Of a DNA stretch of 64,000 nucleotides, positions 1 through 64,000 are shown piece after piece. The notes beneath the pieces are model-generated. The model was not told the DNA's origin. It did no database searches and worked only from the letters and a program-made list of their open reading frames with translations. Positions within the stretch are counted from its first letter, which is position 1. Every line of letters begins with the position of its first letter. The position numbers and the translations under genes are program-made. This DNA comes from Ectobius pallidus (lineage: Eukaryota; Arthropoda; Insecta; Blattodea; Ectobiidae): the NCBI GenBank assembly GCA_964059195.1, contig CAXKWD010000009.1, positions 87,455,432 through 87,519,431 on the forward strand, given 5' to 3'.

Positions 1-628
1 ACAGAAGGCAGCATTCAGTGTTTAACTCGTTTACAACTTGATCCCGAGCAGAGTCTCGTAAATACAAAAAGTAACTACTTCGACGTCAGGCATGTCTAAC
101 GTGCGACCCTTTGCAAGCACTCCTTCGACCCTCACAAAGGATACATAAGCTGGCCTAAATTTAGTTTGAGTTTTTAACCGGCCATTTTAGGGATACCTGG
201 TTTCTTTTCATGCCTTCCTGAAAAGTTTAAAGCTGCAGAATTTTTGCCAGAAGAATTATGCCAATGTTCGGTTCTATCTATGTGGGTGAACAGTTATTTT
301 CCTTCAAGAAATTAACCAAAATGCTCAGAGGACAAGGCTGACGGATCAACATGTGTCATATCTGATCGAAGTCGGAACTGAGCAAACATTTCGGATTTCG
401 GTAGGACGAAGCAAAAATCGTCATTAAAGAGAAGTGTCTGCCTAGAAACAAAACACAAAAATGGTCGTTATTTACGCATGTTCATTTTGTACAATGTAAT
501 TGTTGCAAAAAAGTCTATGTCATCGTTTAAAATTATTTTCTATTGTTCAACGACTTCAATAGCCTACCATGCATTCATGAATGTGGCTAGCCGCTAAACC
601 ATTTGTATGGACATTTTATGTTTCTAAG

Positions 629-629
<1 letters not shown>
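1..629. other. AT-rich DNA, no feature recognised
   Basis: No long ORF, tRNA-like box pair or terminal repeat is visible. Confidence 0.5.
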
Positions 630-691
<62 letters not shown>

Positions 692-765
692 TTTTATTTT
701 ATTTTTTTTTTTTATTTTTTTTATTTTTTTTTTTTATTTTTTTTTTTTATTTTTTTTTTTTTTTT
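630..765. repeat. (TTA)n microsatellite running into a T-rich tract
   Basis: About 60 bp of uninterrupted TTA triplets is followed by about 75 bp of T-rich sequence with scattered A. Translating it gives only poly-Ile and poly-Phe, which is an artefact. Confidence 0.95.
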
Positions 766-1241
766 AGTTTGGGGGAAATTTTTATTCCGCATATTCTATA
801 CGCTATGATTACAAATGCTAAAAATTGAGTTTTTAAAATTCTCATGTATAAGAAAGATTTTCTTAACGAGTTCAGCCTTTTAAATATCACATAATTAGAG
901 ATATTTAGAAGTACTTGAGGATGCTTAAGCTTAGCCAACATATACTCTAAGTATTCACATAGCATTCTTAATACAAAATTGTTAATTTTGACCAGCCATG
1001 GTCAATATTTCCCTTGCTCCTTAGAAGCAGACATTCAAGTCGTGCATTTCCGATGTAGCCGGTTAGATTACGGGGAGTGTACTCTTTCTACCTTGGTTGT
1101 AAATTATTTTTTTACTAAGCATATGTAAGACCTCTCCCACATTTTGAATAAAACTCCGCTTCAATTAAAAAGGTTATAGTTCCAGTTCTAAAGTTAAGTA
1201 CAGTTCATTTCTTCCTTGAGCCGAGAATATCCCGTCCTGAA
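766..1241. other. no feature recognised
   Basis: AT-rich sequence without coding signal or recognisable repeat. Confidence 0.4.
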
Positions 1242-1558
1242 AAATGCTGGGAAACTGAAATATTAAGTATACTTACCAAAAACTTGTTAAAATCTAGGTA
1301 ATTCGTTGCGTTTGCACCTAATTCAGGGCAACTCTCTTCGTAGGCATAGACCTATATTTAATAATAATTAAAAACTCAAAATTGCAGTGTTTGCCAGTCT
1401 TGTCATTATTATAAAATAATTAAAAGCTATAAAATATTTTATTAAACGTTAACCAATTCATTACTTCTTCCTTTCTTATGAATGTGTAGATGGTTTATAC
1501 AACAATAAAAGGTGTAGCCTACTTTAACACCTTGTGTATTTATTCGAAAATCTACAAT
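1242..1558. repeat. tandem duplication, copy 1 of a 317-bp unit
   Basis: The unit starts 'aaatgctgggaaactg' and ends 'cgaaaatctacaat'. It is followed immediately by a diverged second copy with the same order of landmarks: 'ctaggtaattcg', 'cagggcaact', 'ttattaaacgttaacc' and 'ataaaaggtgt'. No ORF is present. Confidence 0.9.
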
Positions 1559-1869
1559 AAATGCTGGGAAAGTGAAATATTAAGTATACTTACCTTAAAC
1601 ATGTGAAAATCTAGGTAATTCGTTGTGTTTGCAGCTAATTCAGGGCAACTTGCTTTGTAGACATATATTTAATAATAATAATTAAAAACTTAAAATTGCA
1701 GTGTTTGTCAGTCTTGTCATTATTATAAAATAATTAAAAGTTTTAAAATATTTTATTAAACGTTAACCAATTCATTACTTCTTCCTTTCTTATGGATGTG
1801 CTGGTGTTTTATACAACAATAAAAGGTGTGCTTTAACACCTTGCGTATTCATTCGAAAATCTACAATAA
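1559..1869. repeat. tandem duplication, copy 2
   Basis: Second copy of the unit, with scattered substitutions and small indels relative to copy 1, so the duplication is not very recent. Confidence 0.9.
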
Positions 1870-2195
1870 TTATGAAAATTCCAATTCGTACAGCGCACCA
1901 TACGTGAGCCATAACCCTCTCATAAGTACACCTTAATTTCAGTACTCCGGCTAAGAAAAGTTTGCACGTCAGTGTAGTACTTGGAAGTGATCAATTCATG
2001 TGGGACATTTCCTGCAGATAACGTAATCGCACTGTTCAGTGCATCGAGAAGTTCAATGCACTTCCTAGGAATGTATGAATATTTGATAACATTGACAAGA
2101 TAAAAGACTTACCACCTTAACAGCTAAGGAAGAACTCTTGCAAGTATACTCACCTGAAATGAAAAAAAAAGTATTTTAATACAAGTTAAATTGCA
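1870..2195. other. no feature recognised
   Basis: No gene, repeat boundary or RNA signal seen. Confidence 0.4.
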
Positions 2196-2232
2196 ATGAA
2201 ATCAGGTAAATTGACATAACAAAGTGCCAGGA
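2196..2232 (-). repeat. short SINE tail fragment
   Basis: The string 'atcaggtaaattgacataac' and following 'aaagtgccag' match the tail of the tRNA-derived SINEs at 3308-3636 and 7493-7830. The tRNA-like head is missing, so only a truncated fragment can be supported. Confidence 0.4.
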
Positions 2233-2282
2233 GTTAATACACCATATTTCATATGCTTCTCTCTCTCTCTCTCCCCCTCCCT

Positions 2283-2482
2283 CCCAGGCATGGTGTGTAG
2301 AACCAAAGCTATATCTAGCGTTTTCTGAGAGAATAGTTTGAGTCTGATAAGTATTTTTCTTCATTTCAAGTTCTTCATACATATTATATAAGGACCTAGA
2401 GTTTCAAAATCGAAAGTCCTCCATAAGCTAATTTCAAATTACAAAATACAAAACCCTGGCGACGCCGGGCCTTTTAAGCTAG
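2283..2482 (+). mobile_element. Helitron 3' end fragment
   Basis: About 200 bp matching the last part of the Helitrons at 15253-16497 and 17566-18360 (shared landmarks 'gcatggtgtgtagaa', 'ataaggacctaga', 'cgaaagtcct'). It ends with the small GC hairpin 'ggcgacgccgggcc', then 'ttttaagCTAG' followed by T. A 3' CTAG preceded by a short hairpin is the Helitron terminal signature. The 5' half and the usual TCTCTATATA start are absent, so this copy is truncated. Confidence 0.75.
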
Positions 2483-2718
2483 TATTGTTATATAGGCCTA
2501 TCTAAATTATAAATGTTTATTACTTATAAAGTATTAAATATTATAATAATACATTTAGTAAGCTAATCATTAGCAGTAATGTAAACAAAAACCCTTCACA
2601 AAATATAAATTACAATTATTACCATCGCATGGGTTTAACAAAATACTGACAAATATGTAGCCTATCATTAACGTGTGTTTACTTGTCTGAAGGTATAAAA
2701 TTTTCTCTGTGGATTGTA

Positions 2719-2833
2719 CATATCTATTTAAGACGTTTGGACTCATTTTTGGGAAATGTAAACACTTGGACAGACTCTCCGTTAGCATTATTATTGCTAC
2801 AGTACAGCCAGGAACACAACACTTAGGCGTTTT
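2719..2833 (-). pseudogene. THAP zinc-finger remnant (possible P-element relic)
   Basis: On the minus strand a 95-codon frame contains 'KCCVPGC' followed about 20 residues later by 'LHFPK'. This resembles the start of a THAP domain (C-x2-4-C, then a hydrophobic-F-P-K motif). THAP domains occur at the N terminus of P-element transposases and of some host proteins. The downstream Trp/His ligands are not clear and no transposase follows, so it is at best a decayed fragment. The call rests on motif resemblance only. Confidence 0.35.
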
Positions 2834-2883
2834 CTCTTTTTCAGTATAAAATGACAATTTTCATCCACACACTCAAATTGAAC

Positions 2884-3060
2884 AAGGCGCGGATGGAATG
2901 AAAGTGATAATGATGGCTAGATGAAGTTCGGGGATCACAAGGGACCAAAGATTCTACATTCGTCTCACACCCTCACCTAGGAAACTTGTCCTGATCATGG
3001 ATGAAACCCTGGCCCGCTCCGTGAGGTGATCGAAAGCATCCCCGACGCCCCAGCGCGAGG
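2884..3060 (-). mobile_element. tRNA-derived SINE, fragment of the family at 23690
   Basis: Landmarks 'aacaaggcg', 'gatggaatga', 'gggatcacaaggg' and 'cacctaggaaacttgtcc' occur in the same order as in the fuller copy at 23690-24075. The promoter B-box-like part is degraded here. Confidence 0.65.
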
Positions 3061-3307
3061 GTTGACTTATTTGTAGTGGATTCTGTTTGGCAAGGGATAC
3101 AGGCAGTATGGGCTAATCGGACTATGCAAACAAGCACTGAAGGAAAACTTAGGTGCACAAAATTAGTAAATAGCCTATCAAAACCTGGCTTTACAGGTTA
3201 AACGGATTTGGAAACTACAAACTGTAAAAATTATTCCGATAAATTATATCAGTGAAAGTTAACAATACCAACAAAAGTTGTGGAATTGGACGAATAATAA
3301 TAGTAAT

Positions 3308-3636
3308 AAAATCAGGTAAATGATGTAAAAAAGTGCCAGTATGTTTTTGTTTAATCAGTTATGACTGCAATTATGATATGCAGAATATGTTTTTTTAAAT
3401 TGATTTCCAAGTTAAGCTCCAGATTTATTCATTAAACAGGGCTTACGGAAGAACAAAGGTCTAGTTTTTTTTTAAATCAGATTAAAATCTTCCAGCATCA
3501 GCTGAACTGTACATATTTGTGATATCATGACAATCGCACACTCACCAAAAAAAAGTCAAATTGGCCGGTTTCGGGATTTGAACCATGTAACTCCAAAATG
3601 TGAGGCCAAGGCGTTACCATCTCGGCCACCTGGGTC
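3308..3636 (-). mobile_element. tRNA-derived SINE (family A)
   Basis: The minus strand begins 'ggtggccgagatggtaacg' (A-box-like) followed about 40 nt later by 'atggttcaaatcccg' (B-box-like), as in a tRNA-Leu/Ser-derived SINE head. The body and tail are shared with 7493-7830. RNA polymerase III would read it leftwards. Confidence 0.8.
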
Positions 3637-3804
3637 ATTTTAACGGTCCAGTTGGATAAGCGCATGTAAAACAATAGTGTTTTTGGTCATAGCTAACTGT
3701 ATTTTAATTTCCAATGCCTTATAAGATCACAGTAAAACAATAGGCTATGTTGTCAAGATAACTGATTTACTTTTTTTTTAAATAAATTCTTTCGAATACG
3801 TATA

Positions 3805-4270
3805 TTACCATAAAATAGGCACTAAATTGAGCATTACTCCGAAACAGATCAACCGATTTTATCCAATATCAATAGACGTCTTCCCATGGACATTATAAAT
3901 GTGTATACCAAGTTTCATAAAAATCTGGTAAAGCGTATTTGAGTTACCGCGTCTTTAAAATAGACACTGTTTTACTCCGGTACCGATTAGGTTCACGGTT
4001 AGGGCACTTCTCATGAACGTCATAAATGCTTATACCAAGTTTCATGGAAATCCGTTACAGCGTATTTGAGTTACAGAAAGGCGCCATAATCTATTAAAAT
4101 AGGCACTAAATTGGGCATTACTCCGGTACCGGTGAACCGATTTGGTTCAATATCAATAGGGTTCTTCCCACATACATTATAAATGTGTTTTCCAAGTTTC
4201 ATGAAAATCGGAAAAAGCGTATTTGACTTATGGCGCGTACAGACACACGGACGGACGGACAGACATTTTT
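3805..4270. repeat. three diverged tandem copies of a ~150-bp unit
   Basis: The sequence 'ccaagtttcatgaaaatc' and then 'gcgtatttga' recur three times, each preceded by a variant of 'taggcactaaattg' and 'ctccggtaccg'. The last copy runs into 'acagacacacggacggacgg'. A partial copy occurs at 19560-20400, where a hAT MITE has split it. Confidence 0.75.
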
Positions 4271-4317
4271 CGTCCCCACACACAATCTCATAAAGTACCA
4301 TACTGACACTTAATAAT

Positions 4318-5081
4318 CAGGGCCCGGATTCTGATGACCTAAAATTGTTTGAAAAATGACCTATAAAATTACCCTAAATTTTAAAGAAAATGATTTAATA
4401 ATTACAAAAAATGACCTAAAAACTGATATTTTATTTATAAAAAATTATTATTGTACACACAAAGTTATATACTAGTTTGTACATAATTTCAAAAACTGTA
4501 AATAACTGTAATGTTGTGAATGTTCTTTTTTCACGAAAATTTATACTGGCACTGAGGAACTGGCGAGTCAAAATTCGGCATTTCCTTTTGTGGTCTGCCG
4601 GATTATACTGTTGTTTAATTGAGGGTAAACAGTAGTTTGCACTCTCAAATCCAAGCAGGTGGCAGACTCTGGTGCCAAGTCAATATAATAACAATAGTAA
4701 TAATAATACAAAATATTTGCGTTTCTTTGATTCTCATTTCCGACTGAGACATGACAGCACTTATCGCCGAATTTTACCTTCTTGCATTAAACAAACAACA
4801 CTTCAAAGACAGTACCGCTAGCGACGAAAAAAAAGTTAATACACTCAATGTAAATACATGAAAATGACTAAATAAGGAACCAAAAGACACGAAAATGACA
4901 AAATAATGACCTAAATTGAATTAAATACCCTAACAATATAAAATTGCATAAAATGACAAAAAATGACCCAATAAAAATGCATTTCTTTAATCTAGAGGCC
5001 ATGATTAGGATTTATCTACAAGTTGGCAATGTCTATTCAGGATCAATAAAAAGATTACATGTCATTACAATCCGGGCCCTA
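4318..5081. mobile_element. hAT-like MITE (CAGGGCCCGGATT family), copy 1
   Basis: A 764-bp element starts CAGGGCCCGGATT and ends with the near-complement 'aatccgggcccta'. Imperfect flanking octamers (ttaataat / gtaatagt) suggest an 8-bp duplication. The interior is full of 'aaaatgacctaaa' motifs and has no coding capacity. A second copy lies at 9339-10057. CAGGG-type ends with 8-bp duplications are typical of hAT transposons. Confidence 0.85.
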
Positions 5082-5654
5082 GTAATAGTAATATAAATAC
5101 TGAAATATTAAATGTATGCCTTTCCAAAGACACATGAGCTGCTTATAGATCCATATGGCTATTTTTATGGGTGTTGCACACAGAAATCTCACAGCACAGC
5201 GAAATGCAGATCACTTCAATGTCAAGTGCTGTGAAGTGTGCAACAGTGGAACGACCAACGCCTCACGTGTTCAAGCGTTCAAGGTTTCAGTGACAGTATT
5301 GCAGAGGTGTTATAATGCATGACTCACTCCACGTGCGGTCACTAGGATTTATGCAATTGTACACATACCTGCTAGTCAAACTAAATTCAATGTTCAATAA
5401 ATTGTCTATTTCAAATTTACGGAGAGATGTTAGTCGAAATACAGGGAAAAAAAATTTCCAATACGAAATTTTGCAAATGCACTGCTTTTCAAATTTATTT
5501 TGAAACTGGAACGTTCTAAACAGCTTCATTAGAATATTAAACGTTCCCACAAAGAAAAAGAAAGTTTCAAGTGACATTAAAAGAAATAATTTAAAGGATA
5601 TATTTTAGTCAAATCAAATTTTATTAACCATTAACAGAAATAACAAGTAAATCA
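5082..5654. other. no feature recognised
   Basis: ORFs of 60-96 codons overlap on both strands without recognisable motifs; treated as chance. Confidence 0.4.
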
Positions 5655-5834
5655 CGGAGGATGAAATGGGCTAGACATGTTGCGGGCATGGGGAAAGGAA
5701 GACACGTCTTTAAAAAAAATAAAAAAAAATAATAATTAATAAATAAATAAATAAAAGAAATTGATTGGGAGACCCAAAGGGTCTTGGAAGACCACCTGGT
5801 CTTGAAGACCGCTTGGAAGACCACCTGGAAGGCT
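5655..5834 (+). pseudogene. non-LTR retrotransposon (LINE) ORF2 C-terminal remnant
   Basis: Plus-strand translation gives R-R-M-K-W-A-R-H-V-A-G-M-G-K. Beyond an A-rich insertion and frame changes it continues with pieces resembling 'IGRPKG' and 'LGRPPG'. This W-A-x-H-V-x-x-M-G followed by G-R-P pattern is common at the C terminus of reverse-transcriptase ORFs of insect LINEs. The frame is broken several times, and a short direct repeat of 'cttggaagaccacctgg' type sequence is present. Confidence 0.55.
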
Positions 5835-7492
5835 GAGTCGATCCCAGGGCCTCAATTCCAAGGATTTAGAAAATTGAAAAATCGAAATAACCTTCAAACG
5901 AGGATAGAAACTTCGAGCTTTCGATTTGTAATGCAAGTATCTCATCAGTTGTACCTCGGCCTACTCCTACAGAAATAGAAAAAAAAAACTATTGAAAATA
6001 GAAACGAAATGATAAATGCGCTATTATGAGAAACAGCGTCGTAGGACACAAGGGTAAAATATCATAACTGCGTTGGATCATTAGCTTTGTAAATTGGTGT
6101 AATTTTAAAATCGACCGCATGACAACGCAGGCTGTCGCAACCGCATCAAGACAAACCGTACAGCGAAACACTGCACTATTTCACAGTGATACCGTCTAGT
6201 ACGTGATAGTACTGCCAACGAAAGAAAGGTTAACCGCACCTCGTGGGAGAAATTTATCTTTTTAGTCGATCAATTGAACAATTTTATTCCTAGAAATCAC
6301 AATAATTATTTGTATGGTATCATCAATAGCACTTATCGGAACAACTGTGTAATTTAATTAGGCTACGAGCTGTAGACTTGCTTCGCTTCCCGTAGGCTAC
6401 GTGTGCTGAATACACTGACATAACGTAATTTATATTTCCTTTTATTTTATACTACATTAAGTTCATTGTGATTAAAAATTTCACAAACTTAATTTATTAA
6501 TTAGGGCAGAAGAAACTACGGGACGCGTCCAGAAAGTAACTAAGTTTCCCTGGGACCGCTTATAGAAACAAAACACAATTTCATGGAAATAGCATCTTCT
6601 TCTTTACCCTTAATGGGTTTGCACGCTATTTTTACAGCCCAGCCCGTAAAATGAAACTTTACATAGACGTAGAGAGTTCTGTTAAACAATAACATAAAAA
6701 TAACAGAAAAAAGTAGAAAGTCCGTTGCCAAGCGTCGTGTTACCACATTCCAAAATACACTTAAATCAAATATAAATTTTCGTTTCTGTGCGATTTTCTG
6801 TGTTCGTTATTCACGGACATACCGTATTTCATAAACTTAGCTTATATATAATTGAATTCAGGATAGCACACCTGAAAACGTTTGTTGATGTTGACAACTC
6901 CTCACTGAATTTCATGGACGGAGTTTTTATTTCCTTTACCTGCAATATCTTACCAACGGTACGAGGAGGAAGTAATAAAAAAGACCTAACTAAACCCATT
7001 GAGCTGTCAATGTAGGGTGTTATGAATCGATCTAGAGCTTAACTCGTAGATCGATTACAAAAATTCAACCTTTATGTTGCTATACCTGGGGATCTTCCGT
7101 TGATTGAACGCTTCATGCCGTGTTAAGAAAACTACGTGGTGCTTCACCTACGAGTTATGAACTTAAAATATGAATTTGCAGATTTGTTTGATAAACAATT
7201 ATTTGTTACATATAGACAAACGTTTTTATTGAATTTAGTTAATATAGTAGTTATAGGGCTATGTTTAATTTTAGTCGCTTTGACTCGTGAAAGTCTAATT
7301 ACGACTGTCAATTTTTATACATGAAGTTTTCTTTACTTTTATTTCAGAACGGTTAATAGCAAAACGCAAGGACGCCGAATATAGTTTCACATGTGGGGAC
7401 AACTCTAAAAATCTGATGTGAAACACCCACATATCTTTCTCTACCCTAGCGTGAGCAATTCAACTTTCTAAATAATTTCAAATTTCAAATAA
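5835..7492. other. no supported feature
   Basis: Only short ORFs without motifs. A stretch near 6520-6560 ('gacgcgtccagaaagtaac') has the flavour of a mariner terminal repeat, but no partner was found. Confidence 0.4.
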
Positions 7493-7830
7493 AATGAGGT
7501 AAACTGATGTAACAAAGTGCCAGAATGCTTTTGTTTAATCAGTTATAATTGCAATATTGATATGCAGAAAATAAGTTTTCTTAATCGATTTCCGACGTTA
7601 CCGTTCAGCTCCAGATGGGTTGATTAAGCAGGGCTTATGAAAGAACAAAGGTCTAGTTTTAAAAAAAAATTAGATTAAAATCGTGCAGCATCAGCAGAAG
7701 TATACAGTTTTGTGATATCTTGGATATCGCACACTCACATAAAAAAAATGAAAGTCAAATTGGCCGGCTACGGGATTTGAACCAGGGACCTGTAGAGTGC
7801 GAGTCCAAGGCGTTACCATCTCGGCCACCT
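7493..7830 (-). mobile_element. tRNA-derived SINE (family A)
   Basis: Second family A copy. The minus strand has 'aggtggccgagatggtaacg' and then 'ggttcaaatcccgtagccgg', with the same body and tail as 3308-3636, including 'acaaaggtctagtttt'. Confidence 0.8.
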
Positions 7831-8388
7831 GTTCTAAGTCAGGCGACACACAACGGTAACGTTCAGCTGGGTATTAGACGAATTCCAATCTGGCATTCGC
7901 CCTTGCGATTTGGTAAAACCCCTTACTGAGATTTGAACAAGCGTCTTCCTGAAAGTTACCTTCTCGAACAACTCATCAAAACTTTCGAGAATACCCTTTT
8001 CTTCCCATTCGGTATTAATAGTTATAACGGATCGCGTGTCTCATGGTAAGTTAGTTTAATTAACTTGGTAATCTGCACTGAGGATTACAGAGAAAGAACC
8101 AAAGGAGAGTGGATTTGAGTAGGCGTTGGTTTCTTCTGTAGGGGTCACCAGGTGTTTCACTGTTGGGTGAACTTTCTGCTTGACTCCATCTCACTTGCCC
8201 CATGGGTTTTTGAACTGGAAATACAACGCCCTAACTGTGAAGATTGGTACGACCAGTATCCTCCTGCCAAGGAGAATTTACATTGTGATGGCACTAAGGT
8301 AACGTACGTGTAACTATGAAAATAGTGACTATATACCATAGACAAAAATATCCGAGAAGATATTATTTGGAAGGTGTTTATTTTATTT
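7831..8388. other. no feature recognised
   Basis: No gene or repeat signature seen. Confidence 0.4.
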
Positions 8389-8437
8389 CTCATTTTGGTT
8401 ATTTTTAGTTTGCAATACTAAAAATAACCAAAATGAG
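8389..8437. repeat. perfect 21-bp hairpin with 7-nt loop
   Basis: The left arm 'ctcattttggttattttt' plus 'agt' is exactly complementary to the right arm 'actaaaaataaccaaaat' plus 'gag', with loop 'ttgcaat'. It could be a foldback remnant or a small RNA hairpin; the sequence does not decide. Confidence 0.9.
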
Positions 8438-9037
8438 AGTTTCGGGGGAAAAATATAACAACTAATAATAAAATTATGACGTGGTAATTCGTATATCAAC
8501 ATAAAAAATCCCTTTAGGCAGGCCTACAGGCGAAGGTAGATTTCGAAGTGCTTTTGGTTTAATTTATTGTCGCTGCATAGCACTCTTCTTTTTTAGCCTT
8601 GGCATGGCACACCTGCAGTAATAAGAACTGAATTCGGTAAAGAGGAAGAACATTAAAATCTCGCGTCATATGAGAGCTATCAAGAAACCATTTATTGATT
8701 TGTAGAGTACTCATCAAGAGCTTTTCAACGATACCCCACAAGACGTGGTTTCAAAAGTTTCGAATTTTCATCCCCCACCCCCACACTCACTCGAACCCCC
8801 GAATCGCTGGTGTCACTGTGAATTCCATAGGGAGTACTCTAATTTATTCCAACAAAGTTTCCCTCTATACTTCATAGGGGCCGAGATATAAATGTTTTAA
8901 AATTTCAACCCCCTCCCCCGACCACCCCCTTGGGCCAATTTTGCCCATTAACGAACTTGTCCGAACTATTGGGCCTAGAAATAACATAATAAAATTTGGT
9001 TCAAATATCTTCAAAATTACGGCCGCTATCGTGTAAG
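8438..9037. other. no feature recognised
   Basis: Contains C-rich patches near 8770-8800 and 8910-8930 but no identifiable gene. Confidence 0.4.
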
Positions 9038-9042
9038 GATAT

Positions 9043-9110
<68 letters not shown>

Positions 9111-9152
9111 AAATATATATATATACATATATATGTATATATATATAAATAT
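9038..9152. repeat. (TA)n microsatellite
   Basis: Long alternating AT tract with a few interruptions. Confidence 0.95.
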
Positions 9153-9338
9153 CACAATTTTTTTTGAACGGGCGGTGGTTTCGTACTTAGGGGAGCATGA
9201 AACGTAAAGAATTTTTCGAAAATCATGACATGGTATCCATTGCAATAGGTAGATTTTTCTTCGAAATCTACCTAAAATGGTGATACTGGCGTTAAGCAAA
9301 TATAACTGACAATGACACCAACGATTATAATTAATAAT

Positions 9339-10057
9339 CAGGGCCCGGATTCTGATGACCTAAAATTGTTTGAAAAATGACTCATAAAATGACCCTGAAT
9401 TTTAAAGAAAATGACTTAATAATAAATTGTAAAAAATGACCTAAAATACTTATATTTAATTTATAAAAAATTATTATTGTACACACAAAGTTATAGACTG
9501 TGAAAACTGTAAATAACTGTAATGTTGTGAATATTCTTTTCTCATGGAAATTTATACTGGCACTGAGGCACTGGTGAGTCAAAATTCCGCACTTCCTTTT
9601 GTGGGCTGCCGGATTATATTGTTGTTCATTGAGGGTAAACCGTAGTTTGCACTCTCAAATCCAAGCAGGTGGCAGACTCTGGTGTCAAGTCAATCTAATA
9701 ACAATAATTTGGCGTTTCTTTGTTTCTCATTTCCGACTGAGACATGTCAACACTTTAACGCAAAATTTTTCCTTCTTGTATTAAACAAACAACACCTCAA
9801 AGACAGCAGCGACGAAAAAAAGTTAATACACTTAATGTAAATACATGAAAATTACTAAATAAGGAAGCAAATGACATGAAAATGACAAAATAATGACCTA
9901 AAATTGAAATAAATGCCCTAAAAATATAAAATTTCAAAATATGACAAAACTGACCTAATAAAAATGCATTTCTATAATCTGGAGATCATGTCCACAAGTT
10001 GGCAATGTCTATGCAGCATCAATAAAAAGATGACATGTCATTAGAAACCGGGCCCTG
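9339..10057. mobile_element. hAT-like MITE (CAGGGCCCGGATT family), copy 2
   Basis: A 719-bp element with ends CAGGGCCCGGATT and 'accgggccctg'. It is flanked by ttaataat and ctaataat (7 of 8 identical), consistent with a hAT 8-bp duplication. It is homologous along its length to 4318-5081 with small indels. Confidence 0.88.
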
Positions 10058-10480
10058 CTAATAATGTTATAAAGACTCAACAGTATGAATGACTAGACCT
10101 TACTACAAAATTATACAAATAAAAGCAGTTTTATGAGATGAAATGCATTTAGCGACCTATAATAGGTGTAGAATTGGTATCGCATGGTTTAGTTTAGAAA
10201 TATGGAAACTTAAGAGGTTTTACTCCTAATGTACAGAAGGATAGGCCAATGTGTCACTCTGCGAGGAACAGGATGATGTAGTGTACATGATGCTAAAATA
10301 TAAGCAAACAGAATAAAAAGACAGGAACCTTATTAAATGTGAATGAATGATCTAAATAATGAGAGAGCATGAAATAAAATATGTAAAAATAGAAATAAAG
10401 CATTTTTTTATGATAATAAAAGGCAAAAGAAAAATACAAACACAGAAACTGCAAGCATGGAGTGTTAAAATGGTGATAAA
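10058..10480. other. no feature recognised
   Basis: AT-rich, no coding signal. Confidence 0.4.
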
Positions 10481-10941
10481 TAGGGGGCGGATTTCTATGA
10501 CCTAAAAAATAGGATATATGCATGCATTTATGCCCTAAAAAACATTAAAATATGACCAATAACATTTAAAATATGACTTTTCCACTTACACATTATGTAT
10601 ATTTTTGTAAGTTTCATTACAATTCATTTTATTAAAATATAATTTTATTTATTTAAAATATCTGTAAATTCTCAAAAAGTATCGGTATAGTATAAAATTT
10701 ACAAAATATGAAACTTAAAAAAAAATTAATATGCACACAAAAATGCCGATTATATGACCTAAAAATGCATATTCATACTAAATATGCTACAATAGTTAAA
10801 AATTTCCTAAATATGCAGTTATATGCACAATAAAAGCCGTTTCATTTTCACCAGGATGCTTGGAATCGGGTTTAAATTAGTTAGAAACCTGAAATAATGC
10901 AAAGCGGAAAAATATGACATGTCATTGAAATCCGCCCCCTA
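10481..10941. mobile_element. hAT-like MITE (TAGGGGGCGGATTTC family)
   Basis: Terminal inverted repeats TAGGGGGCGGATTTC and 'gaaatccgccccct' plus 'a' enclose 461 bp. The flanks gtgataaa and atgataaa match at 7 of 8 positions. The interior carries 'tatgacctaaaa' motifs like the other hAT-like MITEs in the window, although the ends differ. Confidence 0.85.
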
Positions 10942-11696
10942 ATGATAAACCATACTTTACTGAACTCTGGATGCTGATTACATTTGTTATTAATTTATTG
11001 CTTAATGGATAACTCTTGCTGAGTTGTGTCTTGATATTAACATATTAAATCCCCATAATCTACATGATTACTTTTACCGATTGAATCTCTGTTTCTGAAG
11101 ACTGATAACCTTTTTGAGATGTGGCGCTAGAATCTCCAGTCTCCTTCTTCATCCATTACACGAAGCATTTGTTCCACATAATTTAATTGTCCGGTTTTCC
11201 AATTAAGGCGTATTGCGTCTTCAGAAGGTGAAATTGCTATTTCATTCTCGTCTTCTTCTACATCCAAATAACCCCCGCTTCTCTTACAACGTGGCCTACA
11301 TTCTTACAAGCCATTCCAGTTTTAATTAGTAGAGTTATAAAGGTTAGCTATTGTTCCAATGCCAGATTTAATTCTGCGCTTGCAGAAGTTTCATTATGAC
11401 ATTCCTTTAAGAATGGGAGAAATTAATTTTTTTAAATATAAATTTCCCTGAATTTATGATCAACTGAATATTTAATCAGGACAAATAGTCCTAAATGCAA
11501 TGCTTTAGTCCACAGTGAAAGTAATCACTACATTAGAAGAAACGTTTTTAATCATTGAAGAGTTTTTTTTTTATTTCAGCTGTATTAAAACTCCTTTTAG
11601 CTACGAGGCCATATCAGGAGTTTATACAGTAGGGTAGGACATGGAACTATTGACTGCCAATTATTTATATTGTTAGTGTATTTTACTGATTGATTT
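10942..11696. other. no feature recognised
   Basis: No gene or repeat boundary seen. Confidence 0.4.
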
Positions 11697-11876
11697 AAAT
11701 GGTACAGGATGAAATGGTGAGGATGGTTCATGGTATGTAAATATCCAACTCAGCAGTTTCCTTTACGACTGGGGAAACCACGAAAAACCCCATGTCAAAT
11801 TGCCGGCCACGGGATTTGAACCTGGGACCTCCCGAATGCGAGTCCAAGACGTTACCATCTCGGCCACCTCGCTCGA
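11697..11876 (-). mobile_element. tRNA-derived SINE (family D)
   Basis: The minus strand starts 'gaggtggccgagatggtaac' and has the B-box-like 'ggttcaaatcccgtgg'. Its body ('gtttccccagtcgtaaagg', 'ccatcctcaccatttc') differs from family A, so two SINE families share one tRNA-like head. A second family D copy is at 16898-17086. Confidence 0.82.
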
Positions 11877-14044
11877 TCATTGAAGTGTTGTGTTAACAAT
11901 ATAACTAAATTATTTCAATAAGTTATTTATTTCTTGAAATATTGTGTTGATTATAATTCATATTTGAAAATTATTGCTTTTTCCTTCAGAATTTTAATCG
12001 AAAGGCTAGTTGGAGAAAATAATGCCCTAAAACTCGCCAACGGGATTTTCTAAATAACGCTTAAATTGAAATTATGTAATAAAGGGACTCATCCCATCCA
12101 AAAACTGAGTTTTTAAGTTTTGCCTCGCTGATAGTGGGCACTACTGCAATAAGCCAATTACTCCATGTTGGAGTATGAAGGGTAAAGGAAGTAATATGGC
12201 TGTTTTGCATTTTTCTACCCATACCCTTATGCTCTGGATGCTTGCATACTGGTGACCTACTGCTTGCCCGACGTTCACAGAGAGATTCACAGTGAAAAAA
12301 GCTAACGGACACTTCCTCGTTATCTTTCTGTGCTTAATTATGCTTTCATACACTTTCAATTAGTAAGAAGTGACGGCAGGAAGTGGCACAAGAAGAGTTG
12401 CGAATACACAGAGGCACAATTATACAAGAGTTAAGTACTTTCCGTGTGGTCCTCGTATTTATCTCTGTTACCAGCTCCCACCGTACAAACGTGTGTAATG
12501 AACTTTTCAAACTCACTTCGGTGAAGTGTTCTTGTTCTGAGAGATACTTCACAGTCCGCGTAGAGTGAAAATTACAGAAGGTAAAATTAGAATATAAATA
12601 AAAGTAAGAGAAAGAAAGACACAAACTTTTAAATGAAACACAAAATTCCTGAAGTTTTGTGCCTGTTTCAATGTTATTTTTGTATTAATTAAAACACATT
12701 AAACTCGGATAAACAATGCGCATTTCTATGTCTTCCTTTTCTATTGTTTTATTCCGAGGACTTGGTTTTCTTTTTATTATAGGTAATGGAATTTATTAAC
12801 ACTATTCCACGAATGAAGTATAACAGATTATATAAATAATAATATTTTTCTTACTTTGTTATTATAAAAACAAAGCAATCAGCTTCGAGATCACAGCAAT
12901 ACTATGAATCAACCATCGATAAATCGATTCAATAAGCTAACATCTGAGCAGAATAACAGCATACGAACTGGCTTGTGCAGAATTGAAATTGTGTTTTTGG
13001 CCTATGCACATTTATATTATTTCAGTTTCCAAACGAGTTATGTTGTATAAAATAATGCTTTTTATTTTGTTCACTGGCAGTATGTGACATATTAATCACT
13101 GCATACTGATTGATAATTTTAATGAATTAACGATCGCCAAGCGCCCTAACCTGGACAAGCGGAATTCGTTTAACTTCGCAGTCGAGTTTGCATTTTGGCT
13201 TGCAAAACGATAAATGTGCCTTAGAAAGGAGGTTTGTAGCAATGCAATTTCTTAATTAAATTACATTGCTAATATGTATTTAAGAGAGCAAGTCTGCCCT
13301 ATATTAATTATATTTTTTGCAGGTACACTCGACTCAAAAATAAAATGAGAATGGAACTTCTCCCACTTTAATTATTAACCTTTCTTAACATATATACGAA
13401 TCAGTTTTCTGAAATTGTAATGGGTTGCCAAGATATGATTTTCTATAAAACTCTAATCATTTTTACATGTGTTCATTAAGTTTTGTTTTAGGAAAACTGC
13501 AATGTTAAAAATAATCCTTTCTTATTTGTGTTACTCAATAGGTCGGGATTGTGCAGTAATATTTTCATCTGTGTATCGTCAAAGGAGCAGTCTGTATCAG
13601 AAGGTATAAAAATGTCGAACTCGTTAAAGTTTGCAACTGAATTTTTAAGTCATCACAATTAAAACTGCCTTGGCCTACATTCTTCATTCTGTTCATCCTC
13701 TCTGGTCTTCTTCTTGTTGCTTCTCCCCTTTCTTTAGATTTTCCATTTTACCACTTTTCTGCCTGCTTTCTTGAATGCAAAAATTGCATTGATCTTGAAG
13801 TTGCACTATGATACTGTAACCTACATCTAAGTGATGCGACATGTATCACATTACTATCAGAGATTCCATCACAGTAAAAATCTCGATTTTGATATCTGGA
13901 CCCAATTTGACCGGGCATACTCCCCTTAAAGGGATATGTGTTATATGTATAAATACTAAATTTAATGTAGTAGGTTCATTGTTTCCAATCTCTATACCCA
14001 CTGTATGAATACCTAGTATTAATTTAAATTTACAGTCTACATTA
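11877..14044. other. 2.2 kb without a recognisable gene
   Basis: Overlapping ORFs of 60-92 codons near 12060-12620 on both strands have no motif, no family resemblance and no splice context. Confidence 0.4.
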
Positions 14045-14770
14045 ATACTTCCTCTGTCCGTACCATAGGTACTATAGGTAAAGTAAGAACTGTGTTCGAC
14101 TCCGAAATTCGAAGTTGAGTTTTTATTAAAAATGTGTTTTACAGTTCAAAAATACTATTTTCTGAAACATGTCTGTGTAGGCCTACGTGTTCTGTTTGTC
14201 TGTGAATAGCCTAGCTCCAAAACGAAAAGTCATATGAAGACAAAATTTCATATTTGGGGAAGGTGCCTTCTAAGGGTTATGACATGAAAATTTTCTGCGA
14301 CTTTATCTTACTTTTAATGAGGAAAATTTCGTTTTTCTCAATTTTTTTCGAAAACGGTTCAAACTATTTTGTTTAAATTGTTTACATGATGTGCTTATAC
14401 TAAGAGCTTAAAATTTTTATTTAAAACATTTTTTAGGAAAAATTATCTGAAGCCACCCATTGCTTGTAAAAACAGTCTTATCTGTTGAACAATAAAACTT
14501 TGCATCAGATTGAAACCACTCAGTCTCATTCTTTGCAATAGACTCTTATTCTATATTGGAATGTGAAATGAGAAAGGTGTAGGCCTAACTTTTTGCCCAT
14601 GCTTAGGGAAAAGAAAGTTACATGAGTGCTTCAATAAGATTTTATTTAGGTTATGTAACCTTCGGGGATACGATGCGATGTAGCAACGAAATTTTCTTTA
14701 TTTTTACAACCAATTTACATGAAGAAACCTTCTCCCAGCGAGGGGAAAGAAAAACATCTTAATTAATACC
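14045..14770. repeat. interspersed repeat of unknown class, copy 1
   Basis: Shares ordered landmarks with 26210-26760: 'taggtactataggtaa', 'acttttaatg', 'gatgtgcttatactaagarctta' (degenerate), 'agaaagttacrtgagtgc' and 'gattttatttrrgtt'. A shorter related piece lies at 21341-21425. No terminal repeat or ORF identified the class. Confidence 0.65.
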
Positions 14771-15252
14771 ACTGCACCGAGTAAGTGAATTTGTATGGTG
14801 ACTAGCCATGACAAGGCCTGTATCAACAGAACGTGCGACATTTTGGTACTAAAAGATTTGTTCATTGTCCATGCAAACTTACGGTATCACACTCTTGTTA
14901 TCCTTTATGTGCTGTCGAGGGATCAAGAGGGCACTGAAACGCAGGAACCACGGCATCACTGGTCGTATTTGGAGTAGAAATGCTTCCATTCCGGATCATT
15001 AAAAGTAATTAATGACGTCAAGGGTAGTGGTTTTATATGGCCATGGTGTAGGCTCATGTTTTTAGTGCAGAGATGCCGGCCTCGCACAATGCCTCTCAGT
15101 ATTCTCACTGAATTACTAACCCACATTTGGAACGTATAGACCTAGCTAAAATTATTGTGTAGATCCTATCACTGCTCAAGTATCAGTGACCAATCCAATA
15201 TAAAAATATGTGGAATATCAACCAATTGCAAGTGTTTATTGTCATAATGTTA
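14771..15252. other. no feature recognised
   Basis: One 60-codon ORF without motif. Confidence 0.4.
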
Positions 15253-16497
15253 TCTCTATACAGGGTGTTAATGAATAACACCGAAATATTTTACCTGTGC
15301 ATAGAGGGGACATAGAGACAAGCAACTTTTATTAGGAGATTTTTGCTCTATGGATTCAATTTTTCCTGTCGCAGCATAAAATCTCCCAGGGCATGGCCGC
15401 CACTGACTTCTAACATTAGAAAAATGCAAAACCAGTAATGTAATTAGTCTGTAAATTTTGCAAACTACGGAAACTCCAAATTATGACATAGCTGTTGACG
15501 AATGATCAAGAGTCAGGTTTTTATCGATCACTAGGAAGGCATGAAGTCAATTTCATGAACATTTTAACCCTATTTCGAGTAATTATTGATTTATGAGAAC
15601 CAAATTATAATGACTTTAATGCCCTGTAGCATACACATTTTACGTCATAGAGCAAAAATCTCCTAATAAAAGTTTCTTGTCTAAGACCCCTCTATATACA
15701 GGTAAAATATTTCGGTGTTATTTATTAACACCCTGTATATATAAAAGGCTTTGTCCTGACTGACTTAATGACAGAGAATCAACGTACAGCCAAAGCTATA
15801 AGGTAGAGACTTGGAATTTTGACAGTACCTTCGTTTCATAATGTACCCTAGGTGCTCACTAAGAAAGTATTTGAAAAATTTTGATTTTAAATGCCAAAAA
15901 TAAAATGTTTTTCAGAATACTTAATCCCTTCTTACACAGAATTATCAACCTCAAATCACAGTTCACATGACAACAGTGTATTGTTGGCATTGGTATCAGG
16001 TAGGTTTGGAAATAAGTGAAATGGGACTTTGACGAAAGTATTGATATAATGCATTGCTGTAATTAAATATTGAAGATGAAATGTATATTATTATATCGCA
16101 GGTTTTTGGGGAGGGAAGTATAAAAGTGAAACTGATTCACTTTTTAAATTTTATCCCCGAAACGGTTGTATGGTAACATGAGAGTGAGAAATAAAATATT
16201 CCGCAAAAAACAATACTATTTTATGTTACCGGAATTTCTATTTCTTCTTATTTTAACCCCTACCAGGCTTGGTGTGTAGAAGCGATGGGATACAAAATTC
16301 TACATCCTCTATGAGCCATAAAAAGCTATATCAAGCGTTTTCAGCGGGAATAGTTTAAGTGAGATAAGTCGTTCTTCTTCATTTCAAATTTTCAATACGT
16401 ATATAAGGACCTAGAATTTGAAAGTCGAAAGTCCTTCATAAGTTAATTTTGAATTACAAAATACAAAACCCGGGCGACGCCGGGTGTTTTAAGCTAG
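15253..16497 (+). mobile_element. non-autonomous Helitron interrupted by a MITE
   Basis: If the MITE at 15261-15735 and one TA are removed, the 5' end reads A|TCTCTATATATAAAAGGC, matching the intact Helitron at 17566. The body ('ctttgtcctgactgac', 'aatcaacgtacagcc', 'cttggaattttgacagt') continues to the terminal hairpin 'acccgggcgacgccgggt', then 'gttttaagCTAG' followed by T at 16498. Insertion between A and T, a TC start and a CTAG end after a hairpin are Helitron hallmarks. No Rep/helicase ORF is present. Confidence 0.85.
15261..15735. mobile_element. TA-flanked MITE nested in the Helitron 5' end
   Basis: A 475-bp element with long inverted repeats. The left end CAGGGTGTTAATGAATAAC and the complement of the right end CAGGGTGTTAATAAATAAC continue in near-complementarity for about 85 bp, including 'accgaaatattttacctg' and 'ctcctaataaaag'. 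TA flanks both sides (15259-15260, 15736-15737). It has no ORF and is probably mobilised by a Tc1/mariner-type transposase. Confidence 0.9.
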
Positions 16498-16897
16498 TCG
16501 TTTTATATTTATCGCTTTCATTTCATCACACCTACGTACATTTCTGTTATACAAATACAATATAATACTCGTATATCGAACGTTTTTCCATCGGCTATCT
16601 CATTCACAATGACACAAATAGCGACGTGTTTTATTCATTTTCGTAGTTTTGATTATTCATTGCAGCTTAGTTCCGTGATTATTCGCTAAATAGTCAAAAT
16701 AAATATAACTCGAGGTCCGGATTTTATCGATAAATTTATCGATAAATAAATCGATGTATTTATACTCCTTTAAGCATCAAAGGCATATCAAGAGTTTAGG
16801 TTCTATGCGTATATCAGTAGGCCATGGAACTATCGACTTTCAGCTATTTTCTACTGTTGATGATTTTTATGACGTCAATGATTACAACTGATAGTAA
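16498..16897. other. no feature recognised
   Basis: AT-rich DNA containing a short palindromic string near 16735 ('atcgataaatttatcgat'). Confidence 0.4.
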
Positions 16898-17086
16898 TTT
16901 TAATGAATAAGATACAGGATGAAATAGCGAGGATGAGTCATGGTAACTAAATAGTATATCTAATTGGGCGTTTTTACGACTGCGGAAACCATGAAAAACC
17001 CATGCCAAATTGGCCGACCACGGGATTTGAACCTGAGACATCCCGCATGCGAGTCAAAGACGTTAACATCTCGGCCACCTCACTCG
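16898..17086 (-). mobile_element. tRNA-derived SINE (family D)
   Basis: The minus strand has 'gaggtggccgagatgttaac' and 'ggttcaaatcccgtgg'. The body matches 11697-11876 ('gatgaaatagcgaggatgag' on the plus strand). Confidence 0.8.
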
Positions 17087-17565
17087 TTAATAGCAAATTA
17101 ATAAACGCATAATAACTCTCAATGCAACATGTGCAATGGCCAGACATAAGAGGGCCTTGTTCCATCTGTGTATAGTACCTCTGTAGTCGTAGTGCGCTAT
17201 TTCTTACAAGGCTCATTTGGTTGCTGCATGCAGCCAGATTATGATCTTAACGTTCAATTACAGAGTTTCATATTTATGTAGGCAATTTGGCAGCAGTGCG
17301 CAGCGTATATATATCAGAATAACGACATAACCTTTGTCTCTATTGCAAGAGAGCCAAATTAGATTATAGAATTCTACAACAAATGTCTTCTGGAATGAAA
17401 TGCAAATGGAAAAAGCAAGTCTCCTTTGCCAATTATTTTGAGAATTTATTTACTCGTACGTAATGCAAATAACAGTTCAAATATGCAAAATAACATAACT
17501 ATGTAATACAGTCTCTATTAGATGTAGATTTATGAAAACCTGTGGCAAACTAAATATTCATCTAA
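17087..17565. other. no feature recognised
   Basis: No gene or repeat signature. Confidence 0.4.
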
Positions 17566-18360
17566 TCTCTATATATATAAAAGGCTTTGTCCTGACTGAC
17601 TGACTGAATGACAGGAATCAACGTACAGCCTAAACTATAACAGGTAGAGACTTGGAATTTTGACAGTACCTTCGTTTCATAATGTAGGTGCTCACTAAGA
17701 AAGGATTTTGAAAAATTCAGATTCTAAATGCCAAAAATCAAATGTTTTTGAGAATACTTAATCCCTTCTTACACAGAATTATCGAATCCGAATCACATTT
17801 GACATTAAAACATATTGTTACCAGCGGGCCTTGGAAAAAAAATGAAAGTAGAATAAATTTGACAAATGAGAGAAACAAATGAGAGAACTATCAATATCCA
17901 CGAAAATAATGCAGTCACATAACTTTCTTTACCCTGGACATAGAGAAAACAATACGAGGTAAGGTAATATGTTTTGGGAAGAGATGTATGAAAGTGATAT
18001 TGTATTTCTGTTTAATTTCATTCCGAAAACGGTTTTATGGTAACATGACAGTGAGAAACAAAATTTTCAGCCACGATAATACAATTTTATGTTACCGGAA
18101 TTTCGGTTTCTTCTTATTAGAACCCCTCCCGGGCTTACTGTGTACTGTACAAGCGATGGGATGCAAAATTCTACATATAGCCATAAAAGCTATTTCAAAC
18201 ATTTTCTTAGGGGATAGTTTGAGTGTGATAAGTCGTTTTTTCTACTTCAAATTATAAATACCTATATAAGGACCTAGAATTTATAAATCTAAAGTCCTTC
18301 ATAAGTTAATTTCCAATTACAAAATAAGAAACCCGGGCGACGCCGGGCCTTTTAAGCTAG
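17566..18360 (+). mobile_element. non-autonomous Helitron
   Basis: Starts TCTCTATATATATAAAAGG after an A and ends 'cccgggcgacgccgggcc', 'ttttaagCTAG' before a T. The whole 795 bp aligns with 15253-16497 minus its nested MITE. It has no coding capacity, so it depends on a RepHel protein supplied elsewhere. Confidence 0.88.
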
Positions 18361-19559
18361 TAATTATTATAAAATGAGAAGAAGTTAGGAAAACATTTTG
18401 TTTGCTTCCACAAAATTGGACCGAATGATTATTTTTTTTAAATATCGTTCGGGAAAATAACCTGTAACCAGAAGGCAGAATGTAAATAAATTACTTCCAG
18501 GGTTCAAAAAAGGCAGAGTAGGCTACTATCCAGATATTAGAATATAACTAAAATTTCACTAAATATTCATATTTTCATCTTTTCAAGTTGCTATAGTAAT
18601 AATAATAATATTAATAATAACGTTTTATTTTATCTGACAGAGTTAAGGCCGTAACGACTTATCTACCACTCAACCGACTTCAATTTAGTTTTCATAAATA
18701 CCCGCGATCGTACTTAACTATTATTTCAGTCACTGGTTCTTTGCGTAATCTTCGGGTGTTCAGCACAAAAGTGACAGCACAGATTAACTTCGCTATCATT
18801 AGAAGACTGAAGATTTTAGAAGACTGGGTTTTCAGTGTACTAATTTAAAATGTTATATGAGCCACGCATAATAAGGAAAAAAGATTTAAAGCGATCAATT
18901 TTAAGTTATTTAAGCTGTTATGACAGTCTTAAGCCTGCATAGAAGGGAGAAAATGGTGATTTCCAACCAGTGTTGTCCTATTTTCGATTGGGGCCCGAAC
19001 TATTGCTTACTTCTTAGCTTGAGAAATTAAATCTCGCCAAACAAAGGGCTAACATTTACCCCTACAATTTCCAGCTCAAGTTGGCCTATTACGACTTATT
19101 TATGTTTTTAAAAAAGTTGCATTCGTGATTTTAACAAGATAAACCAATAGAAGATAAATTTGCTTTACTAGCTTTCACTTAAGTAGACAGAAGTGAATTT
19201 TAAAGCTGAAAGGTAAGCTGTGAAAAGGTTACTTAGGTCTACTGCAGAGTGTACACAATGAACTAAATAAGTATTGAACGAAGCCAGTCTGGATTATGTT
19301 CGGTGGCTAATGGCAGCCTGTATGTCTGGTCTGAGACGAGTGCACTTGTTATTCGCATAATTGGCTTGTTCTGCACATGCAAATTGCCATGACAGCATGT
19401 CATCCGGTCTCAAGAAGCCCCTAGACTATTTTGTACTTCTGCTTGTCAACATACTCTCAGCTCAGCAAGAAAATGACCATGTAATTTAAAGGAGCAATGT
19501 TTGAGGACAAGGGTTCAAGAACGCGACTGGTTGAAGCAATAACTGTAAGGTTTTTCTAC
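18361..19559. other. no gene; one short repeat fragment
   Basis: Positions 18597-18690 contain '(aat)n' followed by 'ttttattttatctgacag' and 'agttaaggccgtaa'. This resembles 44039-44110 and may be a retroelement 3' tail. Nothing else was recognised. Confidence 0.4.
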
Positions 19560-20400
19560 AGTATGTGGAAATGCTCCACCGATCAACCAATTTGATTCAA
19601 CATAGATAGTGTTCGTCCTTTGGACGTTGTTAGTGTGCATACTAAGTGTCATGAATATGTGATAAATAGACCTGGGATTTTAGGCTCTAAAAAAATTAGT
19701 TTTAGGTACCTAAAATAGGCTTTTAAAACAAGTAAATAGGCTTTTAAAAGATAAAATAGGCACTTAAAATATGCTTTAAAAATGCGTAAATAGATAGAAA
19801 ATAGACTTTAAAATATTACAATATACACTTAAACAGTAACATGGTCTTTTTTTTACTGCAAGAAACGTAGTATACCTATTCTTAACAGAATTAACTGCAA
19901 AATTAGGCATCACGAACTATATTCACTTCAACAGATGTTCTTTCACTGGTGACTTGACACAGTAGTCCTTCCCCCTTAATCTTCCCCCTCCCCCGTCAGT
20001 CAGCATTCCTTTGGAGACAATTGTTTGGAATAATCAAGTTTCTGTGAAAAAACCCACCTCTGCTGTTCTGCTTTTCATTGAGGGATGTCCATTATAAGAT
20101 TGTGAAGTTGAATTTTTTTTAAATGTAGAAAATAGGCATTTTAGGCACTAACATAGTAAAATAGGCTCTAAAGGTCCATATAGGCATTTTAGAGCACTAT
20201 AAAACTCTATAAATGTAATTGATTTGTCATGAAACATCCAAATATTTAAAACATGTTATTTCATAAGGAACAAAATAGGCATTTGCCTTAAAATCCCATG
20301 TCTAGTGATAAAGCATATTTGAGTTATCTCGCGTACAGACACACAGACGGACAGACTTTTCCCCGTCCACCATGTAATCTTAAAAAGTACCTTACTGGCA
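19560..20400. repeat. copy of the 3805-4270 repeat, split by a hAT MITE
   Basis: Left part 'accgatcaaccaatttgatt' ... 'ctaagtgtcatgaatatg' and right part 'gcatatttgagttatc', 'gcgtacagacacacagacgg' correspond to consecutive pieces of the 4081-4300 repeat. The break point is exactly the 8-bp duplication of the MITE. Confidence 0.75.
19667..20304. mobile_element. hAT-like MITE (TAGACCTGGGATTTTAGGC family)
   Basis: Ends TAGACCTGGGATTTTAGGC and 'gccttaaaatcccatgtcta' are inverted repeats. Flanking 19659-19666 and 20305-20312 are both gtgataaa, a perfect 8-bp target-site duplication. The interior repeats 'aaaataggc' motifs and has no ORF. Removing it rejoins an older repeat. Confidence 0.93.
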
Positions 20401-20673
20401 CTTAAACTATTTTTCCCTGTGAAAATTACAGAGATATGTCACTTCTAAATGTAACACACAAAGTGATTTAAGAACTAAACAGCTGATTACAATTTTAAAA
20501 TTTATAAGTGAATTAAATCTGAAGAAAGATTTCTTCTGTGGAAGGAAAACCGCGCGATTGATTTGTACATGGAATGGACTTTCCTGCTAACGGAAATAAT
20601 CCCGTTTCACTGATGAACAAAGTTTTAGTAACTCTAAGATCCTACGCTATTATACACGGGTTGAATGGTAATA

Positions 20674-20995
20674 TTTTAAAGGGTGGGCACACACAAAAAA
20701 AGTCCCTGAAGGGACAAGGCCTACCACCCGACCGCTGCGTCATCTACCATAGGCAGACGGCAGGATTGGGGGACATGTGGTCAGTATGCCGACACCCACG
20801 GCCGTTAATGGTGGTTTCCATGACCGGAGCCTCTACGTCACAATCAAGTAGCTCCTCAATTTGAATCACGAGGCTGAGTGCACGCCTACCAGACCACCCT
20901 ACCTCAGAAAAATCCGTGGAGGTACCGGGGATCGAACCCAGGCTGACGGATCTGTAGTCAGTCAAGCTAACCACAAGACAACGCTGGCGGAAATT
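20674..20995 (-). mobile_element. tRNA-derived SINE (family E)
   Basis: The minus strand begins 'gcgttgtcttgtggttagc' (A-box-like) and contains 'gggttcgatccccggtacc' (B-box-like). The GC-rich body extends to about 20674. The local ORFs on both strands are by-products of its low stop density. Confidence 0.78.
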
Positions 20996-21458
20996 ATTAT
21001 GTATATAATGTAAATATCTTCGGATAGAACTGAAAATGCACAGTGTAAGATAAGAGGATAAAACAAAAAACATACATGAACTCACGCTAAACGAGTAAAG
21101 ATGAAAATTTGGTGGAGACTGTACACTACATTGTGGTGTAATAATGAGATTAATTGAACTCGTGGCATGCGAATTGCATCGCTTGGGGCGTAATGGAGGT
21201 TGGAGGTGCAACATGTACGTCCGGTCTCCTTGAGACGTCTAGCTGATGCTACAACTATGTTGCCCTCTTGTTTCCATAGCTACATGCCTAAGATCCTGGA
21301 AACCAAGGACTCCGTGTTCCTGTTTTAAAATAGCATTTATACTTCAAATACTCGTACCATAGGTAGTATAGGCAGAGGAAGTTTTGTGTTCGACCCAGAA
21401 ATTCCATGTCGAGTTTTCAACATAAATACGCGTATTGAGGTCTCCATAGTCTAAAAAA
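20996..21458. other. intergenic DNA with a short repeat fragment
   Basis: 21341-21425 ('ataggtagtataggcag', 'gttcgacccagaaattcc') is a short diverged piece of the 14045/26210 repeat. Nothing else was recognised. Confidence 0.45.
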
Positions 21459-21748
21459 GGGGTACGCCGTAGCGTAGTGGTTGAGGCGCTGCGCTACAAA
21501 CCGGAAGGTCGCGGGTTCGAGTCCCGATGAGGTCGTTGAGATTTTTCAATTGTCCTAATCCTTCTGGTGGCACTATGGCCCTGGGGTCAACTCAGCCTCT
21601 AACAGAAATAAGTACCAGGAGCAATCCTGGAGTTAGAGGCGGCCGGTGCGTAAGGCTGACAACCTTACCACCTTCATGTGCCGAATGTCCAAAATCTGGG
21701 AGCCTCAACCTCCTGGAACCCTCTGGGCCTCCATGGCCTGTATAGGGA
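21459..21748 (+). mobile_element. tRNA-derived SINE (family F), near complete
   Basis: The plus-strand tRNA-like head has 'gtagcgtagtggttgaggcg' (A box) and 'cgcgggttcgagtcccga' (B box). The body includes 'tctggtggcactatggccct' and ends near 'ctgtatagggatcac'. Fragments of the body occur at 29585 and 42550 and inside both palindrome arms, so this family was active across the locus. Confidence 0.85.
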
Positions 21749-21810
21749 TCACAAAAAAATATTAAAAAAGCTATTTTCGTAAACTTGTCTAGATGTGTGT
21801 CTGTGATCAA

Positions 21811-22452
21811 TAGGATTCGGATGTTTATGGCCTAAAGCAGTAGAAAATATGACTTTAAAAATTACTAAATATGACCCAAGAATCCTAAATATGACCACAT
21901 AAAAGAACGTATTTTCTAAAAATAATGTTCCGATTTAAAACGTTTAATGACACTAAATTCTTACATCACATTAATTCAAACACATAATCACTTTTTAACA
22001 ATTTTACATGGGATTTACAGTTTTGCTTGTAAAGAAGTTCCAATCTGTTAATGTTTCCAGATACCACTGCAAATGTGAACTGAAAATATTTTTAAAACAT
22101 AGGTCTATCCATTGGAAGTTGTTAACAACAAGGAGGAAGAGGTAATTGTGCTATTACTTGTTACAGTAAAGCCAAAATATTCGTGACTTTTTTTCGGAAA
22201 AAATTAAGTCGACAATTTAGTGCTCATACTGCATAACTGTGCTCTTTTACCGAATTTATAAAATGAAATATGACGTTGAATTACAAATATTACCGAAATT
22301 TGACCAAGATCATGAAAATGACCAAAATATGACTTTATATGCAAAATAAAAACAGTCCGATTAGGATAACAAATATGCAATTCATGTTTAAATTGTGTTT
22401 GCGGCGAGAATGGAGGTCAGGATAAAAATATGCCATAAACATTCGAACCCTA
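21811..22452. mobile_element. hAT-like MITE (TAGGATTCGGATGTTTATGGC family)
   Basis: Ends 'taggattcggatgtttatgg' and 'ccataaacattcgaacccta' are imperfect inverted repeats. The flanks gtgatcaa (21803-21810) and gtgatcag (22453-22460) match at 7 of 8 positions. The interior is rich in 'aaatatgac' motifs and has no ORF. Confidence 0.87.
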
Positions 22453-22460
22453 GTGATCAG

Positions 22461-23456
22461 TATAGCTCGTGCATGGAAAGCTATAAAACAAAATGTTAAA
22501 TTTGGGTTAGTTGGGGATTTGACACGATAATTGGCGACGACTTTACATGAAGAAAATGTCACTTTTCACAATTTTTTTTCCAAAGGGCTTTAATGAGTTT
22601 TTTTTTAATTTTGATACTTACATAAGGACTTATGTGCCCCTCAAGGATTGAATTTTTGCAAATGCTGAAATTCGCGTTTTATTATTTATGTAGCAGAGTT
22701 TCAAGAAAATATACGCCCTTTTTCATTTACAGAAAAAAAAAACAACTGTTTAATTAGTTATGTTTTAGAGTAACTTTACCAACTTTTAAATCAATAGAAC
22801 CATTAACCTCGTATAGTCTCTTTTAAGTAGGCCTAATTTAAAAACCACTTAGGGGTTGAATTTTGGGAAATGTCTAAATACTTGTTTCATTATTTACATT
22901 GTAGAGAGCTAATAGCAAGTTTGCAGAAAATACGACCAAAAAAATATTTTTCTCAATTGCAAACTTTTGGAGACTCTTTTCGCCCCATAGGATTTGATTT
23001 TAAATATACGTGTTTTAATATTTAGGATTTGAAGTGCTTTCACGAAGCTTTAATTCAATAAATTACGCAGAACTTTTACTTGAAACATTTTTTTCGCAAA
23101 ATTCTCTGAAGAGTTATTAAGTTATCAGTCAGACCTGTTTTCTACAGACTCGGGCTTTAAGTGTTGCGTTGCGAACAGCAGGCCTACATCTAGGCCTATG
23201 CGTTAGGACAACTGAATACCCTTCCTACTATATTGGCCTTTTGTTCTGTATCATAATTATTTGAGGTGAAAAAGTTGTATTGCCCACCCATGTTTCATGG
23301 CACATAAAATTATGTGAGTTTATTATATACGATTTGTTTTTCTTTCTTTCTTTTTACTTTTGTTTGTTACCATCTATCTAACTATTGAATTTCTCCCCTT
23401 TCAAGCAGGTTAGGACCTGCCTTGTCTTGGAAGCAAGAATCTCCACTTGTATGAAT
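22461..23456. other. no gene recognised
   Basis: AT-rich; some strings ('acatgaagaaaatgtcac', 'gacatttttttcgcaaaatt' type) suggest a very diverged relative of the 14045 repeat, but I cannot fix boundaries. Confidence 0.35.
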
Positions 23457-23457
23457 A

Positions 23458-23549
<92 letters not shown>
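23457..23549. repeat. (ATT)n microsatellite
   Basis: Uninterrupted ATT triplets over about 90 bp. The minus-strand poly-Ile frame across it is an artefact. Confidence 0.97.
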
Positions 23550-23550
<1 letters not shown>

Positions 23551-23689
23551 GATAAATATGAAAATTCGAACGAATTGTAAGATCTCTAAGACTATGTTAC
23601 CGTAATTAGTTAACTTACAAATCAATAGGTCATTTCTATTCTTTCTTTCTTTCTTTCTTTACCGTAGTTTCACCTCTCCCTTTTTTTTT

Positions 23690-24075
23690 TTTAAGGATTT
23701 AAGCGACCCAAGCCGCCCGGGCCTTACAGGGCCGCGACCTGTCGGGAGAGGGATTATCTTTGGATCACATACATACTTTTTTGACCAGACAAGGACATGG
23801 AGGGCCTCCCCGGATGAGTGATCAGCCCAATGCCGGGGCCACCTCCGAGACAACACGAACACATAGGACGAGACACACCATTCACACACACACACTCACT
23901 CCAAACAAGGCGAGGATGGGATGAAGATGATAATGGGGACCACAAGGGCCTAAAGTTACCCGACATTTGTCTCAAAGGTGAGGAAAAACCCCAGAAAAAA
24001 CCCCACCTAGGTAACTTGTCCCGACCAGGAATCGAACCCGGGCCCACTGCGTGAGAGGATTGAACGCATCCCCTG
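23690..24075 (-). mobile_element. tRNA-derived SINE (family C), fullest copy
   Basis: The minus strand has a tRNA-like head with B-box-like 'cgggttcgattcctggtcgg', followed by a GC-rich body to about 23690, where a T-rich tract (A-rich tail on the minus strand) begins. A shorter relative is at 2884-3060. ORFs on both strands reflect its composition. Confidence 0.82.
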
Positions 24076-24321
24076 GTCATTTCTTAAAGATAACAAATCC
24101 ATTTGAAAAAGAAATAGGACAGAACAACGAAGTTAGAGCAATGATTTAATCAGTGGATATGTTAACATTGTTTTGGTTCAGGATGCAATTTCTCATAGCC
24201 TCAAATCGATGAGTTATGTCAACATTTGGAACTCCATTCTGTGATGTGTCATAGCAGTCATAGCAAAGGTCTAGAAATCACCAGTCGTTTTGTTGTGACG
24301 AATATGTTGATATCTCTAGAT

Positions 24322-25444
24322 CAGGGGAAGTCAACTACGTCTTGTGATGACGGTTGTGGAGCAAGAGCATGCGGATCCCTTGTGTGTGACGTCAGCAAGA
24401 GCGCACGGTAGTAGGGGTGTTTAGAGTACGCTAGATTTAGGTACTAGAGGACCTATTCACTTTAGCTCTGTGGGTAGAACAACTTCTGGTTGGAAATACG
24501 GAGCATTTTTCAAAGTTAATGCAAGATGCGATCCTGATAGTGTTCTCTCTGCAGAACATGTGTTAGTTCTGCAAAACATTCTTCTTCAGTTCGAATCGAG
24601 GTTTCAGGATTTGGAAAACCTTTCTCCAATATTTAAACTTTTTGCTACCCCATATTTAGTTAATGTCAAAGACGTTCCTTGCCCGTATCAGTTGGAACTG
24701 CTAAACTTACAATGCGACGATCTGTTAAAGGACAAATACGAACGTAAAGTGGTCTTGGGTAACTTTTACAGAAATTTCTCTGAAACCAGATTCCCGAAAC
24801 TTGCCGCACGAATATTATGTAATTTTGGATCGACATATGTGGCCGAACAATTTTTTTCACTAATGAAATGTGCAAAGCTCAAATCAAGAAGTACATTGTC
24901 AAATCACAACCTAAATGTAGTCTTCGATTAAATATTGCTCAAACATTACGTCCCAACATTGATAAACTTGTTAAAGAAAAAAGAGACAGGAAAGTCAGAA
25001 AATTGTTACTGTAATCTTGTATCATCTAAGGTGCAGACGAGCTTGTATGGTAATTAATTCAGTTCATTTTTTTAATTATTTTTATAGTAGTGAATTATGT
25101 TAATTCAAATGATAGTATTGTCTATTTTTGTCAAAGAACATAGATTTTGTGGAAAGGCAATTGTTCTCACAGAATAGAAAAATAGAATCATTTGTAATAT
25201 GTTAAACTACTGTGCTGTAATTAACCGATAAACTATCAAGAAAATCGATTGATGTTTCATTAACTCGGAAACACGTATTACGTAAGTTCTAACCCCCTAA
25301 ATTCCCCCTGCCCGCAATACTAATACCCCTCTCTTCCCCCCTGTTCACTGATGCCTACATTTCACATACTCCTCGCAGCGGTACAACGCGAGCAGTGAGA
25401 GCAGCAAGCAGTGACGTCACAGAGCAACCTTCTGTCTTCCCCTG
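24322..25444 (+). mobile_element. hAT transposon, degenerate, with perfect 8-bp duplication
   Basis: Ends CAGGGGAAGTCAAC and 'cttctgtcttcccctg' form short imperfect hAT-type inverted repeats. Both flanks are ctctagat (24314-24321 and 25445-25452). The 1123-bp interior holds the C-terminal part of a transposase (separate entry). It is too short for a complete hAT transposase and so cannot be autonomous. Confidence 0.9.
24560..25015 (+). pseudogene. hAT transposase C-terminal remnant (GTF2IRD2/ZBED-like)
   Basis: The plus-strand frame to 24931 ends in a segment with 'FPKLAARILCNFGSTYVAEQ' and a Phe-Phe-Ser-x-M-K-x2-K-x-K-x-R-S-x-L motif. This is the hAT C-terminal dimerisation region as found in GTF2IRD2- and ZBED-type proteins. 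The frame then shifts near 24920, and coding-like sequence (I-A-Q-T-L-R-P-N-I) continues in another frame to a TAA near 25013. The catalytic N-terminal two thirds are missing. The apparent ORF opens with GTG at 24470, so no real start codon is claimed. Confidence 0.8.
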
Positions 25445-25452
25445 CTCTAGAT

Positions 25453-26209
25453 GATCTATTCCAAAAGAAACCCAGGGTCCCCACCAACATGTTCTAAGGC
25501 CAAACCATGCCATGGATACGTTATCGACCCTATGGATGATCGACCCAGCTGTTTAACTAAGACTTCATTTTATTTCTTGCGAATTTTTTATTAATTATAT
25601 TATAACCTACTAATTACATATTTTAGTATCATCTAATATTAACGGAGAAACATTTTTGGCTGAAGCCATTGATAAAATTTTTAATGGTAAATTATCTGCA
25701 GAACATAATCCTCCCTCACCAAAACTAGCCAGAGAAATTTCCCGAAATAACATACAAATTACATTGACAATACTCTCGCCAAGAGTAACACGCTTCCTAT
25801 ATCTTCTTTGCTCGCATATTTGGAATATAGAAAATATACTGACCATAAAAATAATAAAAATTGAAGTGACACAATAATAATTCATCATGATGCCTAGGAG
25901 CTGAAATATGTTCTTCCGTCCCGTGTCCATTGCACGTTCATTTCTATAAGCCCTTTACAGCTAAACGGTGCACAGTATTTCATTAACCAGCACAGTATAT
26001 TTTGGAATATGAACTCTGACTCTTATTGCAACTTCTAGAAATTAGTTTTTACTATCAAAATATTAATGGTAGTTTTCATGAAAACTTAGGCCCATTTTCT
26101 AATTTTGATTTAATGTAAAAAGATTAATTTCGAAAAAAAGGTAAATTGTAATGTATATTAATTTACTAATTTATTCTTTTATCGAAAAAATTAAATTTCG
26201 AAACTAGTT
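25453..26209. other. no supported gene
   Basis: Two overlapping ORFs of 73 and 106 codons on opposite strands (25610-25930) have no motif or splice context and are treated as chance. Confidence 0.4.
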
Positions 26210-26760
26210 ATTACTTCCTCCACCCGTAGGTACTATAGGTAAGGGAAGTAAGTAGAGAAAGTAAGTTACTGTACTCGCTCCAGAAATTCAATGTCGCGAT
26301 TTCAACATTGCCGGTAGACGTTCTGAGTCCCATGAATGAAAAATATGCTGTGTGTATGTGTCTAGGTTAGATATCTTATGGGGTGTGACATTAAGATTGA
26401 CTTTTTCTTACTTTTAATGCCATGTTACATGAAGATAATTTAATATTTCACGATTTTCTCGAAAGCCAGTCTATCGATTTTGTTAAATTTTATAGGTGAT
26501 GTGCTTATACTAAGAACTTAATCTTTTACTGAAATGTTTTCTCAAAAATTATCTGAATGGTAATTATAAGCAAGTCACCATTCGTAGAAACTCTTGCATG
26601 GCGAACAATACAGCAGAATGTGACGTGGAGAAAGGTCTCATGCTTGGGACAGAGAAAGTTACGTGAGTGCATAAGTGCATAAGAGATTTTATTTGAGTTG
26701 TGTTTCTCTCGAGGATACGAGACGAAGTGTGGCAACGACTTTTTTTTTTTTTTTTTTTTT
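26210..26760. repeat. interspersed repeat of unknown class, copy 2
   Basis: Aligned by landmarks with 14045-14770, ending before a T-rich tract at 26740-26762. Confidence 0.65.
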
Positions 26761-26762
26761 TT

Positions 26763-27956
26763 CATTTTCTCATTTTTAAAGCCACATTACTTGAATCGAA
26801 TTTAATATTTCGCCATTATCTCGAAAACGGCTCCAAAGATTTTGTTTATATTTTCGACAGGAATTACACGGTGAACAAAATATATTATAATACATGCTAA
26901 GTTATATTATATATTTTAATATACTATACTGAAGCTACCATTTTTATTTGAAGCATTTTCCCCAATAAAATTTCTTAAGGGTGGTTAAAATCCCCTCAAA
27001 TGCCTTTCCTCTTCCACAGTTATTGCTATCTGAATACCGGAAGCCAAAAAAACTGAAAAATGAGAAGTAATTTTTATGATGTTAGTTTGTAAATAGAATA
27101 TCGGCAATCACATCCAATATATTAACGTAAAAGTACCAGAAATCAATGAAAGAAGACCGTGGAAAACTAATTTTCTCTGTAATTCACGAAACTCTACCAA
27201 TGACTCGTATATGCCTTAATTTCCGTGGTTCGGAATAAATTTCCAGAAGGAAATATGTATTCCGCATTGCTTCCACTTGTTTTAGAATTTGCTCCAAATA
27301 GGAACATAATCCTGTCTGAAAATACCTTGTTAATTAATTATGTGCTAGATACTACTGTTTTGCGTGGAATGACCCAGGGCCTTATACCAAATATTTTCCT
27401 CATAATTAAACAAAATTTGAAATACGAGAAGCTTCACATTCACATATCAAAAGTATTATCACAGGTTATATAATGTGATCGATCGTGAAATTATCTTAAG
27501 CGAATCCAGACCTTCAGTCAAAGGATTAAGAATGTAATGAATTATTAAAACCACGAAAATGAATAAAACACGTCTCTATTTGTGCCGTTACAAGCAAGAT
27601 AGCCTATCGATCAACCATCTCGCCATTGGCGATAGTCGCGACTTTTCATCAGCTTTTTTACTTTTATTAGGTTAGTCCCTTACTTTATCCAATATATCGT
27701 ACTATGAATATTGCATTTATTATTACACCAGATTTAAAATAATTTACCACACATTTAATTATGCATTATTTTCTTACCTTCTTTTCTCAAATGCAGCTTA
27801 CATACCCAATCTCTATGTACAGTATTAACACATAAATTCATAATGTATCCTTATGGATACAGTAGTTTATCTTAAATTTATAATACAATTGTAGGGAAAA
27901 TATTGAAGAAACATTCAAATCTCATATAACCTATATTACAGAATAAAGCACAAGAG
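26763..27956. other. no gene recognised
   Basis: An 82-codon plus-strand ORF at 27225-27473 lacks motifs or codon bias that would separate it from chance. Confidence 0.4.
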
Positions 27957-28208
27957 GTCCTTCGCCATGAGTCTATCTGTAGCACACTTGCCTTCCACCC
28001 TGGCGGTCCGGGTTCGACTCCCGGCTGGATAGTGGGGTTTTTCAGTAACGAAAAATCCCCGGGTTCAGGACTGGACATCGCCATAGGCTATATTAAAAAG
28101 TATTAAATGAAACTGGTGACTGATAGGCTATTCACAATAGACCTATTAAGGTCGCAGTGTTGAGAAGACGAAGGGCTTACAGTACCCCTCATTTATCTAA
28201 TCTAATCT
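27957..28208 (+). mobile_element. tRNA-derived SINE (family G)
   Basis: Plus-strand 'gtctatctgtagcacacttg' (A-box region) is followed by 'gtccgggttcgactcccggc' (B box). The body ends in the pentamer tail 'atctaatctaatctaa', typical of SINE tails. Confidence 0.8.
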
Positions 28209-29584
28209 AAGGCACAATAAATAAACAATGGGACTAAACAGTGTGTTAACCGTTTTCATTGCGGTCCGGTGTAGGTTTGTATATTGTGTGAAAAATTAAA
28301 CCTCGCGCATTTAAGGGTTAAAACTATGTTTTCATTGAGTTGTTTCTTATCAAAGAAGCTGCAGATGCGAAGATGTTTCAGTGCTCAGTGCTTGTGAATA
28401 TACATAAAAAAATACGTGTGATAAAATTATGATAAATACAAAATTATGTAAAATTATGACATAGACCAATGTTGAAATTCCAAATAATCTTATATTGGAT
28501 TGATCGCTGATTCATGAGCTAAGTAGTAACAAATTAATAATAAATTTTAAATGTAAATAAAACGAGATTATTTATCGACTGTTCTGCCTCTTCTGGACTG
28601 TCTGCTTGCGTCGTCATTTCCAAGTGACAATTCTAAACTTACAAGAAGAAGGGGTCAGTAGAGGTTAAACGCTTTAAATGAGGAACGATTAGACAGGAGT
28701 TGTGGTCTCTATGATAAGAGCAGCCTCTGCTCTTTGTTTTTCAGAGAGCTGTTTAATTAATTACTGCGAACATCAACCTACTATTATATTTGCTCTACGT
28801 GTTTCTGCGTATACTTTATTCAACGAATAACAGTATGTTATATGTATATATCAGGTGATTTAATTATTAACGTATGGATTAGCCTAATTCATTCCGAATG
28901 ACCAATGAAATGAAATGAAATTTAAATATTCAGCCAGTCGTTTTAACCTTCTTAAAAAAAAAAAGTCGGTAGCATTTAAGTCTTATTTTAACATTTGTAG
29001 CGATAAAATGAGAAGACAAATTCCGTCTTATGTTCTTTGAAACAGCTGAATTAATTTATTTCAGCTAAGCTCAACTCACTATTCAGCTTCAGTTTGTGTT
29101 TTTCACAGAAGAAAGAAATCCGTATTTTGAAGGAGTGAAAAATTAGTCGATATTTCCCGGCAGCTTTCAAGTACTGTCCATCAAAACCATGTGAAATAGC
29201 ATAATTTCTGTTTATTAGAATAAATATTCTAATAAATGAAATAGATTTACCTGCGAAAATTTATATAAATGCAGTATATTGTAATTGGTCGTAATTAAAA
29301 TTGAAAGGAATTTACTTTCTTCAGAATCCGGAAAATATTAGTGATACAGAAAAAAGACATATCTTTAATTTGTGCAAAAATTATATATACACACACATAT
29401 ACATATATACATTTTAATGTTTTTCTAATATTTATTGAATTATAATGAACTATAACATCTTAAGCTGACTCACAATACATTACGACTTTATGCTTACAGT
29501 TCATTCTGAGATGTAATTTTTGGCTTTAAACGTTATAGGCTAATCAGTGTTCTGATTGAATGTCTTCCTTGCATAAGCTGTTAG
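28209..29584. other. 1.4 kb without recognisable feature
   Basis: AT-rich; no ORF above chance length. Confidence 0.4.
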
Positions 29585-29650
29585 GGCTTAAGGGACGGAG
29601 TCAACCCCAGGGTCACAGTGCCACCAGAAGTATTAAGTCAACTGAACAAA
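29585..29650 (-). repeat. SINE family F body fragment
   Basis: 'gacggagtcaaccccagggt' and 'cagtgccaccagaag' are the reverse complement of the family F body at about 21560-21600. Confidence 0.65.
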
Positions 29651-31858
29651 AATATTGAAGTGAACTGGTGTAACTACCATCAGACGAGTTTTCTCCTTAT
29701 TACAACATTAGAAATTGTAAAAATTCTTCCTCAAACACCGTAAATGAAAATATAAATAATATTTCTACTTCTCCTTCCTGAAATCTGGTAATCCTCGTGG
29801 CATTATAAATTCCTTTAAAATATCATATCGGTAGTATTGGTACAGACTTCAGCAAATGCAGAAATATATCACGCTTTGCGCACATCATTATCAATTTGTT
29901 TCATTCACAAAAAAGTAACACAATTCTAACATTTTAATTTTTAAATTAAAAAAAACACAATTCAAAAATAATGAAGCAGGTTAACTCTGCTATTCATTTC
30001 TGCATGTAGAAACTACAACTCCCCCGCCATCTAGCGTTTTCTTTGTGAAATACCAGTTGCCTGTCATCTAGCGGCGACTATAACAAACTTACGGTCACTG
30101 AAAGCTGGTAGTTGTTGGCGTGCCGGAGAGATGGCGTGGCTTGTGTACTTTCATAAAATAGTAAAATATAACACCAAATGGAGACGAGGTACCAAAACCC
30201 GTAGATTCAGGTTCAAGCCCAGAAAGGTGACGACCTTAGTTATGTCACCAGAGAAATGTCGTATTTAATAATTATAGCTAACATGCATGCTAACAGCCTA
30301 TTATTTAAAAACTCAAGTGGAAAAATCTAATGGGCCACATTTACGCCTACATGATTTTTACCACCACCGATAGTCTTGTTATATTTGTAGTTTTTTTTTA
30401 ATATTTGCTATCTAGTAAGAAAAAAAAATCCTCAAGCAGGGCTGAGTCCCTTCATGAAATGAAGTTTAAAATTGTTAAGCTGTAGAATACATCCGAAATT
30501 TTTTAGATTTATTAAGCAGTAGAATTTAGCTTACAATTACTTCTAGAAAATATATTAGAAAATGCAAAATTGGAGCTGGGAAATACTTCACTAAATTTCA
30601 GGTAAATATGCAACGTTTCAACTTTTAAGAAATTGCTGCATTGACCACAGTATATAATTAAATAATAAAAAATGCAGATATAATTTAAATATCAATTTAT
30701 AAATATATGTAGACATATCGTTGTGATACCTGTACAATTTTCACGATGAAATGCCAATGTTCTGTCATTCTATGGGTTTGGGCCATTATTGACTGAATAG
30801 CATTTTTTAGTGTAAAGGTGCACTTCTGTCCGGATCTTGGTTACACCAAGGGCTCAAAATTAGCAAAGATTAATTAATTTACAAAAAGAATGGCGATAAA
30901 AGTTCATCTTGATTAAAAAGCAATTTTTGGTTGATTTTACTATAACATTTACTATAATAAACCAAATATCTGGTATATCCTTTCACAAAATATTTATAGA
31001 CTATAAACTTCTTCCTTGATCTTCATGTTGGTTGCTAGGATTCTACCTTTCAGCTAAAGACCGAAAAATAACATGGTTGAGGGCCGACCAATTTAGTGGA
31101 TACACAGAAGCTCTTGCTCGAGCTCTTATTGAAAAGTCACGTCCATATTCACGAATAGAAATGAGTTTTTGGTCAAAATTAAAAAATCTTTAAAAAAATA
31201 CCCAAAAACCCAGAGAAAAACCTTCAGAAAGGATAATATATTTTTACTAAATGTGAACCTGCCAGGGAAATCCGACCATAATTCAGAAAAATAAATGTTC
31301 TAATTAGAATGGATTCAACTTCAGCATACAATGCAGCGCATTCTAAAAAAGAAATTATACTCCTAGCTCAAAAACTGATTTTTTATGGTCTTTGAAATTT
31401 TATTGTTCAAAAAGTATAATTGATGGCTATTGATCTCCAAAGATTTAGACTTTTCAGTGTTCTGAACATCAGTTTCGCAATAATGTAATACCATGCTCAA
31501 AGTCTGTCACACACTAACAGAATGTCCAACCACATTACTACAGTGTAGTAAGTGTTTCTGCTGCCCGTATTTAACGTTTTTCACGAAAAGTAACAAAGAA
31601 AACATTAGGGCCTACGGACCAAGTTAAATTTCCGGGTGTGACATATGGATAGGTTCCTGATAGTGCAGACTATTTCAAACAAGAAAAACTATGGCTGGGA
31701 ATGCTGTCTTTATGATTGTTGTGATTATAGACTAGTAACAGAGTGAACTCCTAAAAATCGGAATTTTACACCCTGACAGTCGTTTTCATCTTTTACGGGG
31801 AAACGAGTTTAACGACTTATGGCCGGGTTTCCGTGGCAAAATCACAACAACAACAAAA
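29651..31858. other. 2.2 kb without recognisable gene
   Basis: Two 'catctagcg' motifs at about 30026 and 30064 resemble half of a CTCF-type site but are weak. 31820-31858 ends in a CAA-rich string that may be a retroelement tail. Confidence 0.4.
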
Positions 31859-31936
31859 TACGAGGGTCATTCAATAATTAAAGAGACAAACTGACCTGGA
31901 GAAAAAACAGTTTATTTTTACAAAACAATACTTTTC

Positions 31937-32179
31937 CTACTTTTCAACATAATCCCCATCAACATTTATGCACATGTCCCAACGGGTTACTAGCTTTTTT
32001 ATACCGGCTGCAAAGAACTCTTTGTCTTGGTGTCGGAGCCAATTTCCAACAAATATCTTGACATCCTCGTTATCCTGGAACTTCTTCCCACGTAATGCCT
32101 CCTTCAGTGGACCAAACAATTCGAGTTTCAAGTGAGGAAGTTGCAACTTCAACAGTCCGGCCAGAACGGTGTTCGTCAG
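31937..32179 (-). pseudogene. mariner transposase, C-terminal remnant
   Basis: The minus-strand frame contains L-F-G-P-L-K-E-A-L-R-G-K-K and, further on, W-L-R-x-Q-x-K-E-F-F-A-x-G-I-x-K-L. This is the conserved C-terminal end of mariner-family transposases, closing with G-D-Y-V-E-K at the stop. The upstream catalytic part with the first two acidic residues is absent, and the frame is entered through a deletion junction near 32170. Confidence 0.88.
32176..32179. repeat. 4-bp target-site duplication, left (TCAG)
   Basis: TCAG precedes the 5' LTR and is repeated at 41808-41811 after the 3' LTR. Confidence 0.9.
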
Positions 32180-33423
32180 TGATAGGATCATAACCATGGA
32201 TTAAACATGATTATAATCAGAACAGATAACATACATTATTGAGCATATTAAATAAGATTAGATACATCAAAGCATTGATAGTATTACAATTAAAGGTTAT
32301 AAGAAATAGATATTAAATGATAATAATTCCAGTAATTAAATAAATAAATAATATTGTAGTAACATTGCAGTAAGTTAAATTTCAAGTTAGCAAAACTTCA
32401 CATTATAACTCAGACGGAATTCAAGGAAAAACAGTGAGGGAAATACATTCTGCTATTCAACCACAGCAGGACACAAGAGACACTCATTGTAGAAAAGTGC
32501 ACTTGTATTGTGACAAAAACTTACAGAATAGAACTCAAGAACAGTCAAAAGAAGGTACTAAGAATTTTGAGTGGGAATAATATTTTGTATAGATGTTCCA
32601 AGAATCCTTGGGCGATAACGGGAACTGACTGAGCTGGGAAGCAATACTTCCTACTCGGAGCAGCATTGAGACGCTCAAATGAAGGTAACCAATGAGAGTA
32701 CATCTCTCATTGCAAAACAGGGTAAAATGCTCTAATAGTAGTTATTATTGGTTGTAGAAATAAGTGGAAAAAGATGACTTAAGGAACGAAGGACGCTGGA
32801 ATGCACGTGAGAGACGAACACTTCTACGAGATCCCTTCACCGAGATAGTCGGTGCAGGACATTTTTCCTCGCTTCTTGGCTTCAAAGTGCCAAGTGAAGC
32901 ACATTATATTTTATAAAGTCATAGTATCATATCAGGAGGATCCTGATACGGTACCAATAAATAATCATCAATAAGAACAGTTTGTAATAGGAATTGCGGT
33001 AGAACTAAATTACAGTTACTACCAAAGTAAATTCAGTGACACGTAAGTACTTGTGTTCGACGAAGCAAATTACAGACAGTATTAACACGTAACAATTGTA
33101 CGTCATTACTACATAAAATCCTCGATAGTAACTTCAATATTACGAGCGTTCTATCGTCCAGACATTCCGAACTCTTCACCCAATTTTCAAGTGATTAATT
33201 GCTGAAAACATTATTGAACAGAAATAAAACCTAATCATACCAGTAATCTTTTTTGACATTATTACTAGTATATCTATTGAACGAATAACCCTAAATCCCC
33301 CCAGATAAGATAGAGACACTCTGTTGCATCCACTGAGCTACCGTGGTCGGTCGTTTTGTGGTTCCCAGACACATCCTGGATAGTTAAAAGTAAGGGCTAA
33401 AAACCACACGGCGAACCGTTTCA
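32180..33423 (+). repeat. 5' LTR of the Ty3/gypsy-type element (1244 bp)
   Basis: Begins TGATAGGATCATAACC and ends ACCGTTTCA, the usual TG...CA limits. The 3' LTR has exactly the same length, and no difference was seen in the segments compared by eye. Inside are a TATA-like stretch (32905-32917), an 8-bp inverted repeat 'tatcagga/tcctgata' with a 3-nt loop (32930-32948), and AATAAA-type strings near 32953 and 33222 that could end the transcript. The near-identity of the LTRs implies a recent insertion. Confidence 0.95.
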
Positions 33424-33979
33424 TACTTGGCGCCGCAACTTAAGGGGCTTCGACCAATTAATTACGCCAAGATATTCAGCAAGTGCTTCATACTTGGCGC
33501 GCCATCGTAAGGGGCTAAAAAAGAGAGACAGATATAGGGTATAAAACAAAGATTAAAATACTAGTAAATTACGCCAAGATATTCAGCAAGTGCTTCATAC
33601 TTAACGCCATCTTAAGGGTCCAAAAAGATAGACTTAAAGTACACCAAATATTCAGTAAGTGATTAATACTAGTGCTGCAACGGAACAGTATTCAAGTAAA
33701 GTCAGCTTAACTTTGTGAGGGATAAAATCAAGAGGAGAATTCAGCCGGAACAAAGAAACTTAGGAGCGGGCAGAACAAGAGAGAAGACCGCGGGAAAAAC
33801 AAGAAAATCTTTGTAATTTTAATTAATAAGAGGGTATTGTTTATGTCATTAGAAATAAGAGTGTTTATATGTATTTGCATGCAGTGTTATGTTGCTGATA
33901 TATGTATGTACAAAGGTAAGAGAGCATGATTTTTTTACTCAGTGAATTCCAGTGCAGTGAATAAGGTTAGGGCCAGGTT
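33424..33979 (+). promoter_or_regulatory. leader with primer-binding site and PBS-like repeats
   Basis: Four nt after the LTR, 33428 starts TGGCGCCGCAACTTAAGGG, a plausible primer-binding site (TGGCGCC complements a tRNA ending GGCGCCA, as lysine tRNAs do). The module 'cgccaagatattcagcaagt' plus 'gcttcatactt' and a PBS-like string recurs at about 33464-33518 and 33566-33617, with a weaker copy near 33640-33675. The copies include bases that mimic the LTR end. Which copy primes reverse transcription is not certain, but position favours the first. Confidence 0.7.
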
Positions 33980-36169
33980 ATGTTAACACTACGTAACGGG
34001 AAAATAATAAAGCCTAAAATGGAAAACTCAGTAGATCAGGACAGTCAGGATTTGCTCACTAATAGTGAAATGGAAGTAATAAATAACGAACAGGGGGAAG
34101 TTATAAGTAGCCATGAGGAAAGAGAGATAAACGAAAGTAATCAGGAGCGGGCAAACAGAGACGAGCCATCAGCTCAAATAGATGAGGAAAATATAGAGAA
34201 TACAATGACAAGCCAGGTAAATATAGACGTAGGTATGCCGTCTTGGTTAGGGTCATTGATGGAACAAAATAGGAGATTAATGACTGAACAAAACGAGAAA
34301 TTAGCAGAACAAAACAGGGAATTAGCTAATAAAATAGATAAAAATTCCAAGGAAAATGGAGAGCAGAATAGGAAGTTAGCTAATAAAATAGATCATATTT
34401 CAACTGAACTAAAAAATGAACTTAAAAGATCAGTTGATAAACTTTCTGGGGATCTAAAGAAAAATGATGAAAAGATCGACAAATTAAGGGAAGAAAGTAC
34501 TATAAACAATGCTAGGTTAGATGGTAGAATTGATAAAGTACAAAATGAAATTGATCAGAATAAGAAAGAAATAACGGCTAAGTTTGTAAACAAAGATAGG
34601 GAAGTAGAGCAGAAACTTGCCAATACTATTGATACTGTTGATAAGAAGATAGAAACAAATAATAGTATTTTGCGAAGTGAGATTAGGGACCAGAATAAAA
34701 GCTTGGAAAATAATTTGGTAAAATCATTCTCAGCTGATATCGGAGAATTAAATGATAGATTCCAGGGACAAGTTAAGGAGATAGAAGTGAAATTGACGAA
34801 AGAAATTCAGAAAGTAGTAGGGGTACAAAATAGCATTACCAAAGAAATAAATAATTTTTCTGATAAGGTTGACAAAATGAGTAATGGCATTTCTTGTACG
34901 AGAATCGAGGCAAATGGCGGAGGAGTTTGTACTCCACCTATAAATTTTGCAAGTGCAAATATTTTGCAAAGTAATGAACGTCATAATGGAGAACCATTAG
35001 CTCCGAGCATTAGCCAAGATTCCGACATTACGCGAAGTGACGTAAGCCTTAGTAATCATGTTGTTCACCCGAGTACTAGTCAAAGTCATGTACACTTAAC
35101 TAATATTCTTGGAATTGAGTGGGCGTTACCGCGGTATAATGATGAAAATTTGTCTAATCCACATCAATTTATATCGGAAATGGAAACGTACTTTAAATTA
35201 AAAGGGATTCCAGAGGAATACAAAATGATATTAGTTCAAAAGGGTTTGATAGGTAAATGCAAGGATTGGTGTCAATTTGTCTTAGCTGAGGGAGTAAGTT
35301 ACCAAGAATTCCGAAAATTGTTTATGGAAAAATATTGGAGTCCAAGTAGGCAAATGAAGGCACGTACTGAATTATATGCGGGAAGCTACAATGATAAAGG
35401 TCATTTGACACTCACCGAATATTTCTTAAGACTCATCAGGATTGCGAAATCATTGCAAACTATGTTTTCTGAACAGGACGTACTGCAACTTTCTATGAAG
35501 CACTTTGGGCCCGAAATTCATAAATTATTAGCGGTAGCCAAACCAAATTCCTACGCAGAAATGTTGAGCCTATTAGCTGAATTTGAAGAAGGAAATCGTA
35601 GCGGAGGAAGACAGGAAAATTATGCGCGATATGACCAAGGAAATAAAGGTCTAAATCAGGGTGACAATGGGGCATATTCTTATGCAAGTAACAGAAATAA
35701 TGCTAGCCACTTTGATAATGCAGCAAGGCCTAGGCAAGATTTTAATGATAATCGGGAGAATCGACCCGGAAATAATGGGAGGAATAATCAAAACAATAAT
35801 TATTCACGGGAGAGAAATGACCGAGGCAATGGAACTAATAATAACAGAGGAAGTTACAGTCAACAAGGTCAGCGCAATAATAATCACGGTGACAGAACTG
35901 GGTCAAGACCGCAAAATGTATCTGTCAATCATATTGCGTTCCAAGAAACTGAGGTAGGGAATGCGGATAGGAATGCCAGATATGGGGAGTTAAGAGACGG
36001 AAGATATGTGCGATTTAGAGATAATGAAGGTAGTAATTGTGGACGTGTGCCAGAAACACGACAGGCTCTGAACCCTAATGCAAATGAATTTCACCGCACG
36101 CAAAATCACGCAACTGATTCTCAGAATGATTGCCCACAGAACGGAGATTTAAACGGAACAGAGATGTGA
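33980..36169 (+). CDS. gag: Gag polyprotein of Ty3/gypsy-type retrotransposon
   Basis: A 729-aa ORF opens with ATG after the leader. Residues about 90-305 are strongly heptad-like and rich in K, E, N and D (repeated 'NKID', 'EQNRKLANKI'), predicting a long coiled coil. Residues about 375-535 look like a retrotransposon capsid domain: I-x-W-x-L-P-x-Y, then N-P-x-Q-F-I-x-E-M-E-x-Y-F, and further on F-M-E-K-Y-W. From about 555 to 650 the chain is Asn/Arg/Gly-rich with many RGN-like strings. No CCHC zinc knuckle is visible, so the basic tail may replace it in RNA binding. The last 40 nt overlap pol in the -1 frame. The product should assemble virus-like particles in the cytoplasm. The reading frame is intact. 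Confidence 0.92.
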   Translation: MLTLRNGKIIKPKMENSVDQDSQDLLTNSEMEVINNEQGEVISSHEEREINESNQERANRDEPSAQIDEENIENTMTSQVNIDVGMPSWLGSLMEQNRRLMTEQNEKLAEQNRELANKIDKNSKENGEQNRKLANKIDHISTELKNELKRSVDKLSGDLKKNDEKIDKLREESTINNARLDGRIDKVQNEIDQNKKEITAKFVNKDREVEQKLANTIDTVDKKIETNNSILRSEIRDQNKSLENNLVKSFSADIGELNDRFQGQVKEIEVKLTKEIQKVVGVQNSITKEINNFSDKVDKMSNGISCTRIEANGGGVCTPPINFASANILQSNERHNGEPLAPSISQDSDITRSDVSLSNHVVHPSTSQSHVHLTNILGIEWALPRYNDENLSNPHQFISEMETYFKLKGIPEEYKMILVQKGLIGKCKDWCQFVLAEGVSYQEFRKLFMEKYWSPSRQMKARTELYAGSYNDKGHLTLTEYFLRLIRIAKSLQTMFSEQDVLQLSMKHFGPEIHKLLAVAKPNSYAEMLSLLAEFEEGNRSGGRQENYARYDQGNKGLNQGDNGAYSYASNRNNASHFDNAARPRQDFNDNRENRPGNNGRNNQNNNYSRERNDRGNGTNNNRGSYSQQGQRNNNHGDRTGSRPQNVSVNHIAFQETEVGNADRNARYGELRDGRYVRFRDNEGSNCGRVPETRQALNPNANEFHRTQNHATDSQNDCPQNGDLNGTEM

Positions 36170-39100
36170 TAGCGAGTCGTATTACGTCTGTTGATGGTAC
36201 CAGGCCTTCCGAGGATAGACTCATAAATAATGTACATAACTTAGAAATGTCCTACAATGTAAATAAAACTAACCAGCAAATATTAAATCCACCACAAATA
36301 GAGGCTAATATTGGGAACTTAAAAATTCAGATTTTATTGGATTCTGGTAGTTCAATGTCTGTGATAAATGAAAAGGCTTATCTAGAGTTAAAAGAAAATA
36401 GAATTAAACTGCAGGAATTAGACGTCCCAGGACTTTATTGTACGACGGCCATTAATAAAACTAAATATAAAGTAGACAAGCAAATAATGGTACCTTTAAG
36501 CATAGGATCTTGGCACACAGAAATATATATGCTTGTGGTCAGAAATTTAATGCATCCGTATATTTTAGGTTGTGATACTTTACAGGAATATCAAGGGATT
36601 TTAAGCTTTGAGGAAAATTGTTTGAAGATAAAAGACGAAAATGACGTTATTGAAGTTCCGTTTCTTAAAAGTAATGTTTATGACAGCTCTAATTGTTCCA
36701 ATAATGAACTCGCAATTCAGGACGAATGCTTCATTATTGAAAGCCTATCTGAATGGCAAGATCAAAATGAAGAAGGGGAAATAATAAGCGAAATTTTATT
36801 TGACACTAAAGGTCATGAGAACCAAGCAAGTAGTCAAAATGAAGGTCGAGGCAACACAGGGAATATTATCGAGGCACCGAATACAGGGTCACTAACTCGA
36901 TCAAATCTGAATGTTGAAATCGACGAATTTAATAACGCTTATTTAGAGGAGATTTATGATGTCGGACTGAATTGCGAAATAAATATGTGCGGAACGAGCA
37001 GAAATGAGCAGGAACATTGCAATCATGAAAATGGAAGGGAATATAACGATAGGTTGACTGAATCGGAAATCCTTGAAATCTTGAGAAATAAAGTAGATAA
37101 TATCACATCAATAACGGAACCTCAAAAAGATAAGCTATTTAAGGTGCTAACCAATAATATGGGCGTGTACAGTAATTCCCCTGGATGCTGTTTAGTTTAT
37201 GAACATTCTATTAGCATGGATAATCCGCCTATATTTAATCATAAAAGCAGACCATTACCGCTGTCTATTAGAGAAGAGGCCAATAAAGTGATTACAAAAA
37301 TGTTACAGGACGGAATTATAGAGAGATCCGATTCCCCTTACGTCAGTCCTATATGTTGGGTTTATAAGGCTAATAAGACATTACGAATGACATTGGATCT
37401 GAGGACCGCAAACTTGTATATGAAACCTGATAGAGTAAAAACTGAACCAATCGATCATCTCTTAGCTAAGATGGGCGATGCTAAATATTTTACAAGTATC
37501 GACCTTACGTCCAGTTTTTGGCAGATTCCTCTGAGAAAAGAAGACAGGAAATACTGTTCGTTTGTGCACCAAGGATCCGTATTTTCGTTTTGTAGGACCC
37601 CGTTTGGAATGAGGACCTCCGGGAGCGCGCTTTTACGTGCACTCCAGGTTATGTTCCCGGAAGGTACTGGACCAAATATAACAGCATACGTGGATGACTA
37701 TTTAATTCATACGACTGATTTTGATACCCATATAGAGAAACTTGACCTTGTATTAAATACGTTCTTGGAAAGCGGAATGACTATAAATCCCCAGAAACTC
37801 AGTTTATTTTGTAATGAGGTGAAATTCGTAGGGTATATTATTTCAAAGGATGGAGTGTCAGCTGACCCTGAAAGAATAAAAGCCATAATGAACATTAGCA
37901 GACCCAAGACAGTCAGGCAAGTCAGAAAAGTCCTAGGGATTTTTAATTATCAGGATAGATTCATTCCCGGATACGCTGAATATGCCGTACCGCTGAGAAA
38001 GTTACTACGAAAGCAAAACAAGTTTAAGTGGACTCATGTAGAAGAGGAAGCTTTTCAGAAAATCAAAGAATCTTTCAAAAAGGCAGTACTATTAGAAAGG
38101 CCTAGGAATGACTTGGGATATATTATTTACGTGGACGCATCTTGCCTAGCTGTAGGGGGAATTTTAATGCAAGAGCATGAGGATGGTAGTAAACACCTTA
38201 TAGCAACTACGTCACGCGGGCTAACCCCGATTGAAAGTAAAGGTTCAGTGACTTGCTTGGAGATAATTGGGATGTATCATGCTTTGACGAAGTTCCGACA
38301 GTACGTATTCAATAAGAAAATCGTAGTGTACACTGACCATATTAGTTTGACCTTTCTAAATAAAATGAAGCTAGGCAATAGTAAATTGTCACGCTATGTT
38401 CACGAACTGAGTCAATTTGACCTGGAAATTAGGCACGTGGCTGGAAAGGATAACGTCCTATGTGACTATCTTTCTCGCAATAAAGCTGAATTACCGGAAG
38501 CAACAGGAAGCGACGGGAATCAAATTCAGATCATGCAAATAAAGATGTTCAGTGAGCTGACCTTGCAGCGCGATTTCCGGAACATAGAAAGGTTTCAACG
38601 CAACGACCCAGAGATCGAACTAATAAGGTTAGGGCTGGAGGAACTTAATCAGGATCAAAATGATAACAGTAGTGAGATAAAGTACCAAATGGTAAACAAT
38701 GTAATATATAAGCTATGTGGGAAGGACAAGAAAGAATGGAAAGTGTACATTCCGGAGGAATTAGAAACTAAAATAATTGCTATCGTCCATGAAAAGCTAG
38801 GCCATTCAGGAACGAATAGAATGTTGCTGTACATTCAGGACAAAATGTATATTAAGAATTTGGGGAGAAAAATCAGAAAATATGTCAGCTGCTGTGACTT
38901 ATGCCAAAAAGCGAAACCGATGAATGTCAAATACGATAGAGTACCAATGACCGTATCTAGAGAGAGAAAAGGGGAATTGGTAGCCTTAGACTTTCACGGA
39001 CCATTAGTTGCAGGGGCGTATGGCATGAGATATATTTTGATCTGTTACGACGTTTTCTCACATTTTGTTAAACTGTACACTACGCGCACAGCAACTACCA

Positions 39101-39792
39101 CTGCAGTATTAAGAAAACTTGTCTCAGACTACATTCCTAAATACCAGCCCATCACTGCAGTTCTGTCGGACAATGGAACGCCGTTCACTAGTAAGAAGTT
39201 TAAAGACAAGATGTCGGAACTAGGAATAAAGTGTTATCATGTGTCTAAATACCACCCTCAAGTCAACACATCAGAACGGGGACTGCGTGACTTATCGCTA
39301 TACTTGCGAGCACTCTGTCACAAAAGGCACAATGCCTGGGTGAGATATATCCAACCAATAGAGGACATTTTGAATCACACAATAAATCCCATTGTAGGAG
39401 TCGAACCTGTACGACTTATGGTTGGCGACGAACCAAAAGCTTTAATAAGAGGCCTACCAATAGCCATCCCACATGACGGAGTAAATAAGAAATTGACTGA
39501 CTATTGCCGGATAGCGATAGAAAATATTCGGAAGAATGTGGCGAAGAGAAAAGAAAAGGCCAAAAGGCACAAGCGGGTTTGGAACCCAGTAATAGGAGAC
39601 AAACTCTTGGTTAGAAAAAAAAACCTATCACAGGCACTAAACAAAAGAATGTCACGTTTAGAGCTCCTTTATAGGGGACCGTATATCGTCACTAATGTAT
39701 TTAATGGGGTGTGTTTTGAAGTAGCTGACATCAAAACTGGGAAAATTATTGGGCGATACAATTTGTCTTTTGTTAGGCCTTATAAAGAATAA
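36130..39792 (+). CDS. pol: Pol polyprotein: protease, reverse transcriptase, RNase H, integrase
   Basis: A 1220-codon frame in -1 relative to gag; it should be expressed as Gag-Pol by slippage at 36148. Visible in order: aspartic protease L-L-D-S-G-S-S (about residue 68) with I-L-G-C-D downstream; reverse transcriptase with F-T-S-I-D-L and the catalytic Y-V-D-D (about 519-522); RNase H with V-D-A-S (about 665) and Y-T-D-H (about 734); integrase HHCC finger (H-x4-H ... C-x2-C, about 887-925); D-D-E core with A-L-D-F, S-D-N-G and N-T-S-E; and a C-terminal R-G-P-Y module (about 1178). The order RT-RH-INT and the GPY module place it in Ty3/gypsy (Metaviridae). The long LTR recalls Osvaldo/Ulysses-type elements, but that is a guess. 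No premature stop is present, and the element looks potentially active. Confidence 0.95.
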   Translation: MPTERRFKRNRDVIASRITSVDGTRPSEDRLINNVHNLEMSYNVNKTNQQILNPPQIEANIGNLKIQILLDSGSSMSVINEKAYLELKENRIKLQELDVPGLYCTTAINKTKYKVDKQIMVPLSIGSWHTEIYMLVVRNLMHPYILGCDTLQEYQGILSFEENCLKIKDENDVIEVPFLKSNVYDSSNCSNNELAIQDECFIIESLSEWQDQNEEGEIISEILFDTKGHENQASSQNEGRGNTGNIIEAPNTGSLTRSNLNVEIDEFNNAYLEEIYDVGLNCEINMCGTSRNEQEHCNHENGREYNDRLTESEILEILRNKVDNITSITEPQKDKLFKVLTNNMGVYSNSPGCCLVYEHSISMDNPPIFNHKSRPLPLSIREEANKVITKMLQDGIIERSDSPYVSPICWVYKANKTLRMTLDLRTANLYMKPDRVKTEPIDHLLAKMGDAKYFTSIDLTSSFWQIPLRKEDRKYCSFVHQGSVFSFCRTPFGMRTSGSALLRALQVMFPEGTGPNITAYVDDYLIHTTDFDTHIEKLDLVLNTFLESGMTINPQKLSLFCNEVKFVGYIISKDGVSADPERIKAIMNISRPKTVRQVRKVLGIFNYQDRFIPGYAEYAVPLRKLLRKQNKFKWTHVEEEAFQKIKESFKKAVLLERPRNDLGYIIYVDASCLAVGGILMQEHEDGSKHLIATTSRGLTPIESKGSVTCLEIIGMYHALTKFRQYVFNKKIVVYTDHISLTFLNKMKLGNSKLSRYVHELSQFDLEIRHVAGKDNVLCDYLSRNKAELPEATGSDGNQIQIMQIKMFSELTLQRDFRNIERFQRNDPEIELIRLGLEELNQDQNDNSSEIKYQMVNNVIYKLCGKDKKEWKVYIPEELETKIIAIVHEKLGHSGTNRMLLYIQDKMYIKNLGRKIRKYVSCCDLCQKAKPMNVKYDRVPMTVSRERKGELVALDFHGPLVAGAYGMRYILICYDVFSHFVKLYTTRTATTTAVLRKLVSDYIPKYQPITAVLSDNGTPFTSKKFKDKMSELGIKCYHVSKYHPQVNTSERGLRDLSLYLRALCHKRHNAWVRYIQPIEDILNHTINPIVGVEPVRLMVGDEPKALIRGLPIAIPHDGVNKKLTDYCRIAIENIRKNVAKRKEKAKRHKRVWNPVIGDKLLVRKKNLSQALNKRMSRLELLYRGPYIVTNVFNGVCFEVADIKTGKIIGRYNLSFVRPYKE
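36148..36154 (+). promoter_or_regulatory. -1 ribosomal frameshift site (TTTAAAC)
   Basis: Gag codons read ga-T TTA AAC, an exact X XXY YYZ heptamer in the correct phase, 13 nt upstream of the gag stop codon. Slipping back one base gives TTT AAA CGG and enters the pol frame, which is open from 36130. The pol frame is closed by TGA at 36127-36129 and has no ATG in the overlap, so frameshifting is the natural route to Gag-Pol. A downstream stimulatory structure is expected, but I could not fold one with confidence. Confidence 0.85.
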
Positions 39793-40563
39793 GAAATAAG
39801 GGTATAACAGTATGACAACAGGCTTGCGTCATTTCGTAAGAAATAGGTATAGGGTTAAGTGTGATTTTACCTTGTAAGAATACATGATCGCGAATACCAC
39901 GTGTGATGTAAGCTTACAGTGGAATCTAAGTGTGTAATTATACAAGGACGAGCAGTAAATAAATCCACTGGCGAATATATATCAATGTTAATTATGTGTA
40001 TAAGTACGGACATACAGCAAATATATCCGCTGTTGCTCTATATCTCGTTATTTAATTTTTAATAAGGACGTCCACATAAATAAATCCAGTGGCGATTTAT
40101 CTAGTTAATATCTTAAGTAATAATGTTCATTCAGTGTTTATTCTGTTATTATTATATGTGTTGTTTCAATTTTGTTGTGTTTTGCATTAAAATCATAAAA
40201 GTTAATCTCTCCAGTAATATGACATAAGCATATGGTGTCATAGCGAAACAAAGCTTACAAATGTGCGAAGGGTGGTGTATGGATGCGAGATAAGATTGTA
40301 GTATGGTATGCAGCCTGACAAACCCGTACCAGGTACAAGGAATGCCAATACTTCATAACTGGTCAGTGAACCAAATAAAGGTTGAAATGAATGACAGTAC
40401 CCTGAAGCTCTGCTAGGCAATAGATAGGTCACTGTACTGGAAAGGTAAACATGAGCATTGTTATGTAAGGAGAGTAACAATAATTCAGGAGCAAAAAAGT
40501 ATTCCTGTCAAAAATGAATTTTGCTACAAAATACACTTTTTACAATAATAATTGTGGGCAGTA
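39793..40563 (+). other. non-coding region between pol and 3' LTR
   Basis: 770 bp without an env-like ORF, so the element encodes no envelope. The bases just before the 3' LTR ('attgtgggcagta') contain only a short G-rich run, so the polypurine tract is not obvious. Confidence 0.6.
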
Positions 40564-41807
40564 TGATAGGATCATAACCATGGATTAAACATGATTATAA
40601 TCAGAACAGATAACATACATTATTGAGCATATTAAATAAGATTAGATACATCAAAGCATTGATAGTATTACAATTAAAGGTTATAAGAAATAGATATTAA
40701 ATGATAATAATTCCAGTAATTAAATAAATAAATAATATTGTAGTAACATTGCAGTAAGTTAAATTTCAAGTTAGCAAAACTTCACATTATAACTCAGACG
40801 GAATTCAAGGAAAAACAGTGAGGGAAATACATTCTGCTATTCAACCACAGCAGGACACAAGAGACACTCATTGTAGAAAAGTGCACTTGTATTGTGACAA
40901 AAACTTACAGAATAGAACTCAAGAACAGTCAAAAGAAGGTACTAAGAATTTTGAGTGGGAATAATATTTTGTATAGATGTTCCAAGAATCCTTGGGCGAT
41001 AACGGGAACTGACTGAGCTGGGAAGCAATACTTCCTACTCGGAGCAGCATTGAGACGCTCAAATGAAGGTAACCAATGAGAGTACATCTCTCATTGCAAA
41101 ACAGGGTAAAATGCTCTAATAGTAGTTATTATTGGTTGTAGAAATAAGTGGAAAAAGATGACTTAAGGAACGAAGGACGCTGGAATGCACGTGAGAGACG
41201 AACACTTCTACGAGATCCCTTCACCGAGATAGTCGGTGCAGGACATTTTTCCTCGCTTCTTGGCTTCAAAGTGCCAAGTGAAGCACATTATATTTTATAA
41301 AGTCATAGTATCATATCAGGAGGATCCTGATACGGTACCAATAAATAATCATCAATAAGAACAGTTTGTAATAGGAATTGCGGTAGAACTAAATTACAGT
41401 TACTACCAAAGTAAATTCAGTGACACGTAAGTACTTGTGTTCGACGAAGCAAATTACAGACAGTATTAACACGTAACAATTGTACGTCATTACTACATAA
41501 AATCCTCGATAGTAACTTCAATATTACGAGCGTTCTATCGTCCAGACATTCCGAACTCTTCACCCAATTTTCAAGTGATTAATTGCTGAAAACATTATTG
41601 AACAGAAATAAAACCTAATCATACCAGTAATCTTTTTTGACATTATTACTAGTATATCTATTGAACGAATAACCCTAAATCCCCCCAGATAAGATAGAGA
41701 CACTCTGTTGCATCCACTGAGCTACCGTGGTCGGTCGTTTTGTGGTTCCCAGACACATCCTGGATAGTTAAAAGTAAGGGCTAAAAACCACACGGCGAAC
41801 CGTTTCA
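40564..41807 (+). repeat. 3' LTR of the Ty3/gypsy-type element (1244 bp)
   Basis: Same start, end and length as the 5' LTR, followed by TCAG. Confidence 0.95.
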
Positions 41808-41811
41808 TCAG
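41808..41811. repeat. 4-bp target-site duplication, right (TCAG)
   Basis: Copy of 32176-32179. With the element removed, the mariner sequence is continuous. Confidence 0.9.
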
Positions 41812-41960
41812 TCACTCGACCACTTTTGAACTGTTCTACTCACTTGTAAAAATTCTCACGGTTCATACAACTTTCACCATACACTTTAGACATCCTAGAG
41901 TATATATTAGCTGGTTTTTCACCTTCAGCAATGAAAAAACGAATCACAGAACGTTATTCA
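41812..41960 (-). pseudogene. mariner transposase, N-terminal helix-turn-helix remnant
   Basis: The minus strand encodes R-S-V-I-R-F, E-G-E-K-P-A-N-I, M-S-K-V-Y-G-E and, further on, F-K-S-G-R. This is the pattern of the mariner DNA-binding N terminus. Two in-frame stops interrupt it: TAA where Gln is usual and TGA where Trp is usual. It joins the C-terminal remnant across the retrotransposon and an older internal deletion. Confidence 0.85.
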
Positions 41961-42170
41961 ACCAATGTGGAATTTTCAAGAAGACACGACATCGTTAAAC
42001 TTAATTTTGAGGTTATAAACAGAGCAATGTTGATCCATCAGCTGGTTAGAACTCATCCTAGTGATGCCAACTTAAAATCCTAAATTTATCAAACTTGTAC
42101 TACCTTTTACCCAGACCAATTTGTCTCTTTAATTACTAAATGGCCCTCGTACTTTAAACTTGTAACTCAC

Positions 42171-42372
42171 CTAGTGGTGACACGGTGTGAATAGTCCCTT
42201 CTTCTCTGAGGGAGGCGGTTTCAGCGGGCTCCCCATCAGCTTCCCCCTCTTCCTCCTCCTCCTCCAGCAGGGTTGGGGGTGGACTGAGTTCATAACCCCA
42301 GCGCTGCCTGAACGCTTTTGCACCCCCGTCCAGTCTCACACGTGGCAGATCTACAAATAACGCGTCTCCAAT
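42171..42372 (-). CDS. host gene internal exon (partial gene, unidentified)
   Basis: On the minus strand the acceptor 'attgtttcag' precedes ATTGGAGACGCG and the donor follows CCACTAG as 'gtgagtta'. The 202-nt exon is open in phase 0 for 67 codons and ends in phase 1. Its GC content and codon use differ sharply from the AT-rich surroundings. The product begins I-G-D-A-L-F-V-D-L and has a run of glutamates from (GAG)n, followed by a Glu/Ala/Gly-rich stretch. I do not recognise the family. No neighbouring minus-strand exon was identified, so its partners lie in long flanking introns or outside the window. A mariner ends 21 bp past its donor. Confidence 0.65.
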
Positions 42373-42549
42373 CTGAAACAATATCAACCTCACATTAACA
42401 TGCAATACTACAAAGCTATGAGGTACAGTTGTCTGTAGCTTTCTTGTTAGTCTCAATTGAAATAATGTGAGATGAAATTTTCATGCAACTGTCTTTTGAG
42501 TTTCTTTGAAAAACTTAACCCTTAACCATGAACGTGCGGTCAATTTGGT

Positions 42550-42670
42550 AAAGTGATCCCTATACAGGCCATGGAGGCCCAGAGGGTTCCAGGAGGTAAA
42601 GGCTCCCAGATTTTGGACATTCGGCACGTGAAGGCCGCCTTTACCCCCAGGATTGCTCCTGGTACTCATT
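42550..42670 (-). repeat. SINE family F body fragment
   Basis: Reverse complement of 21640-21745, with 'ctatacaggccatggaggcc' and 'cagattttggacattcgg'. The tRNA-like head is missing. Confidence 0.8.
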
Positions 42671-43369
42671 CTGGATTAAGAGTCCAATTGGAATGTGCAA
42701 TATGAAAGTGATAAGGATAAGGGTGAGAGAGGTGTGCAACAATTTACAGCCGTCTCACAGATATAATGATACCATGGTTGAGGATGACAAACTGATAAGG
42801 GAAATTTAAATAAATAACGCTACAAAAGCATTGAGATCTTGAGAGAAAATTAAAAAGAATGTTACAAAGCATGAGTGAATTTCTGTATTTTTTGGTTGAA
42901 TAACGGGAATCAATTATCGGCACCTAGTGCATCCAACCAATTATTTTTTCCTCCCTTTCAAATCCTTCACCAAGCGATATCACATCACTACAGGTCTAGA
43001 AGAAGTAAAGGACAGTTGAGCGACTTGGATTAAAGAGATCCAGGCGATATCATATCCCTACAGGTCTAAAGTTTGGCTGTTCTAAAAGGGAACCTCAAGT
43101 AAAAAAAAACAAAAGTACATCTGTTTCACTCTAGCAAATAACTCGTATAACTTAAGAGTGAGACAGACATGCTGGTTTTTGTTTACTTCAGATTTCCTTT
43201 TTAGCTTGTCTCAGGTATAGAAGTAAGGGACTGGAGAGTGACTTAGATTAAAGTGATCTCTCATATGAAACTGAATAAGCTGTAAGTTTCCCCCAAACAC
43301 TCATGCACAGTTTTTACATTATATATTGATGCATTGTAGGCCTATAAAGAATTTTTACTTTTATTGCAG
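42671..43369. other. no feature recognised
   Basis: Contains a short direct repeat around 'gcgatatcacatcactacaggtct' type strings (42973 and 43044), otherwise nothing supported. Confidence 0.4.
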
Positions 43370-43417
43370 GTGTTGCACTTCACCACTAAATCGAAGTCTT
43401 CAGTTCACGTCATGGTG
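43370..43417 (+). CDS. possible 48-nt microexon, plus strand
   Basis: A good acceptor ('ttttacttttattgcag') and a consensus donor ('gtaagtac') bracket 48 nt that stay open for 16 codons (starting V-L-H-F-T-T-K). The match to splice signals is strong, but the segment is short and on the opposite strand to the host exon at 42171, so it may be chance. Confidence 0.25.
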
Positions 43418-43640
43418 GTAAGTACTATACCACTATTGACAGCGTAATATATTTCAGGTGAAATTAAAGCGGCAAGGATTAAAGTAGCTGGGTGAAACGT
43501 ATAGGCATACAAATTTAAGATATATTTCATTGCTATAAATAGTGTAGTATTACATACTAACATCATGATAATTAAACCTATTTACACATATATGTAAGTA
43601 TTCATGAACCACAGATTATTGTCTCTGTTGGACATTACAT

Positions 43641-43803
43641 GATAGTATTATAGGAGAAAAATTCCTCCGACACTGGGACTTGAACCCAGGACCTATGGCT
43701 ATTCGCGCCAATGCTCTACCAACTGAGCTAAGCCGGAGTTCAATTCACAGCGCCAGATGGAACCTTCCCCCTGTCGGAGGAATTTTTCTCCTATAATACT
43801 ATC
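43641..43803. repeat. foldback unit: tRNA-like gene inside 32-bp perfect inverted repeats
   Basis: 43641-43672 ('gatagtattataggagaa' onward) is exactly complementary to 43772-43803. The repeats partly overlap the acceptor stem of the tRNA-like sequence at 43665-43738. The arrangement looks like a small mobile or foldback unit built on a tRNA. Confidence 0.85.
43665..43738 (-). tRNA. tRNA-like sequence, possible tRNA-Phe(GAA) or pseudogene
   Basis: The minus strand folds as a tRNA. The acceptor CTCCGGC pairs with GTCGGAG, the D arm is 'gctcagttggtagagc', and the anticodon stem TGGC/GCCA has loop GCGAATA (centre GAA). The T arm includes 'ctgggttcaagtcccag', and the B box is intact. The anticodon stem is only 4 bp before a mismatch, and the locus sits in a foldback repeat, so a tRNA-derived repeat is more likely than a working tRNA gene. 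Confidence 0.5.
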
Positions 43804-44246
43804 ACTATTTACACATACCTACAAAATAATACTTTTTTTTTAATTTGACCGTTAAAGGTGTGCTCAACAAACACAGAAGTCAACAGTAAGAAAAGCCTAC
43901 ATTCTTGTGTTTTATACGAATTCTAAATTATTTAGGTTTGAATTGTATGGTTAATGTTTCGTCCTACCACATTAAATATAAATGAACATAGACACACTGG
44001 TTTATTGTCATACTGTGTATAATTTTGACGCGCAAATGTTTTTATTTATTTAAGTAACTTGTCGGAGTTAAGGCCATAAGGCCTTCACTATCCCTCAGCC
44101 AGAGCAAAAACATGAAATATATAATAATAATAAATTAAAACAAGAAATTATATTTTTAATATCTGTGTTGTGGGGGAGGGGGTCGCTTCCTAAAACCGTT
44201 TATACGTCAAGTCTGGAAAATGGATGCAGAAATAACTTCCTTAGTA
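43804..44246. other. no gene; short repeat fragment at 44039-44110
   Basis: 'gtcggagttaaggccataag' with a T-rich lead resembles 18640-18690. The rest is unassigned. Confidence 0.4.
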
Positions 44247-44252
44247 GGCTTA
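44247..44252. repeat. 6-bp target-site duplication, left (GGCTTA)
   Basis: GGCTTA abuts the first base of the palindrome and recurs at 59474-59479 just beyond its last base. Confidence 0.88.
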
Positions 44253-44995
44253 AGTAGTATGGTTTTCCCACCTACGTCACAGGAGGATTGACAGGAGGAT
44301 TGATGACGTCACAGATCACGTGACAGGAGGGGAGGGAGGATTGATGACGTCACAAGTGGGCGTGGCCTATGACGTCACAAGTGGGCGTGGCTATGACGTC
44401 AGTGGCGGATTGTATGACGTCACAAGTGGGCGTGGCAATAACCACGTGATTCAAAATGGCGTCGGTTCCGGTTCCTATTGCAAATGGCGGCGGTTCCGGT
44501 TCCGGGGCGTACGAAGCGCGAAATTTAAAATTTGAAAATTAATAATATAAATGGCGTCCGTTCCGGTTCCTATTTCAAATGGCGTACGAAGCGCGAAATT
44601 CAAAATTTGAGAATTTATAATGTAATTGGTTACGTTTCCGGCGCGAAATTCAAAATTTGGAAATTTATAATGAAAATGGCTACGTTTCCGGTTCCTATTT
44701 CAGGTGGGCGGATGGCGGTTGATTTGAAAATTGCAAAAGGTGGAAATTGAATATTACAATTGCAAATAGCGGATGGTGGGAAATTTGAAATTTGTATATT
44801 GGTATTGTTTTACAATATGGCAGCATCGCTTACGTCAGAGGAGGATTAGAGGAGGATTGCTATGACCTTCCTCAACCGTGGAATGTTTTATGACGTCATC
44901 GCTTACGTCAGAGGAGGATTGAGAGGAGGATTAATGACGTCATCGCTTACGTCACAGGAGGATTGACAGGAGGATTGATGACGTCACAGCAGATT
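44253..44995 (+). promoter_or_regulatory. subterminal region with eight TGACGTCA sites, left arm
   Basis: Eight perfect CRE/ATF-type palindromes (TGACGTCA) lie in about 740 bp, near 44304, 44345, 44370, 44393, 44416, 44891, 44936 and 44978. Also present are two CACGTG boxes, three copies of GTGGGCGTGGC (GC/GT box), repeated CCGGTTCC, and recurring 'aggaggattg'. A block 'acaggaggattgacaggagg' appears both at the terminus and at about 44957. About 0.01 TGACGTCA would be expected by chance. It looks like a compact enhancer or replication-end region, as in the terminal repeats of some DNA viruses. The function is inferred. Confidence 0.75.
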
Positions 44996-45082
44996 TTAAT
45001 CTTTATGTCTTTTTAGCATGGAAGCATATAGATCACGAAGCGTAAATACGTCATATTCCTACACATAGGTTTTCTGTAAGAT

Positions 45083-45139
45083 GTTTATTTCACTATGGTC
45101 CTGGGATCGACTCAACCTGGATACCTAAGGCTGTTAACC

Positions 45140-45176
<37 letters not shown>

Positions 45177-45385
45177 CAGACGCAGTTGGAAATGTAGAGA
45201 AGCGTTTTTTTATACCTTCAAGTATTTTTTTTATAATTATATTTCACATACAGTTTTTTCCGTAAGATGTCTACTTATCTAAAAAATAGCCCTGAGGTCA
45301 ACTCAGCCTAGGTTTACCGATTAGCGTTTAATTTTTACTTTGGTCCTATGGTAAAGGCGGCCGGTGCGTAAAACTCATGCTAGGG
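45083..45385 (+). repeat. SINE family F fragments inside the left arm
   Basis: 'ctatggtcctgggatcgact' at 45093 and 'cctgaggtcaactcagcc' plus 'ggcggccggtgcgtaaa' at 45291-45374 match the family F SINE body at 21570-21660. A (TTA)n tract lies between them. They are mirrored at 58341-58643. Confidence 0.65.
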
Positions 45386-46032
45386 TCTTTAGAGGGGATA
45401 TATTATGATAATAATTACAGGATTTTATAATGTCGATACAGAAAGCCAGTGAATGTTTAATCATATGCGTGCAGTGATTTTGCTTAGGTAGCAGTAGTAT
45501 CATCTAGCCCTCCATACATGTTATCTCTCTTACTATGCAGCGGTAATATAACGCTGTACGCTTATCGCTATCTTACAACGTCATTCATTGAGACTTCCTT
45601 TTAAATCCCAACTCTATCATATTATAAAGTCGCAGGCCAGTACTTTTAAATATTAAATCCTTAATCATAGCACATGTCTTATGTAGTATTAGTCAACAGT
45701 ATTTTTATTGCGGAATATTGTAATATTTCATCGCAGAGTGGTAGTGAACTTATTTTGTAATATTCCATCACTGAGTGGTTCTGAGTTCGATTCAAAGTCA
45801 GTAAAGGCATATTCAGCTTTTCTCACATTGCGGGAAATTGAATATACTGTTTCAGAAAAGCGCTGATAAGAAATAAATATCAAATAACGCTTTAACGTAT
45901 ATTTCTCCCAGTGTTTCATCTCTGATGGAACCTTATATTAATAATGTAGTTTGATACAGAGTATATCAGCATTTATTGCATGAAAATTAATATTTTATTT
46001 CCGTACTAGAATTAAATATCGGATATCTGTTG

Positions 46033-46263
46033 ATGTCACCAGAAATGAATATTTTTCGCATACGACATCGATTTAATGTGGGAAATCATGAACAGGTATT
46101 TTCACAAGCAGGAAACGCGAAATATGTAATTACTGATGATTTAAGCTGTAACGTATATTTACCAAGTCGTGAGGCTAGTCAGCATTTTTTAAACTCCAAT
46201 CATGTCATTGGTGTAAAATATATTTGTCCTGTTGCGAGCCTATTTCAAAGCATCATTATATAA
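46033..46263 (+). CDS. small ORF, left arm, unknown
   Basis: A 76-aa ORF from ATG 46033, ending 80 bp before the start of the two-exon gene. It has two cysteines separated by about 30 residues with two histidines between them (D-L-S-C ... H-F-L-N-S-N-H ... Y-I-C-P), which might bind zinc. No family was recognised. It is exactly conserved in the other arm, but so is everything there, so conservation says nothing about coding. Confidence 0.3.
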   Translation: MSPEMNIFRIRHRFNVGNHEQVFSQAGNAKYVITDDLSCNVYLPSREASQHFLNSNHVIGVKYICPVASLFQSIII

Positions 46264-46343
46264 TCCAAGAACACGCATCGATAGTCTTAATCATACTTGT
46301 ATATGTAACGATTGTGAATATTCTCATTCTATAAAACTTCGCC

Positions 46344-47551
46344 ATGGCACCTATCCATAACAACCATCACTTGTACGAGATCCCAGATCAGGTGTTTATC
46401 ATACCTGATGAGGAACCACCAACACTACCAACGCAGCCTAACCCTCCAGAGTTCTTTAACATTAAGTTGTACAACGTAGAGGGACATCACACCGCTGATT
46501 TAGAGTTTGGTGTGATTTCGGTAAGAATATACAGCGTGGACCACAGCCCCGAGACATCTGTACTTCTACCATGTGGGAACACTCATTTTGAGAGTGCAGG
46601 GGATGATGTGACACACATTCAGGCCCACCACGATGAGGTCTGCGATGGACAACAACATTTTCACCGCTGTCGAACCACCAAAGATGGCTTCTTCAGCACA
46701 TGGTCGTGGCGTTGCAGCCAGAGCTGTCCTCTGTTCGAGAGGTTCCAAAAAGCTGTAAGTACTAATATCATTACTCATTACATTTATTGTAAAACCCGTT
46801 CTTACTATGTCCAGTTAAGTAGGAGTAAATGTTTGGATAAGTTTATAGTACGAGATGTTTTCAAATGACGTTATTAGCTCTTACCATAACTTATTAAAAT
46901 ACATTATATATATAGGCTTATATATTTTATATATTACGCTTATTATTCAATTCCTGTTAAAATCTAAAAGTTAAACTATTTTCTAAAGAATGACGAAGAA
47001 TGAAATCCTCCTCAAGTAAAGTGTTTGTAAAAAATGAAAAGAAAGTTACAACGTTTCTAACCTCACCCCCCGAAGGATAAAAAACCCAAATATAATCTGA
47101 TGTACGTGTAGAGGAAGTAAACAGTAAATTAAGTAACTGTTCAAACTTTCATAATAGTTCGATCTAGTTTTCATTAGATTTTTTATCTTTTTACTTATAT
47201 TGATATTGTTCTTCATCACCATTATCATTATGGAAGAAGCTATCTAATTTTACATCTACACTTTAATTCAGTTCGCGAGAAGTATAACCTCGAAAAATCC
47301 CTCGTTAGAAGTTTACATGTGCATTTTCCTATAGTAAAGATTACTCTCAGTTAAGAGATTTTTACCAACAGTTATCGCCTAACCAAATATTACAAAATCG
47401 AACTATCAACAAAGTAATCGTAAAAGTAACCATAATTATTTTACTGGAGGTGGTAATAACGGTCCTTAATATCATAACATATTGCTTATAGTGTTTATAT
47501 TTTTTTCAGATGACGGAAGCCTTCTTCAACGATGGCCACTGCAGCCAGTGA
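46344..47551 (+). CDS. two-exon gene, 150 aa, unknown function, left arm
   Basis: Exon 1 runs from an ATG in a strong context (GCCATGG) to 46754, where 'aaagct' meets the consensus donor 'gtaagtac'. Exon 2 starts at 47510 after 'tttatatttttttcag' and ends with TGA at 47551. An AATAAA follows at 47609-47614. Exon 1 is 137 codons, so the join is in phase 0, giving 150 aa. The N-terminal part is Pro/Glu-rich ('PDEEPPTLPTQPNPPEF'). The C-terminal third is Cys/His-rich, with C at P-C-G, D-E-V-C, H-R-C, W-R-C, Q-S-C and G-H-C, suggesting metal binding or disulphides. TATAAAA at 46330 is close to the ATG. No family recognised. The mirror copy is at 56175-57382. Confidence 0.6.
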
Positions 47552-47614
47552 ACTGTACATCATCCACTAATATATATTGGGTCATGTTTAAAACTTTGTA
47601 GTAATACAAATAAA

Positions 47615-49690
47615 TATCTAGTCAGAACAAAATCTGTGTCAGCCACAAGTAATTGAAACCAGAGCTATATTTCTATCCTGATATTATTTCTTCATACTTC
47701 CTTTTTGTTTCAAAAGTATTACTCTTTACACATTTCCACCACTAAATCAATATTCTATGTCTTCCGAGGCATACTCGTTAATGTATTAAAGTCATAGAGT
47801 TTTATCTAATTTTCAACATGTATAAATTATTATCTTAACTTATTACTACTATTTTCCTTCATTTTTTTTATTGTTATCACAAAATTTACAGCCAAGTGAG
47901 GTACTCTTCACTTTCCGCTTTTCCTATATTATATCACATGCTTTATTTATTTATTTATTTATTTATTCAAAATCTTAACATCAGTAGAGTAAGAAGTAAA
48001 ATATGTATTATAAAGAAATCTTTTTCGTTACAACTTCAACAGAATTTTTTCATCTCATAATGTATGCAAAAGTTCAGTCACATCCTTAAATTATATACCA
48101 AATTCATTTCCCTCATTACATAACCTTCCATCAAGATGATTATTTATTTATCAAGTCATCAAATATCAAAAAAGTTAAAAAATCTATTTAAATAATTATA
48201 ATCATTGAATTTTAGCTAATTTGTGACATCATATGTGAAATATTTTTCTTAGCTTCTGGTAATATGCACATTATATTTTATGTATCAAATGATTATGCAA
48301 ATATCAGAGTCAAGAAAATAACATACATCTTCTAGCATATAGAGAGTAAGTTTCACAACGCAAAACGTACACGTGAGAAGGTGTTGATTAGTCAGCAAAG
48401 TATATCAGGATCCAAGTCTCTATACCGTACACCTTCATTAAGGAAAAAAGATATCGCGTATAATTTTCATAATAAGCATTTATATTTTGCATGCTTTTTC
48501 CCTAACGTCCTGATTATAATATTCAATTAGATATAAGTTACCATAGCTATGTTATCAATACAATGTTGAGGTTCAGGTTTTACATCTGCTTCATGTATGA
48601 AACTTGGAAATAAGACTTAGATAACGCATAAATTTCATAACCTGTTCATGTTTCGCGACACCTAATAGTTATTGGTAATATTGTTTTAAATTTAAAGTCA
48701 TTGCCTAAGTTCTCATCATTACTTAAAATACATTTGAACTCAACCAGTCTTAGACCCATATTTTATAAACACTTGACACAAGTAACATTTTTACGAGATC
48801 TTTATCATAATTTACAGATCACCTAAACATCTCCATTTTGCTTCAAAGTGATGTTCTTTACGTATTTCTTTTATAATGTGGTACCATCTCCTTAGTATGC
48901 AAAATGTCATAGATTTTTACCTAGTTTGCACCATCATGTTTGAATTAGTTTCTTAGCTTTCCACCGATGTTTAACTGAACCTATACAATAGTCCATCAAT
49001 TTTTTCTTTTTATCATACAACCTACCTAATTATCCTCACAAAATGAGGTTATTACCAAGTTAACATACATTTTTTATATAATACATCACAAGTTTAGCTT
49101 TTAAAGATAATATGCTTAAGTTCTCACCATTACTTAAAATGCCTTTGAACTCTACATGTTCATCATTCCAGTCTTAGACCTAATATTTTAAATGCACTTG
49201 AAACAAATATAATTTTTTACGAGATCTTTATCATAATTTACAGAGCACCTAATAGTTATTTGTAATATTGTTTCAAATTTAAAGTCATTGTATCCGTTAG
49301 TCTTCACAATATTTCATTTTACTTTTTCGGTTATGGTCGTTCTATATATTACATTTTCTACTTTAGTTCTACTATTGAGGCTTCTTTGACAATGGCAATT
49401 ACTTACTTTATCTCATTATAACATATAATAAGAAACCTTATTTTTAGGTAGTAAAGAAGAGGAAGACCTAAATGAATGAATAAAACCAAAGTGATAAAAG
49501 CACAATCTTTTGTAAGTTAATTCGTAACTAGATTTTCTCACGTTTAACAAAGTCCAGTTTTCCATAACCTCTCCTATTCATATTTCCTAGGACGAGGGAC
49601 TGTTAAATAAAAAACACATCTCAGGATTATAGAATTTTATTCATTTTATTACATTCATACTAGGATTTCATACACAACGTAAGTACATTA
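47615..49690. other. AT-rich non-coding part of left arm with internal repeats
   Basis: No ORF above chance. Contains an (ATTT)n tract near 47942 and about 460-bp-spaced repeats (mirror of those described at 54430-55075). Confidence 0.5.
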
Positions 49691-49695
49691 ACATT

Positions 49696-49944
49696 TCACA
49701 ATGTGCATTTCATATTAGACTCATTATGAAAAAGTAATCTGGTTTCACAGTCTCTTAATTCGTCAAGCTTTGGAACACTAAGATCGTTCATGTTTATAAC
49801 AGATCTCTGCAAAAGTTTACAATGAAGAACATCTACACTTTCAAGAACAGGCTTAAAATCATCGTAGTATAAGTATCCCTCTACCACAGAACTATATGGA
49901 TGTAAGATTCGATGTGCTACAACTTTACATCTAGGTAAATGTGT
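49696..49944 (-). CDS. terminal exon candidate downstream of the integrase-like gene, left arm
   Basis: An open minus-strand stretch of about 82 codons without an upstream ATG ends in N-M-K-C-T-L-stop and is followed within about 60 nt by an AATAAA string. It contains Y-L-Y-Y-D-D-F and repeated Cys/His residues (R-C-K, V-L-H-C-K, R-D-C). An acceptor-like 'atttacctag' lies near its open start. It may be a second exon of the integrase-like transcript or a separate small gene. Unknown family. Mirror at 53782-54030. Confidence 0.35.
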   Translation of the reverse strand, partial: THLPRCKVVAHRILHPYSSVVEGYLYYDDFKPVLESVDVLHCKLLQRSVINMNDLSVPKLDELRDCETRLLFHNESNMKCTL

Positions 49945-50138
49945 TTATGCAGTCAGAGAACAAAATGTACATTTCTACCATCCACCGATGTAAACATGAT
50001 AAAATCGCTTCTCTTAAGTAGAGAGTGGGAAGGTTTTTGATAGTACGACTCTTACATTCCAGTTTATAAAGTATTCAATACGCTCCAATCTTACTGTTTA
50101 CGATCGAGTCATTGTTTGAAACTCTTACGTAATCGTAG

Positions 50139-51005
50139 TCATTCTATGATTTTTCTCCCCCGCAATTCAGATATGATTTCTTGTATCTCGCTGTGATGAG
50201 AATAATTCCCTACCGCAGATGAGGACAAAAGTAAACGTAATCTGTCAATGAGCTCATTCGGATCAGGCCAGTATTTATAATCACATTTACGATTCGTATG
50301 TACTTCTCCTGTATGATGCGACGAAGCCTCGTTGGAAGAGTCGAAATCTTGTTCTTCTTTTTTAACATCATCTTGTTCTTCCTCTTCTTGTTCTTCTTCT
50401 TCCTCTTCCGTATCCTCTTCAGGAAATAGTTGTTTACTCATATGATTGTATTTTTGCGTATCGAATCTACATACTTTTTTAACGATGGGGTAAGCATGGT
50501 GACCGGTGTTCGTATACAAGTCAGGAATTCGATCGGAAACGGTTTTCTGTTTGTTATTAGTCATCCTTTCACGACAAATTGAGCACATGGATAGATATAG
50601 AGATATCATATACTGTGTAACGTTTGCAAATTTTCTAGATAGTTCAATATACATTTTATCTCGACCACAATGTCCTATTGCTGTATGGGTGGTATCAATA
50701 ACGTCGTATATTTCGTCAGCAGAAAGGTAACATTTTATATTAGTATCGCCATCGGTTTTTGCAACAAGTTTCCTCATTCCTCCTAATTCTGATACATCAA
50801 ATCTTTTCAATCTTCTTTTCTGTATAGCTGTCTTATATTTTGCTTTTTTAGCATCATCCACCTCTCGCATGAGTGAAAAGTATTTTTCCTTTGTTAGAAC
50901 ATTAAAATGAGAAGATATTTCACTCTTAGTTCTTAAAAGCTCAACCATGAATCTCTCTCTACATTTGTTTTTAGTTTTGTTACAAATTGGCCAACTCTCA
51001 TCCAT
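50139..51005 (-). CDS. integrase-type HHCC zinc-finger protein lacking DDE core, left arm
   Basis: 288 aa. A basic, helical N-terminal part (about 35-70, ending K-R-R-L-K-R-F-D-V) leads into an H107-x4-H112-x28-C141-x2-C144 finger in the context T-T-H-T-A-I-G-H-C-G-R. This is the integrase zinc-binding domain seen in Polinton, Ginger and KRBA2-like proteins. In intact integrases a catalytic D-D-E core follows; here it is absent. Instead come a linker, an acidic tract (about 196-220) encoded by (GAA)n-like DNA, and a tail with Y-W-P-D-P-N-E-L. That tail looks like a separate module, and I have an unverified memory of it in other arthropod mobile-element ORFs. It may bind the element ends or act as a regulator, but cannot catalyse integration alone. 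Mirror at 52721-53587. Confidence 0.75.
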   Translation of the reverse strand: MDESWPICNKTKNKCRERFMVELLRTKSEISSHFNVLTKEKYFSLMREVDDAKKAKYKTAIQKRRLKRFDVSELGGMRKLVAKTDGDTNIKCYLSADEIYDVIDTTHTAIGHCGRDKMYIELSRKFANVTQYMISLYLSMCSICRERMTNNKQKTVSDRIPDLYTNTGHHAYPIVKKVCRFDTQKYNHMSKQLFPEEDTEEEEEEQEEEEQDDVKKEEQDFDSSNEASSHHTGEVHTNRKCDYKYWPDPNELIDRLRLLLSSSAVGNYSHHSEIQEIISELRGRKIIE

Positions 51006-51106
51006 GATAAGAAGAAACGTAGAATGATACTAAATGCAAGTCACCAATTATGTATATTGTTGTTCACAGCATAGCATTGAATGTCCTATTGTTGTATGGG
51101 TGGTAT

Positions 51107-51320
51107 CTAGTCAGAACTAGTCTTAACTGACTTTTTCTAGTTAGATCTAGTCTTAACTGACTTTTTTCTAGTTAGAACTAGTCTTAACTGACTTTTTCTA
51201 GTTAGATCTAGTCTTAACCGACTTTTTTCTAGTTAGAACTAGTCTTAACTGACTTTTTTCTAGCTAGAACTAGTCTTAACTGACTTTTTTCTAGTTAGAA
51301 CTAGTCTTAACTGACTTTTG
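51107..51320 (+). repeat. tandem 30-31-bp repeats, left arm
   Basis: Seven copies of 'tcttaactgactttttt' alternate with 'ctagttagaactag' (itself palindromic) or the variant 'ctagttagatctag'. The array lies just upstream of the integrase-like start codon (51005, minus strand), so it may be a promoter array or replication iterons. Mirror at 52406-52619. Confidence 0.9.
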
Positions 51321-51488
51321 TTTTCTCACCTTAACAGCTTGACGGTTGAACAGCAACTAATTGTATTTGACATACATCAATTATTTATTGGTAAAACTCG
51401 TGACGTCTAACAAGAAAGATCATTTTGATCATAACTCGCATAATACTTGTTGAATAATGAACCCGTTGGTCTTTCCGGAATTACTAGG

Positions 51489-51490
<2 letters not shown>

Positions 51491-51524
<34 letters not shown>
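51491..51524. repeat. (CA)17 microsatellite, left arm
   Basis: Seventeen CA units against eighteen TG units in the right arm. Confidence 0.95.
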
Positions 51525-51525
<1 letters not shown>

Positions 51526-51606
51526 CAAATACGCATCATCCACGAAGCAATCTCATAAAAGAAGTCTTAACACCGATAAGATTAAAAAGGATTATATCCA
51601 AAACAC

Positions 51607-51840
51607 TAAGTTATGTTAGGTTAGGCTAGATTAGGTTAGGCTAGGTTAGGTTAGGTTAGCATAGGTTAGGTTAGCAGGATGATATTTTAAAATTATTTCT
51701 ACATTAATGAAAATTCTAAGTTAGGTTAGGTAGATTATGTTGGGTTAGGTTAGGTTATGGAAGGTTAGGTTATGTTAGGTTAGGTTAGGTTATGATAGGT
51801 TACGTTAGGTTAGCAGGACGATATTTTAAAATTATTTCTA
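51607..51840 (+). repeat. degenerate TTAGG arrays, left of centre
   Basis: Two blocks (about 51612-51675 and 51718-51813) of TTAGG/TTATG/CTAGG pentamers. Each is followed by 'agcaggaygatattttaaaa' (y = t/c). TTAGG is the common insect telomere repeat. The reading direction is toward the centre of the palindrome. Confidence 0.85.
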
Positions 51841-51852
51841 GAAACATTGATA

Positions 51853-51878
51853 AAATGTGCCAAGGAACTTAGCCTTTC
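51853..51878. other. central spacer of the palindrome
   Basis: A 26-nt unpaired spacer between 'gaaacattgata' and 'tatcaatg'. Next to it the arms differ by a 4-nt insertion ('gaaa') on the left, one A/G substitution, and 3 extra nt on the left near 51820. Confidence 0.85.
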
Positions 51879-51886
51879 TATCAATG

Positions 51887-52117
51887 TAGAAATGATTTTA
51901 AAATATCCTGCTAACCTAACGTAACCTATCATAACCTAACCTAACCTAACATAACCTAACCTTCCATAACCTAACCTAACCCAACATAATCTACCTAACC
52001 TAACTTAGAATTTTCATTAATGTAGAAATAATTTTAAAATATCATCCTGCTAACCTAACCTATGCTAACCTAACCTAACCTAGCCTAACCTAATCTAGCC
52101 TAACCTAACATAACTTA
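51887..52117 (-). repeat. degenerate CCTAA arrays, right of centre
   Basis: Mirror of 51607-51840. With the left side it gives the order (TTAGG)n-centre-(CCTAA)n. Confidence 0.85.
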
Positions 52118-52198
52118 GTGTTTTGGATATAATCCTTTTTAATCTTATCGGTGTTAAGACTTCTTTTATGAGATTGCTTCGTGGATGATGCGTATTTG

Positions 52199-52199
<1 letters not shown>

Positions 52200-52235
<36 letters not shown>
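52200..52235. repeat. (TG)18 microsatellite, right arm
   Basis: One unit longer than its left-arm partner, accounting for the 2-nt shift in mirror coordinates. Confidence 0.95.
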
Positions 52236-52237
<2 letters not shown>

Positions 52238-52405
52238 CCTAGTAATTCCGGAAAGACCAACGGGTTCATTATTCAACAAGTATTATGCGAGTTATGATCA
52301 AAATGATCTTTCTTGTTAGACGTCACGAGTTTTACCAATAAATAATTGATGTATGTCAAATACAATTAGTTGCTGTTCAACCGTCAAGCTGTTAAGGTGA
52401 GAAAA

Positions 52406-52619
52406 CAAAAGTCAGTTAAGACTAGTTCTAACTAGAAAAAAGTCAGTTAAGACTAGTTCTAGCTAGAAAAAAGTCAGTTAAGACTAGTTCTAACTAGAAA
52501 AAAGTCGGTTAAGACTAGATCTAACTAGAAAAAGTCAGTTAAGACTAGTTCTAACTAGAAAAAAGTCAGTTAAGACTAGATCTAACTAGAAAAAGTCAGT
52601 TAAGACTAGTTCTGACTAG
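52406..52619 (-). repeat. tandem 30-31-bp repeats, right arm
   Basis: Mirror of 51107-51320, 100 bp upstream of the right-arm integrase-like ORF. Confidence 0.9.
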
Positions 52620-52720
52620 ATACCACCCATACAACAATAGGACATTCAATGCTATGCTGTGAACAACAATATACATAATTGGTGACTTGCATTTAGTATC
52701 ATTCTACGTTTCTTCTTATC

Positions 52721-53587
52721 ATGGATGAGAGTTGGCCAATTTGTAACAAAACTAAAAACAAATGTAGAGAGAGATTCATGGTTGAGCTTTTAAGAACTAA
52801 GAGTGAAATATCTTCTCATTTTAATGTTCTAACAAAGGAAAAATACTTTTCACTCATGCGAGAGGTGGATGATGCTAAAAAAGCAAAATATAAGACAGCT
52901 ATACAGAAAAGAAGATTGAAAAGATTTGATGTATCAGAATTAGGAGGAATGAGGAAACTTGTTGCAAAAACCGATGGCGATACTAATATAAAATGTTACC
53001 TTTCTGCTGACGAAATATACGACGTTATTGATACCACCCATACAGCAATAGGACATTGTGGTCGAGATAAAATGTATATTGAACTATCTAGAAAATTTGC
53101 AAACGTTACACAGTATATGATATCTCTATATCTATCCATGTGCTCAATTTGTCGTGAAAGGATGACTAATAACAAACAGAAAACCGTTTCCGATCGAATT
53201 CCTGACTTGTATACGAACACCGGTCACCATGCTTACCCCATCGTTAAAAAAGTATGTAGATTCGATACGCAAAAATACAATCATATGAGTAAACAACTAT
53301 TTCCTGAAGAGGATACGGAAGAGGAAGAAGAAGAACAAGAAGAGGAAGAACAAGATGATGTTAAAAAAGAAGAACAAGATTTCGACTCTTCCAACGAGGC
53401 TTCGTCGCATCATACAGGAGAAGTACATACGAATCGTAAATGTGATTATAAATACTGGCCTGATCCGAATGAGCTCATTGACAGATTACGTTTACTTTTG
53501 TCCTCATCTGCGGTAGGGAATTATTCTCATCACAGCGAGATACAAGAAATCATATCTGAATTGCGGGGGAGAAAAATCATAGAATGA
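52721..53587 (+). CDS. integrase-type HHCC zinc-finger protein lacking DDE core, right arm
   Basis: Identical 288-aa protein to the left-arm copy. The two genes diverge from the centre, start codons facing each other across about 1.7 kb. The start is chosen at the ATG following 'tttcttcttatc'; the methionine leads directly into the N-terminal part. The H-x4-H-x28-C-x2-C finger is intact and no catalytic core follows. The DNA for H107-H112 is partly duplicated upstream at 52619-52646. Confidence 0.75.
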   Translation: MDESWPICNKTKNKCRERFMVELLRTKSEISSHFNVLTKEKYFSLMREVDDAKKAKYKTAIQKRRLKRFDVSELGGMRKLVAKTDGDTNIKCYLSADEIYDVIDTTHTAIGHCGRDKMYIELSRKFANVTQYMISLYLSMCSICRERMTNNKQKTVSDRIPDLYTNTGHHAYPIVKKVCRFDTQKYNHMSKQLFPEEDTEEEEEEQEEEEQDDVKKEEQDFDSSNEASSHHTGEVHTNRKCDYKYWPDPNELIDRLRLLLSSSAVGNYSHHSEIQEIISELRGRKIIE

Positions 53588-53781
53588 CTACGATTACGTA
53601 AGAGTTTCAAACAATGACTCGATCGTAAACAGTAAGATTGGAGCGTATTGAATACTTTATAAACTGGAATGTAAGAGTCGTACTATCAAAAACCTTCCCA
53701 CTCTCTACTTAAGAGAAGCGATTTTATCATGTTTACATCGGTGGATGGTAGAAATGTACATTTTGTTCTCTGACTGCATAA

Positions 53782-54030
53782 ACACATTTACCTAGATGTA
53801 AAGTTGTAGCACATCGAATCTTACATCCATATAGTTCTGTGGTAGAGGGATACTTATACTACGATGATTTTAAGCCTGTTCTTGAAAGTGTAGATGTTCT
53901 TCATTGTAAACTTTTGCAGAGATCTGTTATAAACATGAACGATCTTAGTGTTCCAAAGCTTGACGAATTAAGAGACTGTGAAACCAGATTACTTTTTCAT
54001 AATGAGTCTAATATGAAATGCACATTGTGA
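53782..54030 (+). CDS. terminal exon candidate, right arm
   Basis: Mirror of 49696-49944. The open frame follows a TAA at 53779-53781, lacks an ATG before N-M-N-D-L, and ends at TGA 54028-54030. AATAAA occurs near 54082. It lies 194 bp beyond the stop of the integrase-like ORF on the same strand, so a shared transcript is likely. Confidence 0.35.
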   Translation, partial: THLPRCKVVAHRILHPYSSVVEGYLYYDDFKPVLESVDVLHCKLLQRSVINMNDLSVPKLDELRDCETRLLFHNESNMKCTL

Positions 54031-54035
54031 AATGT

Positions 54036-56110
54036 TAATGTACTTACGTTGTGTATGAAATCCTAGTATGAATGTAATAAAATGAATAAAATTCTATAAT
54101 CCTGAGATGTGTTTTTTATTTAACAGTCCCTCGTCCTAGGAAATATGAATAGGAGAGGTTATGGAAAACTGGACTTTGTTAAACGTGAGAAAATCTAGTT
54201 ACGAATTAACTTACAAAAGATTGTGCTTTTATCACTTTGGTTTTATTCATTCATTTAGGTCTTCCTCTTCTTTACTACCTAAAAATAAGGTTTCTTATTA
54301 TATGTTATAATGAGATAAAGTAAGTAATTGCCATTGTCAAAGAAGCCTCAATAGTAGAACTAAAGTAGAAAATGTAATATATAGAACGACCATAACCGAA
54401 AAAGTAAAATGAAATATTGTGAAGACTAACGGATACAATGACTTTAAATTTGAAACAATATTACAAATAACTATTAGGTGCTCTGTAAATTATGATAAAG
54501 ATCTCGTAAAAAATTATATTTGTTTCAAGTGCATTTAAAATATTAGGTCTAAGACTGGAATGATGAACATGTAGAGTTCAAAGGCATTTTAAGTAATGGT
54601 GAGAACTTAAGCATATTATCTTTAAAAGCTAAACTTGTGATGTATTATATAAAAAATGTATGTTAACTTGGTAATAACCTCATTTTGTGAGGATAATTAG
54701 GTAGGTTGTATGATAAAAAGAAAAAATTGATGGACTATTGTATAGGTTCAGTTAAACATCGGTGGAAAGCTAAGAAACTAATTCAAACATGATGGTGCAA
54801 ACTAGGTAAAAATCTATGACATTTTGCATACTAAGGAGATGGTACCACATTATAAAAGAAATACGTAAAGAACATCACTTTGAAGCAAAATGGAGATGTT
54901 TAGGTGATCTGTAAATTATGATAAAGATCTCGTAAAAATGTTACTTGTGTCAAGTGTTTATAAAATATGGGTCTAAGACTGGTTGAGTTCAAATGTATTT
55001 TAAGTAATGATGAGAACTTAGGCAATGACTTTAAATTTAAAACAATATTACCAATAACTATTAGGTGTCGCGAAACATGAACAGGTTATGAAATTTATGC
55101 GTTATCTAAGTCTTATTTCCAAGTTTCATACATGAAGCAGATGTAAAACCTGAACCTCAACATTGTATTGATAACATAGCTATGGTAACTTATATCTAAT
55201 TGAATATTATAATCAGGACGTTAGGGAAAAAGCATGCAAAATATAAATGCTTATTATGAAAATTATACGCGATATCTTTTTTCCTTAATGAAGGTGTACG
55301 GTATAGAGACTTGGATCCTGATATACTTTGCTGACTAATCAACACCTTCTCACGTGTACGTTTTGCGTTGTGAAACTTACTCTCTATATGCTAGAAGATG
55401 TATGTTATTTTCTTGACTCTGATATTTGCATAATCATTTGATACATAAAATATAATGTGCATATTACCAGAAGCTAAGAAAAATATTTCACATATGATGT
55501 CACAAATTAGCTAAAATTCAATGATTATAATTATTTAAATAGATTTTTTAACTTTTTTGATATTTGATGACTTGATAAATAAATAATCATCTTGATGGAA
55601 GGTTATGTAATGAGGGAAATGAATTTGGTATATAATTTAAGGATGTGACTGAACTTTTGCATACATTATGAGATGAAAAAATTCTGTTGAAGTTGTAACG
55701 AAAAAGATTTCTTTATAATACATATTTTACTTCTTACTCTACTGATGTTAAGATTTTGAATAAATAAATAAATAAATAAATAAAGCATGTGATATAATAT
55801 AGGAAAAGCGGAAAGTGAAGAGTACCTCACTTGGCTGTAAATTTTGTGATAACAATAAAAAAAATGAAGGAAAATAGTAGTAATAAGTTAAGATAATAAT
55901 TTATACATGTTGAAAATTAGATAAAACTCTATGACTTTAATACATTAACGAGTATGCCTCGGAAGACATAGAATATTGATTTAGTGGTGGAAATGTGTAA
56001 AGAGTAATACTTTTGAAACAAAAAGGAAGTATGAAGAAATAATATCAGGATAGAAATATAGCTCTGGTTTCAATTACTTGTGGCTGACACAGATTTTGTT
56101 CTGACTAGAT
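54036..56110. other. AT-rich non-coding part of right arm with diverged internal repeats
   Basis: The order 'aactattaggtg', 'ctgtaaattatgataaag', 'atctcgtaaaaa', 'gtctaagactgg', 'ttttaagtaatg', 'gagaactta' occurs at 54468-54610 and again at 54893-55020. A third partial copy is at 55021-55070. No ORF above chance. Confidence 0.7.
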
Positions 56111-56174
56111 ATTTATTTGTATTACTACAAAGTTTTAAACATGACCCAATATATATTAGTGGATGATGTACAGT

Positions 56175-57382
56175 TCACTGGCTGCAGTGGCCATCGTTGA
56201 AGAAGGCTTCCGTCATCTGAAAAAAATATAAACACTATAAGCAATATGTTATGATATTAAGGACCGTTATTACCACCTCCAGTAAAATAATTATGGTTAC
56301 TTTTACGATTACTTTGTTGATAGTTCGATTTTGTAATATTTGGTTAGGCGATAACTGTTGGTAAAAATCTCTTAACTGAGAGTAATCTTTACTATAGGAA
56401 AATGCACATGTAAACTTCTAACGAGGGATTTTTCGAGGTTATACTTCTCGCGAACTGAATTAAAGTGTAGATGTAAAATTAGATAGCTTCTTCCATAATG
56501 ATAATGGTGATGAAGAACAATATCAATATAAGTAAAAAGATAAAAAATCTAATGAAAACTAGATCGAACTATTATGAAAGTTTGAACAGTTACTTAATTT
56601 ACTGTTTACTTCCTCTACACGTACATCAGATTATATTTGGGTTTTTTATCCTTCGGGGGGTGAGGTTAGAAACGTTGTAACTTTCTTTTCATTTTTTACA
56701 AACACTTTACTTGAGGAGGATTTCATTCTTCGTCATTCTTTAGAAAATAGTTTAACTTTTAGATTTTAACAGGAATTGAATAATAAGCGTAATATATAAA
56801 ATATATAAGCCTATATATATAATGTATTTTAATAAGTTATGGTAAGAGCTAATAACGTCATTTGAAAACATCTCGTACTATAAACTTATCCAAACATTTA
56901 CTCCTACTTAACTGGACATAGTAAGAACGGGTTTTACAATAAATGTAATGAGTAATGATATTAGTACTTACAGCTTTTTGGAACCTCTCGAACAGAGGAC
57001 AGCTCTGGCTGCAACGCCACGACCATGTGCTGAAGAAGCCATCTTTGGTGGTTCGACAGCGGTGAAAATGTTGTTGTCCATCGCAGACCTCATCGTGGTG
57101 GGCCTGAATGTGTGTCACATCATCCCCTGCACTCTCAAAATGAGTGTTCCCACATGGTAGAAGTACAGATGTCTCGGGGCTGTGGTCCACGCTGTATATT
57201 CTTACCGAAATCACACCAAACTCTAAATCAGCGGTGTGATGTCCCTCTACGTTGTACAACTTAATGTTAAAGAACTCTGGAGGGTTAGGCTGCGTTGGTA
57301 GTGTTGGTGGTTCCTCATCAGGTATGATAAACACCTGATCTGGGATCTCGTACAAGTGATGGTTGTTATGGATAGGTGCCAT
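56175..57382 (-). CDS. two-exon gene, 150 aa, unknown function, right arm
   Basis: Exact mirror of 46344-47551: exon 1 57382-56972, intron, exon 2 56216-56175 with stop. Same splice signals and protein. The polyadenylation-type AATAAA mirrors at 56112-56117. Two identical copies could double the dose or simply reflect the palindrome. Confidence 0.6.
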
Positions 57383-57462
57383 GGCGAAGTTTTATAGAAT
57401 GAGAATATTCACAATCGTTACATATACAAGTATGATTAAGACTATCGATGCGTGTTCTTGGA

Positions 57463-57693
57463 TTATATAATGATGCTTTGAAATAGGCTCGCAACAGGAC
57501 AAATATATTTTACACCAATGACATGATTGGAGTTTAAAAAATGCTGACTAGCCTCACGACTTGGTAAATATACGTTACAGCTTAAATCATCAGTAATTAC
57601 ATATTTCGCGTTTCCTGCTTGTGAAAATACCTGTTCATGATTTCCCACATTAAATCGATGTCGTATGCGAAAAATATTCATTTCTGGTGACAT
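57463..57693 (-). CDS. small ORF, right arm, unknown
   Basis: Mirror of 46033-46263; same caveats. Confidence 0.3.
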   Translation of the reverse strand: MSPEMNIFRIRHRFNVGNHEQVFSQAGNAKYVITDDLSCNVYLPSREASQHFLNSNHVIGVKYICPVASLFQSIII

Positions 57694-58340
57694 CAACAGA
57701 TATCCGATATTTAATTCTAGTACGGAAATAAAATATTAATTTTCATGCAATAAATGCTGATATACTCTGTATCAAACTACATTATTAATATAAGGTTCCA
57801 TCAGAGATGAAACACTGGGAGAAATATACGTTAAAGCGTTATTTGATATTTATTTCTTATCAGCGCTTTTCTGAAACAGTATATTCAATTTCCCGCAATG
57901 TGAGAAAAGCTGAATATGCCTTTACTGACTTTGAATCGAACTCAGAACCACTCAGTGATGGAATATTACAAAATAAGTTCACTACCACTCTGCGATGAAA
58001 TATTACAATATTCCGCAATAAAAATACTGTTGACTAATACTACATAAGACATGTGCTATGATTAAGGATTTAATATTTAAAAGTACTGGCCTGCGACTTT
58101 ATAATATGATAGAGTTGGGATTTAAAAGGAAGTCTCAATGAATGACGTTGTAAGATAGCGATAAGCGTACAGCGTTATATTACCGCTGCATAGTAAGAGA
58201 GATAACATGTATGGAGGGCTAGATGATACTACTGCTACCTAAGCAAAATCACTGCACGCATATGATTAAACATTCACTGGCTTTCTGTATCGACATTATA
58301 AAATCCTGTAATTATTATCATAATATATCCCCTCTAAAGA

Positions 58341-58549
58341 CCCTAGCATGAGTTTTACGCACCGGCCGCCTTTACCATAGGACCAAAGTAAAAATTAAAC
58401 GCTAATCGGTAAACCTAGGCTGAGTTGACCTCAGGGCTATTTTTTAGATAAGTAGACATCTTACGGAAAAAACTGTATGTGAAATATAATTATAAAAAAA
58501 ATACTTGAAGGTATAAAAAAACGCTTCTCTACATTTCCAACTGCGTCTG

Positions 58550-58586
<37 letters not shown>

Positions 58587-58643
58587 GGTTAACAGCCTTA
58601 GGTATCCAGGTTGAGTCGATCCCAGGACCATAGTGAAATAAAC
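58341..58643 (-). repeat. SINE family F fragments inside the right arm
   Basis: Mirror of 45083-45385. Confidence 0.65.
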
Positions 58644-58730
58644 ATCTTACAGAAAACCTATGTGTAGGAATATGACGTATTTACGCTTCGTGATCTATAT
58701 GCTTCCATGCTAAAAAGACATAAAGATTAA

Positions 58731-59473
58731 AATCTGCTGTGACGTCATCAATCCTCCTGTCAATCCTCCTGTGACGTAAGCGATGACGTCATTAATCCTC
58801 CTCTCAATCCTCCTCTGACGTAAGCGATGACGTCATAAAACATTCCACGGTTGAGGAAGGTCATAGCAATCCTCCTCTAATCCTCCTCTGACGTAAGCGA
58901 TGCTGCCATATTGTAAAACAATACCAATATACAAATTTCAAATTTCCCACCATCCGCTATTTGCAATTGTAATATTCAATTTCCACCTTTTGCAATTTTC
59001 AAATCAACCGCCATCCGCCCACCTGAAATAGGAACCGGAAACGTAGCCATTTTCATTATAAATTTCCAAATTTTGAATTTCGCGCCGGAAACGTAACCAA
59101 TTACATTATAAATTCTCAAATTTTGAATTTCGCGCTTCGTACGCCATTTGAAATAGGAACCGGAACGGACGCCATTTATATTATTAATTTTCAAATTTTA
59201 AATTTCGCGCTTCGTACGCCCCGGAACCGGAACCGCCGCCATTTGCAATAGGAACCGGAACCGACGCCATTTTGAATCACGTGGTTATTGCCACGCCCAC
59301 TTGTGACGTCATACAATCCGCCACTGACGTCATAGCCACGCCCACTTGTGACGTCATAGGCCACGCCCACTTGTGACGTCATCAATCCTCCCTCCCCTCC
59401 TGTCACGTGATCTGTGACGTCATCAATCCTCCTGTCAATCCTCCTGTGACGTAGGTGGGAAAACCATACTACT
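58731..59473 (-). promoter_or_regulatory. subterminal region with eight TGACGTCA sites, right arm
   Basis: Mirror of 44253-44995. An apparent 125-codon minus-strand ORF starting at 59568 crosses the element boundary and is discarded. Confidence 0.75.
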
Positions 59474-59479
59474 GGCTTA
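59474..59479. repeat. 6-bp target-site duplication, right (GGCTTA)
   Basis: Copy of 44247-44252. Sequence beyond it ('ttccaagttttgactac') is unrelated to the left flank, as expected for a single insertion. Confidence 0.88.
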
Positions 59480-59858
59480 TTCCAAGTTTTGACTACAATG
59501 CAGTCAGATGTTTGTAAATGTTCTATTACATACGAGAAAAGAGTATAGGCTACATACTGCCTCACCAAAATTTAACAGAAAAAGAAGGCATGCTAAAATA
59601 TAACTTTTTGTAACATGGGAGAAGCAAGTAAACGACGTGTAATCTATTTATTTAAAATAAGTTATGAAAACAGCGCGCTAGAGTTGAAAGCGCTTATAAG
59701 GCATTTCACGTACCGTGCGGCTGTGTCCCCGATACAGCCTGCGATACTTTTTTTTCTAAAATATTGCATACAATTGTTAAATATATGACCTTGGCTGATC
59801 GATATGAGGTAGTATAAATAACACATCGAATATTTATAGATAATCAATACTAAATTTC
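59480..59858. other. no feature recognised
   Basis: No gene or repeat signature. Confidence 0.4.
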
Positions 59859-59860
59859 TA

Positions 59861-59970
59861 CAGGGAGATTATTTTTGTGATGTGCCGAGAACGCACGGTC
59901 CGGCGGCCTGGAAGCAACTCGTCGGCCGGTAAAGGCGCTCCAGCGGCACATAGCAAAAATAATGTCTCTG
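59861..59970. mobile_element. 110-bp foldback element with GC-rich loop
   Basis: The left stem 'cagggagattatttttgtga' plus 'tgtgccg' pairs with the right stem 'cggcaca' plus 'tagcaaaaataatgtctctg' with a few mismatches. Both sides are flanked by TA. The interior (about 59888-59943) is strikingly GC-rich for this locus, with 'ggtccggcggcc' and 'cggccgg' able to pair. It could be a very small MITE or a structured RNA hairpin. Confidence 0.7.
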
Positions 59971-59972
59971 TA

Positions 59973-60791
59973 TAAGAAAAGACTATGTTATTAGGAAGAT
60001 TATCAAGCTGCAAAACATTGACATTACAGCATTATACATGTGAAGAAAAGTGTGTAGTATCAACCTAAGGTGATATAGATATAGCTAACTAATACAACCT
60101 TTCTATAAAGGAAAATTGAAATTGTGTTCTTTGGAAGATTAATAAGCTACAGAACATTACTGTCAAAGTATAATATGGGCGTATGTGTGCTATAAACATA
60201 TATCACATCATCCTAAAGTGATATGATGTGGGAAAAATTCAATTTATGGGAATTTGATCTGTTAGGTCATGCCATCCGCGATCACATTCTCTGAGCGTGC
60301 CTTGTGAGAGAAGAGGGAGAGGAAGAACTACGTTGCGTTGCTAGGGATAATATATTCAGTTCCCTTAGTCAGGATTTTATATAAATCCCTGGAATCTTAG
60401 CACGCATTGTATAATTTCATAATAAAACTCAGAGAATGTTCAAGATTTCTTCCTTCATGGTCATTTGCCCATTGGGCCACGATATCTTTAGGTCTCTCCC
60501 AAACTATAACATGTCTTCGAGAAAGTGAAGAAAACGGAAATGCTAGCCATCATTTCCAAGAAGCGACGTGCGTTAAAGACTTCTGTATGAATGTTATACT
60601 CAGCAAGGAAATACATAAAGGTTTCTTCCTTAAAAGTTTCTGAAGCGATTCTCATTTATCTACATCAAAGTTCAACGAGCAATCGAAAAGGGGAAGATTT
60701 CCAAACGATTTCATATTAAATAGACTTTCTTATTTCAGCTATTATTTGCGAAGTATGCACACAACACTTTTTTAGGATTTGACTCTTTAAG
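59973..60791. other. no feature recognised
   Basis: One 78-codon ORF without motif. Confidence 0.4.
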
Positions 60792-60793
60792 TA

Positions 60794-61303
60794 CCGTATT
60801 TTACGGACACCTTGGTTTTAGGATGGAAATTTAAAGAAAAGGAAATTCTAAACGAAAATTCCATTGCATAAACAAATTATAATCTTGTACAATGGAATCA
60901 GTGTAAATCACTTCTAACTTAAAACCTGCGCTGTACGAAAATATCTTGTGTACAGGTGGCATCGCGTAAATTTTAACAATTGAACTGATTTCTCGTAAAA
61001 TACTGAAAATACTTTTACACCCTCTAACCCTCAATTCAGAATACGGTAAGTGCAACGGGACAAGGCTGTTTAGAGGTCAGTGCCTTCATTTAAACCACCG
61101 GCAGAGACAACTCCTTTTACATAAAAGTACTCAACATTCCTCTTTTTTCTGTGCCAAAATTTATAAATATCTTATCGTTTACATCACCTTCTTTATAACT
61201 ATTGAATTCCGGAAGTATTACCCATAATTTAAAATGTTTTATTGTACTTCGGACCAACATTCCAGGCTCTGCTTTGAAGCGTCTGATGGTCCGTAAAATA
61301 CGG
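60794..61303. mobile_element. TA-flanked MITE with 15-bp terminal repeats
   Basis: CCGTATTTTACGGAC and its complement bound 510 bp, with TA on both sides (60792-60793, 61304-61305). The end itself is a short palindrome (ccgtattttacgg). No ORF. Confidence 0.8.
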
Positions 61304-61305
61304 TA

Positions 61306-63334
61306 AATTGTATTTAAGTAAAAATAGTAATTAATTCGAGAAAAATGACAAGAAAAGATTTAAAAGAATTCTCACACAGTGGAAATTAGTGGAATGTAAG
61401 TCCACCAGTGTGTAGGCCTATACCTAGTTGAATATTGGACCACTAGGTTTTCCTCATTGTAACAATTCTGATACTGTTGACATTTCTTAGGCAACACAAT
61501 GTAAATTTGAAATTCTGAATTTAAATATTTTCAAATTTTAAGTTCATAATATGGTCACACATGACCAAACACGTGCAGCATTTCCACACAGCACCAAGAA
61601 GTCATTATATGGCTAATTCATAGATCGTTGATATGAGAGCAAGAACACCGGCAACTTTAATATCAAACTGGTCATTTTCTCCTAAGTCTCGATACTACTC
61701 GGAAATTATTTCACTTTCGGTATACCGCTTTCTGGAGAATTCTACTGCCTTCATAGAGTCATCAAAATGGAGATTACCATCTACCGTAAGTACACACATC
61801 AATGATAGTGAAATAAATTACTATGCCATATTTGTTTATTTGCCTTTGTCGGGCAGGCTTATTAAATGCAAACTGGGGTTTTTGGTGGTATTGCAATGTT
61901 ACAATTGAGTAACAGCCTATTCATTTCAAAAGAGCAAGAGCTTTAAGGACCGGCAGTTATATTCGTCAAGTAATACAGTATTTAAACTTATTGAGGATAG
62001 TCTGGGATCTTCCAAAAGCAAGTACCCCTAGCCGTGAAATCTGGGGAGGCCTTATCGGTGCCAGTGACTCGGTATACCGAAACATTTTGACTGTCCCTTG
62101 AAGGTTGCCAATCAGCAGCTGAGCTGCCATAAACCGATAAGTGAATCACACTGTTTAAAGCGAAAACTGGGTCATTGCATACGTGTAAGTTATCAATTAA
62201 AATGTTTTTTTTTTTTTTCGCTCCAGGATAAGTAAGCTGCATACCATTGACTTATACCATTGACTTGGGTGGAATATTAAAATTAAAATGTTATATTTCG
62301 AAGTCGAACAGAAGGTTTTGTTTCGATATCTGAATCTAAAGTCCCATAGGCGATTCGTTCGACAGCTCATAACAATGAAACAAAGTTTGTGATTATGGTC
62401 AACTTTGAAGATAAAATTACTGTTTAATTTGCACTAAATTTGTGAGTAGCCCATATTTCATTTAAAACACTCCTTACTTTATATGTGTCAGTATTATTGT
62501 ATTCGCTGACGGATTATTTACTGCATGAAGGGTGGTTTCATTGAGGAATCGGATTTAACCCAATGTTCAGTGAATCATACACAAACAACATTAATTTGAT
62601 ATAACTTAAACCATTAACATTTACCATGAACTGCGACCAGCGTGAAACTGCAACTTGTACATAAGATTTCAAATTTGTTTTTAAAGTTGCACCAAGAATT
62701 GGAATCAAGTTAGCTTTGGTTAATATAAAATATTACTAAAACGTTAATTTCACGGTTTCTATCGGTGTACACTCCGAACCGGATCATAAGAAAATTTTGA
62801 AGCTTACCTAAAATTCCCTATTTTGGTTTATTTTTTATTTCATTTGTTTTATTTATTTCTTCCGGTTGATCAGCCTCTGAAAGAGATCAAAAGTAAAGGT
62901 ACTAGAATGAAGAATGTTTGATTCAAGACGCAATGACAAAATTATAGAGGCATAAATATTTTTATTCTGAGACTCTTTTATTTGCTTAACACCAGCAGCA
63001 ACTTTTCCTCATTCGCTACAAAGTCGGGTACCTTATAAGAAACAAAGTAGGATAAATTAGGGGGCCCGGTACAATAAGAAAGGTTTCAATGTAATGTTAA
63101 ATTTCTACTGTAAGTGTAAATCACGATTATAAATTAATCATCTTTTTTAAGAAACACGCACAAAATTTGCCGATGTTCCCCAATTTTACAGTATCAATTG
63201 CAACAATTTGGTCATTTTATACCGTATAAAAGATAGCCTCTATATCGTTTCACAGCAGTTTTCACCTGCTTTTTTTTCTTCTTTCTTTTTTCCTCGTTTT
63301 TTTTTCCTTTTTGCCTAATTACACACAAAAACCC
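61306..63334. other. 2 kb without recognisable gene
   Basis: ORFs of 84 and 91 codons (61633-62242) lack motifs or splice context. A T-rich tract lies at 63270-63315. Confidence 0.4.
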
Positions 63335-63410
63335 GAGGCGGGACCCAAACCCACAGCCTCCTTCACCACGCCTACAAGGCCTTAGCTACCGCGGCTAAGG
63401 AGACCGGCCA
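63335..63410 (-). repeat. weak tRNA-like (SINE head?) sequence
   Basis: The minus strand has 'ccttagccgcggtagctaag' and then 'gtgggtttgggtcccgcctc', spaced roughly like A and B boxes. The B box is imperfect and no second copy was seen. Confidence 0.35.
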
Positions 63411-64000
63411 TCCTACAAGTGTAGGGGAAGAGGCTATCTAATTTTATTACGTATTGAAGCTTTTCTTGAGAGAGCGGCTTAATGCTACAATCGTGTATTT
63501 ACACTCATGTAGTTTATGTTTACACATTCCTCCATTGCCACTTTAATACCTCTCATTTAGTGTTGAAAGAAACATACCACTATTTCTCTTTATAACAGTT
63601 CACTTTCAAATTGAACGTTATAACTTGGGCTAGAGTGAAGTTTCACGGTTCATGAAAAAGGCCTAAAGGCATGGGTTTGTATTCCCTAGTTTCCAAAATA
63701 GTTGGATAGGCTGTATGGCAACGCAGAATACATGAAACGAGATCTAGCGAGATAGATTTAGAATCGTAACAGTATGTTACGATATGTTTTCATATTTGCA
63801 ATAAAAAGAAAAGGCAGAATGTATACTCGCTTTTCGTATATTGTATTAAATGTCAGGCTTTCAGTCTTATCTCACTGAAATTTAGGCCCCCCCTCTCTCT
63901 CTCTCCCTCCCCTCTCTCTGTCAGTGCACATAATAATTTTTCTTGCAATTTGTTCATAATTCTATTGCTAATTTAAAGCAAACTACTTTATCCTATAGGA
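63411..64000. other. no gene; (CT)n tract at 63887-63920
   Basis: A CT-rich simple repeat ('ccctctctctctctccctcc') is the only recognisable feature before the window ends. Confidence 0.5.

What the first reader, a model, noticed from the sequence alone, without database searches (positions are those of the whole stretch)
44247..59479. A whole transposon that is one giant palindrome, with a 6-bp target-site duplication
Seen: 44253-51852 and 51879-59473 are near-perfect reverse complements with a 26-nt spacer; GGCTTA occurs immediately outside both ends; outer flanks are unrelated. Known: Maverick/Polinton elements make 6-bp duplications, start 5'-AG, measure about 15-20 kb and carry retroviral-type integrase, but their terminal repeats are usually hundreds of bp, not half the element. 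Inference: this is a non-autonomous Polinton-like derivative, perhaps from snap-back (panhandle) copying during protein-primed replication. A half-element would be fused head to head, then integrated as a dimer using two identical ends. I know of no described family of this form.
Basis: partly seen in the sequence, partly recalled or inferred. Interest (0 to 1): 0.92.

Follow-up and report, generated by a model that had tools for sequence, protein, structure and literature searches.

The report
A multicopy lineage of palindromic Polintons
A 15-kb jumping gene in this animal genome is its own mirror image, and it belongs to a sizeable family of mirror-image virus-like elements built around the same imperfect hairpin, which suggests a way of copying DNA in which one half is written from the other.

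Summary
In detail: 44253-59473 is a 15,221-bp palindrome with 7,534 identical arm positions, a 26-nt loop and GGCTTA at both ends. Its ends, AGTAGT...ACTACT, and 6-bp duplication are the commonest Maverick/Polinton signature in vertebrates.

The window's own genome, reached late, shows a family. The 44-nt centre core occurs at 269 places, reversed control 0. Of 18 centre loci fetched, 16 are palindromes about it. In 11 of 11 facing pairs of these termini the 6-bp duplications match. One same-centre copy has different arms, each with the same 1,182-codon ORF. An asymmetric element with these ends encodes an rve integrase.

Arms agree better within an element than between elements, yet the imperfect stem beside the loop persists in 17 of 17 copies checked, 10 of them selected for that sequence. 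Best reading: fold-back during terminal (presumably protein-primed) replication founded palindromic Polintons, and the centre may re-prime each cycle. Two palindromes have other centres. New variant of a known kind.

The parts
44247..44252 (.). Left copy of the 6-bp target-site duplication GGCTTA
44253..51852 (+). Left arm of the palindrome (7,600 bp)
44253..44990 (+). Terminal-repeat block: starts AGTAGTATGG, richer in GC than the rest of the arm, 8 TGACGTCA sites against 0 in the rest of the arm; 45 matches in the genome (40 of 1,266 candidates scored)
46344..47551 (+). Predicted two-exon gene, 150 aa: exon 1 46344-46754, GT..AG intron, exon 2 47510-47551, AATAAA about 60 bp after the stop; exon-1 frame has no Pfam or NCBIfam match
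50139..51029 (-). 296-codon open frame with a weak integrase-type H2C2 zinc-finger match (PF17921 E=0.0032, below cut-off); no integrase core. Longest frame in 300 shuffles of the arm: 201
51106..51319 (+). 31-bp tandem repeat (7 copies), mirrored at 52407-52620
51491..51524 (+). (CA)17; mirror copy at 52200-52235 has 18 units: the only arm difference outside the centre
51610..51813 (+). Degenerate (TTAGG)n-like tracts (51610-51674 and 51720-51813), mirrored on the right
51819..51852 (+). Left strand of the central imperfect stem (repeat copy B)
51853..51878 (.). 26-nt loop (spacer) of the central hairpin
51879..51905 (+). Right strand of the central imperfect stem (repeat copy C, inverted); beyond it the arms are identical
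51879..59473 (-). Right arm of the palindrome (7,595 bp)
52697..53587 (+). Mirror copy of the H2C2-finger frame; the two copies diverge from the centre
   Evidence: (ATG-initiated part 52721-53587) and arm identity
56175..57382 (-). Mirror copy of the two-exon gene (positions computed from arm identity)
58736..59473 (-). Terminal-repeat block of the right end, ends CCATACTACT
59474..59479 (.). Right copy of the 6-bp target-site duplication GGCTTA

Best explanation
This is one copy of a lineage of palindromic, Polinton-derived elements. Founding step (inferred): during strand-displacement replication from a terminus, a 3' end folded back at an imperfect inverted repeat (copies B and C around a 26-nt loop) and copied its own strand back to the terminus. 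That gave a linear palindrome with two identical ends. Each end has the terminal repeat that the replication and integration enzymes would recognise, so the dimer replicates and integrates as a unit with a 6-bp duplication (termini and duplications are shown; the enzymes are inferred). Propagation (inferred): the same central hairpin re-primes in later rounds, or a full-length hairpin form is repaired. Either way one arm is rewritten from the other while the loop and its imperfect stem pass on unchanged. Integrase is probably supplied in trans by asymmetric Polintons with the same ends. At least one palindrome with the same centre carries a large ORF of its own (polymerase candidate, unconfirmed); the window's copy carries two small candidate cargo genes.
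For: Palindrome, loop and duplication. Maverick end motif (AGT)2//(ACT)2 and size range: PMC8097293 section 7; 6-bp duplications: passage of the same paper. In 11 of 11 terminal-repeat pairs the 6-bp duplications match. Centre core at 269 sites, reversed control 0; 40 of 40 scored centre matches are 100% over 131 bp (40 of 555 candidates scored). Palindromic about the centre: 10 of 10 best-match loci and 6 of 8 further loci that I picked, not at random, from a cut list. Fold of the centre z = -7.7. Right stem copy C resembles repeat copy A (54) more than its partner B (44): a pre-existing inverted copy rather than a decayed perfect palindrome. Within-element arms: 0 of 1,506 substitutions in L041, L042, L043, L047, L049, L050 and the window, 0 of 1,237 in L044, 5 in L046, 4 in L048; between the window and the four same-arm elements (L043, L046, L047, L050) 9, 13, 10 and 6 of 1,465-1,485. 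If the two arms had simply diverged since the founder, within-element differences should be at least as large as between-element ones. Stem asymmetry kept in 17 of 17 copies checked: 12-13 difference columns within 40 nt of the loop, 0-16 in the next 460. Palindrome with other arms and the same centre: C6:18894255-18909995, duplication ACCGTG on both sides, arms 99.8%. Palindromes with other centres: C10:44341825-44369464 and C5:54847074-54862484. Asymmetric element with the same ends: rve E=5.8e-14. Diverged inverted repeats in long single strands fold back in yeast: PMC10164571 abstract and one section.
Against: No extrachromosomal form, hairpin intermediate or replication was observed; protein-primed replication is taken from the Polinton family. 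Chromosomal gene conversion between arms would also keep them alike. Of the 17 copies with the preserved stem, 9 (L041-L044, L046-L050) came from a search with the whole stem as query and so were selected for it, and the window is the query itself; only 7 (L060, L066, L067, L069-L072) were not. The best-match copies are also the youngest-looking: in the 6 further palindromes arm identity including the centre is lower (96-99% in the best stretch, a second stretch of L072 88%), and their within-against-between comparison was not made in full. Two of 18 centre loci are not clean palindromes (L068 one-armed, L073 rearranged). L045 has a tandem expansion in one arm, so its arms are not fully in step. 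The C5:54847074 palindrome lacks the end motif and a matching duplication on its right. The 1,182-codon ORF is not recognised as a polymerase by Pfam, PHROGs or profile comparison with other PolBs of this genome. One paper says that Polinton integrases lack the N-terminal zinc finger (PMC2836005 passage), so the H2C2 frame is no evidence for a Polinton origin. I did not find an asymmetric parent that contains the centre, but only middle pieces of three were looked at.
Confidence: 0.68

Rival explanations
1. Gene conversion after integration: palindromes formed once, spread as ordinary non-autonomous elements, and their arms are kept alike by chromosomal arm-to-arm gene conversion, with no special replication by hairpin. 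(Odds overlap with the main reading, since the founding step is the same.)
For: Arms within elements are nearly identical while elements differ; conversion between palindrome arms is known from large chromosomal palindromes (recalled).
Against: The difference columns in the 40 nt next to the loop survive in 17 of 17 copies checked, 7 of which were not selected for the stem, although the adjacent arms are nearly identical.
Confidence: 0.2
2. Recurrent formation: an asymmetric Polinton carries the B-loop-C inverted repeat inside, and each palindrome arises afresh from such a parent by fold-back at that same site.
For: Other centres show that fold-back palindromes arise more than once; arms differ between palindromes with the same centre; the one-armed locus L068 could be such a parent.
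Against: Middle pieces of three asymmetric elements with these termini lack the centre (L051, L052; L057), though the rest of those elements was not searched piece by piece; 16 of 18 centre loci are palindromic.
Confidence: 0.15
3. Assembly or library artefact: a hairpin or chimeric read made a false inverted copy.
For: Perfect arms are typical of such artefacts; no reads were available.
Against: Unrelated flanks with the same 6-bp duplication on both sides; the same centre in palindromes at many loci with different flanks and, for some, different arms.
Confidence: 0.02
4. Two ordinary elements inserted head to head, or a normal element whose terminal repeats happen to be very long.
For: One element here has a terminal repeat of about 2 kb (L014/L013), so repeat length does vary; the published vertebrate range is 46-1,447 bp.
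Against: No terminal motif at the centre; arms run to the stem beside a 26-nt loop, and the same loop occurs at 269 places.
Confidence: 0.03

Closest known systems
Polinton/Maverick elements (class Polintoviricetes)
   Same: 6-bp target duplication, (AGT)2//(ACT)2 ends, size within 12.7-24.6 kb; one asymmetric relative with the same terminal block encodes an rve integrase core (over cut-off) and a chromodomain (just below cut-off)
   Different: Terminal repeats there are 46-1,447 bp; here half the element. The window copy has no recognisable polymerase, integrase core, ATPase, protease or capsid gene in the pieces scanned
Hairpin and duplex deletion derivatives of linear plasmids ('hairpin plasmid', Kikuchi 1985; kalilo derivative, Vierula and Bertrand 1992)
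   Same: Hairpin or palindromic derivative of a linear replicon (only the titles were seen, in reference lists; that they keep one end of a protein-primed parent is recalled)
   Different: Those are extrachromosomal strain-specific derivatives (recalled); here a genomic lineage with 269 centre copies and integration duplications
Snapback genomes of adeno-associated virus; incomplete adenovirus genomes
   Same: Self-complementary half-genomes that replicate with helper functions (passages of PMC8235507); left-end DNA in incomplete adenovirus particles (passage of PMC5033970)
   Different: By-products of infection, not an inherited, multiplying genomic family; AAV does not use protein priming (recalled)
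Imperfect hairpin ends of parvovirus and poxvirus genomes
   Same: A mismatched stem and loop that turns one strand into the other and is preserved through replication (recalled)
   Different: Here the hairpin is known only as the centre of an integrated palindrome; no hairpin-ended molecule was seen
Foldback (FB/Galileo-type) DNA transposons
   Same: Very long inverted repeats (recalled)
   Different: Other transposase superfamily and other duplication lengths (recalled, not tested)

Membership tests
Polinton/Maverick | 6-bp target-site duplication | tested here: met
   GGCTTA at both ends; 11 of 11 terminal-repeat pairs match
Polinton/Maverick | Conserved end motif 5'-(AGT)2//(ACT)2-3' | tested here: met
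   AGTAGT at 44253, ACTACT at 59468; motif as described in PMC8097293 section 7
Polinton/Maverick | Terminal inverted repeats of tens to about 1,450 bp | tested here: not met
   Inverted repeat is about 7.6 kb; in five asymmetric relatives the ends share the 738-bp block plus 37 bp
Polinton/Maverick | Protein-primed family B polymerase | tested here: not met
   None in this copy (22 of 24 stop-to-stop pieces of 60 aa or more scanned). In the same-centre element on C6 a 1,182-codon ORF has a weak endonuclease VII match and the short motif DTDS but no PolB match
Polinton/Maverick | Retroviral-type (rve) integrase | tested here: not met
   Not in this copy; present in one asymmetric element with the same ends, PF00665 E=5.8e-14
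Polinton/Maverick | Packaging ATPase, protease and capsid genes | tested here: not met
   No match above a cut-off in the arm pieces scanned; one chance-level hit to a viral minor capsid model at E = 0.1 in a TTA-repeat frame. Not examined in the asymmetric relatives
Polinton/Maverick (non-autonomous derivative) | Ends shared with other, integrase-bearing elements of the same genome | tested here: met
   Terminal block 100% or nearly so in palindromic and asymmetric elements; integrase shown for one
Snap-back derivative of a linear replicon | Imperfect inverted repeat and loop at the centre, perfect arms beyond it | tested here: met
Snap-back derivative of a linear replicon | Extrachromosomal hairpin or linear dimer molecule | not testable with these tools
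   needs DNA from the animal
Ginger transposons | 4-5 bp duplication and TGTNR ends | tested here: not met
   6-bp duplication, AGTAGT ends; definition from passages of PMC2836005

The most novel reading that the evidence does not exclude
A self-complementary class of Polintons exists as a stable lineage. Its working genome is a half-size (about 7.6-7.9 kb) linear hairpin with one terminal-protein end and one imperfect hairpin end. The conserved central hairpin acts as a self-priming origin, so that every cycle rewrites one arm from the other, keeps arms identical, lets a change or acquired gene in one arm appear in both, and integrates as a palindromic dimer. At least one form with the same centre carries a large gene of its own, possibly for replication, in duplicate.
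Probability: 0.4. Interest if true: 0.93.

Novelty: new variant of a known kind. Interest (0 to 1): 0.88.

Why it matters
Polinton replication has been inferred mainly from gene content (recalled). A multicopy palindromic lineage with a shared hairpin and arms kept in step would be a genomic record of fold-back replication, and would make protein-primed replication of Polintons and the integration of dimers testable by sequence alone. It would show that a defective-genome type, known from adenovirus, parvovirus and linear plasmids as a by-product, can become an inherited transposon family. It is also a natural source of large perfect palindromes, and possibly of double-stranded RNA, in an animal genome, and may act as a parasite of, or brake on, its parents.

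Tried and rejected
Scans of viral and genome contigs for the terminal repeat and of viral contigs for the two arm proteins gave 0 relatives, 231 stretches matched a peptide pattern and three, none confirmed. PHROGs and NCBIfam gave nothing significant for the arm proteins (best E 0.92, 0.14). PDB search for the H2C2 frame gave no integrase, only two weak hits to a histone demethylase; for the 1,182-codon ORF the best was E = 0.0011 to a chain named THR5, not followed up. Single-sequence structure models were useless (pLDDT 41 and 33), so no fold search was run. The 1,182-codon ORF did not match ten PF03175 loci of this genome by tblastn or by profile comparison (probability 3%); the polymerase reading of DTDS and KGVFPYDY rests on recall. 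An early idea that telomerase healing put the TTAGG-like tracts at the centre was dropped: the tracts are degenerate and interrupted. The idea of a one-off defective genome was dropped. Ten paper searches in an open-licence library showed no palindromic Polinton family among the titles and abstract starts listed; the lists were mostly cut (for example 20 of 44 papers, 15 of 43). The adenovirus symmetric-recombinant literature that I recall was not found there.

Rows dropped: one search compared terminal-repeat loci without turning the minus-strand ones and is superseded (only its outer-flank reading of L019 and L025 is used). L045 was left out of the within-element counts because a tandem expansion spoils the alignment. 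Of 21 centre copies held, 17 were used; L045, L058 (core not exact), L068 and L073 were left out. L058 and L060 are palindromes not counted among the 18.
Full report
WHAT WAS CLAIMED AND WHAT IS THERE. All of it is in the sequence. The arms are identical over 7,272 bases from the left end and over 7,534 compared positions in all, with no substitution. The one difference outside the centre is 17 against 18 units of a CA repeat. The outer flanks are unrelated to each other. The terminal words AGTAGTATGG and CCATACTACT occur once each between 44 and 60 kb, at the two ends.

ANATOMY. The outer 738 bp of each arm (44253-44990) form a distinct block, richer in GC, with 8 TGACGTCA sites against none in the rest of the arm. 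Inward follow a predicted two-exon gene (150 aa, 46344-47551), AT-rich sequence, a 296-codon frame on the minus strand (50139-51029), a 31-bp tandem repeat, the CA repeat and degenerate (TTAGG)n-like tracts. The 296-codon frame is longer than any frame in 300 dinucleotide shuffles of the arm (maximum 201). It has a weak match to the integrase zinc-binding domain (PF17921, E = 0.0032, 18 bits against a cut-off of 25.5) and 30% identity over 80 residues to the matching part of a Ty3/gypsy polyprotein in the same window (E = 3e-4 for that one comparison), but no integrase core. Against reading it as a Polinton integrase remnant, PMC2836005 (passage) says that Polinton integrases lack the N-terminal zinc finger. 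Of 24 stop-to-stop pieces of at least 60 aa overlapping 44000-52000, 22 were scanned with Pfam. None reached a cut-off for a polymerase, integrase core, packaging ATPase, protease or capsid protein; the weak hits include one to a viral minor capsid model at E = 0.1 in a TTA-repeat frame. On this evidence the copy is not autonomous.

THE CENTRE. Next to the 26-nt loop the arms are not perfect: an imperfect stem with one 3-nt and one 4-nt indel and one substitution. As a single strand the 99-nt centre folds far better than shuffles (-22.6 against -5.95 +/- 2.17 kcal/mol, z -7.7). Three related copies of a repeat lie here: A (about 51675-51722), B (the left stem) and C (the right stem, inverted). 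C aligns better to A (score 54, ungapped over 42 nt and into the loop) than to its own partner B (44). So C looks like a pre-existing inverted copy, not a decayed mirror of B. The extension into the loop alone is only modestly significant (214 of 5,000 shuffles reach it). This is what fold-back priming predicts: an imperfect inverted repeat at the turn and perfect copies beyond it.

THE GENOME. The window's own genome answered late and intermittently. The window is G000:C9:87455432-87519431 in an assembly of 2,124,618,226 bases and 410 contigs. The animal is not named; the TTAGG-like tracts suggest an arthropod (recalled). The terminal block gives 45 matches, 40 of 1,266 candidates having been scored. 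From the 30 loci returned I formed 11 pairs of facing ends, the window's among them (22 loci; 8 stayed unpaired). In 11 of 11 pairs the 6 bases outside the two ends are the same, and the eleven 6-mers differ from one another. In 6 of 11 pairs the sequence inside the terminal block is the same at both ends for at least 1.27 kb; in 5 of 11 only 37 bp more are shared. Of the six, four have the window's centre midway (the window; L012/L011 with centre L050; L021/L020 and L028/L029), one (L004/L003, 27.6 kb) has a different centre, and one (L014/L013) has merely a long terminal repeat of about 2 kb around a middle without the centre. In the five asymmetric pairs one end is of the window's arm type. 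A 3-kb middle piece of one of them (C2) encodes an rve integrase core (E = 5.8e-14, over the cut-off) and a chromodomain just below its cut-off. I take these as the Polinton-type relatives; the other asymmetric elements were not scanned for integrase.

A FAMILY OF PALINDROMES. The 131-bp centre matched 40 of 40 scored places at 100% (555 candidates). The 44-nt core with up to 2 mismatches occurs 269 times (137 + 132), the pattern read backwards 0 times. Around the ten best-match loci, 10 of 10 are palindromes: nine over more than 1 kb of the 1.5 kb visible on each side, L045 over 613 bp, continuing further out with a tandem expansion in one arm. Of eight more places that I chose from the cut list, 6 of 8 are palindromes at the centre, one is one-armed (L068) and one rearranged (L073). 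The arms differ between groups. In the stretches seen, L043, L046, L047 and L050 have the window's arms; L041, L042 and L049 share only part of them; L048 shares little beyond the centre and a diverged terminal stretch. The L048 element, C6:18894255-18909995, is 15,741 bp, starts with the same 14 bases as the window's element, has ACCGTG on both sides and 99.8% arm identity. Each of its arms holds the same intact 1,182-codon frame. That frame is 98% identical to the 609-codon frame of the asymmetric C2 piece and has a weak endonuclease VII match (E = 1.5e-4, below cut-off) and the words KGVFPYDY and DTDS. These remind me of Polinton polymerases (recalled), but no profile confirmed it. Whether this element has an integrase was not settled: 4 of its 10 listed frames of 100 aa or more in one arm piece were scanned, and none matched rve.

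ARMS KEPT IN STEP. Compared beyond 60 nt from the centre, arms within an element show 0 substitutions of 1,506 in L041, L042, L043, L047, L049, L050 and the window, 0 of 1,237 in L044, 5 in L046 and 4 in L048; L045 was dropped because its expansion spoils the alignment. Between the window and the four elements with the same arms there are 9 (L043), 13 (L046), 10 (L047) and 6 (L050) differences of 1,465-1,485. The two arms of every element descend from the two arms of the founding palindrome, so without copying between arms they should differ at least as much as arms of different elements do. They differ less. In the six further palindromes, which were not picked as best matches, arms are less alike (96-99% in the best stretch, centre included; a second stretch of L072 88%), so the pattern is clearest for young copies. 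Of 21 centre copies held, 17 were checked for the stem: 17 of 17 keep 12 or 13 difference columns within 40 nt of the loop and have 0 to 16 in the next 460. Nine of the 17 were fetched with the whole stem as query and the window is the query, so they were bound to have it; the other seven were found by the terminal block (L060) or by the 44-nt core, whose own 9-bp stem is perfect and lies inside the asymmetric part, so their asymmetry was not selected. Whatever rewrites the arms seems to stop at the same place beside the loop.

MECHANISM. Shown: palindrome, termini, duplications, shared imperfect centre, arm identity within and divergence between elements, palindromes with the same centre but other arms, and palindromes with other centres. 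Inferred: strand-displacement replication primed by a terminal protein (from the Polinton family; passages of PMC6431247, and PMC11071308), fold-back at B/C, completion to a dimer with two identical ends, and integration of that dimer by an integrase supplied in trans. The simplest way to have near-perfect arms, an unrepaired stem and a fixed boundary is that new arms are synthesised by extending C on B in each cycle. Repair of a full-length hairpin or chromosomal gene conversion are alternatives. PMC10164571 (abstract and one section) shows in yeast that diverged inverted repeats in long single strands fold back and make inverted duplications. PMC8235507 (passages) describes snapback genomes of AAV that replicate with helper functions.

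OTHER PALINDROMES. C10:44341825-44369464 has 1,500 bp identical inside both terminal blocks, a matching duplication CCGGGT, a mid-arm sample 98.7% alike over 2 kb and an 823-bp perfect inverted repeat around a 2.35-kb spacer; the rest of its arms was not read. C5:54847074-54862484 has 1,997 bp identical inside both ends and 865-bp perfect arms around a 1.63-kb spacer, with a complex junction in sequence related to the 1,182-codon gene. Its right end lacks the motif, and no matching duplication is visible there. Fold-back has thus probably happened more than once; copy numbers of these other centres were not searched.

RELATION TO KNOWN KINDS. By ends, duplication and shared sequence this is a Polinton derivative. 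By gene content and terminal-repeat length the window copy fails the definition of a complete Polinton. It works like the palindromic derivatives of linear plasmids and like snapback genomes of small DNA viruses, with the difference that it is an inherited family. The lists from ten searches of an open-licence library showed no such family; the lists were mostly cut and subscription literature was not searchable.

DATING. If the arms are rewritten together, their identity dates the last rewriting. With a recalled rate of 3e-9 per site and generation, no difference in 2 x 7,534 sites gives about 66,000 generations as an upper bound, if no conversion acted afterwards.

CHANGES ON RECHECKING. Confidence in the best explanation went from 0.72 to 0.68 and the novel case from 0.42 to 0.40, because the stem's persistence is unselected in only 7 of 17 copies.

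Noticed in passing
window 32180-41808: A very young Ty3/gypsy-type LTR retrotransposon: 1,245-bp LTRs 100% identical (32180-33424 and 40564-41808), gag-like and pol ORFs of 729 and 1,220 codons; TCAG appears, by eye, to be its 4-bp duplication.
   Followed up: partly
window 43664-43738: tRNA-Phe (GAA) on the minus strand about 510 bp outside the left end of the palindrome.
   Followed up: no
G000, genome-wide: A second, abundant polymerase-bearing group: 151 PF03175 matches with 75 of 1,704 candidates scored, open frames up to 1,515 codons; not similar to the 1,182-codon ORF by the comparisons made with ten of them.
   Followed up: partly
G000:C1:206685963 and C1:206686079; C1:193226798/193236365; C5:121682021/121698298; C4:140005092/140018633; C3:62108287/62118914: Pairs of centre copies close together in the same orientation, one pair only 116 bp apart and others about 10-16 kb apart: perhaps tandem or nested palindromes.
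   Followed up: no
centres of the loci held: Among 8 distinct 120-nt centres, the left stem (B) varies more than the right stem (C). Unexplained; may tell which strand acts as primer.
   Followed up: no
G000:C388:322844 and C4:4130365: Same terminal block with the same 15-nt outer flank on two contigs, probably an unmerged haplotype.
   Followed up: no
L052:2309-2616 and L057:2080-2387 against window 50115-50431: 317 bp of the H2C2-finger gene region is 91.8% like a stretch in the middle of asymmetric elements, so the cargo gene may stem from the parental Polinton.
   Followed up: no
window 1242-1869: Two tandem copies of a 314-bp unit, 89% alike.
   Followed up: no
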